Below, in pieces: positions 1 to 49,212 of a DNA stretch of 49,212 nucleotides; the first letter of the stretch is position 1, and each line of letters begins with the position of its first letter. A program made the translations under genes and the position numbers. This stretch comes from Bacteriovoracia bacterium (GTDB lineage: Bacteria > Bdellovibrionota > Bacteriovoracia > Bacteriovoracales > Bacteriovoracaceae), in the NCBI GenBank assembly GCA_030427595.1, contig JAUIBX010000004.1:1-49212 (forward strand), written 5' to 3'. Below the pieces are notes generated by a model. That model searched no databases. It was not told where the DNA came from and saw only the letters and a list, made by a program, of their open reading frames with translations.

Positions 1-198
1 TCCAAGCTGAACTTTTGTCGGTGCAAGGTTAGCCTGAAGAGCTTGAGAGTCTGTGTTGGCAACAATGTACTCAACACCTGATAGACCAGATTTAATCATT
101 GTGTTTACGGCATTACATCCACCACCGCCAACACCAATAACTTTAATTTTTGCACCTTGGTCAAAAGTGCTGTTTTCGTCATTTGAAATTTCAAACAT
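1..198 (-). CDS. ftsZ: Cell division GTPase FtsZ, N-terminal fragment
   Basis: Partial gene running off the left edge; about 66 N-terminal residues are present. The translated start reads [15 protein letters not shown] and continues with [18 protein letters not shown], the first glycine-rich nucleotide-binding loop of FtsZ, then [13 protein letters not shown], the T2 region. FtsZ polymerises into the cytokinetic ring at midcell. The ATG at 196-198 is preceded by AAGGGGG, a strong ribosome binding site. It follows ftsA by 17 bases and is the last dcw gene visible. Identity is secure; the GTPase signature and C-terminal tail lie outside the window. Confidence 0.97.
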
Positions 199-215
199 AA
201 TTCCCCCTTGAATTA

Positions 216-1460
216 TTAAAAAATTTCTTTGAAGACAGATCTTAGGGAATCACCTAAGCGACCCATAATATCTGCTTCACTATTTTTGTTATTATTATGA
301 ACTTCAACCTTCTTTCCGTTTCCACTTTCTAACAGCAGTCCCAAGACAGTTGAATACTTCGGATTTTGCATAATATTGGTCATTCCACCAAATGGTGCTG
401 GATAGCCAATCTTAGTTGGTTTTTCAATAATGTATTCACCTAATTCAGGCAGTCCTTTTATAAGTGCACCGCCTCCAGTTAAAACAATCCCGCCAGTGAT
501 TTCATTACCAAGATCTTTTTCATTGATGGTTTCTTTTATAAGAGTGAAGAGTTCTTCTGCTCTGGCACCGAGGACATTGGCGATATAACTTAGCTGAACC
601 TCTCTGGCTTTTGTTCCAGAAATCCCCTGAACTGTAATATGACTATTTTGATTCAAAGACTCTGCCAAGACTGAGCCATGATTTATTTTAATTCTTTCTG
701 CTTCAGCATGAGGAACCTTTAAAGCTACCGCTAGATCATTCGTAAAGTGGTTTCCACCGACTGGAATAATTTGAGAGTGAATTAAGCTACCTTCTTTCCA
801 GATAGCAAGGTCGGTAGTACCTCCACCAATATCAACGAGGATAACCCCCATATCCTTTTCTTCACTTGAAAGTACAGAGCGAGAGGAGGCAATCGGTTGT
901 AAAGTTATATTCTCGGCCATGATGCCCGTCTGCTCTACACACTTGACGAGATTTTGAATCAAGCTGATTGAGCCCGTAACGACATGGACATGAACTTCTA
1001 ATCTTACTCCACACATTCCAATCGGGTTTTTAATACCGCCAGTATTATCGACCTTAAATTCTTGTGGAATAACGTGGAGAATCTCTCGATCTGATGGGAT
1101 AACTACGGCCTTTGCGGCTTCAAGGACTCTATCAACATCTTGTTGAGTTATCTCGCCATTCTTAATGGCAACAACGCCAGAGCTATTAAAGCTATAGATA
1201 TGTGAGCCAGCTACACCTATCGTTGCCGAAGAGATATTTACCCCGGCCATAAGCTTAGCTTCCTCTACTGAGTTTTGAATGGACTTTACTGTTTTATCAA
1301 TATTAACGACTGAGCCTTTCTTAAGGCCGTGAGAAGGATGGGTGCCAATCCCAATAATTTCTAATTCCGATTCAGACTTGGATGAGGATTGTTGTACGCC
1401 GACAATCGTACATACTTTGGTGGTACCGACATCGAGTCCTACGATGATATTTCTTTCCAT
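216..1460 (-). CDS. ftsA: Cell division protein FtsA
   Basis: Actin-like ATPase of 414 residues that tethers FtsZ filaments to the inner membrane and recruits later divisome proteins. Phosphate-binding loops are visible: [16 protein letters not shown] near residues 6-21, [15 protein letters not shown] near 207-221, and [16 protein letters not shown] near 335. The C-terminus ends in an amphipathic helix (LRSVFKEIF), the usual membrane-targeting sequence. Length is normal for the family. The ATG at 1458-1460 follows AGGAAGGAA. It lies directly upstream of ftsZ, as in most bacteria. It is separated from ftsQ by 82 bases holding two hairpins, so ftsA-ftsZ may be expressed at a different level from the rest of the cluster. 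Confidence 0.97.
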
Positions 1461-1484
1461 GAGATTCCTTCCTCACTAAAGATT

Positions 1485-1501
1485 GTTAGATTCATTCTAA
1501 C
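1485..1501 (-). other. Small hairpin in the ftsA leader
   Basis: Perfect inverted repeat GTTAGA / TCTAAC with a 5-base loop. It lies between the terminator-like hairpin after ftsQ and the ftsA ribosome binding site. It could influence ftsA translation or stabilise a processed ftsA-ftsZ transcript; the role is inferred from position only. Confidence 0.4.
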
Positions 1502-1509
1502 ACGTCGGC

Positions 1510-1528
1510 AAAAACTGCGTTTACGCAG
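1510..1528 (-). terminator. Weak intrinsic terminator or attenuator after ftsQ
   Basis: On the minus strand CTGCG-TAAA-CGCAG forms a 5-bp stem with a 4-base loop, immediately followed by five T residues. It begins 14 bases after the ftsQ stop codon. The stem is short, so partial read-through into ftsA is likely. It is the only terminator-like structure I found inside the otherwise tightly packed dcw cluster. Confidence 0.5.
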
Positions 1529-1542
1529 CATGCATAAAAATT

Positions 1543-2343
1543 CTAAAGATTGCTGTTAAACTTGACAACCACTTTCTTGGAGTTTGTAAGGTTTATAATT
1601 GCGGGGATCTTCTTGTTGGATTCCATATACTTAACAATTCTTTTGAGTTTTTCAGCTTTGATATCCCACTCTTCTTGCCCTAAAAAAACACTGCTTGGAT
1701 TGCCACGCAGGCTCAGGATAACAGTTAAGTCCCCTTTATCATTAAGAATAACCTCTGAAATTTTTTTACGGAAGTTCTCTCCCAGACTATCTACGACGCG
1801 CGTTATCTGCATCTGCAGGTTGTCCTCAAGCTCACCTACAGGAATAGCAAGGTAGGGTAGTGGATCTTTAAGTTTTTTCTCTGTGCGCAAAAGAACTTCA
1901 TAGGTTGGATCAAAAAGTTCACCACTATCAACCAAAATGGCCTCATAAGAATCAATTCCATTTTCCTTATAAATTTGAACCTTCATGAGTGGGCGAGGAC
2001 AATCAAGTTCAAAATGAAGCATCTTCTTTAGCGGATCTAAAGATACTTTGTAGTCACTTACAAAGTGGCGATTAGCCAAGGAGTTTTGAATAATCTTTTC
2101 TTTTACCTTTCTAAGGCTTCCCGTTTCCTCGAATATTCTGATCATTTTTAAGGTCATTTGCCCTGCTGAGCGGGAAGGGCAGGTACCAAAGTTTGTCCTA
2201 TATTTAATCTTTTCTTTTTTAGAAGGACCTAACGAAGATAAGGAGTCTTTATTATTAATAAAGAAAAAAGCTAATGCGAGTCCTCCAAAGAAGAGAACTC
2301 GAGAGAATTTAGATAAATCAAGGAAGGTCGACTTCTGTCTCAA
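1543..2343 (-). CDS. ftsQ: FtsQ/DivIB-like divisome protein
   Basis: A 266-residue protein with a short basic cytoplasmic N-terminus, one membrane segment near residues 15-30 (VLFFGGLALAFFFI) and a periplasmic remainder. The region LVDSGELFDP near residue 140 matches the 'LVD..G..F' strand of FtsQ, and the end, PAIINLTNSKKVVVKFN, matches the FtsQ ending where a beta strand contacts FtsB. FtsQ links FtsL/FtsB to FtsK and FtsA. Sequence conservation is weak, and the identification rests on topology, these motifs and position between murB and ftsA. The start overlaps the murB end by 26 bases. A conserved POTRA domain is not obvious by eye. Confidence 0.8.
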   Translation of the reverse strand: MRQKSTFLDLSKFSRVLFFGGLALAFFFINNKDSLSSLGPSKKEKIKYRTNFGTCPSRSAGQMTLKMIRIFEETGSLRKVKEKIIQNSLANRHFVSDYKVSLDPLKKMLHFELDCPRPLMKVQIYKENGIDSYEAILVDSGELFDPTYEVLLRTEKKLKDPLPYLAIPVGELEDNLQMQITRVVDSLGENFRKKISEVILNDKGDLTVILSLRGNPSSVFLGQEEWDIKAEKLKRIVKYMESNKKIPAIINLTNSKKVVVKFNSNL

Positions 2344-3247
2344 ACTTTACTCCATAATGAAACTCAAGCTCTTCAAGGGCCATTTCAACAAGCGCTTTGA
2401 CCTCTTCACTAGAACAACTTCCTCGATTTTCCATGAAGTTAGCATGTCTAGGGCTAACTCTCATGTGACCTTGGCTTAAACCTTTCAGTCCTATTATATC
2501 TAAATATAGACCAGCCCTGCAAGTAAGGTCATGGCCAGAGACCGATATAGATTGGTTTTTAAACATACAACCACATGTCTTTTCTCTTAAAGGCTGAGAA
2601 TCTGTCCGCTTTTTTAAGTAATCTTTAATTAGAGCCCCAATACCCTCATCTATACCTTTGTGTATGAGGGTCACTTCGATAATAATATCGCCCTCATTTA
2701 CAAAATGATTCTTACGGTAGCTAAATGAATCTTCTGTAACCTCTACCTTATCTACACTTCCACCGTTTCTTAAAAGAGTTACATCTTTTACAAGCTCCCC
2801 AATCTCACCGAGATTGGTTCCCGCATTCATGAATACGGCTCCTCCCAAACTAGCAGGAACTCCAGTGAAAACCTCCCAGCCCTTAAAACCATTCTTAGTC
2901 GCAATAGATGTCAAAACATTGAGAGGTGCTGTCGCTGGTAAAGAGAATTCTGACTTTGTAGGATCGACCATCGACTTATCAAAAGGAAAGTCTAGCTTAA
3001 TAAAAATAAAATCAGGATTCTTGGGTAAAACGAGATTCGCACCCCAACCAATAAGCTTATAACTCACGCTATTTGCTTTAAGGGTTTCAACAACCTTTTT
3101 CAGGGCTTCAACTGTAGAAACTTTTAAGAGACTTCCCTTAGAATAAAGCTTCATGGTTGAAAACTTTGTTAAGTCAGTATCCTCAAGAAACTCTACACCA
3201 TCTATGCCATGAAGTTTTTTAGAAGTATCTTTAGAGAGAAGAGACAA
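2318..3247 (-). CDS. murB: UDP-N-acetylenolpyruvoylglucosamine reductase MurB
   Basis: FAD enzyme of 309 residues that reduces UDP-GlcNAc-enolpyruvate with NADPH to UDP-MurNAc in the cytoplasm. Family motifs are present: KLIGWGANLVLP in the FAD domain near residue 65, GVPASLGGAVFMNAG near 129, SYRKNHF near 180, and CGCMFKNQ near 226. Cysteine replaces the proton-donating serine seen in E. coli at that last site; cysteine is found in a number of family members. The C-terminal part contains QGHMRVSPRHANFMEN and a final ETEV. Length fits the shorter type II MurB. The start overlaps murC by 17 bases, suggesting coupled translation. Confidence 0.96.
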   Translation of the reverse strand: MSLLSKDTSKKLHGIDGVEFLEDTDLTKFSTMKLYSKGSLLKVSTVEALKKVVETLKANSVSYKLIGWGANLVLPKNPDFIFIKLDFPFDKSMVDPTKSEFSLPATAPLNVLTSIATKNGFKGWEVFTGVPASLGGAVFMNAGTNLGEIGELVKDVTLLRNGGSVDKVEVTEDSFSYRKNHFVNEGDIIIEVTLIHKGIDEGIGALIKDYLKKRTDSQPLREKTCGCMFKNQSISVSGHDLTCRAGLYLDIIGLKGLSQGHMRVSPRHANFMENRGSCSSEEVKALVEMALEELEFHYGVKFETEVDLP

Positions 3248-4613
3248 TATCTTTTACCCTTCGGCCGACAGACCCTGCTCCCAGTGCAAGCAGGAGAACA
3301 TTCTCTTTTTTGGCCTTCTTAACGTAATTTTTAACGACATCCCAACTCTCAAAGCTTTCTGTAAGATTGGGGTGTAGCTGATTGATATCATTGCTCAAAC
3401 TATTTGAGTTAATACCATCTATCGGTTCTTCATTAGCAGGATAGATCGGTGCTATATAGACCTTGTCGGCATTATTAAAGCAATGGAGGAACTGGGCCCA
3501 GCAGGCCTTCGTTCTCGTAAAGCGGTGGGGCTCAAAAACGACGACGATTTCCTTATCCGCCCGAGAGCTCTTCGCTGTTTTGATAGTTTCAAATATCTCA
3601 GTTGGGTGATGGCCATAATCATCTATGACTTCAAAGTTATTTTCTTCGAATACCTTTTGAAATCTTCGACCGACTCCACTGTACTGTTCTAAACCTTTTT
3701 TTAAGTCATCTGCGGAGAAGCCAAGTTCCATACAAGTAGAGATTGCCCCGAGGGCATTAAGAACATTGTGTTGACCTGGAACCGCGAGCTTAAACTCTCC
3801 CTTAGATTGTCCTCGAACGACTAGGTCAAATGTCACTCCTAGAGAGGACTGTTTGATGTTTTTTGCAAAGTAATCTGCCTCTTCGTATCCAGCAGTAGCT
3901 GCGAAAGTTATATTTGGCTTTTCCATCTGTTCTTTAATTTTACGCAACTTTTCGTCTTCTAAGTTTAAAGAACAAATACCAAAAAATGGAATTTGATTAG
4001 CAAAGCGATGAAAAGCTATTTCTAACCCTTCTTCACTTCCATAGTGATCTAAATGGTCATTATCAATATTAGTTATCACTGAAGCGATTGGATTAAGCAT
4101 GAGAAAGCTACCATCAGACTCATCGGCTTCCGCGACAATATATTCACCTTTCCCAACGTGAGCATGGCCGCCAAGGTTGTGGACGATTCCGCCAATAATA
4201 TAAGTGGGATCAGCACCTGCTTCTTTTAACAGTGTAGAAACCAGGCTGGTAGTGGTTGTTTTTCCATGTGTCCCCGCTACAGCAATACCTTTTTTAAGCT
4301 TCATAATATCTGCAAGCATTTGAGCTCTTCTCAATAGAGGTATTCCTTCTTTGAGGGCCTTATCATATTCAGGGTTACCTTCTTTGACCGCACTAGAGTG
4401 AGTCACAACTGTTGCACCCTTAATATTATCCTCATGGTGACCAATGAAGACTTTAGCCCCCATTCCTTCAAGTTTCTCAGTATTCGCAGATTGACTTTGA
4501 TCAGAGCCCTGAACCTTGAACCCCAGACGAACAAGGACTTCCGCAATAGCGGACATCCCAATGCCCCCAATACCGATAATATGAACAACAACGTCCGATT
4601 TTTCCTGCCTCAA
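3231..4613 (-). CDS. murC: UDP-N-acetylmuramate--L-alanine ligase MurC
   Basis: ATP-dependent ligase of 460 residues adding L-alanine to UDP-MurNAc, the first amino acid step of the peptidoglycan stem peptide. The N-terminal Rossmann motif HIIGIGGIGMSAIAEVL binds the UDP-sugar. The P-loop AVAGTHGKTTTTSLVS lies near residues 111-126, the metal-site motif NIDNDHLDHYG near 190, and the C-terminal domain starts near VFEPHRFTRT. All catalytic motifs are intact, unlike in the neighbouring MurD. It follows ftsW by 15 bases, with no murG between them, which departs from the usual ftsW-murG-murC order. Confidence 0.97.
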   Translation of the reverse strand: MRQEKSDVVVHIIGIGGIGMSAIAEVLVRLGFKVQGSDQSQSANTEKLEGMGAKVFIGHHEDNIKGATVVTHSSAVKEGNPEYDKALKEGIPLLRRAQMLADIMKLKKGIAVAGTHGKTTTTSLVSTLLKEAGADPTYIIGGIVHNLGGHAHVGKGEYIVAEADESDGSFLMLNPIASVITNIDNDHLDHYGSEEGLEIAFHRFANQIPFFGICSLNLEDEKLRKIKEQMEKPNITFAATAGYEEADYFAKNIKQSSLGVTFDLVVRGQSKGEFKLAVPGQHNVLNALGAISTCMELGFSADDLKKGLEQYSGVGRRFQKVFEENNFEVIDDYGHHPTEIFETIKTAKSSRADKEIVVVFEPHRFTRTKACWAQFLHCFNNADKVYIAPIYPANEEPIDGINSNSLSNDINQLHPNLTESFESWDVVKNYVKKAKKENVLLLALGAGSVGRRVKDIVSSL

Positions 4614-4628
4614 TTTTAACCTCGTAAT

Positions 4629-5846
4629 TTAAAAGAGCTCACCTTGGCCTTGATCAGATCCAGAGAGATGGCTATCCCTTCTTTCAAAGGAGCTACTTGG
4701 TCTGGAGAACTGCTCAAAAGAGTTTTGATTCACCTGTTGCCCCAGAAGTTTTTTTCTTTCCGTTAAAGTACTTAGAAATAACCCGATCGCAAACATATTT
4801 GCGATCAAGGAGGAGCCCCCAGCACTTATAAAGGGTAGGTTTAACCCTTTCGTAGGTAGTAGTCCAAGAACAACTCCCATATTAAGCGAGGCCTGAAAGC
4901 CAATAGAGAAGATAATTACTGTCGCTAAAATTACTGATGAACGTTTTTCAAGCTTAGTGACTAAGCGAAATCCAAAAAAGACAAAGCTCAAAAAAAGTAA
5001 AACAACTGACAAAACCCCTATAAAGCCAAGTTCTTCACCGATAACCGAGAAAATAAAGTCATTGTGAGCTTCAGGCAGATAAAAGAGCTTCTCATTACTA
5101 TTTCCTAAGCCTGTTCCAAATATAGAGCCATTAGCGAAGGCCAAATAAGACTGGATAATTTGAAAGCCAGAAGTCTGTGGGTTTTTCCAAGGGTCAAGAA
5201 AGGCAAAAAGTCTTCTCACTCTATAGGGTTGGGCCAAGAGAATGGGAATTAAACCAAGGACTCCCAGAACAAATGCAGAATAAAAATACTTTCGCGGAAA
5301 GGAGCTCAAAAAACAAACAACGGCCACAAGTCCAAGACAAATTGAAAAAGAACCAAAGTCCGGTTGAATAAGGAGGAGGAAGAGGGGAAAGAGAATAAAA
5401 ACACTCCTAGCCACTCTTTCCTTAACAGAAACTGTGAAAAACCCTTCAAAGAAAGGAATGGCCACTAGCAAAGAGGTTATCTTCACAAACTCACTTGGCT
5501 GTAGACCAAAACTTCCCAAGTAAAGCCAGCGGTTAGCTCCTTTGACTTCGTTTCCTAGCCCAGGAATAAAGGTGCCAATAAGAAGGAGGGTCGCTCCTAA
5601 ATGAAAGAACCAGCTGTATTTTAGCCAAAACGATGTTTTAGTTTTTGAAATAATCCAACATAAGGGTATTCCAAGACCGATAAAAATAAGCTGGCGGTAA
5701 AAGTAGTGAGCACTATCGCCATAAAGATCTCTTGCGTAGATATAACTCGAAGAAAAAACCATTACGACGCCAAGCACCAAGAGAGCGCTGACAATACCTA
5801 AAAAGTATTTCTGGCTTCTATCGATTGATTCAAGAGTTTCTTCCAT
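4629..5846 (-). CDS. ftsW: Lipid II polymerase FtsW (SEDS family)
   Basis: A 405-residue integral membrane protein with about ten hydrophobic segments, a member of the SEDS family of glycan polymerases that build septal peptidoglycan with FtsI. Family signatures: GANRWLYLGSFGLQPSEFVKI near residue 105, EAHNDFIFSVIGEELGFIG near 260, and LPFISAGGSSLIANMF near 340. The short cytoplasmic N-terminus and the charged C-terminal tail (about 40 residues rich in S, R, Q) fit FtsW rather than RodA, as does the dcw location. It sits between murD and murC. Confidence 0.96.
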   Translation of the reverse strand: MEETLESIDRSQKYFLGIVSALLVLGVVMVFSSSYIYARDLYGDSAHYFYRQLIFIGLGIPLCWIISKTKTSFWLKYSWFFHLGATLLLIGTFIPGLGNEVKGANRWLYLGSFGLQPSEFVKITSLLVAIPFFEGFFTVSVKERVARSVFILFPLFLLLIQPDFGSFSICLGLVAVVCFLSSFPRKYFYSAFVLGVLGLIPILLAQPYRVRRLFAFLDPWKNPQTSGFQIIQSYLAFANGSIFGTGLGNSNEKLFYLPEAHNDFIFSVIGEELGFIGVLSVVLLFLSFVFFGFRLVTKLEKRSSVILATVIIFSIGFQASLNMGVVLGLLPTKGLNLPFISAGGSSLIANMFAIGLFLSTLTERKKLLGQQVNQNSFEQFSRPSSSFERRDSHLSGSDQGQGELF

Positions 5847-5894
5847 GAAACTATTTTAACAAAGTGAGCAAAAAGGTTCTACAATAATACGAAA

Positions 5895-7277
5895 TTAAAG
5901 CTGGTAAACGAGCTTCTTGTAGTAGTTGCCTCTTTCTTCGTAATCACGGAAGAAGTCTGTTGCCGGAGCGCCGGGACTAAGCAAAATAACATCTCCAGTT
6001 CTCGATTTTTGATAGGCAAAGAGAATTGATTCCTCAAAAGAGCCCACAATGTATGTTTGAGGATGCTCCTGAAGGGCACGATTCATTCTTTCTTTACTTT
6101 CACCCACCAAAACAAGAACGCGAGAGTTATCAATGGTTTCCTGAGCAAAAGGCTCGTATTCTAGCTCTTCAATATCTTTACCACCAGCAATGAGAATAAC
6201 TGGTTTCTTAAAAGACTTGAGGCTCTTAACCATCTCGCCCATGTCGGTCGCTTTAGAGTCGTTATAAAAACACACTCCATTCTTTTCCATCAAAAATTCG
6301 AGACGGTGAGGAATGCCTGGAAATTTCTCAACACACTTCTGGATAGATTTATCAGAAACATCTAGGGCCTTACATGCTGTAATCGCAGCCAATAGGTTTT
6401 CACGATTATTCTGGCCAATAATTCTCATCTCCTTAACTTTAAACTCGGAGTGATAATTTATATTTGAGTGAATTCTTCTTTCATGAAAGTGAGTACCTTG
6501 AATTTCATTCATTACACCCATTTTTACGAAAGACTTACGCGAATACCAATAGGTCTGGCAGTTTGCATTCCTAAAAAAGGTATTACTGGCAAGCTTATCA
6601 AAGTTCACAACCAGAGTATCATCCGGTGAGAGTGACTTAATAATTGAAAGCTTCGTTTCAATATATTCACCAACTGAGTTGAAATGTGTTTCAGGGTATT
6701 TTTCTGAAATATTTGTGAAAACGACAAGCTTGGGGTGAAAGTTCTCAAGTCTTCTTTGCTGAACGGCAGACACCTCGACAATCACGTAGTCGATTTCATC
6801 ATGGTTAGGCATCATCGCAAATTCAATGAAAGGTGTTTCACTAGTGCCACCAACGAAAACATTCTTGCCCTCAAGTCTTAGAGTAAATCCAATCATATGT
6901 GCAACTGTCGTTCTTCCGTAAGAACCACAAACGGCGATAATGGGTTTTCTACATAGCTTATTGGCGAGACCAAACTCTGAATAGACCTCTTTACCGTTCT
7001 GACGAGCAAGCTCAAGCTGAGGTAGCTCTGGGTTTACTGCTGATGAGTAAACCACGACATCCGCATCAAGGAAGTCTTCCTCTCTATGCTCGCCAAAAGT
7101 CATATGAACTGCAGGCTCTATCTTCTTGAGCTTCTTAACCGCTTTATTAAGATCGAAAATTGGCTTTATATCAGTAACTCTAATTTCACATTCAAGCTGA
7201 TTAAAGAAATTGATAAGAGTAAAACCCGTTTTTCCAATACCAACAATAAGAACTTTTTTATTTCTTAACCTATCCAT
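5895..7277 (-). CDS. murD: MurD-like ligase with an altered active site
   Basis: A 460-residue Mur ligase in the position of MurD, which adds D-glutamate to UDP-MurNAc-L-Ala. The N-terminal motif VLIVGIGKTGFTLINFF and the endings GIPHRLEFL, YNDSKATDMGEM and LSPGAPATDFFRDYEERG match MurD. The active site is degenerate. The P-loop near residues 116-122 reads GSYGRTT, with arginine in place of the invariant lysine. The metal-site motif, normally with Asp-His, reads NISEKYPETHF. The D-Glu-binding 'SPACAS' reads SPGAPA. The carbamylated-lysine region (IETKLSI) is kept. The start ATG has GAGGTAG upstream, 3 bases after the mraY stop. It is either a working but divergent MurD or an inactive paralogue. 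Confidence 0.85.
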   Translation of the reverse strand: MDRLRNKKVLIVGIGKTGFTLINFFNQLECEIRVTDIKPIFDLNKAVKKLKKIEPAVHMTFGEHREEDFLDADVVVYSSAVNPELPQLELARQNGKEVYSEFGLANKLCRKPIIAVCGSYGRTTVAHMIGFTLRLEGKNVFVGGTSETPFIEFAMMPNHDEIDYVIVEVSAVQQRRLENFHPKLVVFTNISEKYPETHFNSVGEYIETKLSIIKSLSPDDTLVVNFDKLASNTFFRNANCQTYWYSRKSFVKMGVMNEIQGTHFHERRIHSNINYHSEFKVKEMRIIGQNNRENLLAAITACKALDVSDKSIQKCVEKFPGIPHRLEFLMEKNGVCFYNDSKATDMGEMVKSLKSFKKPVILIAGGKDIEELEYEPFAQETIDNSRVLVLVGESKERMNRALQEHPQTYIVGSFEESILFAYQKSRTGDVILLSPGAPATDFFRDYEERGNYYKKLVYQL

Positions 7278-7279
7278 TT

Positions 7280-8356
7280 CTACCTCATCTTCAAGGTCGC
7301 TACAGAAACAAGCGCCAAGAAAATACTAATAATCCAAAACCTTACTATTACCTTTGGCTCCGGCCACCCCTTCAACTCGAAGTGATGGTGTATTGGTGCC
7401 ATTTTAAAAACTCTCTTTTGCCTAAGTTTATAACTGCCAACTTGAAGGATCACTGATACGGCTTCTATAACGAAAATGCCTCCAATAATGACAAATAAAA
7501 ACTCATTCTTACTAAGAACGGCTATCGTTCCAAGTACTCCTCCCAAGGACAATGAACCTACATCTCCCATAAAAATTTGGGCTGGGTAGGAGTTGTACCA
7601 AAGGAAACCAACGCCAGCTCCAATAATGGCCAATGTTAAAACGGCTAATTCACCACTCCCTTCTATATAAGGAATAAAGAGGTAACTCGCCATTTCAGTG
7701 TGGCCACTCACGTAAGTCAAAATAGCCAAGCTCGCTGCACTCGTCATGATAGGGCCAATTGCTAGGCCGTCTAAACCATCAGTTAGGTTTACGGCATTAC
7801 TTGAGCCAACAATAACAAAGGCACCAAAGACCGCATAAATCCAACCCGCATCAAAAAGTGGTTCCTTCAAAAAGGGCAGATAAAGCTTAGTGTCGATTAC
7901 GTCAAAGTGGAGCATAGCATAGGTAGCAAGTCCCGCTGTGCCAAACTGCCACAACAGTTTTCCTTTAGCAGATATCCCATCACTGTTCTTTTTGAGAACC
8001 TTAAAGTAATCGTCTAGGAAGCCCAAAATGAAGTAGCTGAGCATCACAAAGAGAGTGATAAGAAGAGGGGCTGAAGTAAAGTTTCCACAGAGCGCCATTG
8101 TTAAAGCAATACTTCCGAGAATGACGACACCACCCATGGTGGGCGTCCCTGCCTTTTTCAGGTGAGACTGGGGACCATCATCACGAACAACTTGGCCAAA
8201 CTGCTTTCTCTTCATGAAATCGATAAACTTCTTACCCCATACGATTGAAACGAAAGCCGCAATAAGAAATGCGATAACACTTCTAAATGTAATGTATCGG
8301 AAAAGATTAAATGCTGAGAAACTCTGACTCAATGGATAGAGTATATGATAGAGCAT
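7280..8356 (-). CDS. mraY: Phospho-MurNAc-pentapeptide transferase MraY
   Basis: A 358-residue, ten-helix membrane enzyme that transfers phospho-MurNAc-pentapeptide to undecaprenyl phosphate, giving lipid I. Diagnostic motifs are all present: FGQVVRDDGPQSHLKKAGTP near residue 53, FLDDYFK with the catalytic aspartates near 113, NLTDGLDGLAIGP near 190, FMGDVGSLSLGG near 260 and APIHHHFELKGW near 320. Length is normal. It is 19 bases downstream of murF. No clear Shine-Dalgarno is seen, but the start matches the family N-terminus. Confidence 0.98.
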   Translation of the reverse strand: MLYHILYPLSQSFSAFNLFRYITFRSVIAFLIAAFVSIVWGKKFIDFMKRKQFGQVVRDDGPQSHLKKAGTPTMGGVVILGSIALTMALCGNFTSAPLLITLFVMLSYFILGFLDDYFKVLKKNSDGISAKGKLLWQFGTAGLATYAMLHFDVIDTKLYLPFLKEPLFDAGWIYAVFGAFVIVGSSNAVNLTDGLDGLAIGPIMTSAASLAILTYVSGHTEMASYLFIPYIEGSGELAVLTLAIIGAGVGFLWYNSYPAQIFMGDVGSLSLGGVLGTIAVLSKNEFLFVIIGGIFVIEAVSVILQVGSYKLRQKRVFKMAPIHHHFELKGWPEPKVIVRFWIISIFLALVSVATLKMR

Positions 8357-8375
8357 AGTGGCCCAATAACAAGGT

Positions 8376-9758
8376 TTATCGGACAGTTATATCTAATATT
8401 GACTCTAGTTGTAAAGAACGACTTCCTTTTACGAAAGCCTCTTTTGGTAAGGTCTGAAGCTTCACAAGATAACTTTTAAGCTCTGCAACATTCGTGAAAC
8501 TTTTACTATCTCCAGAGAAGCCTTTTGCATAATCTTTTGCAAAGCGTCCAACAAAGATGGCCGTCTTTGCACCAAGCTCCGACAGTGTTTTGCCAACCTC
8601 TTTGTGAAGTTCCGCAGATTTTTCACCAAGCTCATTCATATCCCCTAGAATAAAAGTCGCAAGCTCGGGAGATTTATTCTTATTATCCAAGTAAGCCGCG
8701 TAGCTTCTCAAACTTGCTTCCATAGAGTTAGGGTTTGCGTTATAGGCGTCCATGTAAAAAGTTGAGTCTCCGAGAGTAACGACTTCTCCTCGGTTCATGC
8801 CTGGTGGTCTATAACTTTTGGACTTTTCCACAAATTCATCCACGTGGTCCGGAAAAATAATACTCAAGAGAGTTAGGCACATCCCCATATTTAACTTCTG
8901 GTGATCACCTAGAAGAGTATCGTTTTGAAGAGAAAAGGTTTTTCCATTTAAGGTCACTTGAAAACCATCATTAGTGAAAGAAAAAGTACTCGCATCCAAA
9001 GTTTGAGTATTGGGCTTTCCTTTATGGCGCATAAGAAATTCATCAAAGCCGTTTACCAAAAAGAGCCCATCCTCTCTTTTAGCAATTTCTTGGTAGAGTG
9101 CACTCTTTTCTTCAAATACCCCATCAAGACTTTTTAAGAACTCAATGTGAGCGTGACCAATATTAGTGATAAAACCAAACTTAGGGCATGCGCATTTTGC
9201 AAGGACCTCAATCTCCCCAGGAAAGCTTGTGCCCATTTCAACAACTGCCACCTTATGCCTATCTTCAAGCTCAAAGAGAGTAAGGGGAACTCCTATTTGA
9301 TTATTGAGGTTTCCCTGCGTAGACCATATTTCTTCTTCTCCAAAAACACTTAATAGGTGGTTGAGCATTTCCTTATTTGTTGTCTTACCATTGGAGCCCG
9401 TAAGACCAATCAGAATACCTCTTTCATTTTGAAAACGCTTTGAACGAATGTTTCCAAGCTCTAACAATAACTGAAAAACATTACTTACTTCAAAAATATT
9501 TTCAGGGCCAAATTTAGATTTGAGGTCATTAATCTTATCCTTATTCACATCCCTAGATTCTAAGATGACTTTTTCAATACCTTTGGAAAAGACATCTGGA
9601 ATGAAGTTTATAGAATCAAAGTTTGGTCCATAAAGAGATATAAAAAGATTTTGTCCGTTTATCTTTCTTGAATCAGTAGCTATTCGATACTGATGCTCAG
9701 GCACAATTGGTCTCGTTTTGAGGTCACGGCACCCTAAGAGATCAGCTCCCTTTATCAT
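8376..9758 (-). CDS. murF: UDP-MurNAc-tripeptide--D-Ala-D-Ala ligase MurF
   Basis: Ligase of 460 residues that adds the D-Ala-D-Ala dipeptide to UDP-MurNAc-tripeptide. The N-terminal domain shows YRIATDSRKINGQNLFISLYG. The P-loop GLTGSNGKTTNKEML lies near residues 118-132, NIGHAHIEFLKS near 200 and ATFILGDMNELGEKS near 368 mark the middle and C-terminal domains. All motifs are intact. The start overlaps the murE stop by 4 bases (ATGA-type overlap). No ddl gene for the dipeptide is present in this cluster. Confidence 0.97.
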   Translation of the reverse strand: MIKGADLLGCRDLKTRPIVPEHQYRIATDSRKINGQNLFISLYGPNFDSINFIPDVFSKGIEKVILESRDVNKDKINDLKSKFGPENIFEVSNVFQLLLELGNIRSKRFQNERGILIGLTGSNGKTTNKEMLNHLLSVFGEEEIWSTQGNLNNQIGVPLTLFELEDRHKVAVVEMGTSFPGEIEVLAKCACPKFGFITNIGHAHIEFLKSLDGVFEEKSALYQEIAKREDGLFLVNGFDEFLMRHKGKPNTQTLDASTFSFTNDGFQVTLNGKTFSLQNDTLLGDHQKLNMGMCLTLLSIIFPDHVDEFVEKSKSYRPPGMNRGEVVTLGDSTFYMDAYNANPNSMEASLRSYAAYLDNKNKSPELATFILGDMNELGEKSAELHKEVGKTLSELGAKTAIFVGRFAKDYAKGFSGDSKSFTNVAELKSYLVKLQTLPKEAFVKGSRSLQLESILDITVR

Positions 9759-11089
9759 TTTAGCTCCCTTACTACTTGAGCATCATCAAATGAATGGCGT
9801 ACTCCATTAATTTCTTGATAATTTTCATGTCCCTTTCCAGCGATCAGAATCACCCACGAATCATCTGTTTTCTTATTGGCCAACTCTATCGCCTTTTCTC
9901 TATCAACCTCTCTGAAGTAACTATTTCCAGAGAGTCCCTTTACAGTGTCATCTATGATTTCTTCAGGCTTTTCAGACCTGGGGTTGTCTGAAGTGACAAT
10001 AACTATATCACTGCTAGTCTCTGCGGCCTTAGCCATTATAGGACGCTTCTTCTTGTCTCTATCTCCTCCACAACCAAAAACGGTACATACTTTTTTGTCG
10101 GGGTATGTTTGTTTGATTTGCTTTAAGACACTTTCGAGTGCATCTGGAGTATGGGCATAGTCGACAATAAAGTCTTTTCCACTTTTGTGGATGACTTGAA
10201 AACGCCCAGGAGGCAAGGTTACTCTATCTAATAAATCTTTAGTTAACACCAAGCCCATCCTTTCAACAACAGAATAGGCTAGCTCAAGGTTAACTCTTGG
10301 AAAGCCCGTGACGAAAGGGCCTGTTAAATCATTCTTAGGAAGAGGCCGTGCTTGGATAACCTCTCTTTCTCTAAGACTTTTAAGAAGATCTTTTTCACTT
10401 GAGTGAACAATAACACTTCCGTCTTTAACGAGGTCAAAGATCTTTAACTTCGCGTTGAAGTAGTTTTCCATCGTACCGTGATAATCAAGGTGGTCTTGAG
10501 TAAAGTTTGTCCACGCTCCTAAATCTAATTCTATTTTTTTACTTCGTCCTTGCTCAAGAGCATGAGAACTAATTTCGAGTGCAACAACTTCTGTATCTGG
10601 ATAAGTATGAAGAAGTCTCCTAAACGATAGGTATGATGGTGTAGTGGTTAGAACTTTTTCCGGCCCTAAGTGCCTATTGTAGTAAACCCCCGGAGTACCA
10701 GCATAGAGAGAATTCTTACCGCAGAGGTTTGCTAGCTCCGTAACTAACCAACAAACACTGGTTTTACCATTTGTTCCCGTTACTCCTATTATTTTAGGAA
10801 GTCTTTTGGATAAAGGATAAAAGAATTCGATCAAAGGTTCTTCTAATGCGAGAACCTCCTCTTTAGGTAATTTTAAGTGATTTAGGTCTTGCTTCGGAGA
10901 AAAGGGAGAAACCAAGAGACCATTGAAGTTGGGCACAAGGTTCTTTGAAAGCAAATCACTTTGCTGCTCCAAAGAATTTACTGGCAACAATAAAATATCA
11001 TCCACTCCACAAGACTGCACGATATTAGAAACCCCCTTAAGAGAGGGAGTTTTAATCAAGCTAGCTTTTTTAAGTAGATTCTCAATCAT
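9755..11089 (-). CDS. murE: UDP-MurNAc-L-Ala-D-Glu--diaminopimelate ligase MurE
   Basis: A 444-residue ligase that adds the third residue of the stem peptide. The motif TSDNPRSEKPEEI near residue 373 contains the DNPR box that selects meso-diaminopimelate over lysine, so a Gram-negative type peptidoglycan is expected. The P-loop IGVTGTNGKTSVCWLV lies near residues 98-113 and NFTQDHLDYHGTMENYF near 193. It is about 40-50 residues shorter than E. coli MurE, mainly in the N-terminal uridine-binding domain, which is reduced. It overlaps ftsI upstream and murF downstream by 4 bases each. Confidence 0.96.
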   Translation of the reverse strand: MIENLLKKASLIKTPSLKGVSNIVQSCGVDDILLLPVNSLEQQSDLLSKNLVPNFNGLLVSPFSPKQDLNHLKLPKEEVLALEEPLIEFFYPLSKRLPKIIGVTGTNGKTSVCWLVTELANLCGKNSLYAGTPGVYYNRHLGPEKVLTTTPSYLSFRRLLHTYPDTEVVALEISSHALEQGRSKKIELDLGAWTNFTQDHLDYHGTMENYFNAKLKIFDLVKDGSVIVHSSEKDLLKSLREREVIQARPLPKNDLTGPFVTGFPRVNLELAYSVVERMGLVLTKDLLDRVTLPPGRFQVIHKSGKDFIVDYAHTPDALESVLKQIKQTYPDKKVCTVFGCGGDRDKKKRPIMAKAAETSSDIVIVTSDNPRSEKPEEIIDDTVKGLSGNSYFREVDREKAIELANKKTDDSWVILIAGKGHENYQEINGVRHSFDDAQVVRELK

Positions 11090-12993
11090 AGTGATGGTGG
11101 ATTGTAATGCAGAGTAATTGGTTGCCCTTCTTCATATTCACTTCCCTCTGAAGGAAATTGTTTAGAAACAACGCCAATACCTTTATGAATTACTTTGAGT
11201 TTCATCTTTTGAGCCAGGTTCATGCTTGAGCGTTTATCAAGACCAATAAAATTTGGAACGTGGTCTCTGGAAACAACTCTAGTGGAAGAGTGCTTAACCT
11301 TTACCGTATCCATTTTATTGATATTATGGTCGTCCTCTAGAGCAAGATTACTAAAGTCCTTATTCTTAAAAAGAAGATATTCCGTTATCTTTCTAAAAAC
11401 TGGTCCCGCTACAAGATTTCCATAATAATAACGACCTTTGGGATTATCCACATAAGCATAGACAACGAAAGGCCTCTTCACGTTTGCCGGAAAACCTATG
11501 AAACCAGAAACATAGCCTCGGTATCCGCCCTCAGGTGCCACACGTTGAGCCGTACTTGTCTTACCCGCAATAGTAAACATAGGAACCTTAGCTCTGCTCC
11601 CTGTACCGTTTTCTACCGCTTCGATAAGAATTCTTTCCGCTTCCTGAGCAAGCTCTTTTGTAATTAAGGGGCGAGGTTTAATACCAGCATTTCCATCTTT
11701 TATAAGTGTCGGCTTTATATAAAGACCCTTATTCGCAATAACAGAGTATGCAGCCAGCATCTGGACGCCAGTCGTTGCAACACCTTGACCAAAGCTAATA
11801 TTAGATAAACTTAAAGGAGGAACATTTTCTTTGTCTGTTAAAATACCCCGGGACTCTCCTGGTACCTCTACACCCGTTTTTTCTCCGAAGCCAAACTTAT
11901 GGATCGTTTTCTTTAGCTTAGGAAAGGTAAGATCAAAAGCCAGTTTCGTAGTTCCAATATTTGAGCTGTACTTTAAGATTTCTTCGACAGTAAGCCACTC
12001 ATAGTCTTTCTTTGACTCGGCCTCAGATATAATATGCCCATCAACTTTTAATCGGCCTCTTTCACAATAAAAGCTTGTGTCTGCAGTTGCTATCTTATTT
12101 TCAAATGCAGAAACAACAGTAAATGTTTTAAAGGTTGACCCTGGCTCAAAGGGGTCTGTGGCAAAAGAAAGCTTGCGCGCTTTTCCTGATGCATTTCTCC
12201 AAATATTAGGATCAAAAGTGGGGTAGTTTCCTACTGCCAAAATCTCTCCGGTCATACTATCCATCACACCAAAGCCGCCACCATCTGCATCATGCTCCTC
12301 AATTGCTTCTTTAAGAAACTTCTCTGCAGCGGCCTGTAACTCTTTATCAATTGAAAGGTGAATATCTTTTGCACTTGGGCCAAGGTCTTGGGATTCAAAC
12401 TTTATAGGTCTTCCCTTGGCGTCTTTTACATACTTAACGACTTTAGGCTTCCCCCTTAACTCTTTATCAAAAAGATACTCCATCCCGGCGAGGCCAACAT
12501 TATCAATCCCAACAAAACCGAGAACTTGGGAAGCGACTTCATGATTGGGGTACAACCTCTTAGGTACTGAATCTATGTATATGCCCTTAATTTCCTTGAC
12601 CTGCTTTACTTGTTCTCTCGTAAGTTGAACTTTTCTTGCAAGCCAAGTGTAGCGATCTCGGCCCTTCGTTTTTTTAAGGAGTTCCCTATAAGTTATCGAC
12701 GGAACGGCCCGAGCAAGTTTCTTAAGGGAACTTTTTAGATTCTTTAGATTTTTTGGAATCGTAAAAATAGAATAGGTTTGAATATTTATTGCGAGCGGGT
12801 TTCCGTCTCGATCATAAATATTTCCTCTCTTAGGATATACTGTTATTTCCCTGAACACCTGGCTTTTTGATCGTTCAATAAGTTCAGCCCTATCAAAGAG
12901 CTGCACCTTTAGTGCTTTTCCTAAAATTAGAACAAAGGCAAAAAGAAATATGCCAAAGAGGAATATAATTTTGTTTTTAATACTTTTTTCCAT
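11086..12993 (-). CDS. ftsI: Septal transpeptidase FtsI (PBP3 type) with a PASTA domain
   Basis: A 635-residue class B penicillin-binding protein that cross-links septal peptidoglycan. One N-terminal anchor (IIFLFGIFLFAFVLILG) precedes the pedestal (YPKRGNIYDRDGNPLAIN) and the transpeptidase domain. Catalytic motifs: STFK near residue 287 with the nucleophile serine, SSN near 343, and KTST near 478 where KTGT is usual. The last ~60 residues (VPNFIGLDKRSSMNLAQKM and on) form one PASTA domain, a muropeptide/beta-lactam binding module more usual in Gram-positive PBPs. It follows ftsL without a gap. Its partner polymerase is FtsW, six genes downstream. Confidence 0.95.
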   Translation of the reverse strand: MEKSIKNKIIFLFGIFLFAFVLILGKALKVQLFDRAELIERSKSQVFREITVYPKRGNIYDRDGNPLAINIQTYSIFTIPKNLKNLKSSLKKLARAVPSITYRELLKKTKGRDRYTWLARKVQLTREQVKQVKEIKGIYIDSVPKRLYPNHEVASQVLGFVGIDNVGLAGMEYLFDKELRGKPKVVKYVKDAKGRPIKFESQDLGPSAKDIHLSIDKELQAAAEKFLKEAIEEHDADGGGFGVMDSMTGEILAVGNYPTFDPNIWRNASGKARKLSFATDPFEPGSTFKTFTVVSAFENKIATADTSFYCERGRLKVDGHIISEAESKKDYEWLTVEEILKYSSNIGTTKLAFDLTFPKLKKTIHKFGFGEKTGVEVPGESRGILTDKENVPPLSLSNISFGQGVATTGVQMLAAYSVIANKGLYIKPTLIKDGNAGIKPRPLITKELAQEAERILIEAVENGTGSRAKVPMFTIAGKTSTAQRVAPEGGYRGYVSGFIGFPANVKRPFVVYAYVDNPKGRYYYGNLVAGPVFRKITEYLLFKNKDFSNLALEDDHNINKMDTVKVKHSSTRVVSRDHVPNFIGLDKRSSMNLAQKMKLKVIHKGIGVVSKQFPSEGSEYEEGQPITLHYNPPSL

Positions 12994-13314
12994 CTAATCC
13001 GGAAGAACTATTATCTGCTTTTGCTTAGGTTGTTCTAAGTCATACTTAGATGCTAACTTTCTAAGGCGTTTCACACTCAAAAGACGTGCTTTCTTTGCTT
13101 TAAGCTCTTTATTATCAAGTACAACCTTTTCAATGTCCTTATTAACACTTGTGATTTTGTAGTCTAATTCCACACCTTTCATACGAAAGAGTACAAAGAG
13201 AAGACCCAAAACAAAGAACGTTAATACAAAGGGAAATACCTGATTAGAAAAGATAAAATGTTTTAAGGTCTGAAGAGGACTAATTGATTTCTTTCTTCTT
13301 ACCGATGTCGCCAA
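12994..13314 (-). CDS. ftsL: FtsL-like divisome protein
   Basis: A small bitopic protein of 106 residues: basic N-terminus (RRKKS), one membrane segment near residues 27-44 (VFPFVLTFFVLGLLFVLF), then a predicted coiled coil rich in K, E and L, ending with RLRKLASKYDLEQPK, the kind of ending seen in FtsL. FtsL forms a complex with FtsB and FtsQ that activates FtsW-FtsI. Sequence alone is weak; position between rsmH and ftsI makes the call. The start codon is TTG, supported by AAAGGAG six bases upstream that overlaps the rsmH stop codon. Confidence 0.85.
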   Translation of the reverse strand: MATSVRRKKSISPLQTLKHFIFSNQVFPFVLTFFVLGLLFVLFRMKGVELDYKITSVNKDIEKVVLDNKELKAKKARLLSVKRLRKLASKYDLEQPKQKQIIVLPD

Positions 13315-13317
13315 GCC

Positions 13318-14262
13318 TTACTCCTTTCTTGGATACTTGTTTTTGGACGGCCAATCCTTAACTCGTCTTATTACTCTTAGTTTAGCACTTCTTGAGCGAG
13401 AGTTTTCAAAAATTTCCTTTTCGGTGGGCAATAGGGGCTTCTTGGTAAGAATCTCTATTGGGTAAGCTTCTTCTTTCCAATCTTTAAAACCTCTTTTAAA
13501 AACCCTGTCCTCTAGGGAATGAAAAGAAATAACCATAAAAATTCCGTTAAGGGCCAAGCGTGGTATTACCTGACCAATAACATCTTCTAATACTTTAATT
13601 TCATCATTAACTTTAATTCTAAGTGCCTGAAAAGTCTTTGTGGCTGGATGAATTTTTCCATGTCGTAGCTTTTTAGGATAGGCATGAAAACAAATATTTT
13701 CTAGTTCCTTTGTTGTTTCTATCCTTTTAGTCTTTCGAAAATCCACAATTGCCTGACTAATTTGCTTTGAGAACTTCTCCTCACCATACTCTCTAAAGAT
13801 CCCTTCAAGCTCTGAAGCAGTCATTCCATTTAAAAGATCGGCCGCTGAAGCACCAACACTTGGATTCATCCTCATATCCAATGGTGCATCAAAACGAAAT
13901 GAAAACCCTCGCTCGGCTTTATCAAATTGATGAGAGCTTACCCCTGCATCCAATAAGACGGCGTCAAGAAGTAATCCACTGGGGAGGCTTTCCTCAAAGA
14001 AAGTAAAGTTAGAGTGAATGAGATGAACTCTTTTCTCAAGTCCTTCCTTAACTAAACGACTTTTACCATTTTCAATTGCCTCTGGGTCTTGATCAAACGA
14101 GTAGACATGGGCGTTATTATAGAGATGAGCAATTTCACAGGTATGGCCACCGGCCCCAAAGGTTAAATCTGAAAAATTAAAATTGCCATCAATAGGAAAG
14201 TTATCCCGCAAAAGCTGGATAACATCGGACTTCATTACACTATAGTGTTTTCCATAATCCAT
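13318..14262 (-). CDS. rsmH: 16S rRNA (cytosine-1402-N4)-methyltransferase RsmH
   Basis: SAM-dependent methyltransferase (old name MraW) of 314 residues that modifies C1402 in the ribosomal P site. The N-terminus HYSVMKSDVIQLL, the SAM-binding motif DLTFGAGGHTCEIA near residue 32, VLLDAGVSSHQFDKAERGFS near 106, and MVISFHSLEDRVFKRGF near 247 are family hallmarks. It is usually the second gene of dcw clusters after mraZ. Here mraZ is missing and mtnP takes its place, 2 bases upstream. Confidence 0.97.
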   Translation of the reverse strand: MDYGKHYSVMKSDVIQLLRDNFPIDGNFNFSDLTFGAGGHTCEIAHLYNNAHVYSFDQDPEAIENGKSRLVKEGLEKRVHLIHSNFTFFEESLPSGLLLDAVLLDAGVSSHQFDKAERGFSFRFDAPLDMRMNPSVGASAADLLNGMTASELEGIFREYGEEKFSKQISQAIVDFRKTKRIETTKELENICFHAYPKKLRHGKIHPATKTFQALRIKVNDEIKVLEDVIGQVIPRLALNGIFMVISFHSLEDRVFKRGFKDWKEEAYPIEILTKKPLLPTEKEIFENSRSRSAKLRVIRRVKDWPSKNKYPRKE

Positions 14263-14264
14263 TT

Positions 14265-15110
14265 TTATCGAAGTAAAACCTCAAGAATCTTATGGTAGCT
14301 CTCCGGCCAATTTTCCTTAGGTGTCATGACACCTATTTGATTTTGTTTATCAAAATCGAATTTATTATCTCGCAAACGAGGAAGCGCATCTAAGAGGATC
14401 TTTTGCACATTTTTATTATTCGTTTCCATAACGGCCATAATTTCATCAACCGTACAATGCCCATCTTTCCATGCATCAAAGTCGGTAACCATTGCCACTG
14501 TTGCGTAAGCTATTCCAGCCTCTTTTGCGAGGAAAGATTCTGGTACGTTTGTCATACCAATAACAGAAGCTCCAAAAGATTTATAAAGATGAGACTCAGC
14601 TCTTGTAGAAAACTGTGGCCCTTCTATACATATATAAGTTCCGCCTTCTGAATGTTTAATTTCTGTTGCCTTACACGATTCAACCAATAAAGATTGTAGC
14701 TTCTTTTCAATTGGATCGGCACAGCTCACATGACCAATTACACCTGAGCTATAGAAAGTTCTCTCCCTTTTACCCTTAGTCCAATCAATAAACTGATCTA
14801 CCAAAACAAAAGTATTTGGTGGCAACTCTTCTTTCAAACTTCCCACTGCGGACACGCTTATTATGTAATCAACGCCAAGTGATTTTAAGGCGAAAATATT
14901 AGCTCTATAATTAACCTCGTTTGGCAGTAGGACATGGCCTTTTCCATGGCGGGGAATAAAGAAAAATTCAGTATCGGCGAGTTTAGCTTCGATGACTTTA
15001 GAACTTGGATCACCAAAAGGTGTTGAAATTTCATGCTCGTTTAAGAGCTCAATACCATCGATATTATAGACACCACTACCACCAATTATTCCGATTTTTC
15101 CTTTTTGCAT
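14265..15110 (-). CDS. mtnP: S-methyl-5'-thioadenosine phosphorylase
   Basis: Purine nucleoside phosphorylase family enzyme of 281 residues that splits methylthioadenosine, a by-product of polyamine synthesis, into adenine and methylthioribose-1-phosphate. Motifs: GIIGGSGVYNIDG at the start, FFIPRHGKGHVLLPNEVNYR near residue 50, YICIEGPQFSTRAESHLYK near 153, GMTNVPESFLAKEAGIAYA near 180 and TDFDAW near 204, which contains the base-binding aspartates of MTA phosphorylase. It heads the dcw transcription unit, and coupling with rsmH is implied by the 2-base gap. An inosine or guanosine phosphorylase role is less likely. Confidence 0.9.
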   Translation of the reverse strand: MQKGKIGIIGGSGVYNIDGIELLNEHEISTPFGDPSSKVIEAKLADTEFFFIPRHGKGHVLLPNEVNYRANIFALKSLGVDYIISVSAVGSLKEELPPNTFVLVDQFIDWTKGKRERTFYSSGVIGHVSCADPIEKKLQSLLVESCKATEIKHSEGGTYICIEGPQFSTRAESHLYKSFGASVIGMTNVPESFLAKEAGIAYATVAMVTDFDAWKDGHCTVDEIMAVMETNNKNVQKILLDALPRLRDNKFDFDKQNQIGVMTPKENWPESYHKILEVLLR

Positions 15111-15132
15111 AACAGACTCTACCTTTTATAAT
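15105..15132 (+). promoter_or_regulatory. Promoter of the hydrolase gene
   Basis: TTGCAT at 15105-15110 and TATAAT at 15127-15132, separated by 16 bases, pointing to a start about 15 bases before the ATG at 15154. The -35 box overlaps the mtnP start codon on the other strand, so the two divergent genes share a 43-base control region. Confidence 0.6.
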
Positions 15133-15153
15133 TACGTTTAATTCAGAGCGAAA

Positions 15154-16362
15154 ATGAGTATAGCATACGGCCAATATAATTTGATTAAAAAAAGCGACTT
15201 TAAGAACTTTGTTACACGCAAAAAAAAGAGACTTAATGTCCTTGAAAATGCAACGTCTACCTCCCTGAGAGATGTCAGAGATCAGCTCTATCGTTTTGCG
15301 AAATCTCCTGGTCCCAAAGAATATCTCAAACTTTCAAAGACTATTTTTAATAGTTCAACTTGGATCACAAAATCTACTATTCGGTTACTACGTCCATTTG
15401 AGCCAACCTTTTCTGAAAAGGTAAAGTTTTTAAGAACAGAACAAGCTCAATATATCCTTAAAAGAGTTCGAGAGGGTAATAGCATTAGTTACCAAAGAGC
15501 TACTTATAATGAAATTTTTAAAACTATCTTTTACGACTTTGAAGTAAGTCATCTTGACTCAAGCTATAAGAGAGTTTCACAGGTTCCGAGTATCAATAGT
15601 TCCGTCCTTCTGGTTTCGGGGGTTTTGAATGAAATTTTTACGACTCCAGCCTTTGAAAGGGGAGCCCAATATATTAGGGATAACTACAATATCCAATTTG
15701 ATTATTGTCCCACCTCTGGAATTAAAGATACCAAAGAAAACTCTCAAATGATTAAAGAGCATATTGAGGACCTTCTTAGCAAAACAGATAAAGTATGGTT
15801 TTTCGCTTTTTCAAAGGGAGGGATTGATACTCTTCATTTCTTGAAAGAACATGGACAAGAGCTAGGTGAGAAGGTGGCTGGATTATCTACTGTAGCAAGC
15901 CCCATTCTTGGTAGCGAACGAGTAAACCACAGAGTCCTTCAACTCATCAATCGTATCCACCGTTTGGAAGATAACCTTATTTACAAAAAATTAGATAATA
16001 AATTTGATGTCTTATTCAAGGATTTCCAGAAAAGTTTAAGCAGTGACTTTCAAGAGTCTTGGTTTCAGGAAAACTACTCATATCTTCCTAGAAATATGTT
16101 CTATACGGCCCTAGCATTAGAATCACACTGGTATGACAGCCACATTTGGATGATTCTAACAAAACTCTTTTTTCAGTCGCAATCCATCAATGACGGAATT
16201 GTTGATGCCGAGAGGGCCCTTTATCCAGATTACTTTCAAGGTATTAATTTGGGGATTCTAAAAGGGCACCACCTAATTGGGACAAGAAGCTCTGATTACA
16301 TCCAAGAAGCTCTGATTGAGGCCCACATTGTTTTCCTCAATTACCTAAGGCTTCTAAACTAA
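15154..16362 (+). CDS. Alpha/beta hydrolase-like protein (lipase/esterase fold)
   Basis: A 402-residue protein without signal peptide. The sequence SSVLLVSGVLNEIFTTPAFERG near residue 150 resembles the first strand and oxyanion region of lipases. VWFFAFSKGGIDTLHFL near 211-227 looks like the nucleophile elbow with Ser near 218, though the first glycine of GxSxG is alanine. GLSTVASPILGSERVN follows as in lipases. NDGIVDAERALYP near 346 and GHHLIG near 371 supply plausible Asp and His. Substrate unknown. It is monocistronic, divergent from mtnP and convergent with mglA, whose end it overlaps by 4 bases. The N-terminal ~140 residues, mostly helical, are unrecognised. Confidence 0.65.
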   Translation: MSIAYGQYNLIKKSDFKNFVTRKKKRLNVLENATSTSLRDVRDQLYRFAKSPGPKEYLKLSKTIFNSSTWITKSTIRLLRPFEPTFSEKVKFLRTEQAQYILKRVREGNSISYQRATYNEIFKTIFYDFEVSHLDSSYKRVSQVPSINSSVLLVSGVLNEIFTTPAFERGAQYIRDNYNIQFDYCPTSGIKDTKENSQMIKEHIEDLLSKTDKVWFFAFSKGGIDTLHFLKEHGQELGEKVAGLSTVASPILGSERVNHRVLQLINRIHRLEDNLIYKKLDNKFDVLFKDFQKSLSSDFQESWFQENYSYLPRNMFYTALALESHWYDSHIWMILTKLFFQSQSINDGIVDAERALYPDYFQGINLGILKGHHLIGTRSSDYIQEALIEAHIVFLNYLRLLN

Positions 16363-16949
16363 GACAGCCCACCCTTTAGGTTCATGAGGACTAGCTTTGA
16401 AACCTCTTTCAAAGTTTCAAAAACTCCCTCTCCATTTACGGCGGCTGCTTCAAACGAAGGAGCGCCCCAACGGTTTAGACGTGTCTCCAAATCCTCTACC
16501 GAGGCAACATTCGGTAGATCCCGCTTATTCCACTGGAATACTAGTGGAATTTTTTCAATATCATAACCTTGCTCCTTAAGGTTCTTTTCTAAACCCTCCA
16601 GAGACTCAAGATTGGCATCCATCTTTTCAAGCTGAGAGTCTGCGACAAAGATTAATCCATCGACTGCTCTAAGAATTAATTTTCTACTTGCCTCATAAAA
16701 AACCTGTCCTGGAACAGTGTAAAGGTGAAAACGTGTCTTATAACCCCTAATTTCACCAAGCTCTAATGGGAGAAAGTCAAAGAAGAGTGTTCTTTCATTT
16801 TCCGTATTAAGCTTAATCATATTGCCACGGTTTTCACCCGAGGTTTTTTTATAAACGTGCTGAATATTTGTGGTTTTTCCACCTAGACCAGGGCCGTAAT
16901 AAACCAACTTACAATTCACTTCTTTCTTATTGTGATTAACAAATGACAT
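16359..16949 (-). CDS. mglA: MglA-like polarity GTPase
   Basis: Small Ras-like GTPase of 196 residues. The P-loop is YYGPGLGGKTTNI (residues ~17-29), the switch region contains LYTVPGQVFYEASRKLIL with the MglA-type PGQ in place of the Ras DxxG, and the base-recognition motif is QWNKRDLP near residue 143. In Myxococcus MglA marks the leading pole and drives motility reversals; in Bdellovibrio it interacts with RomR and matters for predation. It is last in the dnaX-ybaB-recR-mglB-mglA unit, 2 bases after the MglB-like gene, its probable GTPase-activating partner. Confidence 0.95.
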   Translation of the reverse strand: MSFVNHNKKEVNCKLVYYGPGLGGKTTNIQHVYKKTSGENRGNMIKLNTENERTLFFDFLPLELGEIRGYKTRFHLYTVPGQVFYEASRKLILRAVDGLIFVADSQLEKMDANLESLEGLEKNLKEQGYDIEKIPLVFQWNKRDLPNVASVEDLETRLNRWGAPSFEAAAVNGEGVFETLKEVSKLVLMNLKGGLS

Positions 16950-16951
16950 CG

Positions 16952-17443
16952 CTATAACCCCGCAAAGGAAAAAAGCTTATCAACTTCATCCTCTGTAATA
17001 TCCTTAAAAAGGTAACTCCCGTCACCTTCATCATCTTTATTTTTAGCTGGCAGAATTTCCACCCCTTCAAAGTGATCTCTTAACTTTTTAAAATAGAGTT
17101 TAATCTTTCCTGGATTCGTTTCATTTTCAAACAGTAAGCCCCAAAATACATTTGGGTTTCTTTCACCTGGTCTCAATATGAAAAAGCCACTATGACTACT
17201 TTGAAAGGACATATTGAGATCATCTGTTTGGCTCGTATCCATGAAGCCTTTAACGGCTTCTGATGCTTGCCACATTCCAACCAAGAGAGCCCCCAAAGAC
17301 TGTATATCTGTTGCAGACTTCTTAATACCTAGCTGGCCATAAACTCGACCATCATGAGAAAGCGCCAGAATAGTTGCTTTTGCTAGAATATTTCTTCCCG
17401 AAAACTTTTCAAAGTGCTCCTCAAGTCTTGCTTCGATTGTCAT
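16952..17443 (-). CDS. mglB: Roadblock/LC7-domain protein, probable MglB
   Basis: A 163-residue protein whose first ~120 residues fit a roadblock/LC7 fold: ATILALSHDGRVYGQLGI, SLGALLVGMWQASEAVKGF and GFFILRPGERNPNVFWGLLF give the alternating strand-helix pattern. MglB homodimers act as the GAP for MglA, and adjacency to mglA supports that role here. The C-terminal ~40 residues are acidic and not typical of the domain. Sequence identity to known MglB cannot be judged by eye, so function rests on fold pattern and context. Confidence 0.72.
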   Translation of the reverse strand: MTIEARLEEHFEKFSGRNILAKATILALSHDGRVYGQLGIKKSATDIQSLGALLVGMWQASEAVKGFMDTSQTDDLNMSFQSSHSGFFILRPGERNPNVFWGLLFENETNPGKIKLYFKKLRDHFEGVEILPAKNKDDEGDGSYLFKDITEDEVDKLFSFAGL

Positions 17444-17446
17444 ATA

Positions 17447-18043
17447 TCAGTCCAGCCTTTTTCTATTTTCGAGGGCCTTGGTAATAGTGAGAGCGTCCAG
17501 ATACTCTAAACTTCCCCCCATGGGTATTCCAAAACCAATTCGTTCCACTCTTATATCTTCAGGTAGTTCCTGCTTAATATAACTACAAGTTGCGTCTCCC
17601 TCAACTGAAGGATTAACTGCGAGAATGACCTCAGACTTTTGCTGTTCTTTTATTCTTGTGATTAATTCTGGAATTCTCAGCTCATCAGGACCAACACCAA
17701 GAAGGGGATTAAGGACTCCACCTAAAATATGATAGGTGCCTTTATGAGTATTACTATTTTCTATCGCAATAAAGTCAGAAATGCTTTCTACTACGCAAAT
17801 AGAACTCTCATTGCGTCTTTTTTCTTCAGCACAGACCTGACACAAAGTTTCATCAGTATAAAAGCCACAATCGCCACATGATTTTAAGTCCCCCAGCGCT
17901 GTAAGGCTACGCCCAAGAGCTGCAAGCTGCTCTCTATCCCAACGACAAATTGTAAGAACCTGCCTAAGAGCAGTCTTCTCTCCAACACCTGGAATTTTCG
18001 TCATTTGTGTAACAGCAAATTTTAAAGACTCAGGTAACTCCAT
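17447..18043 (-). CDS. recR: Recombination mediator RecR
   Basis: A 198-residue DNA-binding protein that with RecO loads RecA on gaps coated by SSB. The N-terminal helix-hairpin-helix (MTKIPGVGEKTALRQVL), the four-cysteine zinc finger (CGDCGFYTDETLCQVC, residues ~56-71) and the Toprim domain starting ICVVESISDFIAIE near residue 80 are all in the expected order. The end GGSLEYLDALTITKALENR is typical. It sits 3 bases downstream of ybaB, the classic dnaX-ybaB-recR arrangement. Confidence 0.97.
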   Translation of the reverse strand: MELPESLKFAVTQMTKIPGVGEKTALRQVLTICRWDREQLAALGRSLTALGDLKSCGDCGFYTDETLCQVCAEEKRRNESSICVVESISDFIAIENSNTHKGTYHILGGVLNPLLGVGPDELRIPELITRIKEQQKSEVILAVNPSVEGDATCSYIKQELPEDIRVERIGFGIPMGGSLEYLDALTITKALENRKRLD

Positions 18044-18046
18044 CTC

Positions 18047-18361
18047 TTAAAAAAGTCCTGGAATGCTTAAGCCACCAGTCACCTTAGACATGGCCTTGTT
18101 TACCATATCTTGAGATTCTTTCACTGCCTGGTTAACACTTGTAAGAACCAGCTCTTCTAGTGTCTCAACATCACTAGGATCTACACACTCTGGGTTTATA
18201 GAGATTGATAAAATTTCCTGCTTACCATTAATTTTTATTTTGATCATGCCACCCCCGCTAGATGTCTCGAGCTCTCTGCTTTCGAGTTCTTTTTGTAGAG
18301 TCGCCATTTTTTGCTGCATTTGCTGTGCTTGTTTCATTAAGGCATTCATATTTTTAGCCAT
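18047..18361 (-). CDS. ebfC: YbaB/EbfC family nucleoid-associated protein
   Basis: A 104-residue protein with an N-terminal helix rich in M and Q (MNALMKQAQQMQQKMATLQKE... pattern), then GGGMIKIKINGKQEILSISI and a C-terminal helical segment, the complete YbaB fold. Family members are dimeric DNA-binding proteins of unclear role found between dnaX and recR in most bacteria, as here. The start ATG is 3 bases after the dnaX stop. Confidence 0.95.
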   Translation of the reverse strand: MAKNMNALMKQAQQMQQKMATLQKELESRELETSSGGGMIKIKINGKQEILSISINPECVDPSDVETLEELVLTSVNQAVKESQDMVNKAMSKVTGGLSIPGLF

Positions 18362-18364
18362 TTC

Positions 18365-20125
18365 TTACTCCTCATTTACTTTTACTTTATCTATTTTTTT
18401 TCCAAATAACTTTTCTGCTTCCTGAATAATAGGGTGAGTTCGCAGCCCCTCTTCTTTTTCCTGAATCGCTTGAACCCTTTCCTGTTCTCTTATCTCAGAT
18501 TTAGATAGGAAGCTTTGTTCTTGAGCTTCTTTACTGTCTAAAAAGACAAGCTGTAATTCCGCCACAGAGACTCTAAAGAAATCCTTCATTAGAGACTCAA
18601 TTTTTTCCTTACCCTCACCTGAAATAAGGTGCTCATAAAAAAGTTTTGATGCTTCTGAAAACCCGTACTTTATAACGACTCGATCATCACTTTTAATGAG
18701 GTTATCAATTATATTACCCTGTTCTAGTTCAGCATAAATTGCAGGTATTTCCTTTTTGATAAAGGACTCAAAAGAAGGCCAATTATCGCCATTAGGTTCG
18801 GTCTCTGGTGTTATCTCAGAACTACCCATTTCTGATGCTTCTGTTGGTAATGGCTTATGGTCTTCGGGTTTAATTTCCTCAGAATTATAGGGAGGTTGAA
18901 AATCTGGTTGTTCTTCAACGGTGTCGCTTTTCTCTTCTTCCTGCATCTCTTGAACCCAATTTGATTCAGGCTCAGGAGCAGGATCTTCATTCTTTACTTT
19001 TTTTTTAGGGTCTACTTCAGAAACACTTAAACCAGCGCCTTGAAGAATTTGTGATCTTTTTGCATGTTTCTGGATAATAATATTAATGGTTTTCTCTGGC
19101 ATTTGAGACTCTAAGGCCCAAGAAAAGTCTCGTGCCATGGACTCAAAAATCCAAAAGAATTCATCAATCGTAGACTTCTCAATATAGCTAAGAACTTCTT
19201 GAGAAAATGAAAGGTCATTGAGTTGATCAATCTTACTAATCAGCTCATAGAGTGAATCTAAAATATTATTTGTGATATTTTTTACACTTACATTCTCTTG
19301 AAGCATTTCTAAATAGCTACTAGAGCATTTCTGAGAATCACCAAGAATTAGGCCTTCAACAAGGTTTCTTATAGATGAAACACGTGCTAAACCCAAAGCA
19401 ATAGAAAGGGTATCTTCCGTAACTTTATTGTCTTCAGAAAAGCTTAGAACCTGATCCATAAGAGAGAGGGTATCGCTAAAAGAGCCATTTCCTTGGGTTG
19501 CTAAGACTTCAATTAACTTATCATTTTCAAAGGTGATATTTTCTTTATTGGCAACATTCTTTATATGACCTACGAGTGACTCTACTGAGGCATTTCTAAA
19601 ATCAAAACGAATACAACGAGATAAAACAGTATCAAGTAATTTGTGAGGCTCTGTTGTAGCAAGAAGAAAAACAGTATGTGACGGCGGTTCCTCTAGAGTT
19701 TTCAAAAGGGCGTTAAATGCACTTGTCGAAAGCATGTGAACTTCGTCAATTATGTAAACCTTATGGCTTCCAAAAGTCGGCAGAGTCTGAACGTTATTAA
19801 CGAGGTCTCGAATATCATCAACACTGTTGTTGGATGCACCATCTATCTCCAACACGTTCATCGAGCTTCCAGAATCAAACTCTTTACACCCTTGGCACTC
19901 ACCACAAGGGTTTGCGTCCTCTAGGCGATTAAGGCACCTCAAGCTTTTTGCAAAAATTCGAGCCACAGAAGTTTTACCAATACCCCTTGTTCCAGTCAGA
20001 ACATAGGCGTGGCCGAGCTTATTTTTAATAATGGCATTTTGAAATGAGCGGGTAACGTGTTCCTGACCTACAACGTCTTGGAACCTCTGCGGCCGCCATT
20101 TTCGTGACAACACTTGATACGTCAC
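18365..20125 (-). CDS. dnaX: DNA polymerase III tau/gamma subunit DnaX
   Basis: AAA+ clamp-loader subunit. The N-terminus TYQVLSRKWRPQRFQDVVGQ matches E. coli DnaX, so I take the GTG at 20123-20125 as start (586 residues); two GTG codons at 20132-20137 give a product up to 4 residues longer. Walker A TGTRGIGKTSVARIF lies near residue 45, a zinc module CGECQGC near 76, Walker B VYIIDEVHMLS near 120 and the sensor LLATTEPHK near 155. After about residue 372 comes an acidic, proline-rich linker and a tau-type C-terminus. At the linker start, codons for KKK form nine consecutive A residues (18998-19006), with stop codons just beyond in both other frames. This fits synthesis of a short gamma form by slippage. 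Confidence 0.97.
   Translation of the reverse strand: MTYQVLSRKWRPQRFQDVVGQEHVTRSFQNAIIKNKLGHAYVLTGTRGIGKTSVARIFAKSLRCLNRLEDANPCGECQGCKEFDSGSSMNVLEIDGASNNSVDDIRDLVNNVQTLPTFGSHKVYIIDEVHMLSTSAFNALLKTLEEPPSHTVFLLATTEPHKLLDTVLSRCIRFDFRNASVESLVGHIKNVANKENITFENDKLIEVLATQGNGSFSDTLSLMDQVLSFSEDNKVTEDTLSIALGLARVSSIRNLVEGLILGDSQKCSSSYLEMLQENVSVKNITNNILDSLYELISKIDQLNDLSFSQEVLSYIEKSTIDEFFWIFESMARDFSWALESQMPEKTINIIIQKHAKRSQILQGAGLSVSEVDPKKKVKNEDPAPEPESNWVQEMQEEEKSDTVEEQPDFQPPYNSEEIKPEDHKPLPTEASEMGSSEITPETEPNGDNWPSFESFIKKEIPAIYAELEQGNIIDNLIKSDDRVVIKYGFSEASKLFYEHLISGEGKEKIESLMKDFFRVSVAELQLVFLDSKEAQEQSFLSKSEIREQERVQAIQEKEEGLRTHPIIQEAEKLFGKKIDKVKVNEE
18987..19006 (-). promoter_or_regulatory. Predicted dnaX slippage site (A9) with stops in both other frames
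   Basis: Reading the minus strand, CCT is followed by nine A residues and GTAAAGAATGA. One extra A, or a -1 ribosomal shift, gives ...KKKSKE then TGA at 18987-18989. One A fewer gives ...KKK then TAA at 18994-18996. Both would end the protein at about residue 376-380, at the boundary between the clamp-loader domains and the tau tail. Thermus thermophilus dnaX makes gamma by transcriptional slippage on a run of nine A. Confidence 0.75.
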
Positions 20126-20212
20126 GTTATCCACCACCTTTCCTAATAAAGTGAAGAGCTTAAAGGAGTTATACTACCGATGAATAGGAGGGGTTGGCAA
20201 AGACTTTGGGGT

Positions 20213-20311
20213 GGCAGCCAGACCTTCAACACACTGCCTCTTTGGCTACCGTTGCTTCCTTCCGGACCTGGCGGAGTTCACCCAGAAAACAGTTGCTGGG
20301 GTCTGACTACC
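20213..20311 (-). ncRNA. ffs: Signal recognition particle RNA, small bacterial type
   Basis: The minus strand contains the near-universal 4.5S apical motif GTCCGGAAGGAAGCA, whose asymmetric and tetraloop regions bind Ffh. The ends pair: GGTAGTCAGACC at the 5' side with GGTCTGGCTGCC at the 3' side, using two G-U pairs. Length about 99 nt, typical of the small Gram-negative form without an Alu domain. A sigma-70 type promoter lies exactly upstream. No T-rich terminator is seen, so the 3' end is probably processed or transcription may continue towards dnaX. Confidence 0.95.
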
Positions 20312-20318
20312 GGAGCCA

Positions 20319-20348
20319 AATATAGGGGAAAGCCGCCGCCACTGTCAA
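20319..20348 (-). promoter_or_regulatory. Promoter of the SRP RNA gene
   Basis: Minus-strand TTGACA (20343-20348) and TATATT (20319-20324) separated by 18 bases. The predicted start, about 7 bases after the -10 box, falls at 20311-20312, exactly where the paired 5' end of the SRP RNA begins. Confidence 0.85.
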
Positions 20349-20380
20349 TGATTAAGGGCCGTCCGGGTAAGGTCATAGCA

Positions 20381-20427
20381 GGCGTATCGCAGAACTTGGA
20401 AGTATCTAAATTGAGAAAAATGGCGGA
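20381..20427 (+). repeat. 47-bp direct repeat, copy 1 (ends in a tRNA-Ser 3' fragment)
   Basis: Matches 20598-20644 at 45 of 47 positions, 217 bp away. The copy ends with TGGCGGA, the reverse complement of the last bases of tRNA-Ser including CCA, and then diverges. It therefore looks like a duplicated tRNA tail plus its downstream flank. Confidence 0.9.
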
Positions 20428-20443
20428 CATCCTGCGCTAAAGG

Positions 20444-20456
20444 TTGCCGGTGGCAA
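20444..20456. other. Short palindrome TTGCC-GGT-GGCAA
   Basis: A perfect 5-bp stem with 3-base loop located between the duplicated tRNA tails. Its size resembles the second hairpin in the 20709-20982 repeats. No function can be assigned. Confidence 0.4.
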
Positions 20457-20553
20457 GCTTTGGTGCAGAGATGTATGTGACAAGAGAGCAGCTAGCGAAG
20501 CGCGGCTGATCGCAAACACAAATAGAGCTATAAATAGAAAATGACGGAGGACA

Positions 20554-20573
20554 CTGAAAGCGAGAGCTTTCAG
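20554..20573. other. Strong 8-bp hairpin next to a tRNA-Ser 3' fragment
   Basis: CTGAAAGC-GAGA-GCTTTCAG, a perfect inverted repeat. It directly follows GACGGAGGACA (20543-20553), a near copy of the tRNA-Ser 3' end (GGCGGAGGACA in the real gene). On the minus strand it lies downstream of tRNA-Ser and could be a processing or termination signal, though no T run follows. Confidence 0.5.
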
Positions 20574-20597
20574 CAAGCATAGCCAAACGTCAGAGAA

Positions 20598-20644
20598 GGC
20601 GTATCATAGAACTTGGAAGTATCTAAATTGAGAAAAATGGCGGA
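20598..20644 (+). repeat. 47-bp direct repeat, copy 2 (adjoins the real tRNA-Ser)
   Basis: Second copy of the repeat at 20381. Its last 7 bases are the CCA end and acceptor strand of the intact tRNA-Ser(GGA), so this is the likely parent copy. Confidence 0.9.
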
Positions 20645-20725
20645 GGACAAGAGATTCGAACTCTCGAAGGGTTGCCCCTTACACGCTTTCCAAGCGTGCG
20701 CCTTAGACCACTCGGCCAATCCTCC
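20638..20725 (-). tRNA. tRNA-Ser (anticodon GGA)
   Basis: Class II tRNA of 85 nt plus an encoded CCA. The acceptor strand GGAGGAT pairs with GTCCTCC, the D-arm region is GCCGAGTGG, the anticodon stem CACGC/GCGTG encloses TTGGAAA with anticodon GGA, a long variable arm follows, and the T-loop is TTCGAAT. It reads UCC/UCU codons. Partial copies of its 5' end lie upstream and of its 3' end downstream. Confidence 0.97.
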
Positions 20726-20851
20726 GCAAAGAGGTTTGCTTTAGACCAACAAAGTATCTTTCATTGATGCTTGGTTGTCACTGTGGTGACACCTGCATCA
20801 AGGTCGAATCGCATCAAAACCAGCCACTGGCTGCTTTTGCCGCTCACGAGA
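20709..20851 (-). repeat. Tandem repeat unit 1, containing the tRNA-Ser 5' end and two hairpins
   Basis: About 143 bp. The first 31 bp (20709-20739) include the 5' end of tRNA-Ser and recur exactly at 20852-20882. Inside are a hairpin at 20765-20800 (outer stem TGATGC/GCATCA, inner stems GGT/ACC and GTCAC/GTGAC, one bulged base) and a hairpin at 20821-20833 (CAGCC-ACT-GGCTG), followed by TTTTGCCGCTCACGA, which is shared with unit 2. Confidence 0.9.
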
Positions 20852-20982
20852 CACTCGGCCAATCCTCCGCAAAGAGGTTTGCGTAAAATGTTTCATTGAT
20901 GCTCGAATGTTACTCCGTAACATCGGCATCAAGGTCGAGTCGCTTCAAAACGGTCCACTGGACCCTTTTGCCGCTCACGAAA
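20852..20982 (-). repeat. Tandem repeat unit 2, with compensatory changes in both hairpins
   Basis: About 131 bp, the upstream neighbour of unit 1 on the minus strand. It begins with the same 31 bp. The first hairpin (20897-20931) keeps the outer TGATGC/GCATCA stem and the bulge, but the inner stems are CGA/TCG and TGTTAC/GTAACA. The second (20952-20964) is GGTCC-ACT-GGACC. Pairing is kept although the bases differ. A third, truncated start (14 bp of the tRNA end) follows at 20983-20996. Confidence 0.9.
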
Positions 20983-21039
20983 CAATCCTCCGCAAATGGA
21001 AATTTGAGCGGAATTTTTAACACAGGGTGCTTTAGGTGT

Positions 21040-21537
21040 CTAATATTCTGGATGTTTATACTTATACTGAGAGCGTTTTTGCTTGAAAAACTGACTCAAA
21101 AGCCGAGAACACTCATAATGACGCACACCACCCACAACAGGAAAGCTGTGGTTAAGTCTCTTATCTTGATGAACATCATAAGATAAGGAGAGGGCGCCTC
21201 CCTTGGGGTCGTAAGCGCCAAAAACCAATCGACCTATTCGAGCCTGCCAAAGAGCGCCCATGCACATCAAGCAGGGCTCTAGGGTTACTACCACAGTATA
21301 ATCTGTTAAGCGCCAATCCCCGATAGTCTCGCAGGCTTGAGAGATAACCGCTATTTCTGCATGACCTGTTGGGTTTTTTGTTTGCTCTTTATTATTCCCG
21401 GCCTTTGAAATTATTTTTCCCTGAGAGTCCACAAGACAAGCACCGATTGGTACCTCATCTCTCTTACCTGCTTCTTCCGCTTCCATGAGTGCTTCACCCA
21501 TGGCCCACTCAAGATCACGCATATTAAGAGGCTTCAT
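21040..21537 (-). CDS. tadA: tRNA-specific adenosine deaminase TadA
   Basis: Zinc deaminase that converts A34 to inosine in tRNA-Arg(ACG). The catalytic motifs are TGHAEIAVI (zinc histidine and proton-shuttle glutamate) and LEPCLMCMGAL (two zinc cysteines); VPIGACLV near the N-terminus is also typical. I chose the ATG at 21535-21537 (165 residues) because MKPLNMRDLEWAMGEAL aligns with the family start. A longer form beginning at 21573 would overlap the upstream gene by 50 bases. It overlaps the upstream membrane protein gene by 14 bases. Its substrate tRNA lies 1 kb away at 22579-22655. Confidence 0.95.
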   Translation of the reverse strand: MKPLNMRDLEWAMGEALMEAEEAGKRDEVPIGACLVDSQGKIISKAGNNKEQTKNPTGHAEIAVISQACETIGDWRLTDYTVVVTLEPCLMCMGALWQARIGRLVFGAYDPKGGALSLSYDVHQDKRLNHSFPVVGGVRHYECSRLLSQFFKQKRSQYKYKHPEY

Positions 21538-22249
21538 TTTTGAATTTTTTCTTGAGCTTAAGTTTACGTTCATTCTTCCAAAACTTTACGAAGTTATGAA
21601 ATAGAGAAGTATCACCGTCTTTTTCTAAAAGAAAGCGAACACCATAATTAAAAGGTCGGCCGACGCTATATTTCCTCTTGGACATAATTTCTACCTTAAA
21701 GCGCATGGCCTTGAGCTCATCAAAGGGCTCAATCGTTAGAACTTCACCAAGCTTAAAATCTTTAAAGGAGGCAACACAGCCAGCCTGGCGCCTCAAGTCG
21801 GTCAAGCGACCATCTGACTTTTCATCCTCAAACTCCACTTTGATTTTTAAATCATCACGGTAGCGAAAGTCATACTCCCACCAACTTACTATTGGATAAA
21901 AAATAGGGCTCCATAGTGAGTAGGATAAAATTCCAAGTAATACTAAAGAGGTAAGGTAGGCAACAAAGCTCATTGAGAAGAAGGGCTGCCCGAATATTTT
22001 AAGGACTAAAAAAAGGGCAAGAATTCCAACAAAGGTCCAAAAGGAATAGTAGAGCCTCTTCAAAAGTCTGAATAATAAATAGAAGTACCCTGAAGAGACA
22101 AAAAGCGCTCCAATTAAGGAAAGCCAGGTGGACTCTCTAGCTGCTTCATAGAAAAAGCCCAAAACCAAGAAAAAGAATATACCCCAGTGTAAGACTTCGG
22201 TACGGTCTATTTCTTGCTTAAGCTTTAATCTGTTAATCAATAACTTCAT
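21524..22249 (-). CDS. Membrane protein with a PilZ-like C-terminal domain
   Basis: A 241-residue protein. The first ~125 residues hold about four hydrophobic segments (LHWGIFFFLVLGFF, LIGALFVSSGYFYLL, FVGILALFLVLKIF, VAYLTSLVLLGILSY). The cytoplasmic remainder has the strand pattern of a PilZ domain: GRLTDLRRQAGCVASF, GEVLTIEPFDELKAMRFKVEI and a closing NYGVRFLL. The RxxxR and D/NxSxxG residues that bind cyclic di-GMP are not clearly kept, so it may be a non-binding variant. The C-terminus is lysine-rich. Translationally coupled to tadA. Function unknown. Confidence 0.55.
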   Translation of the reverse strand: MKLLINRLKLKQEIDRTEVLHWGIFFFLVLGFFYEAARESTWLSLIGALFVSSGYFYLLFRLLKRLYYSFWTFVGILALFLVLKIFGQPFFSMSFVAYLTSLVLLGILSYSLWSPIFYPIVSWWEYDFRYRDDLKIKVEFEDEKSDGRLTDLRRQAGCVASFKDFKLGEVLTIEPFDELKAMRFKVEIMSKRKYSVGRPFNYGVRFLLEKDGDTSLFHNFVKFWKNERKLKLKKKFKNEAS

Positions 22250-22289
22250 AAGAATAATTATACATCAAACCAGCAACTGTTCGAGCCAA

Positions 22290-22312
22290 CCCAACGAAGA
22301 AGATAAATGAAA
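22290..22312 (+). repeat. 23-bp repeat, copy 1
   Basis: CCCAACGAAGAAGATAAATG and the following AAA match 22446-22468 at all but two positions (CCCAACGRAGAAGATRAATG). The first copy lacks the structured element that precedes the second. Confidence 0.7.
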
Positions 22313-22390
22313 AAAATCGCTTCAAAAGCTTGAACAAACTAGTACGAGGTAAAACCATTTCTTTTCTATTTTATTTAGATTCAAGGCGGG

Positions 22391-22468
22391 GCTAGCGACG
22401 GCGACTGAGCGTACACCCGGTACGTGAAGGAGCTAGAGTCGCAGTCCCAACGGAGAAGATGAATGAAA
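22391..22468. repeat. Structured element with nested inverted repeats and repeat copy 2
   Basis: GCGACT (22401-22406) pairs with AGTCGC (22437-22442), and inside it CGTAC (22410-22414) pairs with GTACG (22420-22424). The element is GC-rich compared with its surroundings and ends in the 23-bp repeat at 22446-22468. It lies in a 329-base non-coding stretch upstream of tadA's partner gene and downstream of tRNA-Arg. It looks like a dispersed repeat, but I cannot show copies elsewhere. Confidence 0.55.
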
Positions 22469-22475
22469 GAGGAAA

Positions 22476-22537
22476 GAAATGGCGCACCCTGCCTGGGCGG
22501 CCCCGAGCGATCCGAACGCCCTTCGGGCTGCTTAGCT
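22476..22537 (-). pseudogene. Partial, interrupted copy of the tRNA-Arg 3' half
   Basis: Positions 22476-22491 repeat the CCA end and acceptor strand of tRNA-Arg(ACG) exactly. A 13-14-base GC-rich insertion follows (22492-22505), then GAGCGATCCGAACGCCC (T-arm, one change), then GCCC-TTC-GGGC as a new hairpin and TTAGCTC. It lacks an anticodon arm and cannot be a tRNA. It lies directly downstream of the real gene. Confidence 0.7.
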
Positions 22538-22578
22538 CAAAGAGATATTTATACTAGTGAAAATGGGGGGAGGAGAAA

Positions 22579-22655
22579 TGGCGCACCCTGAGCGATTCGA
22601 ACGCCCGACCTTCTGATCCGTAGTCAGATGCTCTATCCAGCTGAGCTAAGGGTGC
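22579..22655 (-). tRNA. tRNA-Arg (anticodon ACG)
   Basis: A 77-nt tRNA with encoded CCA. Acceptor GCACCCT pairs with AGGGTGC; D-arm AGCTCAGCTGGATAGAGC; anticodon stem TCTGA/TCAGA around CTACGGA with anticodon ACG; T-loop TTCGAAT. A34 is the target of TadA, giving ICG, which reads CGU, CGC and CGA. Last in the tRNA operon. Confidence 0.97.
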
Positions 22656-22732
22656 GGAAGTTTATGCGTTTTACCCACATTAAGCACATTTATCAAGGGT
22701 TTTATGCCTATATGCAAAGTAGGGTAAAAAAG

Positions 22733-22823
22733 TGGCGGAGATGGAGAGATTCGAACTCTCGGTACGGTCAGACCGTACGACACCTTAGCAAGGTGCTGCC
22801 TTCGACCACTCGGCCACATCTCC
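22733..22823 (-). tRNA. tRNA-Ser (anticodon GCT)
   Basis: Class II tRNA of 91 nt with CCA. Acceptor GGAGATG/CATCTCC; anticodon stem GCACC/GGTGT around TTGCTAA with anticodon GCT; long variable arm containing GTACGGTC-TGACCGTAC; T-loop TTCGAAT. Reads AGC/AGU. Confidence 0.97.
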
Positions 22824-22827
22824 TAAA

Positions 22828-22915
22828 TGGCGGAGGACACAGGATTCGAACCTGCGGACCCGTTAAGGTCAATGGTTTTCAAAACCACCGCTTTCGACCA
22901 CTCAGCCAATCCTCC
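22828..22915 (-). tRNA. tRNA-Ser (anticodon TGA)
   Basis: Class II tRNA of 88 nt with CCA. Acceptor GGAGGAT/GTCCTCC; anticodon stem GTGGT/AACCAT region around TTTGAAA with anticodon TGA; long variable arm; T-loop TTCGAAT. First gene of the operon, separated from tRNA-Ser(GCT) by 4 bases. Confidence 0.97.
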
Positions 22916-22927
22916 GCGAGATTTGTA

Positions 22928-22956
22928 AATATAATCGCAAGCCTCTAAATTGACAA
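22928..22956 (-). promoter_or_regulatory. Promoter of the Ser-Ser-Arg tRNA operon
   Basis: Minus-strand TTGTCA (22951-22956) and TATATT (22928-22933) with a 17-base spacer, placing the start near 22921, just before the first tRNA-Ser. The -10 box is the same as that of the SRP RNA promoter. Confidence 0.8.
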
Positions 22957-22970
22957 TACAAAGGCTATTT

Positions 22971-25900
22971 TTACCGAGATAACGCCCTAATTTGGTTCTC
23001 AACCTGCTTACGGTCCGGCGCGTTAGGATAGAGTTTAAGATATGTTCTAAACTCTTCGATCGCAAGACCACTCTGACCCACACCTTGATAGATAAAACCA
23101 AGCTGTTTTCTTATTTCAGGGTTTGAGGGTTCCTGTTTCTTCGCTCTCAAATACAACTCCCGTGCAATCTCATAGTTCCTTTGACTGAGTTTAATCCAGC
23201 CAAGACTCATAAGAGACTCCACATTCCTAGGATCTATAGAAATCGCTTGCTCTAAATTTTTAGAGGCATCGTTGTATTGGCCAATAATTCGCTGGGTTTC
23301 ACCAAGGATGTAATAGCCTTGATAGATTTTTGGATTATTTTCTTTTTCTTTTTCAGCTGCCTTAAGGGCATCTTTGTAGCTTTTAGTTTTAAGATGGACT
23401 TTTGCAATGAGGTAATACACACCAGGGTAAGTACTTAACCTTTTAGTAACCCCATCTAATACTGCGAGGGCCTGCTGATATTTACCAACTTCAGCGTAGG
23501 TTTTTCCCAAGAGCATTCTTGTCTCCACATCTCCAGGATTAATTTCAAGTAATGAGACAGCATTTTTTATAATCGATTCTTGGTTTTCTTCGATTCTTGC
23601 AGCTTTAATTAAGAATTTATAAAAAGCCGGATCTTCACTATTGAGTTTCTCTACCTTTTCTTTTATTTCTTTGAATTGAGCATATTGGCCATTTCTATAG
23701 TAGTAGGTGGCGATATCGCCCATTAGGCGAGGATGATCTCGGTGATCTTTGTTAAGTTCATTTTGTAAATAGCCAATGGCCGTCTCCGCTCCCTCTAAAT
23801 CAAATAAAATTTCCCCGTATAAAGATTTATATTCAACATTTAAAGGATCTAAAGTAATGGCCTCAGACAACTTCGCTTTACTTTCCTTATACTGGCGACT
23901 TTTAGAAAATATTTGGGCCATGAGAAAATAATCTTCGTCTCTCAAAGGATTTCTCGCTACTGATTGAGTAAGGAATTTAATGGCAAGAGGGTAGCGCTTA
24001 GCTCTAGCATAGTAATGACCTACTACTGATTCATAGAGGTGATGTTGCCTTAATTTAGAGTTTGAGATGGTTCCGACCTCAAGTTGGGCTTCATCAATTT
24101 TGTTCGCCTCATAAAGAGCCCGTACAAGCATAAAGCTGACCTCAGGGTTACGGGGAAATTCTTTTCTAAGAAAGGTCAAAGTATCAATTGCAGATTCATA
24201 GAAACCTCTTCTAATCTGTAAATCAGCCAGGTGAAGGTCTGCTGGAATAAAGCTTATGTCTAAATCAGTTGCTTCAATGGCAACTCTAAAAGCTTGCTCC
24301 CATTCTCTTTCCTTTGCTAACTTCTTTGAGCGACGAATCAGGTCAAGGGCCTTAGATTCAAGAATAATCTTCTCTGCAACCTGACCTCCGCCAACCTCAA
24401 GGCTAGCAAGCTTAGAGCGTAAACGATTTGTATCATTAATTTTCAAAGCAAGCCTGAAGAGAAATGCAGATTTTTTTACATCCTTATTATAGGCGGCCAA
24501 GATACCGATGTTCTCTAAGTAATTTGCGTAATAGCTTGGTGCCCCTTCATAATTGAGCTTTTCAACTTGTTTTAAAACGGAGGCAAACTTTCTAAAGTCC
24601 TGGCTTCTTAAAAGATAATCGGTGTACCTAAGCAAAAGTGCCACAGAAGAAGGAAACTTTAAAAGACCATCTTCTATTGTCTTCTTTCCAAGGTCATACC
24701 TCTCGTCCAGCGTATGAAATCGGCTAATTGCTAAATAAGCTTCAAGTGGAAGATTTGGGAATTTTTCAATCTTAGTCAAAATTTTTCTGGCTTGAATTAA
24801 ATCACCTACGTCAATGGCAAGGTCCAAATATAAGGAAAGTAGTTTTAGATTTGGTTTTCCAACTCTTAAGTAGTTTTCGATAAGATTTATCGCACTATTT
24901 AGTTTGCCATTATTTCGATAAAAGAGTACCGTTCCAATCGCAATATTCACATCTTTGAGAACTTTTGAGCGAGTAATTTTAATGAGATTAAAAATTATTG
25001 ATGAGCCTTTACTCTTATTTGAAACATTATTGAAGAGTTCCCCGTAGGTTAAGATGAGAAAACCTAGAGCAGGATTTGACTTAAATTTGTACTCTATTGA
25101 CTCTTTAAAAAAGGCACTTGCTTGAACCTTACTTAGATAGGTGCCACGTCTATAGGACTCTAAACCTTTGCTAAAAGATTCCTGTGCCTTATTTGGATCC
25201 TCTACTTCATAAGTTATCGGAGCTGTGATTTTAAGATACTTGGGCTCAAACTCTTTATCCTTAGGCTCCTCATCAAGTACAAACCAAACAATCGCCAAGA
25301 AAGCTATCGCCACAATCGGAGACATTCCTTTTTTCTTTGGTTTTTCTTCCTCTACCTCACCTTCAATCTCTTCTTCAGCCTTCTCTTCTTTTTCCTTTTG
25401 TCTTTTTTCCTCTTCGATTCTTCTTTCAAGAGCCCTGGCCTCTCTTTTTAGAGTAACAAGAGCACTCCCATCTATAAATTGAGTGGACTCGTCAAAGTCG
25501 ACAGACTCCTCTTCTTCCTTTGCCTCTTCCTTTAACTGTTCTTCTTGCTTTTTTCTAAGCTCTTCCTGCTTCTTTTTTTCTTCTTGTTCTTTTAACCACT
25601 TAAGAGCTTCAGGATTAACTTGTGTTTTATCGATTGAATCAGAGCTTGGCCGCTTTATGACAACGGTCTTTTCAATAGAATCCTCTGGGCCGTCCTCCTC
25701 TAGCGCCTCTGATTCTGGATCTTCTTCTTTTGATCCGTACTTTTTTTCAAGCTCCTCATAATCAACAAGTTGACTAGGCTCTTCTCTCGTAAATTTAAAT
25801 TCTTTGTGCTCATCCTCTTTTGCTACTTCACTCAATTCAGATATTTTCTTTAATTTCTCTTCCTTCTCCCTTTCCTTCTTTTGCTTTCTTGCGTTTTCAC

Positions 25901-26162
25901 TTTTTTTGACTAGAGAAATTCTTGCGATTGTTGAATCTGCGGACTGATTTTCTGGCTCTATGTCCTGACCAGAAGCTAAGCCTTCAATATATTTTGTTAT
26001 TTCTACAAACTTTCCTATGCTCTTCCAGTCACCCGTTGGAAAAACTTGTGCTTTTTCTTCACCTTGAATGTGACCTTTTTGATATAGCTCCCCAACCTGA
26101 GCCAGTAGAAAAGGGCCCACGATTCGTCCATTGGAAAGTTTAACTCGATACTTTTTGACCAT
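22971..26162 (-). CDS. GYF-domain, membrane-anchored TPR protein
   Basis: A 1063-residue protein. Residues 1-55 fit a GYF_2 domain (KLSNGRIVGPFLLAQVGELY, GDWKSIGKF). Residues ~65-275 are very rich in K and E and probably form a coiled coil or disordered arm. A single membrane segment (IVAIAFLAIVWFVL) lies near 283-297. From ~330 to the end are many TPR units, such as SYKDALKAAEKEKENNPKIY, DASKNLEQAISIDPRNVESL and GLAIEEFRTYLKLYPNAP. The GYF end should be cytoplasmic and the TPR end periplasmic. Large TPR proteins with this layout occur in gliding and envelope systems of delta-like bacteria. Function here is unknown. It starts 3 bases after the last hydrophobic gene of the nuo-like block. Confidence 0.75.
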   Translation of the reverse strand: MVKKYRVKLSNGRIVGPFLLAQVGELYQKGHIQGEEKAQVFPTGDWKSIGKFVEITKYIEGLASGQDIEPENQSADSTIARISLVKKSENARKQKKEREKEEKLKKISELSEVAKEDEHKEFKFTREEPSQLVDYEELEKKYGSKEEDPESEALEEDGPEDSIEKTVVIKRPSSDSIDKTQVNPEALKWLKEQEEKKKQEELRKKQEEQLKEEAKEEEESVDFDESTQFIDGSALVTLKREARALERRIEEEKRQKEKEEKAEEEIEGEVEEEKPKKKGMSPIVAIAFLAIVWFVLDEEPKDKEFEPKYLKITAPITYEVEDPNKAQESFSKGLESYRRGTYLSKVQASAFFKESIEYKFKSNPALGFLILTYGELFNNVSNKSKGSSIIFNLIKITRSKVLKDVNIAIGTVLFYRNNGKLNSAINLIENYLRVGKPNLKLLSLYLDLAIDVGDLIQARKILTKIEKFPNLPLEAYLAISRFHTLDERYDLGKKTIEDGLLKFPSSVALLLRYTDYLLRSQDFRKFASVLKQVEKLNYEGAPSYYANYLENIGILAAYNKDVKKSAFLFRLALKINDTNRLRSKLASLEVGGGQVAEKIILESKALDLIRRSKKLAKEREWEQAFRVAIEATDLDISFIPADLHLADLQIRRGFYESAIDTLTFLRKEFPRNPEVSFMLVRALYEANKIDEAQLEVGTISNSKLRQHHLYESVVGHYYARAKRYPLAIKFLTQSVARNPLRDEDYFLMAQIFSKSRQYKESKAKLSEAITLDPLNVEYKSLYGEILFDLEGAETAIGYLQNELNKDHRDHPRLMGDIATYYYRNGQYAQFKEIKEKVEKLNSEDPAFYKFLIKAARIEENQESIIKNAVSLLEINPGDVETRMLLGKTYAEVGKYQQALAVLDGVTKRLSTYPGVYYLIAKVHLKTKSYKDALKAAEKEKENNPKIYQGYYILGETQRIIGQYNDASKNLEQAISIDPRNVESLMSLGWIKLSQRNYEIARELYLRAKKQEPSNPEIRKQLGFIYQGVGQSGLAIEEFRTYLKLYPNAPDRKQVENQIRALSR

Positions 26163-26165
26163 TCT

Positions 26166-27302
26166 TTAGAAGCTGATAATAACACTCATTATTATAGCGG
26201 ATGCTAGGGAAAAATAGCTTAAGTGGTCAATTTTGCTTTCGTTTTCTTTAAACTTAAAGACTTTAAGCCAATAAGTCAGATTAATTATAGAAAATGGTAC
26301 TAGAAGGTAGAAATAAAGAGGACCGATGCCCTCAAGTTTAGAATAAACAAGACCTTCACTAAGAACTTTGTATAAGCTTCCAAAAATAGCTCCTGAAAGT
26401 AAAAGAGCCCCTAAAGAAAGCAGGAACCTAGAAAAATAGGACTTACTCTTTATAAATGAAACATAGGGGAGAAAAGTATATAAGCTAAACCCTATCAAAG
26501 CAGTCGTGAACTCTTCACTTAATTTATTATGCTGGGAAAAGAACAATAAAATCAAAGTAACTTCTAGAGATCTTCTATAGTTTTTCCAAATAGAGTTCTT
26601 ACTTCTACTCAAAAATATGCTCAACGCGCCCAAGAATCCAATTATCGTAATGGCAGTAAATATAGTTGATAGTGGCAGATTAATAATTGTCTTTGATCTC
26701 AGAACAGCTAGAAGAACCAGGCGGTTGGCCACAGGTTGAATAATTGTATCTTCGTTAGACTCCTCAAGGCCTAAAGGAAGTAGGTCAGAGGTAAACCAAT
26801 ATAGAAAAATAACAAGCGGAAGAGTAAGTTCCTTACCCTCAATATGATAAGCAAGTACGAGAAATATAATAATTGTTATACAAACCAATAAGTTTTTGAA
26901 TAAATAAGTCCAGTGCTTAGCATCGGCTCTTAAGATTGTTTGATAGAGAATTCCGAATGAAATTAAAAGAATGCTATTCTCAATCGTCAAGAAATTTAGG
27001 GATAAGTAAAAGATTAAAATATTAAGTAAAGGCTTTACATAATATGGAATAATCGAGGCGCCTGTTTTAGTTCTTTCAATCGCTAGCCAAAATAGAAATG
27101 ATTCAAAGACAAAGAAAGTACCAATGCTTCCATGCATATTTAACTTAAAAACAGACACCCCTAAAAATCTTTGCGCGAGAACTTCTAAACTAATCCATAA
27201 GAAAGTGATGAAGCTTAAATATTTTGCATACCTTTCTATTCTAAAGGTCGTCATTGACAATAAAAACCCTAAAATAGATGTAGCACCAAAAATACTCAGC
27301 AT
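26166..27302 (-). CDS. NuoN-like degenerate membrane protein (position N')
   Basis: A 378-residue protein with about 11-12 membrane segments, unrecognised by overall sequence. Local patterns parallel the NuoN encoded at 31428: YWFTSDLLPLGLEES then QPVANRLVLLAVLRSK matches the placing of HMWAPDVYEGS then LPVTAFFSIVPK. TIIGFLGALSIFLSRSKNSI matches LSIIGALTMTVGNVSAIGQR, and LLSLGALLLSGAIFGSLYKVL matches MFSLAGIPPFSGFVAKFHIF. The functional His-x-Trp, Pro-Lys and glycine-rich residues are lost. It is the last of seven hydrophobic genes that follow nuoA-N in the same order. No proton-pumping role should be assumed. Confidence 0.5.
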   Translation of the reverse strand: MLSIFGATSILGFLLSMTTFRIERYAKYLSFITFLWISLEVLAQRFLGVSVFKLNMHGSIGTFFVFESFLFWLAIERTKTGASIIPYYVKPLLNILIFYLSLNFLTIENSILLISFGILYQTILRADAKHWTYLFKNLLVCITIIIFLVLAYHIEGKELTLPLVIFLYWFTSDLLPLGLEESNEDTIIQPVANRLVLLAVLRSKTIINLPLSTIFTAITIIGFLGALSIFLSRSKNSIWKNYRRSLEVTLILLFFSQHNKLSEEFTTALIGFSLYTFLPYVSFIKSKSYFSRFLLSLGALLLSGAIFGSLYKVLSEGLVYSKLEGIGPLYFYLLVPFSIINLTYWLKVFKFKENESKIDHLSYFSLASAIIMSVIISF

Positions 27303-28300
27303 CTAGACTCCAATGACATATTCTTTAAAAAGCTAATCAAAGACATCAGGAGTATTAGCGATACTCCCAGCTTTTCATTCATGGAAAAAGTATTAGTCAT
27401 CATTGTCGGAACCACGGCTAAAATTACGACCAAAGAGACATATTCCCTCTTTATTAATTGAATAAGAGATTTAAAAAAGTCAGGACTGCCCTTTCCAATC
27501 AGTAAAATATTTAAAAGAACAAATAGAGGGTAAAAACTATTGTTTATAAAAATTAGCGGAAAAGCACATGCCCAAAAGCTTGCCTTACCGAAAAACAGTT
27601 TAAACGCGGAATATAATGCAAGAATGATCATTGTCATTTCAAAGGTTGTCGCTAGTCCCTGATGTTCGCTTTTGAGGATAGCGATAAGCCCTAACCATAC
27701 GATGAGATTCCACTGGTCTTCGATATTGTCTTGGCCTTCAATACGCTTTAAGTAATGAGCTGTAATGCTCACTAAGACTATAGATGTCAAAATTAATAGA
27801 ACTATGGCTACATCGACTAAAAGTAAGTTTGTTGAAAACAAACCAGATGTGCCACTTACCTTTGTCAGATTAACTCCATATAAGTCCAACATCCTAAACA
27901 TTAAAAAAAGAATGGGAATCATTGAGTATGATAAAATATAGCCTCGCGTTTTTTGCAATCCCTCGAATAACTTTATTAACCAGAAGACAAACACAGCCTG
28001 ATAAATATCAATAAAGTTATAACTATAAATACTCAAAGTTAATGAATATAGAATAAGAGGAAATAGAGAGACTAGCTTACTCACTTTATCCTTCAAAAGG
28101 TTCACCAGAACAAGACCAAGCGTACCTAGTACTGTAATATTCGCTGGATCATCGATTGGCAAAGTAAGGTAAGGATCTTTTAATAAAAAGAAATATAAGG
28201 TTGCAGCAAGCGATAAGGAGATAGGAATCCAACTCTGCCTGGACTTCAAAAAGAAGTCTGTCTTATAAAGTAAAAGAGGAATTAGGCCGATGCTTATCAC
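27296..28300 (-). CDS. NuoM-like degenerate membrane protein (position M')
   Basis: A 334-residue protein with about nine or ten membrane segments. Similarity to NuoM is faint. IYQAVFVFWLIKLFEGL is placed like FYVYWEVMLIPMFFLIG, with the essential membrane glutamate replaced, and LIAILKSEHQGLATTFEM is placed like AMAQTDVKKLVAYSSVSHM. Shorter than NuoM by about 175 residues. It overlaps the previous and next genes by 4 and 7 bases. On its own I would call it an unknown membrane protein; the NuoM label depends on gene order. Confidence 0.42.
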   Translation of the reverse strand: MISIGLIPLLLYKTDFFLKSRQSWIPISLSLAATLYFFLLKDPYLTLPIDDPANITVLGTLGLVLVNLLKDKVSKLVSLFPLILYSLTLSIYSYNFIDIYQAVFVFWLIKLFEGLQKTRGYILSYSMIPILFLMFRMLDLYGVNLTKVSGTSGLFSTNLLLVDVAIVLLILTSIVLVSITAHYLKRIEGQDNIEDQWNLIVWLGLIAILKSEHQGLATTFEMTMIILALYSAFKLFFGKASFWACAFPLIFINNSFYPLFVLLNILLIGKGSPDFFKSLIQLIKREYVSLVVILAVVPTMMTNTFSMNEKLGVSLILLMSLISFLKNMSLESRC

Positions 28301-29640
28301 TTTTTAAACATTCCTATTGCTACAATAAACCAAATAAAAAAAACAAAACCTACTGTTACTGGGAAAGATAAGTTAGCCTCAGGCAAAATAGATGCCTTTA
28401 TTAAATGGGCTTTAGGTTTCTTCTCAGTCTTTCTACTTATTCTTTTTTCGTTTGCATTATTGACCAAGTGACATTGCAAACGAAACTCTAAAGTCTGTAC
28501 TGTTTTAAAAAAACCAGGATATTTTTTATTCGCTACAGCCAGCAATAAACAAGTGATGGGAAAAGCACCAACCCAGAAAAAAGATTTTACTGTTACTAAT
28601 CCACTCAATGAAACCACTGCCAAAAGGCTAAACATTATATAGTTTGCCAGCTTTACCCTTGGCTCATCTTCTTGGCCTCTATCCTGCGAAATTATTAATC
28701 GAATAATCCACAATAGATAGAGGGATAGAAAAAACCAAGCATTACCTTCTGACTTTGTTTCGAAGAAGAAAGAAAAGGGTGTAAAAGAAAGGCCCGAAAC
28801 TAAGAGTATTCCGAAAAAAATAAAACTCAATACAGCATAGTCTACTTCCAATGAACCTTTTTTAAAGTTTATCTTTAGTAAATCTCGATAAATCGTTTTT
28901 AGCATTTCACTTGAAAGTGCTATGGTTAAAAATGTCGTTAAATAAATTACTGGCTCGGGTTTAAAAAACAACGCCAAACATAGAGAGGAGACAAGTGCTG
29001 CAACCTCATCTTCTTTTTCCATCCTAAATAGAACCAAAGATAAAAAGGCTAAGATCATCAAGCTATTGCTCAACAGGGGTGTCGTATCATTAAGAAGAAA
29101 TGTTCCCATAGAAAGGATGAGTATATTCATAAAGCGATATTTTTTATAAAACAGATTGTAAAAAAAGATGCCCATTGCAACTCCGATCAAACCAATCGTG
29201 AGAAGACTTTCGTCTTGTCCAGACACCCCCACATTAAAAAATATAGAGTATAGGATTATCGAAAAGCTAGATATACAATTGAGCAAGCTTTTCCTTTTTA
29301 CAGCTGTTAAGAAAAGAAAAAATGATAGGCTAAAAAAGCTAGCAAACAACGAGGCTTCAAAAACTTTCAATGTAAAGATATAAGATAGGGACAAGTAGAG
29401 ATAAAAGTCATCCTCATTTTTTAAGGTTTTACTTAACATTGGTGCTATTAATGCCCCAATTAAATAAACCGATGTCAAACCATCAAACTCTAATAAATCA
29501 AACCGGGAAAATGCTGTGACGATAACGAGAAGAAGTAATTGATAAATATTTAAGAAGTTTAAACCTAATGGCTTCTTTTCAAAAAGACTTAATATAACCA
29601 AGAGCATTAGGGCAAGGTGGATCAAAAACAAATAATACAC
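28297..29640 (-). CDS. NuoL-like degenerate membrane protein (position L')
   Basis: A 447-residue protein with about 12 membrane segments, the largest of the seven, as NuoL is the largest in the intact set. NEDDFYLYLSLSYIFTLKVF parallels KRYGRFFVYLSLFTSAMLAL of NuoL at a similar place. The C-terminal part has a long non-membrane stretch (KYPGFFKTVQTLEFRLQCHL, then a basic segment) and a final membrane helix (VTVGFVFFIWFIVAIGMF), reminiscent of the lateral helix and last helix of NuoL. The FxFWE motif with its glutamate is absent (ASFFSLSFFLFL). Function unknown. Confidence 0.45.
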   Translation of the reverse strand: MYYLFLIHLALMLLVILSLFEKKPLGLNFLNIYQLLLLVIVTAFSRFDLLEFDGLTSVYLIGALIAPMLSKTLKNEDDFYLYLSLSYIFTLKVFEASLFASFFSLSFFLFLTAVKRKSLLNCISSFSIILYSIFFNVGVSGQDESLLTIGLIGVAMGIFFYNLFYKKYRFMNILILSMGTFLLNDTTPLLSNSLMILAFLSLVLFRMEKEDEVAALVSSLCLALFFKPEPVIYLTTFLTIALSSEMLKTIYRDLLKINFKKGSLEVDYAVLSFIFFGILLVSGLSFTPFSFFFETKSEGNAWFFLSLYLLWIIRLIISQDRGQEDEPRVKLANYIMFSLLAVVSLSGLVTVKSFFWVGAFPITCLLLAVANKKYPGFFKTVQTLEFRLQCHLVNNANEKRISRKTEKKPKAHLIKASILPEANLSFPVTVGFVFFIWFIVAIGMFKK

Positions 29641-29641
29641 G

Positions 29642-29878
29642 CTAATTGCTCCCCTTGCTTTTTTTCTTCAACATTAAAAATGCCGATTTCGTTAAGACTA
29701 TACATATAAGTAGAGGATAAATTTTACCAACCTCAGACCCAGGTAAAAAAAGAAAGAGAAAGCTGGTTATAAAAATCAAGAATCCCGTGGCACTATAGAC
29801 TATTTCTCCTACCTCTTTGCTTAAGATCATATTTAAAAATAGTGACATGGATATAAAAGCGAGCACAATTCCCATCAT
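29642..29878 (-). CDS. NuoK-like small membrane protein (position K')
   Basis: A 78-residue protein with three membrane segments, the topology of NuoK/MrpC. The third (KIYPLLICIVLTKSAFLML) is placed like HLMSLFIIVIAAAEAAVGLA of NuoK. The two membrane glutamates of NuoK, in IELILN and AAAEAAVG, have no counterpart. Overlaps J' by 4 bases and lies 1 base before L'. It occupies the same relative slot as nuoK in the upstream cluster. Confidence 0.5.
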   Translation of the reverse strand: MMGIVLAFISMSLFLNMILSKEVGEIVYSATGFLIFITSFLFLFLPGSEVGKIYPLLICIVLTKSAFLMLKKKSKGSN

Positions 29879-30300
29879 TGTTTTATTCTCCTCATGCTCA
29901 AACTAAAGAAGATGAATAAAATAATAATGACTGCAACTTCTGTGCTTCTTAAAATTTCACTACTAATTGATATAGATTTCATTGCGCTTTCTAGGTCTTT
30001 ACGAAACAAAAAATAAAGTCCAAACCCTGGCAATAGACCAATATAAACAGAAGATTTTTCTTTTACAGTTGAATGTCTTGGCCTTTTCACTTTTTCAAAG
30101 TGCTTATGACTAAAAAAGATGAGAGGTATGAAAAGGGCAAAGAACAACAGAGAAAAGATAATACCTTTTTCAATGGCAATAATGAGAGAGAGTGACAAAA
30201 GGGAAAGGTGAAGAGACTGCAGAGGGTTTTTCTTACCCGCAACTAGTGTGTAAACACCGATTAAAAAAACCAATGTGGGCCATAAGTATAGTTTAATCAT
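29875..30300 (-). CDS. NuoJ-like membrane protein (position J')
   Basis: A 141-residue protein with about four or five membrane segments. VYTLVAGKKNPLQSLHLSLL then LSLIIAIEKGIIFSLLFFAL has the form of NuoJ (VVFSKNLMHACVLLLGSL, then IAGLYATIGADFLAASQLVI). The last segment, STEVAVIIILFIFFSLSMRR, matches the NuoJ ending (FEISSILLLGALVGAAVIAR). The conserved VYAGG(V/A) motif of NuoJ helix 3 is absent. Overlaps H' by 8 bases. Of the seven it is one of the better matches to its counterpart. Confidence 0.52.
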   Translation of the reverse strand: MIKLYLWPTLVFLIGVYTLVAGKKNPLQSLHLSLLSLSLIIAIEKGIIFSLLFFALFIPLIFFSHKHFEKVKRPRHSTVKEKSSVYIGLLPGFGLYFLFRKDLESAMKSISISSEILRSTEVAVIIILFIFFSLSMRRIKQ

Positions 30301-31171
30301 TAAGCTTGAGACCCTTTTCTACCTTGATTGAACTGTACTTAAATACCCAAATTATGATTATACAAAAAACGTACTTCGCCATAAGGCTTATATTCTGCAA
30401 TAAAATTGTTTCTATGCCTGGAGTTATGTTTTGTTTTTCTAAAAAAGAGGGTAGGCCGTATCCTCCAAGAAAGCCATAAATGAAAAGCAAAACATAAGTA
30501 TTCAAAAAAATATGGTTAATTAAAGTAAAAGGGCTTTTGGGATTATTAATTTCAGATATAAATATTAATACCATTAAAATAAACCCTAATGGGTTTTTCA
30601 GTAAGAAATAATTTCTTAGTCCAAACTCATTGAAGCTTTTTTGATACTGGACCATTTGCTCTATAGAAAAGGTCGGAATACTTGTTAAAAAGGTTAACAG
30701 CAGAAGAAAAAGTAATAATATTTTTAAAAACGAAGTTTTATAATTTTTTTCATACAGAGTTCTGAGACTTTCTCCGCCTATTAAAATACTAAAGAAATAA
30801 ATCCAAGAGTTTTCGTTAGATATTAAGCCTAAAAAAGACTCCACTCCAAAGAAATCCACCCGATCTGACATTTGTAAAAAGAAGAGGGGGAAAACTCCTG
30901 CTAATAAAGTTAATCCATAAAGGAAGAGGCTTTTTAGTTTATTTGAGCTTGATTCTATAAATAGCCCATTGTTTTCACTTACGGCCCTAATTAATAAGAC
31001 CTTTAAAATTGAAAAATTTGCTATCTTTTTCCTATTGAAAATAGTTATGAACTCTTCCCTTATCCACAAGGAGAAGGATAAAAAGAAAAATAACATTAAA
31101 AGGAAATGCACTGTCCTTAGTGATTCCACTAAAAAAATCAAAAAACACCGCCTATGTTTTTCCAATAGCAA
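30293..31171 (-). CDS. NuoH-like membrane protein (position H')
   Basis: A 292-residue protein with seven or eight membrane segments. Near residue 205 LIFISEINNPKSPFTL is placed like the NuoH signature MLAETNRAPFDLPEAESE, keeping a glutamate and the PF pair but losing the arginine and acidic residues of the quinone channel. FLGGYGLPSF then follows as FLGGYRVPF does in NuoH, and MAKYVFCIIIIWVFKYSSIK parallels LTKTLFLYYVVIWVRWTFPR. The only in-frame start near the A' end is TTG at 31169-31171, without a clear ribosome site; GTG codons further in are alternatives. No catalytic role is evident. Confidence 0.52.
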   Translation of the reverse strand: MLLEKHRRCFLIFLVESLRTVHFLLMLFFFLSFSLWIREEFITIFNRKKIANFSILKVLLIRAVSENNGLFIESSSNKLKSLFLYGLTLLAGVFPLFFLQMSDRVDFFGVESFLGLISNENSWIYFFSILIGGESLRTLYEKNYKTSFLKILLLFLLLLTFLTSIPTFSIEQMVQYQKSFNEFGLRNYFLLKNPLGFILMVLIFISEINNPKSPFTLINHIFLNTYVLLFIYGFLGGYGLPSFLEKQNITPGIETILLQNISLMAKYVFCIIIIWVFKYSSIKVEKGLKLND

Positions 31172-31424
31172 ATAGTGAAAGAACTGTTGCTATTATTACG
31201 CCTAGAACTATTTTAGGACTTTCTGCTAGAAAAGAATAATTTATGTTGAAAAACTTTATATAAATCGCCCATGCAATGACTGGTAACAAGACAATCACTG
31301 GACCCGGTCCCTTAACTAGGACCTGCGAGTAAATTACAGGGAAATTTGGCTTCTTGGAAAAAATGAGAAGGGCCACTGTTAGTAAAACTAAAGTGGCCCC
31401 ACTTATAATCGTAGCTATTGACAT
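31152..31424 (-). CDS. Small three-helix membrane protein (position A')
   Basis: A 90-residue protein with three membrane segments (IISGATLVLLTVALLIF; PVIVLLPVIAWAIYIKFF; IVLGVIIATVLSLFAI). The topology is that of NuoA, and it occupies the slot equivalent to nuoA, first of the seven. I see no convincing sequence match to NuoA: the YECG and F-D-x-E motifs are missing. It starts 3 bases after nuoN and overlaps H' by 20 bases. Treat as a hypothetical protein. Confidence 0.4.
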   Translation of the reverse strand: MSIATIISGATLVLLTVALLIFSKKPNFPVIYSQVLVKGPGPVIVLLPVIAWAIYIKFFNINYSFLAESPKIVLGVIIATVLSLFAIGKT

Positions 31425-31427
31425 CAG

Positions 31428-32894
31428 TTATTGAATAAAAATTTTAGCGCCATCTGCCATGAGAAGCAGTTTTTCCCAGAATACTCCAAGAAGGACTACA
31501 GGAACAGTTAAGGCAACCACGACACTCTGATTCAGGATATTGAATCCACCAATTGTATCTTTGCTCTCGGCGTCTTTGAGGACCATGAGGCGAACGATCT
31601 TCAAGTAGTAGTAAAGAGCAACCACTGAGTTTAAGCCTGCAATAATTGCAAGAACGTAATACTTCTTTGTAAGAAGAGCCGTAAAAATATGAAACTTAGC
31701 AACAAAACCACTAAACGGTGGAATCCCAGCAAGACTGAACATGACAACTGCTAACGCTATTGACATTAGAGGGTAGCGAAAGATGAGTCCATTAAATCTT
31801 TCAAAATGGTCATTACCATACTTATCATTAACAAATGACACCACCATAAAGGCTGCCATAGTCATGAATAGGTAAGTGAGAGAGTAGAAGATTACACTTC
31901 TTGTGCCCAATTCAGAGATTACTAAAACCCCCATGAGCATCATTCCTGCATGTGAAATTGAAGAGTAGGCGAGCATTCTTTTAACAGATCTCTGGCCTAT
32001 GGCACTTACGTTTCCGACAGTCATTGTGAGTGCGCCGATGATTGAAAGAACACCGACCCAGCCAATATTAAGTGCACCCTCTACTGCAAAAAAGTTGTGT
32101 GAGATTCTTATTAAAGCTGCAAGACCCGCTACTTTAGGTACGATACTAAAAAAAGCAGTTACTGGTAGTGGGGAACCCTCGTAAACATCTGGTGCCCACA
32201 TGTGAAAAGGTACACAAGCGATTTTATAACCAAGACCGACTAAAAACAGAAGAAATGATGGCATCAGGATCGCCAATTGTGCCGTCTCCACACCCTTGAG
32301 GGCCGCTGCCATTTCTGTAAAGTTTATAGTTCCAAGCACTCCAAATATATGACTCATTCCAAAGAGCATGATTCCAGAACTAATTCCGCCATATAAAGAG
32401 TATTTAAGACCAGCCTCTGAACTTCTATCGTCACCCTTTCTTAAGCTCGCCAATACATAAGAAAGTATTGAAAGTGTTTCAATGCCGATAAAAAGTACCA
32501 GCATGTTATTGGCAGAAGAAAGAAGCATTCCTCCGACAAGAACACCTGTAGCCATAATAACGAACTCAGGCTTTAGGTTGCCCTCAATATCCTTGCTTTG
32601 ACTTGTGATATAAACAGCGAGAAGTGTCCCTAAAACCATGATCACTTTCATAATAGATGAAAAGGGATCAATTACGAGACTATTCGTAAAAATTGTCACT
32701 GCTGGTTTACTTAAAGAGAAAAATGAGAAGGTCATTACAGAGCCAAGACCTAGATAAGCTGAAAGAAAGAAAAATCCTCTTCCTTTCTCTTCCTCCTTGT
32801 AGGTTGCCTCGATGAGGATCAATCCAAACATAGTTAAACAAGCGAGGAGCTCTGGTACGTAATGACTTAAACTGGCTAAATAATTTTGGCCCAT
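31428..32894 (-). CDS. nuoN: NADH-quinone oxidoreductase subunit N
   Basis: A 488-residue antiporter-like subunit of the complex I membrane arm with about 14 helices. Key motifs: VLFIGIETLSILSYVLA with the helix-5 glutamate near residue 138, LGYKIACVPFHMWAPDVYEG near 222, VTAFFSIVPKVAG with the lysine near 250, and MLAYSSISHAGMMLMG near 310. Complete length. The ATG at 32892-32894 has GAGGT upstream. It follows nuoM and precedes the unrecognised hydrophobic set. Confidence 0.97.
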   Translation of the reverse strand: MGQNYLASLSHYVPELLACLTMFGLILIEATYKEEEKGRGFFFLSAYLGLGSVMTFSFFSLSKPAVTIFTNSLVIDPFSSIMKVIMVLGTLLAVYITSQSKDIEGNLKPEFVIMATGVLVGGMLLSSANNMLVLFIGIETLSILSYVLASLRKGDDRSSEAGLKYSLYGGISSGIMLFGMSHIFGVLGTINFTEMAAALKGVETAQLAILMPSFLLFLVGLGYKIACVPFHMWAPDVYEGSPLPVTAFFSIVPKVAGLAALIRISHNFFAVEGALNIGWVGVLSIIGALTMTVGNVSAIGQRSVKRMLAYSSISHAGMMLMGVLVISELGTRSVIFYSLTYLFMTMAAFMVVSFVNDKYGNDHFERFNGLIFRYPLMSIALAVVMFSLAGIPPFSGFVAKFHIFTALLTKKYYVLAIIAGLNSVVALYYYLKIVRLMVLKDAESKDTIGGFNILNQSVVVALTVPVVLLGVFWEKLLLMADGAKIFIQ

Positions 32895-32906
32895 TTTTTA
32901 CCTCAA

Positions 32907-34439
32907 TTAGTAAGTTGCAAGCATACTTACAAGTTTCCCTACAGAAGCTCTCATCACATTGAGAACTGGTGCCGGATAAATTCCAAAAACAATAACGGCA
33001 ACACAAAGAGGAACCATGTAAGCGATTTCGCGAGCATTCATATCTGTGTAGCTCTTACATTCTTCAATGACGTCGCCAAAGAACATTCTTTTGAACATCC
33101 AAAGTAGGTAGGCTGCACCAAGAAGAAGACCAATAAGGGCCAGCACAGTAATCGTTGTATATTTCTCATAAATACCAAGGAAGATTAGTGCTTCAGAGAT
33201 AAAGCCGGATAGGCCTGGGAGACCCATTGAAGCAAACATCGCAATGATAAATACGATAGAAAACCTTGGTAGTTGGGTATAGAGACCGCCAAAACCTTTG
33301 GAACCATCTGGTCTAACGATCCATCTGTGGTGTGAGCGCTCGTAAAGAATACCGATAAGAAGGAACATCATCGCAGTTGAGGTTCCGTGGTTGAACATTT
33401 GAAGTACAGCCCCATTCATACCTGTCACTGTCATAGCTGCAAGTCCAAGCATTACAAAGCCCATGTGAGAAACAGAAGAGTAAGCTACAAGCTTTTTCAC
33501 GTCAGTTTGGGCCATTGCACAGAAGGCACCATAAATGACATTTACAAGGCCCAACCAAGCAATAGCATCAGCAAAGTGAACTGATGCTGCAGGAAAAATC
33601 GGGTAAGCAATTCTTAAAAAGCCGTAAGTCCCCATCTTCAAAAGAACACCAGCAAGGATTACAGAAACTGCAGTTGGTGCCTGAACGTGAGCATGAGGTA
33701 GCCATGTATGGAATGGGAAGACTGGTACCTTAATGGCAAAGCCAATAAATAAGAAAATAAAGAAAAGCTTAGCAAAGCTTACTGAAGTTCCAAAAAGCTC
33801 AAGGTTAAGACTAGAGAACTTACCACCCTGTAACGCGAGGATATTGAAGCTATCAACCCCCTTACCAGAGGCGTAGTAAAGAGCAACCATACCTACAAGC
33901 ATCAAGATTGAACCAAAGAAAGTGTAGAGAAAGAACTTAACGGCAGCGTACTCTCTATTTTCACCACCCCAAATACCAATCAGGAAGAACATTGGAATGA
34001 GCATAACTTCCCAGTAGACGTAGAAGAGGAAAAAATCCATTGCTAGAAAGACCCCAAAGACTGTCGACTGCAGAAATAAGAAAAGAGCAAAATAGCCTTT
34101 AACTTGCTTATTAACCGTCCAGGAGGAAAGGATACAAAGAAAGAATAAAAGACCTGTCAGGATAATCATTGGAAGAGAAATGCCATCTACTCCAAGACTA
34201 TAGAAGATATTAAAGCTGCTAATCCAAGGCATCTTTACATTAAATGCTGTTTGCATACCTGGCACAGTGGTATCAAACTTTGAGTAGAGCACCAATGTAA
34301 GAGCAAAAGTGACTGCTGTGTTGATCAGTGACCACCATCTAATAGCGTTCTCTTTTGACTTAGGTAGAAGTAAAACCCCTATTACACCGATAAAAGGTGT
34401 CCATAGGATCCAATTTAGAAGGTTTGATGATGCCTGCAC
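32907..34439 (-). CDS. nuoM: NADH-quinone oxidoreductase subunit M
   Basis: A 510-residue antiporter-like proton-channel subunit. Motifs: FYVYWEVMLIPMFFLIGIWG with the essential glutamate near residue 145, VPVFPFHTWLPHAHVQAPTA near 240, LAGVLLKMGTYGFLRI near 262 and KKLVAYSSVSHMGFV near 318, then GLPGLSGFISE. The start codon is GTG at 34437-34439, with AAGGAG eight bases upstream. Complete, about 14 helices. Confidence 0.97.
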   Translation of the reverse strand: MQASSNLLNWILWTPFIGVIGVLLLPKSKENAIRWWSLINTAVTFALTLVLYSKFDTTVPGMQTAFNVKMPWISSFNIFYSLGVDGISLPMIILTGLLFFLCILSSWTVNKQVKGYFALFLFLQSTVFGVFLAMDFFLFYVYWEVMLIPMFFLIGIWGGENREYAAVKFFLYTFFGSILMLVGMVALYYASGKGVDSFNILALQGGKFSSLNLELFGTSVSFAKLFFIFLFIGFAIKVPVFPFHTWLPHAHVQAPTAVSVILAGVLLKMGTYGFLRIAYPIFPAASVHFADAIAWLGLVNVIYGAFCAMAQTDVKKLVAYSSVSHMGFVMLGLAAMTVTGMNGAVLQMFNHGTSTAMMFLLIGILYERSHHRWIVRPDGSKGFGGLYTQLPRFSIVFIIAMFASMGLPGLSGFISEALIFLGIYEKYTTITVLALIGLLLGAAYLLWMFKRMFFGDVIEECKSYTDMNAREIAYMVPLCVAVIVFGIYPAPVLNVMRASVGKLVSMLATY

Positions 34440-34476
34440 GGAATTTCTCCTTTCTCTGCTATAAACAACACTTTAT

Positions 34477-36645
34477 TTAAATTTTTAAAGTCCAAATGTA
34501 ACCAGTTAAAACCAAGATAATCATAATGAAATAAAACTGAATCTTGCCTGACTGGATAGTTCTTAAAATCACATTGAAAAAGCGAACACTTGCACCTGTA
34601 CCATCAACAGCAACAGTATCAACGATGATATTGTCGAACCATTTTGAAATTGTGAAAAGTGCACGATTTACCTTCTCCCAGCCATCAATCGCGTAGCGAT
34701 CGTAGAGACCCATATCAATAAAGGCGAGTAGGCGGTTGAGAGGTAGTAGTCCTTTTTGAATTAAACCTTTGATATAGAAATCATCAAAGTAGTACTTATT
34801 TTGAAGAGCTCTATACCAGCGAGAAAATAAAGAAACCCAAAAGCCAGGGTTCCATGAACGCCAAAAATACATCATGGCAGAAATAAAGACCCCACTAAAG
34901 GCGATAATGATCGAAACCAAAGCACCGATATGATGAACATGGTGGATATGGTGAGCTTTTTCCTCACTCAAGCCATAAGTACTATCATACTTTGATTTAC
35001 TGAATGTTTCACCGCTTGGGTTCGCTGTAAAAGAAAGAGGTTGTGCCTGTCTACCAGAGAAGTCCGTTTTTGTAGGGTTTACGATTAAGGTTTTAAACCA
35101 CTCGTACTTCTCACTAGATACTTTGATAAATCCTTGGCCAGTTAAAGATCCAGAAAAGAACACACCTAGAGTGAAAACAGACAAAATAAGAAGTGGGACG
35201 TTTCTATTCCAGCTTAATCCCTCTTTCTTAGTATGATCATAAAGTTCTTTATCTCTTGGCTCTCCAAAGAAAGTTAAGAACATCATTCTAAACATGTAGA
35301 ACGCTGTAAGAAGTGCGCCACCAAAACCAAGAACAGCTGGGCCCCAATAGGCTTTGTTATCTAAGGCCATAAGAAGAGCATCACCTAAAATACGGTCCTT
35401 TGAAACAAAACCACTGAAGAATGGAATCCCTGCAATTGCAAAAGTACAGAGAAGCATGGCCAAGAAAGTGTATGGCATTTTGGTTCTCAGGCCACCCATT
35501 CTTGGCATTTCTTGAACATGGGCATGGGTATGATGATCATGAAGAGAGTGGATCACAGATCCTGCGGATAAGAAGAGACATGCTTTAAAAACAGCGTGTG
35601 TAATTAAGTGCATGAAAGCAGCGTTGTAAGAACCAACCCCTACACCTAAAACCATATAGCCAAGCTGTGAAATAGTGGAGTAGGCAAGCACCGCTTTAAT
35701 ATCTGTTTGTACCAAGGCAATAGTCGCTGCACCAAAAGCTGTGATACCACCAATGTAAGCAATGAACATTGTAAGGTGCCCAGCTTCCATTAGGGGGTAG
35801 CAACGAAGACTTAAATATACCCCCGCAGCAACCATTGTAGCCGCGTGAATGAGAGCTGAACACGGGGTTGGACCCCACATCGCATCCGGTAGCCAAACCT
35901 GTAGAGGAAATTGAGCTGACTTTCCAATAGTACCCATAAAGATACTAAAGCCTGCAAAAGTTGCTAGAGGGATACCTAATGCGTAAAGGCCATTGAACTT
36001 ACCCATTCCGATGGCCTGATAAATATCAACAAATGAAACGCTTCCAACTACTGACCAAATGGCAAGAATACCGAGAAGAAAGAAGACATCCCCCACTCTT
36101 GTGGTCATGAAAGCTTTAATAGATGCATTTCCTGCACCTTCTTTTTCGTAGTAAAAGCCAATAAGGGAGTAAGAACAAAAGCCCATAAGCTCCCAAAAAA
36201 TGAATACTGAAATGAGGTTTTCAGAAAGAACAAGGGCCAACATGGCGCTTGTAAAAAGAGATAAGTAAACGAAAAACCTTCCGTATCTCTTGTCATCATG
36301 CATGTAATAAGTTGAGAAAATATGAATAAGTGACGCTACACCTGTAACCATGAAGAGCATGGTTGCAGTCATATTGTCGATATAAATCCCCATATCTAAC
36401 TTGAATGGGAATGAGCCGTAAGAGAGATCAAACCACGTAAATGTCTTGTGGATGTAATAATCAGCTGAAAATACATTCAAAAAGTCAAAAAAGACTCGTG
36501 CTGCATAAAAGAAAGAGCCAATTATTGAAGCACAACTTATAAAAACTGCCAGTGAAGTGAAGCGCTTTACAATAAACGCATTAATAACGAATGCGAAAAA
36601 CGGCAAAAGAACAATGGGGGCGATGGTACTGATCGTATATTCCAT
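34477..36645 (-). CDS. nuoL: NADH-quinone oxidoreductase subunit L
   Basis: A 722-residue distal subunit of the membrane arm. FIFWELMGFCSYSLIGFY near residue 150 holds the helix-5 glutamate, QFPLQVWLPDAMWGPTPCSA follows near 240, then VKAVLAYSTISQLGYM-type sequence (DIKAVLAYSTISQLGYMVLG). A histidine-rich loop HDHHTHAHVQEMPRMGG lies near 375. The long C-terminal part with the lateral helix is present. The ATG follows AGGAAAT. Longer than the E. coli protein by roughly 110 residues, chiefly in a soluble insert near 510-580 that contains a second histidine-rich stretch (KAHHIHHVHHIG). Confidence 0.97.
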   Translation of the reverse strand: MEYTISTIAPIVLLPFFAFVINAFIVKRFTSLAVFISCASIIGSFFYAARVFFDFLNVFSADYYIHKTFTWFDLSYGSFPFKLDMGIYIDNMTATMLFMVTGVASLIHIFSTYYMHDDKRYGRFFVYLSLFTSAMLALVLSENLISVFIFWELMGFCSYSLIGFYYEKEGAGNASIKAFMTTRVGDVFFLLGILAIWSVVGSVSFVDIYQAIGMGKFNGLYALGIPLATFAGFSIFMGTIGKSAQFPLQVWLPDAMWGPTPCSALIHAATMVAAGVYLSLRCYPLMEAGHLTMFIAYIGGITAFGAATIALVQTDIKAVLAYSTISQLGYMVLGVGVGSYNAAFMHLITHAVFKACLFLSAGSVIHSLHDHHTHAHVQEMPRMGGLRTKMPYTFLAMLLCTFAIAGIPFFSGFVSKDRILGDALLMALDNKAYWGPAVLGFGGALLTAFYMFRMMFLTFFGEPRDKELYDHTKKEGLSWNRNVPLLILSVFTLGVFFSGSLTGQGFIKVSSEKYEWFKTLIVNPTKTDFSGRQAQPLSFTANPSGETFSKSKYDSTYGLSEEKAHHIHHVHHIGALVSIIIAFSGVFISAMMYFWRSWNPGFWVSLFSRWYRALQNKYYFDDFYIKGLIQKGLLPLNRLLAFIDMGLYDRYAIDGWEKVNRALFTISKWFDNIIVDTVAVDGTGASVRFFNVILRTIQSGKIQFYFIMIILVLTGYIWTLKI

Positions 36646-36671
36646 ACTTATTTCCTAACCTCTAACTCTTC

Positions 36672-36977
36672 CTAACTCTGTAGTTGAGCAGCGTCATCAA
36701 TATGAATAGTTTCTTTAATTTGAAAAAATCTAATAACAATTGCTAAACCGACAGCCGCCTCTGCCGCAGCGATCACAATAATAAATAAGCTCATTAAATG
36801 ACCCTCGAGATTGTTGTTAACAAAGCGAGAGTAGGCAGCAAAATTTAGAGCGGCGCTATTAAGGATAAGTTCAATTCCGAGCATCATGGCAATGATGTTC
36901 TTACGAGCAATCATAACTGCGATGCCAGCTATAAAGAGCGTAAAAGAAATAAAGAGATAAGAAGATAAACTAATCAT
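36672..36977 (-). CDS. nuoK: NADH-quinone oxidoreductase subunit K
   Basis: A 101-residue, three-helix subunit. Both membrane glutamates of the proton path are present, in MLGIELILNSAALNF near residue 36 and VIAAAEAAVGLAIVI near 73. Complete length. The start follows AAGGAT. It sits between nuoJ and nuoL as usual. Confidence 0.97.
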   Translation of the reverse strand: MISLSSYLFISFTLFIAGIAVMIARKNIIAMMLGIELILNSAALNFAAYSRFVNNNLEGHLMSLFIIVIAAAEAAVGLAIVIRFFQIKETIHIDDAAQLQS

Positions 36978-36985
36978 AAGTATCC

Positions 36986-37513
36986 TTAACCTTTTCTTGG
37001 CCTTGCAATGACGGCAGCCCCAACGAGTGCACCGAGTAGTAAAATTGATGAAATTTCAAAAGCAAGTACGTGGTCAGTAACAAGCAAGGTACCAATTTCT
37101 TCTACAGTGGAAGAAAAAGCTGGTAGTTCACCTGCTTTATAAGACTTCATAAAGTTCGCCATCAACTTGAGAATTGTGAATGAAATTACCAATACACTGA
37201 AGCCTGCGATGACATAAGTTTTTGTACTCCCCATTCCTGGGATTTTCTCGATACCAAACTTATTAGAGCTGTCAGCACTACCACCTGTTAACATAACTGC
37301 GAAGAGCATGAGGATTACAACGCCACCCGCATAAATGACGAGCTGTGAAGCGGCTAAGAAGTCTGCTCCAATGGTCGCATAGAGACCAGCTATACCAAAA
37401 AGACTTCCAAGAAGAAGGACACAGGCATGCATGAGGTTTTTAGAAAAAACAACGCCCGCTGCTCCAACAATGGTAAGGGTAGCCGAAAGGAAAAATAAGG
37501 TATTTTCAAACAT
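36986..37513 (-). CDS. nuoJ: NADH-quinone oxidoreductase subunit J
   Basis: A 175-residue, five-helix subunit. VVFSKNLMHACVLLLGSLFG and ADFLAASQLVIYAGGVVILM near residue 60 are the conserved helix pair, the latter with the tyrosine-glycine pi-bulge of helix 3. I place the start at the ATG 37511-37513, which follows GGAG and gives MFENTLFFLSATLTI. A longer reading frame would extend 23 residues back into nuoH and lacks family support. nuoI, which normally lies between nuoH and nuoJ, is missing. Confidence 0.96.
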   Translation of the reverse strand: MFENTLFFLSATLTIVGAAGVVFSKNLMHACVLLLGSLFGIAGLYATIGADFLAASQLVIYAGGVVILMLFAVMLTGGSADSSNKFGIEKIPGMGSTKTYVIAGFSVLVISFTILKLMANFMKSYKAGELPAFSSTVEEIGTLLVTDHVLAFEISSILLLGALVGAAVIARPRKG

Positions 37514-37527
37514 AATTATCTCCGCTC

Positions 37528-38730
37528 TTAGTGGTGTCCGCCACCAGAACCACTTGAAAGCATATGCCCAAGAACATCCCAAATTGAATGACCATCAAAG
37601 GCAAAAACCCAAATTGTTACACCAACCAAATTAAATAGGGCGAGTGGAGTAAGGTATTTCCAACAAATTGTCATAACCTGATCAACTCTAATTCTTGGAA
37701 ATGTCCAACGAACCCAAATAACAACGTAATAAAGGAAGAGTGTTTTTGTTAGGAAGGCTCCAAGCTGAAGAACCTGGCCAATATTTTTTCCAATGATTGG
37801 TGGAAGTCCTAGCTTCTCAACAAAGACAACTCCATCACCAAGATTAAAAGGCACTCTGTAGCCACCAAGAAAAGCTGCTGCAGCAACACCACACAGAACA
37901 AAAACCTCAATATATTCTGCAAGGGCAAATAGACCAAATCTCATGCCCGTATATTCAGTATGATAGCCAGAAACAAGTTCTGATTCAGCCTCCGGTAGGT
38001 CAAATGGAGCTCTATTTGTCTCAGCAAGCATGCCCACAAAGAAAACAAAGAAACCTATAAAGGTGAAGGGATTGTGAAAGATGTACCATTCGTGAGGAAA
38101 ACCACCCTGGCCACCAACGAAAGAGCCAAAACTCATTCCACCAGAAATGAGAACGATGGTGAGAATGGAGATCGTAACTGGAACTTCATAACTAATAATT
38201 TGAGATGCCCCTCTCATTCCCCCAAGCATTGACCACTTTGAGTTTGCTGAATATCCACCGAGAAAAACAGCGACGCCAACAAGGGAGGAAACACCGATGA
38301 GATAGAAAACACCGACATTGAGATTTGCAAGAGTTAAACCAGAAGAAAAGGGCACAACGGCCAGGGTTGCGAATACACCAATAAGTGCGAGAAGGGGCGC
38401 TAAATTAAAGAGGGTTTTGTCTGCCTGAGCAGGAAATATATCCTCTTTCATAATCATTTTCACGCCATCAGCTAGGAACTGAAGAAGGCCATAAGGACCT
38501 ACCCGGTTTGGACCTTGTCGTAGCTGGATATCTGCAGAGATTTTTCTTTCGGCATAAGTACCAAGACCACCAACAAGGGCCATGACATTGACGACGACAA
38601 AAGCTCCAGTAAAGAAGACAATAAAGGTCATTAATCCAGTAGCATCAAAGCCCAATACTTCAGTCACAGTTGCAATGACTTTTTGATGACCTTCAAATTG
38701 GTTTAGATATTCATTTAACGAGGGACTCAT
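37528..38730 (-). CDS. nuoH: NADH-quinone oxidoreductase subunit H
   Basis: A 400-residue subunit that forms the quinone-reduction chamber and links the peripheral and membrane arms. Motifs: LRQGPNRVGPYGLLQFLADG near residue 72, the adjoining KMIMKEDIFPAQ, MLAETNRAPFDLPEAESELV near 232, GYHTEYTGMRFGLFALAEY near 253 and IWVRWTFPRIRVDQ near 345. The C-terminus ends in a glycine- and histidine-rich tail. Overlaps nuoA by 4 bases. About 75 residues longer than E. coli NuoH. Confidence 0.97.
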   Translation of the reverse strand: MSPSLNEYLNQFEGHQKVIATVTEVLGFDATGLMTFIVFFTGAFVVVNVMALVGGLGTYAERKISADIQLRQGPNRVGPYGLLQFLADGVKMIMKEDIFPAQADKTLFNLAPLLALIGVFATLAVVPFSSGLTLANLNVGVFYLIGVSSLVGVAVFLGGYSANSKWSMLGGMRGASQIISYEVPVTISILTIVLISGGMSFGSFVGGQGGFPHEWYIFHNPFTFIGFFVFFVGMLAETNRAPFDLPEAESELVSGYHTEYTGMRFGLFALAEYIEVFVLCGVAAAAFLGGYRVPFNLGDGVVFVEKLGLPPIIGKNIGQVLQLGAFLTKTLFLYYVVIWVRWTFPRIRVDQVMTICWKYLTPLALFNLVGVTIWVFAFDGHSIWDVLGHMLSSGSGGGHH

Positions 38731-39170
38731 GCCTTCTCCTCAATACCTTTTAATTGATTAACTTGCTCATCCGATAACTGGAAAGAGCGTACCCAATCAA
38801 GGTCACCCTTACTCCAGCAATAGATAATTCCAAAAACAAGAACAGAAATAAAAACGAGAAGTGAACCGACTAGGACTGCACCTTCGCCGATCGCTACAAA
38901 CTTTCTAAAGATGGCCGCAACAGGAAACATCAATGCACCCTCAACGTCAAAAACGATGAAGATGAGAGATACAACATAAAAGCGTACATTGAAATTTGAC
39001 CAAGCCGTACCAACTGGATCTTCACCACATTCATAAGCTTGTTCTTTGAGAGAACTTGGCTTGAAAGGTCTAAGGATTTGCGCAAAGAAAACGGATACCA
39101 GAACCAATCCTACGGCTAGCGACATAAGAATGATAACAGGCATGTATACGTCTAAGGTATAGGCCGTCAT
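38727..39170 (-). CDS. nuoA: NADH-quinone oxidoreductase subunit A
   Basis: A 147-residue, three-helix subunit. KEQAYECGEDPVGTAWSNFN near residue 43 and VRFYVVSLIFIVFDVEGALM near 62 are the NuoA hallmarks: the conserved cysteine loop that lines the quinone site and the FDVE segment. First gene of the operon, with GGAG before the ATG. nuoB, C, D, E, F, G and I, which normally follow or interleave, are not here. Confidence 0.97.
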   Translation of the reverse strand: MTAYTLDVYMPVIILMSLAVGLVLVSVFFAQILRPFKPSSLKEQAYECGEDPVGTAWSNFNVRFYVVSLIFIVFDVEGALMFPVAAIFRKFVAIGEGAVLVGSLLVFISVLVFGIIYCWSKGDLDWVRSFQLSDEQVNQLKGIEEKA

Positions 39171-39184
39171 GAGCTGTAACTCCG

Positions 39185-39225
39185 ATATGTTAAGGTGCAG
39201 AAAAACTACATGAACTTTAACATAT
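39185..39225. promoter_or_regulatory. Inverted repeat in the nuoA/mfd divergent region
   Basis: ATATGTTAA (39185-39193) and TTAACATAT (39217-39225) are perfect 9-base inverted repeats with 23 bases between. They lie 15-55 bases upstream of nuoA in the 142-base region shared with mfd. Spacing suits a dimeric regulator, but the hexamers of a promoter cannot be placed confidently and the operator role is speculative. Confidence 0.35.
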
Positions 39226-39312
39226 TGGAAACATTTTGAAATGGCTTTTTTGCTCGACTTAGTCTAGTGATAGAGACATTAGCAAGCTGCTGTCTATTAG
39301 TGGAAATTTATT

Positions 39313-42300
39313 GTGACGCATTTAAAAACTGTAAAAGATAGAATTGTTGAAAGCGAAAAAAACTCGCAAAAGTCTGCGCGCCTCGTTGGACTTGATGCAA
39401 CAAAGTTTTTGATGCTTCTATCCTTTAATAAGGAACTTGTATCAGACTCAAAAAGAGCAAGTGTATTCATTTTTCCTGATACTGAGAGCTGCGAAAGTGC
39501 TTTTGATGTGGCGCGAGACAATTTTGAAGATCAGGAGGTTCTTCTATTTCCAGGGCTAGACCACAGTCCCTATGGTGGATACGTTGCATCAGAAAGGCCG
39601 CTCTTTGAAAGATTCTATTGCCTCAATAAAATTGAAAAGGAGCGTCAGAAAAAACCAATCATGGTATTTACCACGATTGAAGCCCTCCATCTCAAACAAC
39701 CTCCCAAAAATTTACTAGAAGAAAATAGCTTAAACCTAGAAGTTTCCGACATTGTTTCCCCTGACCAACTCAAGGCCAATCTTACAAAGATTGGCTATCA
39801 AAACTCTATAACCGTTGAAGAGCCGGGAACCTTTAGCCACAAAGGTGAGATTTTCGATATTTACCCATCTGATGGGGAACCCGTGAGGCTTCATTACTTT
39901 GACGACATGATCGAAGAGATTTTTCTTATTGATAAGGAAACTCTTAAAACAAAGAGGGATTGTCCCGTTAATGACATTCACCTAGGACTAACACCCCGCT
40001 TTTTTTGCTCAGCTGAATTTTCGACCAATTTACGTGGGGCCATTCCAATGCCTCCCGTCTCTCACAAAGATAAATATGAAAAGAGAAAATCTATATTTAA
40101 TAAGTTAAGTGATGGTTTTCTTTTTGAAAGTTATGCCAGCTATATTCCACTTTTTACCGAAGAAAATAATTCGCTTTTAGATTACCTTGATGGAACTGAG
40201 CTTAACATTCATCTCTTCGATAGCTTCAAGGTTAGAGAGATTTGGGAAGGGGAGTGGTTTGATCTTCAAGAAGAATTTCAGACTGTTGATAAAGACGCCA
40301 ACTCCGATATCATTCTCCCTTCTCCTGAAAACCTTTATTACGAGGACTTATTTGAAAAGTTAAATGATCACAATGTCACTCATGTCAATGAGCTAGAAAT
40401 AGCCGTTGATATCGATAAAGATCATGAGAGCATTCATATAAAGACTCAAAGCTTTAGCCAGTTCTTCGATTTTCCTCATTTTAAAAGTCAAGAAAAGGCA
40501 GAGTTTCTCAGAAGTGTTTTTACAACTTTAAAAAGTCATTTTAAACATTCCGGAACTATCGTTTTCTTTCATTCTAATGAAGCTAGTAAAAATGAGTTCA
40601 ATCACCTCTTAGAGATTTATGAATTTAGTAGAGAGCAAAAAGAAAGAATAGATTACTCTCGCTTTCCTCTTCAACGAGGGTTTTATTATGAAAATGAAAA
40701 GACTCTTTTTTTAACTGAGGGCGACCTATTTTCTAACAAAAGAAAAAAAGTAAAAGAAGCTAGCCAAAAGGACCTTGACCTCTTTGCTGAGCAAATAGCT
40801 ACATTGGCAGTAGGTGACTATGTTATTCACAATGAACACGGTGTTGGTAAATACCTAGGGCTACAGTCATTAGACCTTTCAGAAGATAAGGCAGACTTTC
40901 TCGTTATTGAATATACCGGTAATGATAAAGTCTATGTACCTGTCTACAAGATGAACCTTATTCAGAAGCATGCCAACAGTACTGCTTCAATATCAATCGA
41001 TAGCTTACGAAGTAGTAAATTTGCGACTCTGAAAAAGAGAGCAAGCCAATCCATAAAGAAACTTGCTTTTGACCTTCTCAAGCTTCAAGCAGAAAGGGAG
41101 TCCTCTCAGGCTTTCTCTTTTTCAGAGCCTGATCATTACTTTAGGGAGTTTGAACTTTCTTTTGAGTTTCAAGAAACTCCTGACCAGTCACACGCTATTG
41201 AAAATGTTTTGAATGACATGCAAAAAAATAGACCAATGGATCACCTTGTGTGCGGGGATGTTGGTTTCGGTAAAACGGAGGTGGCAATTAGAGCTGCTTT
41301 CAAGGCAGTCATGGACAACAAACAAGTTGCAGTGCTTGTTCCAACAACGATATTGGCCCTCCAACATTATAGCTCTTTTAAGAAAAGACTTAAAAACTTT
41401 CCTGTTGAGCTCGACTACCTAAGTAGATTTAAGTCACCGAAGGAAACTAAAGAAATCATTGAGAGACTAAATGATGGAAAAATTGATATTGTCATTGGTA
41501 CACACAAACTTCTCTCTGATAAAGTTAAGTTTTCTGACCTTGGGCTTGTCATCGTTGATGAAGAGCAGCGCTTTGGTGTTAATCATAAAGAGAAGCTAAA
41601 ACGGTTAAAGGCTAACGTAGATTTTCTAACCCTTACGGCAACACCTATTCCACGAACCCTTCAACTTAGCTTTCTGGGCTTAAGAGACCTTTCGCTTATT
41701 AAAACTCCTCCTCCCAAGAGACAGTCTATAAAGACCTATATAATCAAAGAGGATGCACTCACCCTTCAAACAGCGATAAGAAAGGAACTTAAAAGGGGAG
41801 GACAAGTCTTTATTGTTCATAATAAGGTTCACGATATTGAAGAATACTCTGGAAAAATTCGCGAACTTGTTCCAGAAGCCAATATTGTCATTGGCCATGG
41901 TCAGCTACCAGAAAAAGAACTCGAAAAAAGAATGCAGGGTTTTTATGAAGGTAAGTATCAAATCCTCATCGCTACGACGATTATTGAATCTGGTATCGAT
42001 ATTCCAAATGCGAACACAATGATTATTGATCGCGCCGACACTTACGGGCTCTCCCAACTCCACCAGTTACGTGGTCGAATTGGTCGGTCGGACAAGAAAG
42101 CATATGCTTACTTTGTCATTCCCAATGACCGTAACCTTACAAATGTTGCAGAAAAAAGACTTAAGGCCTTGCAAACTTATGCTGAAATGGGCTCAGGCTT
42201 TAATATTGCTTCATGCGACTTAGAGATTCGCGGAGCGGGAGACATTTTAGGAGCTAATCAGTCAGGCCACATTGAGGCGATTGGCCTTGAACTTTATATG

Positions 42301-42810
42301 GAACTTTTACAAGATGCCATCCGAGAACTTAAAGGGGAGAAGCAAAGCTTTACCAAGAATATTGAAATAACCAGCCCCTTTCCAAGTTATATACCTAATA
42401 ACTACATCGAGGACTCTGGGGAAAGACTGCGCCAATACAAGAGGCTCTCTAATACTCAAACACAGGATCAACTTGAAGAAATGCTTGATGAGCTCAATGA
42501 TATCTATGGTCCCATACCTCTAGAAATTAAAAATTTAGCTGTGCTTCTCAAAGCCAGAATTTATCTCAAGCATTGTGGAATAAAGTCACTACAACTTAAT
42601 AATCAGAGCATCAGTATTCAGTTTGATAAAAGTGTTCTTGATAAAAGCCAAGAACTCGCTGGAAATGTCGCTCAGACATTCCTTTCCCAACCAAATCTCT
42701 ACCATTTTAGTCCGGATTATAAGGTCCTCTACAAGAGCAAAAAGGAACTAAATCAGGACTCATTTCTCGAATTTTGTCAGAAAATTGCGGAGCAAATTGT
42801 TCCATGTTAG
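39313..42810 (+). CDS. mfd: Transcription-repair coupling factor Mfd
   Basis: A 1165-residue DNA translocase that removes stalled RNA polymerase and recruits UvrA. The order of domains is complete: a UvrB-like N-terminal part (LLFPGLDHSPYGGYVASERP, EPGTFSHKGEIFDIYPSDGE), an RNA polymerase-interacting domain (GDYVIHNEHGVGKYLGL near residue 498), helicase Walker A CGDVGFGKTEVAIRAAF near 651, DEEQRFG near 754, TLTATPIPRTLQLS near 775, LHQLRGRIGRSDKKAYAYF near 915, and a C-terminal TRCF domain. The start is GTG at 39313-39315. It is monocistronic or first in a unit; a strong promoter follows it. Confidence 0.98.
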   Translation: MTHLKTVKDRIVESEKNSQKSARLVGLDATKFLMLLSFNKELVSDSKRASVFIFPDTESCESAFDVARDNFEDQEVLLFPGLDHSPYGGYVASERPLFERFYCLNKIEKERQKKPIMVFTTIEALHLKQPPKNLLEENSLNLEVSDIVSPDQLKANLTKIGYQNSITVEEPGTFSHKGEIFDIYPSDGEPVRLHYFDDMIEEIFLIDKETLKTKRDCPVNDIHLGLTPRFFCSAEFSTNLRGAIPMPPVSHKDKYEKRKSIFNKLSDGFLFESYASYIPLFTEENNSLLDYLDGTELNIHLFDSFKVREIWEGEWFDLQEEFQTVDKDANSDIILPSPENLYYEDLFEKLNDHNVTHVNELEIAVDIDKDHESIHIKTQSFSQFFDFPHFKSQEKAEFLRSVFTTLKSHFKHSGTIVFFHSNEASKNEFNHLLEIYEFSREQKERIDYSRFPLQRGFYYENEKTLFLTEGDLFSNKRKKVKEASQKDLDLFAEQIATLAVGDYVIHNEHGVGKYLGLQSLDLSEDKADFLVIEYTGNDKVYVPVYKMNLIQKHANSTASISIDSLRSSKFATLKKRASQSIKKLAFDLLKLQAERESSQAFSFSEPDHYFREFELSFEFQETPDQSHAIENVLNDMQKNRPMDHLVCGDVGFGKTEVAIRAAFKAVMDNKQVAVLVPTTILALQHYSSFKKRLKNFPVELDYLSRFKSPKETKEIIERLNDGKIDIVIGTHKLLSDKVKFSDLGLVIVDEEQRFGVNHKEKLKRLKANVDFLTLTATPIPRTLQLSFLGLRDLSLIKTPPPKRQSIKTYIIKEDALTLQTAIRKELKRGGQVFIVHNKVHDIEEYSGKIRELVPEANIVIGHGQLPEKELEKRMQGFYEGKYQILIATTIIESGIDIPNANTMIIDRADTYGLSQLHQLRGRIGRSDKKAYAYFVIPNDRNLTNVAEKRLKALQTYAEMGSGFNIASCDLEIRGAGDILGANQSGHIEAIGLELYMELLQDAIRELKGEKQSFTKNIEITSPFPSYIPNNYIEDSGERLRQYKRLSNTQTQDQLEEMLDELNDIYGPIPLEIKNLAVLLKARIYLKHCGIKSLQLNNQSISIQFDKSVLDKSQELAGNVAQTFLSQPNLYHFSPDYKVLYKSKKELNQDSFLEFCQKIAEQIVPC

Positions 42811-42837
42811 CGTTTTTACGTTAATAATATATTTTTT

Positions 42838-42846
42838 TGATATAAT
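42838..42846 (+). promoter_or_regulatory. Extended -10 promoter of the PpiC gene
   Basis: TGATATAAT, a perfect consensus extended -10 element, lies 30 bases before the start codon at 42877, just after the mfd stop codon. The -35 region is weak (ACGTTA at 17 bases), as is common for extended -10 promoters. Confidence 0.7.
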
Positions 42847-42876
42847 GATAAAAAATAGATTTCAGGGAATGAAAAT

Positions 42877-43707
42877 ATGAGCAAAAGAGTTGCTATAACC
42901 TTACTAAGTTTTCTACTTACTTTTTCCATTCAGGCCCAACAAGATCCCACTGTAGCTACCGTTAACGGCGCAAAGATTAAAAAATCAGAACTTGATAAGA
43001 AGTTCTATCAAAATATGCTCTTCGTATCAGACAAAGTCGTTACTAAGAAGAAAGTTTTAAACGACATCATCAATCGTGTCCTTGGTATTCAAAGAGCGAA
43101 AAATAAAAACCTTCAAAATGATCCTGTCGTTAAAGAAAAAATGGAAGATGTTCTTTATCACGCTCAAATCTCAAAAGACCTTGAACCCCAACTTAAAAAA
43201 ATTGTTGTAACTGATGAAGACATTAAAAAGTACTACGCTTCAAAGCCTGAGTACCGTACAGCGCACATTCTCTTTAGAGTAAGAGCAAAGCCTGAAAAAA
43301 ATGAAGCTCTTGCGGCCCAGAAAAAAGCGATGGAAGTCTATATGACCCTTAAGCAAAATCCAGACAAGTTTGCAGAGTTAGCTAACCGCTATAGTCAAAG
43401 TAGTACTGCGGCAAATGGTGGAGATATGGGCTTTCAACCAGCAGTAAGAATGGCACCTGAGTATTTCAAGGCAATCAATGGTAAACCTGACGGGTATATT
43501 ACTTCTCCTGTCAGAACTCAGTTTGGCTACCATGTTGTAAAACTACTAGCTAAGAAGGACTTTAGTTCAATCAATACGGCGCTTTACAAGAAAATTGTTT
43601 ACGACAAGAAGCGTGATGAAATTCTAGAGAAGTATTTTGACGGCTTGCAAAAGGGTGCCAACATTAAAGTTGAAGAGAAATTCCTCAAACGGGACCCTCT
43701 TAAATAG
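42877..43707 (+). CDS. Periplasmic PpiC-type peptidyl-prolyl isomerase
   Basis: A 276-residue exported protein: signal peptide VAITLLSFLLTFSIQAQ (cleavage near residue 20), a helical chaperone region with VNGAKIKKSELDKKF, a parvulin domain at about 120-225 (YRTAHILFRVRAKPE, FAELANRYSQSSTAANGGDM, GYITSPVRTQFGYHVVKL) and a lysine-rich end. It helps fold outer-membrane and periplasmic proteins, in the style of SurA or PrsA. No lipobox cysteine is seen, so it is probably soluble. A ribosome site AGGGA precedes the ATG. Followed by a hairpin terminator, then another chaperone gene. Confidence 0.9.
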   Translation: MSKRVAITLLSFLLTFSIQAQQDPTVATVNGAKIKKSELDKKFYQNMLFVSDKVVTKKKVLNDIINRVLGIQRAKNKNLQNDPVVKEKMEDVLYHAQISKDLEPQLKKIVVTDEDIKKYYASKPEYRTAHILFRVRAKPEKNEALAAQKKAMEVYMTLKQNPDKFAELANRYSQSSTAANGGDMGFQPAVRMAPEYFKAINGKPDGYITSPVRTQFGYHVVKLLAKKDFSSINTALYKKIVYDKKRDEILEKYFDGLQKGANIKVEEKFLKRDPLK

Positions 43708-43750
43708 CCCTACGTTACTTGTCCCAATGCAAAAAAATGTTTAATGTAAG

Positions 43751-43775
43751 ACCCACACTAAGTTGTGGGTTTTTT
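43751..43775 (+). terminator. Intrinsic terminator abutting the next start codon
   Basis: ACCCACA (43751-43757) pairs with TGTGGGT (43764-43770) around a 6-base loop, followed by five T residues to 43775. The next gene's ATG is at 43777-43779, one base after the T run. It looks like a true rho-independent terminator for the PpiC gene, but its position means it must also affect surA expression. Confidence 0.75.
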
Positions 43776-43776
43776 A

Positions 43777-44697
43777 ATGAATAAGCTACTAATCCTTCTT
43801 TTTATTGCTCTTATATCTTTTGAAGGTAACGCAAAGTTACTCGATAAAATTGTTGCTGTAGTTAACTCACAGCCTATTCTCTTATCTCAAATTAATAGGA
43901 TGGGAGAAAACCTTGAGGCGCGAAGGAACATCTCTCCACAAATCTACGGCAAGAAGACTTACACGAAGAAAAACCTTGTCGATATAAAAATCAATGAGTT
44001 CCTTCTCCGCGATAAGCTCACTGAAATGGGTTACGTTATTACTGATGAACAAGTGGAAGCTCAAGTAAAGGCGACGGAAGATAGACTCGGGCTTAACCGT
44101 GCAGCCCTTCTCAATTTCCTAAAGTCCAATAACTTCTCGTTCGATGAATACTTTGAGCTCATTCGAACCTCCATTGAATACAACCTCTTCCTTTCAAGAA
44201 TTATTCAACCTTTGATTTCCATAACAGAACAAGATGTTAAAAACGCTTATTATCAAAAGTACTCAAGCAATCGTAGACTTAGCTTTAAATATGAATTGGT
44301 AGACTTCTCTTTAGACAGAGGCGATTTTAAGAAGGGTATGCTTAGACAGTTCAAAAGTGTTCTGACGAGCTTTCAGCAAACAGGCATTCTCCCTGACGAG
44401 TTTAGCAACGTTAGCACTAATGTGATTGGGGAAATCAGAGAAGATGGACTTACTAGTGACCTTAAGAAAGTGCTAAAAGATACACCCGAAGGTAAGTTTT
44501 CTAATCCTATTCTTATCGGCGGTCAATATCATGTGTTCTTTATTAAGAGCAAGGACTTGGTCGAGTCTGAAGACTTCCTTGTTAAGAAGAATCAGATCAG
44601 AGCACAGCTTTTTCAAAGTTCAATGGAAACCATCGCAACATCTTGGTTTAAATCAGAAGCTGATAAGCACTACATTAAATACTTTATTGATAAATGA
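43777..44697 (+). CDS. surA: SurA-like periplasmic chaperone
   Basis: A 306-residue exported protein with signal peptide MNKLLILLFIALISFEGNA and the SurA N-terminal domain (LLDKIVAVVNSQPILLSQIN, then IKINEFLLRDKLTEMGYVI and ATEDRLGLNRAALLNFLKS). The C-terminal half holds one parvulin-like region (KVLKDTPEGKFSNPILIGGQYHVFFIKS), too degenerate to expect isomerase activity. SurA escorts outer-membrane proteins across the periplasm. I place the start at the ATG 43777 because it begins a perfect signal peptide; a GTG at 43765 lies inside the terminator stem. No Shine-Dalgarno sequence is visible. It overlaps pdxA by 4 bases. Confidence 0.85.
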   Translation: MNKLLILLFIALISFEGNAKLLDKIVAVVNSQPILLSQINRMGENLEARRNISPQIYGKKTYTKKNLVDIKINEFLLRDKLTEMGYVITDEQVEAQVKATEDRLGLNRAALLNFLKSNNFSFDEYFELIRTSIEYNLFLSRIIQPLISITEQDVKNAYYQKYSSNRRLSFKYELVDFSLDRGDFKKGMLRQFKSVLTSFQQTGILPDEFSNVSTNVIGEIREDGLTSDLKKVLKDTPEGKFSNPILIGGQYHVFFIKSKDLVESEDFLVKKNQIRAQLFQSSMETIATSWFKSEADKHYIKYFIDK

Positions 44698-45626
44698 TTC
44701 ACGTCGTTCAAGGCCATGAAAAAGGAATCGGATTAGAGGTTTTTCTCAAATCTACAGTTCTTTTATCACAAAAGAATCTCAACCATATTATTCTCTATTG
44801 TATACCTGAGACATTAGAGGAAAATCTTAATAACTTAAAACTGCCTTTTAAGATTTATGACTCAAAGTTTATTTTATGTAACAAAGAAATAAAGAGTTGC
44901 TTTTGTAAGAACGAAGCCTTACCTCAGTCAACGGTTGTTTTAAATGAAGCCTTAAAAAAGATTGGTGAAGGCGAGTGCTTACTTACCCTACCCACCTCTA
45001 AAGACCAGCTTATTATAAAAAATAGAAGCCTAGCAGGGTATACAGAGTTTTTTAGAACCCTCTTTAAAAACTCACATGTGGCAATGCTTTTTAAAGGCCC
45101 CAGAGACCTAAGTCTACTTTTAACAGACCATATTCCTCTCAGCGCTGTATCAAAAGAATTGAGTCACGAGTTTATTAAGTTGAAGTTAAAAGTTGTTGTC
45201 GACGGGCTTAGTCGATTTTTCAAGAAGCCCGAAAAAATCATTTTTGCAGGTATTAATCCTCATGCAGGGGAGGGGGGTATTCTTGGAAGGGAAGACGAGG
45301 AGATTACTAAGGCCATATCTTTGCTAAAAGCTGATTTCCCTAATATAAACTTCCTCGGCCCCCTTCCTGGTGACACCCTTCATTTTGAAGACACTTCACC
45401 CAGTAAAACCCTTCAAGTTTACACCTATCACGACCAAGGGCTTGTGCGTTTTAAAAGCGATAATGGACTTTTTGGTTTAAATATTAGTCTAGGCCTACCA
45501 TTTCTTAGACTAAGCGTGGATCACGGGACCGCTTTCTCTATCTATGGTAAAAATAAAGCCGATGCCAGTGGATGCCTATATGCACTAAAAGAAGCCCTTA
45601 AGGTTTTGGACCATGACAATAAATGA
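44694..45626 (+). CDS. pdxA: 4-hydroxythreonine-4-phosphate dehydrogenase PdxA
   Basis: A 310-residue NAD- and zinc-dependent enzyme of the DXP-dependent pyridoxal phosphate pathway. Motifs: GHEKGIGLEVFLK at the N-terminus, AGYTEFFRTLF near residue 117 (usually GHTE), LLLTDHIPLSAVS near 140, GINPHAGEGGILGREDEE near 187, TYHDQGLVRFKS near 243 and GLPFLRLSVDHGTAFSIYG near 266. The zinc-binding histidines in the last three motifs are present. Somewhat divergent in the first half but likely functional. The surA-pdxA arrangement is common in proteobacteria. Overlaps both neighbours (4 and 14 bases). Confidence 0.93.
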   Translation: MIHVVQGHEKGIGLEVFLKSTVLLSQKNLNHIILYCIPETLEENLNNLKLPFKIYDSKFILCNKEIKSCFCKNEALPQSTVVLNEALKKIGEGECLLTLPTSKDQLIIKNRSLAGYTEFFRTLFKNSHVAMLFKGPRDLSLLLTDHIPLSAVSKELSHEFIKLKLKVVVDGLSRFFKKPEKIIFAGINPHAGEGGILGREDEEITKAISLLKADFPNINFLGPLPGDTLHFEDTSPSKTLQVYTYHDQGLVRFKSDNGLFGLNISLGLPFLRLSVDHGTAFSIYGKNKADASGCLYALKEALKVLDHDNK

Positions 45627-48426
45627 GATAAAGGTTACCAAGTCGCGTGTACATAACTTAAAAGATGTAAGCGTTACTATCCCCAAAAATAGTCTCACCG
45701 TAATAACGGGACCCAGTGGCTCTGGTAAGTCATCTTTGGCTTTTGATACAATCTATGTTGAAGGACAAAGAAGATATATCGAGTCACTTTCAAGTTATGC
45801 ACGCCAGTTCTTAGGTCAGTACCAACCACCAGATGTAGAGTCTATTACTGGACTTAGTCCCGCTATTGCCATTGATCAAAAATCAACAACCAGGAATCCC
45901 CGTTCAACTGTAGGAACAATTACAGAAATCTATGATTATCTTCGAGTCCTCTATGCAAGAGTCGGTGACCTCCATGATCCTGCAAATGGTGAAATCGTAC
46001 AAAAATACACGCCGCCTCAAATTGCACGAGAGTTGCTTGCCCTTCCAGAGAGAACCAAAGTTCAATTAATGGCACCCGTTAAAACACCAAGTGCAAAGAT
46101 GGCCCAAAAAGAAATCAGTAAATTTCTAGCAATGGGCTACTCTAGAATTCATTATAACGAAGAGATTTCAACTCTTGATGAAGACCATAACTTTCCTAAG
46201 AAAGGGCCTGTTGATTTTGAAATTGTTATAGACCGAATCCTAATAAAAGAAGGCGTCGAAAAAAGGCTTTCAGATAGTATTGAGCACACCCTCAAATTGG
46301 GACAAGGTGCCATTCTGGTCTTAGTTAATGATGATGAATACCTTAGTTTTTCCGAAAATCTTGTTTCTGAAGAAACTGGGGAAACATTTCCAGATTTAGA
46401 GCCAAGGCTCTTTTCCTTTAATAGTCCTATCGGTGCTTGTCCTAAATGCAACGGCCTTGGTGAGAGCAAGGAGTTCTCACAAGACTCAATGCTCTTCGAT
46501 GAGAGCCTTGGCGTCCTTAAAGGGGCAATAGAGCCTCTGACAAAAAAGAATAACTTTCTCTACAAGATGGTTGAATGCTTTCTCAAGGCAGAAGGTTATG
46601 ATTCCTATACCCCGTTGAAGAAGTTAAAGAAAAGTGTCCATGACTCTCTTTGGCATGGAACTGATAAGGTTTATACATATTCTTTTAAATCAGAAAACAG
46701 TAACTTTGAATTTAAGAAGCCTTTCCCCGGTATTTTGAACTGGTATGACAAGAAGTTTCATGAGACAGGATCCGAAAAGGTTAGAAAAAGTCTTGAAAAC
46801 TATATGAAAGTTCAAAAATGTCTTTCATGTAATGGAATGAGACTCAACCAGGCCGCGCTCCATACACTCATTGCTGATAGGAATATTATGGAAATAAGCT
46901 TCATGAGTATTGAAGATGCCTATAATTTCTTTAAAGACGACTTCCTTGATGGAGAAAAAGCCGTAATCTCAGAAAAGCTTCTAAAAGAAATTCGTTCTCG
47001 CTTAAAATTTTTAGTGGATGTTGGTCTTGGTTATCTTAATCTCAATAGATCTGCTGCTAGTCTTAGTGGTGGAGAAAGCCAGAGGATCAGACTTGCTACT
47101 CAAATAGGATCGGCACTCTCAGGAGTCCTCTATGTCTTAGACGAGCCTTCTATTGGTTTACACCAGAGAGATAACACCAAACTTATTAAAACTCTCAAAC
47201 ACCTTAGAGACCTTGGAAATACCGTACTCGTAGTTGAACACGACGAAGAAACTATGGAAGAAAGTGATTTCCTCATTGATTTAGGTCCAGGGGCTGGCCG
47301 CCACGGTGGAGAAGTCGTCAACGTAGGAGATAAGAAAAAGTTTTACAAGAATAAAGACTCTTTGACGGCAAAATACCTCACTGGAAATGAACAGATTGAG
47401 GTCCCCAAAAAAAGAAGGGAATTGAAGGATTTTATAAGTCTAAAAGGGGCTAAACAGAATAACCTCGACAAGGTTGATGTTAATATTCCTCTAAATGGTC
47501 TTGTATGCATAACTGGTGTTAGCGGTAGTGGTAAATCCACTCTTTTGCACGAAATATTTGTGCCTGCATGCAAGAACTACCTTACTCCAATGGGAGGACT
47601 TTATGACAAGAAGAACTATCATTCCATTAAGGGTCTACAGCAAATTAAATCAATTATAGAGCTTGATCAAAGTCCTATTGGCAGAACCCCACATTCAAAC
47701 CCCGCGACATATACAGGACTTTTTGATGATATTCGTAAAATTTATTCAAGAACTCCGGAATCACAGATCAGAGGTTATAAGCCAGGCAGATTTTCGTTTA
47801 ACGTAAAGGGTGGTCGGTGTGAGGACTGTGAAGGCAATGGTGTAAAGAAGATTGAAATGCACTTCCTTCCGGATGTTTATATCACTTGTTCTGAGTGCAA
47901 AGGAAAGAGATACAATAATGAGACCCTAAGTGTTCTCTATAAGGGCAAGAACATCGCAGATGTTTTAGATATGACGATTGAAGATGGTTGCGATTTTTTC
48001 CGAAATCATCCTAAGCTTTTTAGAATCTTGAGTACGCTTAAATCTGTTGGTCTTGGGTACATGAAGCTTGGCCAGCCCGCTACTACTTTAAGCGGGGGTG
48101 AAGCACAACGTCTAAAGCTTAGCAGAGAGCTTGCTAAAAAAACCAAGGGTAGCACATTATATATTCTCGATGAGCCCACCACAGGCCTTCACTTCCAGGA
48201 TATTAAAATTTTACTTAAGGCGATCAATAATCTTGTTGATCAAGGCCATAGCGTAGTCATTATTGAGCATAATTTAGATATCATAAAAAGCGCAGACTAT
48301 ATTATTGACCTTGGGCCTGAGGGCGGAATAAATGGTGGAACTATTGTAGCAGAGGGTACGCCTGAAGCTATTTCCAAGGTTAAGAAAAGCTTTACTGGTC
48401 AATACTTAAAAAAAGTTCTTAAATGA
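45613..48426 (+). CDS. uvrA: Excinuclease ABC subunit A
   Basis: A 937-residue damage-recognition ATPase of nucleotide excision repair. Two ABC modules are present. The first has Walker A TGPSGSGKSSLAFDT near residue 32, zinc motifs CPKCNGLG and CLSCNG, signature SLSGGESQRIRLA near 487 and Walker B VLDEPSIGLHQRD. The second has Walker A TGVSGSGKSTLLHE near 636, the zinc finger CEDCEGNG/CSECKGKR near 737-759, signature TLSGGEAQRLKLS and Walker B ILDEPTTGLHFQD. Complete. Mfd, 2.8 kb upstream on the same strand, recruits it to stalled polymerase. Confidence 0.99.
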   Translation: MTINEIKVTKSRVHNLKDVSVTIPKNSLTVITGPSGSGKSSLAFDTIYVEGQRRYIESLSSYARQFLGQYQPPDVESITGLSPAIAIDQKSTTRNPRSTVGTITEIYDYLRVLYARVGDLHDPANGEIVQKYTPPQIARELLALPERTKVQLMAPVKTPSAKMAQKEISKFLAMGYSRIHYNEEISTLDEDHNFPKKGPVDFEIVIDRILIKEGVEKRLSDSIEHTLKLGQGAILVLVNDDEYLSFSENLVSEETGETFPDLEPRLFSFNSPIGACPKCNGLGESKEFSQDSMLFDESLGVLKGAIEPLTKKNNFLYKMVECFLKAEGYDSYTPLKKLKKSVHDSLWHGTDKVYTYSFKSENSNFEFKKPFPGILNWYDKKFHETGSEKVRKSLENYMKVQKCLSCNGMRLNQAALHTLIADRNIMEISFMSIEDAYNFFKDDFLDGEKAVISEKLLKEIRSRLKFLVDVGLGYLNLNRSAASLSGGESQRIRLATQIGSALSGVLYVLDEPSIGLHQRDNTKLIKTLKHLRDLGNTVLVVEHDEETMEESDFLIDLGPGAGRHGGEVVNVGDKKKFYKNKDSLTAKYLTGNEQIEVPKKRRELKDFISLKGAKQNNLDKVDVNIPLNGLVCITGVSGSGKSTLLHEIFVPACKNYLTPMGGLYDKKNYHSIKGLQQIKSIIELDQSPIGRTPHSNPATYTGLFDDIRKIYSRTPESQIRGYKPGRFSFNVKGGRCEDCEGNGVKKIEMHFLPDVYITCSECKGKRYNNETLSVLYKGKNIADVLDMTIEDGCDFFRNHPKLFRILSTLKSVGLGYMKLGQPATTLSGGEAQRLKLSRELAKKTKGSTLYILDEPTTGLHFQDIKILLKAINNLVDQGHSVVIIEHNLDIIKSADYIIDLGPEGGINGGTIVAEGTPEAISKVKKSFTGQYLKKVLK

Positions 48427-49145
48427 GTTTGCTTGATATTAAATCTTTAAAAGACAATCCTTATCTTTTACTTGTTGACTCATATAAAGTCGTAAAAAAG
48501 TTTATAGAATACTCCTCACTTAAACCTGCCCAGCTTTTTATCAATGAAAGCCTTTTAGAGGAGTGTGACTTCGCCAAAAAGTTTCCTGATGTAAAAACCT
48601 TAAGTGATAACGATTTTAAAGATATCCCTGGTGTTAAATATCACAAGGGAATTATTGGTGTATTTCATAAGAATCTTAATTTTTCGCCAGAACTAAAACC
48701 TCCCTTTGTCATACTTAATGGAGTCACTAGTCCTGAAAATGTCGGGAGTATTGTTAGGACTTTAAGTGGTTTGAATTTTAAAACTTTAGTCATAGATGAG
48801 AAAACGGTGAGTCCCTATGTAAGGCGGGCCATTAGAGTTTCAATGGGAAATATTGTCTTCCTCAATGTTTTAAAAGTGTCCAATCTCAAACAATTTATCA
48901 AAGATTGCCCTTACCCTATTTATGCCACTGGTAATGAAAAGGAATCTTTTTCACTTGAAAAATGGAATCCTGAAAGAGAGAGTGGATTTATTATTGGCAG
49001 TGAGGGTCATGGTATGGACCAAGACCTCTATGATTTATGTAAGAATACTATCTGTATTCCAGTAAGAGATGAGGTCCAGCATTACAATGCTGGACACTCT
49101 TGCGCGATTTTAGCGAGTCGCTACTTATTCAATACTGCCAAGTAA
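48423..49145 (+). CDS. SpoU/TrmH-family RNA 2'-O-methyltransferase
   Basis: A 240-residue protein: an N-terminal substrate-binding domain of about 95 residues (SLKPAQLFINESLLEE, YHKGIIGVF), then a knotted SPOUT methyltransferase domain. Motif 1 is VTSPENVGSIVRT near residue 101 with the catalytic arginine; motif 2 is IIGSEGHGMDQD near 190; motif 3, usually 'IPM...SLNV..A', is IPVRDEVQHYNAGHSCAIL, so altered. The fold suggests rRNA methylation at a 2'-OH, as for RlmB-like enzymes, but target and activity cannot be read from sequence. Overlaps uvrA by 4 bases and the convergent ribH by 21. Confidence 0.85.
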   Translation: MSLLDIKSLKDNPYLLLVDSYKVVKKFIEYSSLKPAQLFINESLLEECDFAKKFPDVKTLSDNDFKDIPGVKYHKGIIGVFHKNLNFSPELKPPFVILNGVTSPENVGSIVRTLSGLNFKTLVIDEKTVSPYVRRAIRVSMGNIVFLNVLKVSNLKQFIKDCPYPIYATGNEKESFSLEKWNPERESGFIIGSEGHGMDQDLYDLCKNTICIPVRDEVQHYNAGHSCAILASRYLFNTAK

Positions 49146-49212
49146 GGTAGACATTTCTATTGCTGACATGGCCGCATCCCAGCCCTTGTTGCCAGCTTTT
49201 GTTGCTGCTCTT
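49125..49212 (-). CDS. ribH: 6,7-dimethyl-8-ribityllumazine synthase, C-terminal fragment
   Basis: The last ~28 codons of a gene entering from the right edge on the minus strand. The translation RAATKAGNKGWDAAMSAIEM followed by STLLGSIE matches the RibH ending (consensus AG.KAGNKG.EAA..A.EM..L), where the lysine and arginine contact the phosphate of the substrate. RibH makes the riboflavin precursor lumazine. Its stop codon (49125-49127) lies inside the end of the convergent methyltransferase gene. The fragment is short, but the motif is distinctive. Confidence 0.85.
   Translation of the reverse strand, partial: RAATKAGNKGWDAAMSAIEMSTLLGSIE

Follow-up and report, generated by a model that had tools for sequence, protein, structure and literature searches.

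What are the seven hydrophobic genes which follow the membrane-arm genes of complex I in this genome, and for what reason have they been kept? The window, i.e. the whole stretch of DNA analyzed here (49,212 nucleotides, contig JAUIBX010000004.1 of a Bacteriovoracia bacterium), contains nuoA-H-J-K-L-M-N on the minus strand at positions 31428 to 39170. These genes encode the membrane arm of the active complex I-1 (Nuo1), with Pfam scores of 101 bits for NuoA and 367 bits for NuoH, and the catalytic motifs are present. Directly downstream and on the same strand, seven ORFs of 90, 292, 141, 78, 447, 334 and 378 AA run from 31424 to 26166. None of the seven proteins matched a Pfam or NCBIfam family above the cut-off.

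Layout of the locus

The cluster is tightly packed: 3 nt separate nuoN from the first of the seven ORFs, spacing within the seven-gene arm is -20 to +1 nt, and the next gene follows after a further 3 nt. This last gene of the cluster (22971 to 26162, minus strand) encodes a TPR protein of 1063 AA with a GYF-like N-terminus, for which TPR families were matched and GYF_2 only weakly. The seven ORFs are designated A' to N' after the nuo genes whose order they follow. An earlier note, based on the sequence alone, had proposed that they are a decayed yet maintained membrane arm, ordered A, H, J, K, L, M, N and with sizes running parallel to those of the nuo genes. Both proposals were supported, the former by the genes in the same slot of relatives and by purifying selection, the latter by the recurrence of the size pattern described below. 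Coordinates, strand and ORF sizes given in that note were also confirmed, except for the start of H'. The start used in the note, 31171, gives 292 AA, whereas the TTG at 31141 gives 282 AA; the latter is likelier, since it fits the alignment with the orthologues.

Genes in the same slot of related genomes

The slot between nuoN and the TPR gene was compared across genomes of the window's family. In the same genus, five of the six genomes searched carry the same seven ORFs in this slot, and the sixth is fragmented. Across the family, 38 genomes have seven ORFs of matching relative sizes in the slot, hence the size pattern is not due to chance. The relatives named in a public collection all come from metagenome assemblies and belong to Bacteriovoracaceae, Bacteriovoracales or Halobacteriovoraceae. 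The 38 arms were sorted by inspection into four canonical (genus g15: G020, G155, G200 and G214), five intermediate (G026, G028, G061, G188 and G068) and 29 decayed, the last spanning 17 genera and including the window. G034 and G059 look canonical as well, up to the limits of their contigs.

In G020, the slot holds Oxidored_q4, NADHdh, Oxidored_q3, Oxidored_q2 and then Proton_antipo_M (NuoL, NuoM and NuoN) in this order, all above the curated Pfam cut-offs; its L slot matches Proton_antipo_N/M and that of G026 Proton_antipo_M. All seven ORFs of G026 also pass the Pfam Nuo cut-offs in order with scores lower than in G020; in G061, A (27.6 bits), H (99 bits) and K (41 bits) are the only three to do so. 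For the NuoA slot, the Oxidored_q4 score decreases from 96 bits (G020) over 68 bits (G026) to 27.6 bits (G061), the cut-off being 23.3. Thus, one and the same slot gives a graded series of seven, seven, three and, in the window, zero recognized proteins. Because the relatives' genes in this slot are recognizable in the same order, the seven genes are by descent identified as the membrane arm of a second complex I. The check proposed in the earlier note, that the best hits should run A, H, J, K, L, M, N, was passed in this way via G020 and G026.

Profile comparison of the seven proteins

Profiles of the 29 decayed arms were compared with the canonical and intermediate copy-2 arms using hhalign, for which reversed-sequence controls gave 0-2%. 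H' (30293 to 31141, 282 AA) matched copy-2 NuoH with a probability of 99% over 289 columns and N' (26166 to 27302, 378 AA) matched copy-2 NuoN with 96% over 368 columns. J' (29875 to 30300, 141 AA) reached 56% and K' (29642 to 29878, 78 AA) 40%. Each of H, N, J and K scored best on the diagonal among the seven, and the assignments of J', K' and N' rest on hhalign together with the slot in relatives. H' is further supported by its tree and by a phmmer chain which connects the window's protein to canonical NuoH below 1e-5. With phmmer at faster settings, no other window protein could be linked to the canonical copies below 1e-3.

A' (31152 to 31424, 90 AA) gave only 7%, which is near noise, and the profiles of L' (28297 to 29640, 447 AA) and M' (27296 to 28300, 334 AA) gave no signal against NuoL or NuoM. 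In the absence of a profile signal, A', L' and M' of the window are identified by position, for M' by position only. The earlier note had named A' and M' as the weakest matches; in fact, L' and M', and nearly A', lack usable sequence similarity in the window. The AlphaFold modelling it suggested yielded low-confidence models for L' and M' (mean pLDDT 42 and 43), calculated from alignments of six same-genus sequences. A polar stretch in L' followed by a final TM helix may correspond to the lateral helix of NuoL, judging by resemblance.

Functional motifs

A scan for ten functional motifs of NuoA, H, K, L, M and N detected them in none of the 29 decayed arms and in zero to one of the five intermediate arms, whereas they were found in six of six Nuo1 arms (one motif in 5/6) and in four of four canonical copy-2 arms (one loose motif in 2/4). 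What counts is the contrast inside the family, since some patterns are so strict that distant canonical homologues escape them as well. All 29 decayed arms lack the TM5 glutamate of NuoL/M, the TM7 lysine of NuoL/M/N and the NuoK glutamate, and neither of the quinone-site loops of NuoH, ENRxPFD and GPNRxG, was detected in any of them. The decayed arm is thus devoid of the proton-channel and quinone-site motifs, and the earlier claim that the residues essential for pumping and the quinone channel are missing was borne out.

Selection and divergence

The seven frames are open in all 38 genomes, 29 of which are decayed. dN/dS values were estimated, where possible, from close pairs within genus g3 (G008, G076 and G117) and were about 0.1-0.3 for all seven genes; far fewer changes fall on codon position 2 than on position 3. 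These values are rough, since dS is near saturation. Protein lengths in g3 are almost fixed (e.g., 107/107, 298/298, 155/155 and 93/93). Broken frames were not met in the 38 genomes, nor was neutral codon evolution in the g3 pairs. The genes are therefore not pseudogenes, in agreement with the earlier note; many genera have retained them, and close pairs show purifying selection. Divergence is fastest in L' and M', which share 33-39% and 36-53% identity, respectively, within g3. In the window's genus, both have about 20% identity and almost no invariant residues.

Origin, tandem arms in other families and losses

In the NuoH and NuoN trees, Nuo1 forms one clade (100/100), and the family's decayed arms fall outside of it on the side of the canonical Nuo2. 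Finer placement would be unsafe, because the branches are very long. Both trees reject the view that the adjacent arm was simply duplicated in tandem, as implied when the second arm had been read as a copy of the first. From these trees, we infer that the decayed arm belongs to an old second lineage, Nuo2 (complex I-2).

In genomes of families f3 and f7, recognizable Nuo1 and Nuo2 arms stand in tandem; in f4, this arrangement begins in the same way before the contig ends. The Nuo2 operon is canonical in families f8, f15 and f17 and is preceded there by a diverged arm. In f8 and f15, this front arm groups with Nuo1 in the trees; that of f17 diverges too strongly to be placed firmly in a tree and was assigned by position only. 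Judging from these tandem arms, the tandem pair of Nuo1 and Nuo2 is probably older than the window's family, and which copy decays differs by lineage.

In five genomes (G030, G060, G073, G074 and G143) the TPR gene comes after nuoN with nothing in between, and the second membrane arm of G010 is only partial. Hence, the second arm is dispensable at this slot. The TPR gene closes the cluster in the genomes read, also after nuoN where no second arm exists. The idea, raised in the earlier note, that the TPR protein goes with the decayed arm is therefore rejected as far as specificity is concerned.

Peripheral arm at a second locus

A search with PF00346 revealed a second NuoD-like gene of NuoCD length in most of the 44 family genomes searched. 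In G020 it is part of a canonical operon B-CD-E-F-G-I, flanked by a lipoprotein gene and an aat-like gene. The equivalent locus of the window's genome (contig C94, L105:6555-13232) reads lipoprotein-B'-CD'-F'-G'-I'. Pfam assigned B' to Oxidored_q6 (64 bits), CD' to Complex1_49kDa (167 bits) and I' to a 4Fe-4S dicluster domain; F' had no match and G' a sub-threshold match only. The locus is present in about 30 genomes, most of which keep B', CD' and I' alone. The lipoprotein gene upstream of B' was found in almost every genome of the family that carries Nuo2 and was not found in G060 and G143, which show no Nuo2. In G030 and G074, worn peripheral genes remain, and the lipoprotein of G030 is truncated. 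Since a diverged peripheral arm is kept at another conserved locus, Nuo2 comprises most of a complex rather than a membrane arm only. The membrane arm taken as the whole second copy was accordingly a description which held in part.

Peripheral proteins were compared with those of G020, to which they are roughly 20-50% identical; alignments this divergent carry some error. All four N2 cysteines are kept in B' of 17 of the 25 non-canonical genomes, and all eight ligand cysteines of I' in 19 of 23. The window's genome has the Fe-S ligand cysteines of the N6a, N6b and N2 sites, and by inspection its G' retains cysteine motifs. Judged by the ligand cysteines, N6a, N6b and N2 may still be held in most lineages; the clusters themselves have not been observed. 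In eight of the 25 genomes, the N2 ligands are lost or incomplete (G010, G016, G027, G033, G061, G068, G074 and G083), yet six of these (G016, G027, G033, G061, G068 and G083) keep the seven membrane ORFs. Concerning CD', the second histidine of HPATHG is kept in only one and the tyrosine of YTDR in six of 25 genomes, neither of them in the window's genome; the C-terminal Asp-Arg is nearly universal. For the NADH/FMN module NuoE-F-G, PF01512, PF10588 and PF01257 had no match in G000. F' and G' are remnants, from which recognizable NADH-module domains have been lost.

Nuo1 of the family

Domains specific for NuoF, NuoE and NuoG were not found in G000 and several relatives; therefore, the active Nuo1 looks like the 11-subunit type. 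Enzymes of this type are known (PMC11238625). For Bacteriovorax marinus, Na+-NQR is on record (PMC4014512), and by inference this enzyme could handle NADH.

Interpretation and alternative explanations

Descent of the seven genes from complex I and their maintenance are very likely. Our preferred reading, to which we assign a probability of roughly 0.6 in the absence of structural or biochemical data, is a retained, non-pumping pseudo-complex I which serves as an inactive partner or scaffold. The Nuo2 membrane arm, B', CD', the F'/G' remnants and I' would form this pseudo-complex, and it would be retained because of a binding partner, most likely the active complex I-1 encoded next to it. The lipoprotein and the TPR protein, encoded beside the two arms, possibly join it. 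That A' to N' and the peripheral proteins assemble is likely by inference, but physical assembly is unproven. That the pseudo-complex acts as partner or scaffold of Nuo1 rather than having acquired a new activity is inferred as well, and we put this point at slightly below even odds. The partner reading is preferred because the subunits are jointly retained, the arms are adjacent and tightly packed, and the opposite decay is seen elsewhere. A scaffold or regulator role, already suggested in the earlier note, remains an inference.

The main rival is a Nuo2 which is still redox-active without pumping protons. Because most lineages can hold N6a, N6b and N2, Nuo2 may pass electrons or sense the redox state. 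Electrons would enter via I' (in the window's genus perhaps also via the G'/F' remnants), follow N6a-N6b-N2 and end at a non-quinone acceptor, or the complex would change its shape as a redox sensor. In favor of this, the Fe-S ligands are far better kept than the rest (B' 17/25, I' 19/23), G' of the window's genome has its cysteine motifs, and the Complex1_49kDa domain of CD' is still recognizable. Against it, the quinone-site residues are mostly lost and L' and M' have next to no invariant residues even within a genus. The rival is further weakened since the Fe-S ligands are lost in about a third of the genomes, six of which keep the seven membrane ORFs without complete N2 ligands. On balance, it is less likely than not.

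A useless relic in slow decay toward deletion, whose genes are open only since decay is slow, would explain the full series from canonical (G020) over decayed and partial (G010) to absent (five genomes), as well as the truncated lipoprotein and worn peripheral genes of G030. However, the frames are open in 29 decayed genomes, and the selection data, i.e., the bias against changes at codon position 2, dN/dS and nearly fixed lengths in g3, make terminal decay unlikely; neutral ORFs would hardly outlast such divergence. Finally, unrelated hydrophobic genes merely resembling the nuo size pattern would agree with the missing family matches of the window's proteins. This is all but excluded, since the slot in G020 and G026 holds recognizable NuoA/H/J/K/L/M/N, and it is contradicted directly for H' and N' by the profile matches and for H' also by its tree.

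The partner or scaffold reading can be put more boldly: the two complex I enzymes of this phylum may have become obligate supercomplex partners, either of which may lose its chemistry but never its presence, with Nuo2 dead in one family and Nuo1 in others. We regard this version as tentative and less likely than not. If true, a whole multi-subunit respiratory enzyme would be kept as the structural partner of its active sibling. Since the other copy decays in other families, a physical partnership of the two complexes is directly testable. From its intact to its extreme form, the slot series shows what is given up (the NADH module, the proton-channel motifs and the quinone site) and what tends to last (the overall size pattern and the Fe-S ligands).

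Comparison with known systems

A search of the open literature revealed no paper describing a duplicated or degenerate complex I for this phylum; articles in subscription journals may have been missed. Nuo2 shares with the 14-subunit complex I (NDH-1) the subunit set, the order A-H-J-K-L-M-N, the fused NuoCD and, in most genomes, the Fe-S ligands of NuoB and NuoI. It differs in that the NADH module is absent or a remnant, the quinone and proton motifs are lost and most proteins are beyond the reach of family models. The 11-subunit enzyme of Desulfitobacterium (PMC11238625) has no NADH module, as is the case for B'-CD'-I' plus the seven-gene arm in most genomes, and it also resembles the family's active Nuo1. 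Its Q-module, however, is assumed there to function like that of complex I (PMC11238625), whereas in Nuo2 most of the key residues of this module have been lost. Mrp antiporters and membrane-bound hydrogenases share building blocks similar to NuoL/M/N, NuoK and NuoH. Unlike these systems, Nuo2 has NuoA- and NuoJ-type genes and the CD'/B'/I' set, which indicate complex I.

As in pseudoenzyme subunits found beside an active paralogue, catalytic residues have been lost and the proteins kept. Pseudoenzymes are usually single subunits, and long evolutionary retention of a whole respiratory complex without its pumping and quinone-site motifs would, as a natural case, separate a structural from a catalytic role of complex I. 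In Nuo2, about ten subunits of one enzyme have apparently been inactivated together.

Active complex I of the host genome

The active complex I of the genome carrying the window is encoded at window 31428-39170, which holds its membrane arm, and on contig C316 (locus L112). A search of the whole genome found no domain specific to NuoE, NuoF or NuoG, and the complex therefore appears to be of an 11-subunit type that lacks the NADH module, an inference resting on sequence alone. Some family members carry an additional complete nuo operon elsewhere (e.g. L113, in genome G070), besides the active complex and the decayed second one.

Genes adjoining the two arms

A TPR protein with a GYF-like N-terminus (window 22971-26162) is encoded downstream of nuoN throughout family f1. 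In a family f12 genome, the sole nuoN is followed by a gene for a 947-aa protein, whose N-terminal start is similar to that of the TPR protein (L201:16450-19293).

At L105, the second locus of the window's genome, with the diverged peripheral arm, a conserved lipoprotein-like protein of ~530 aa with about ten cysteines is encoded immediately upstream of B' (L105:6555-8156). It matches no Pfam family. Among the family f1 genomes searched, most contain this lipoprotein and it was not found in G032, G060 and G143.

In families f8, f15 and f17, the diverged arm is the one that precedes a canonical operon of the second complex I lineage (L193, L195, L197, L198), and the NuoD-like proteins beside it are without the usual quinone-site motif.

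Other genes in the window

The GC-richer patch near 20-23 kb contains one gene for SRP RNA together with four for tRNAs (window 20213-22915). Two genes lying side by side at 16359-17443 encode products which, judged by eye only, resemble the polarity proteins MglA and MglB.
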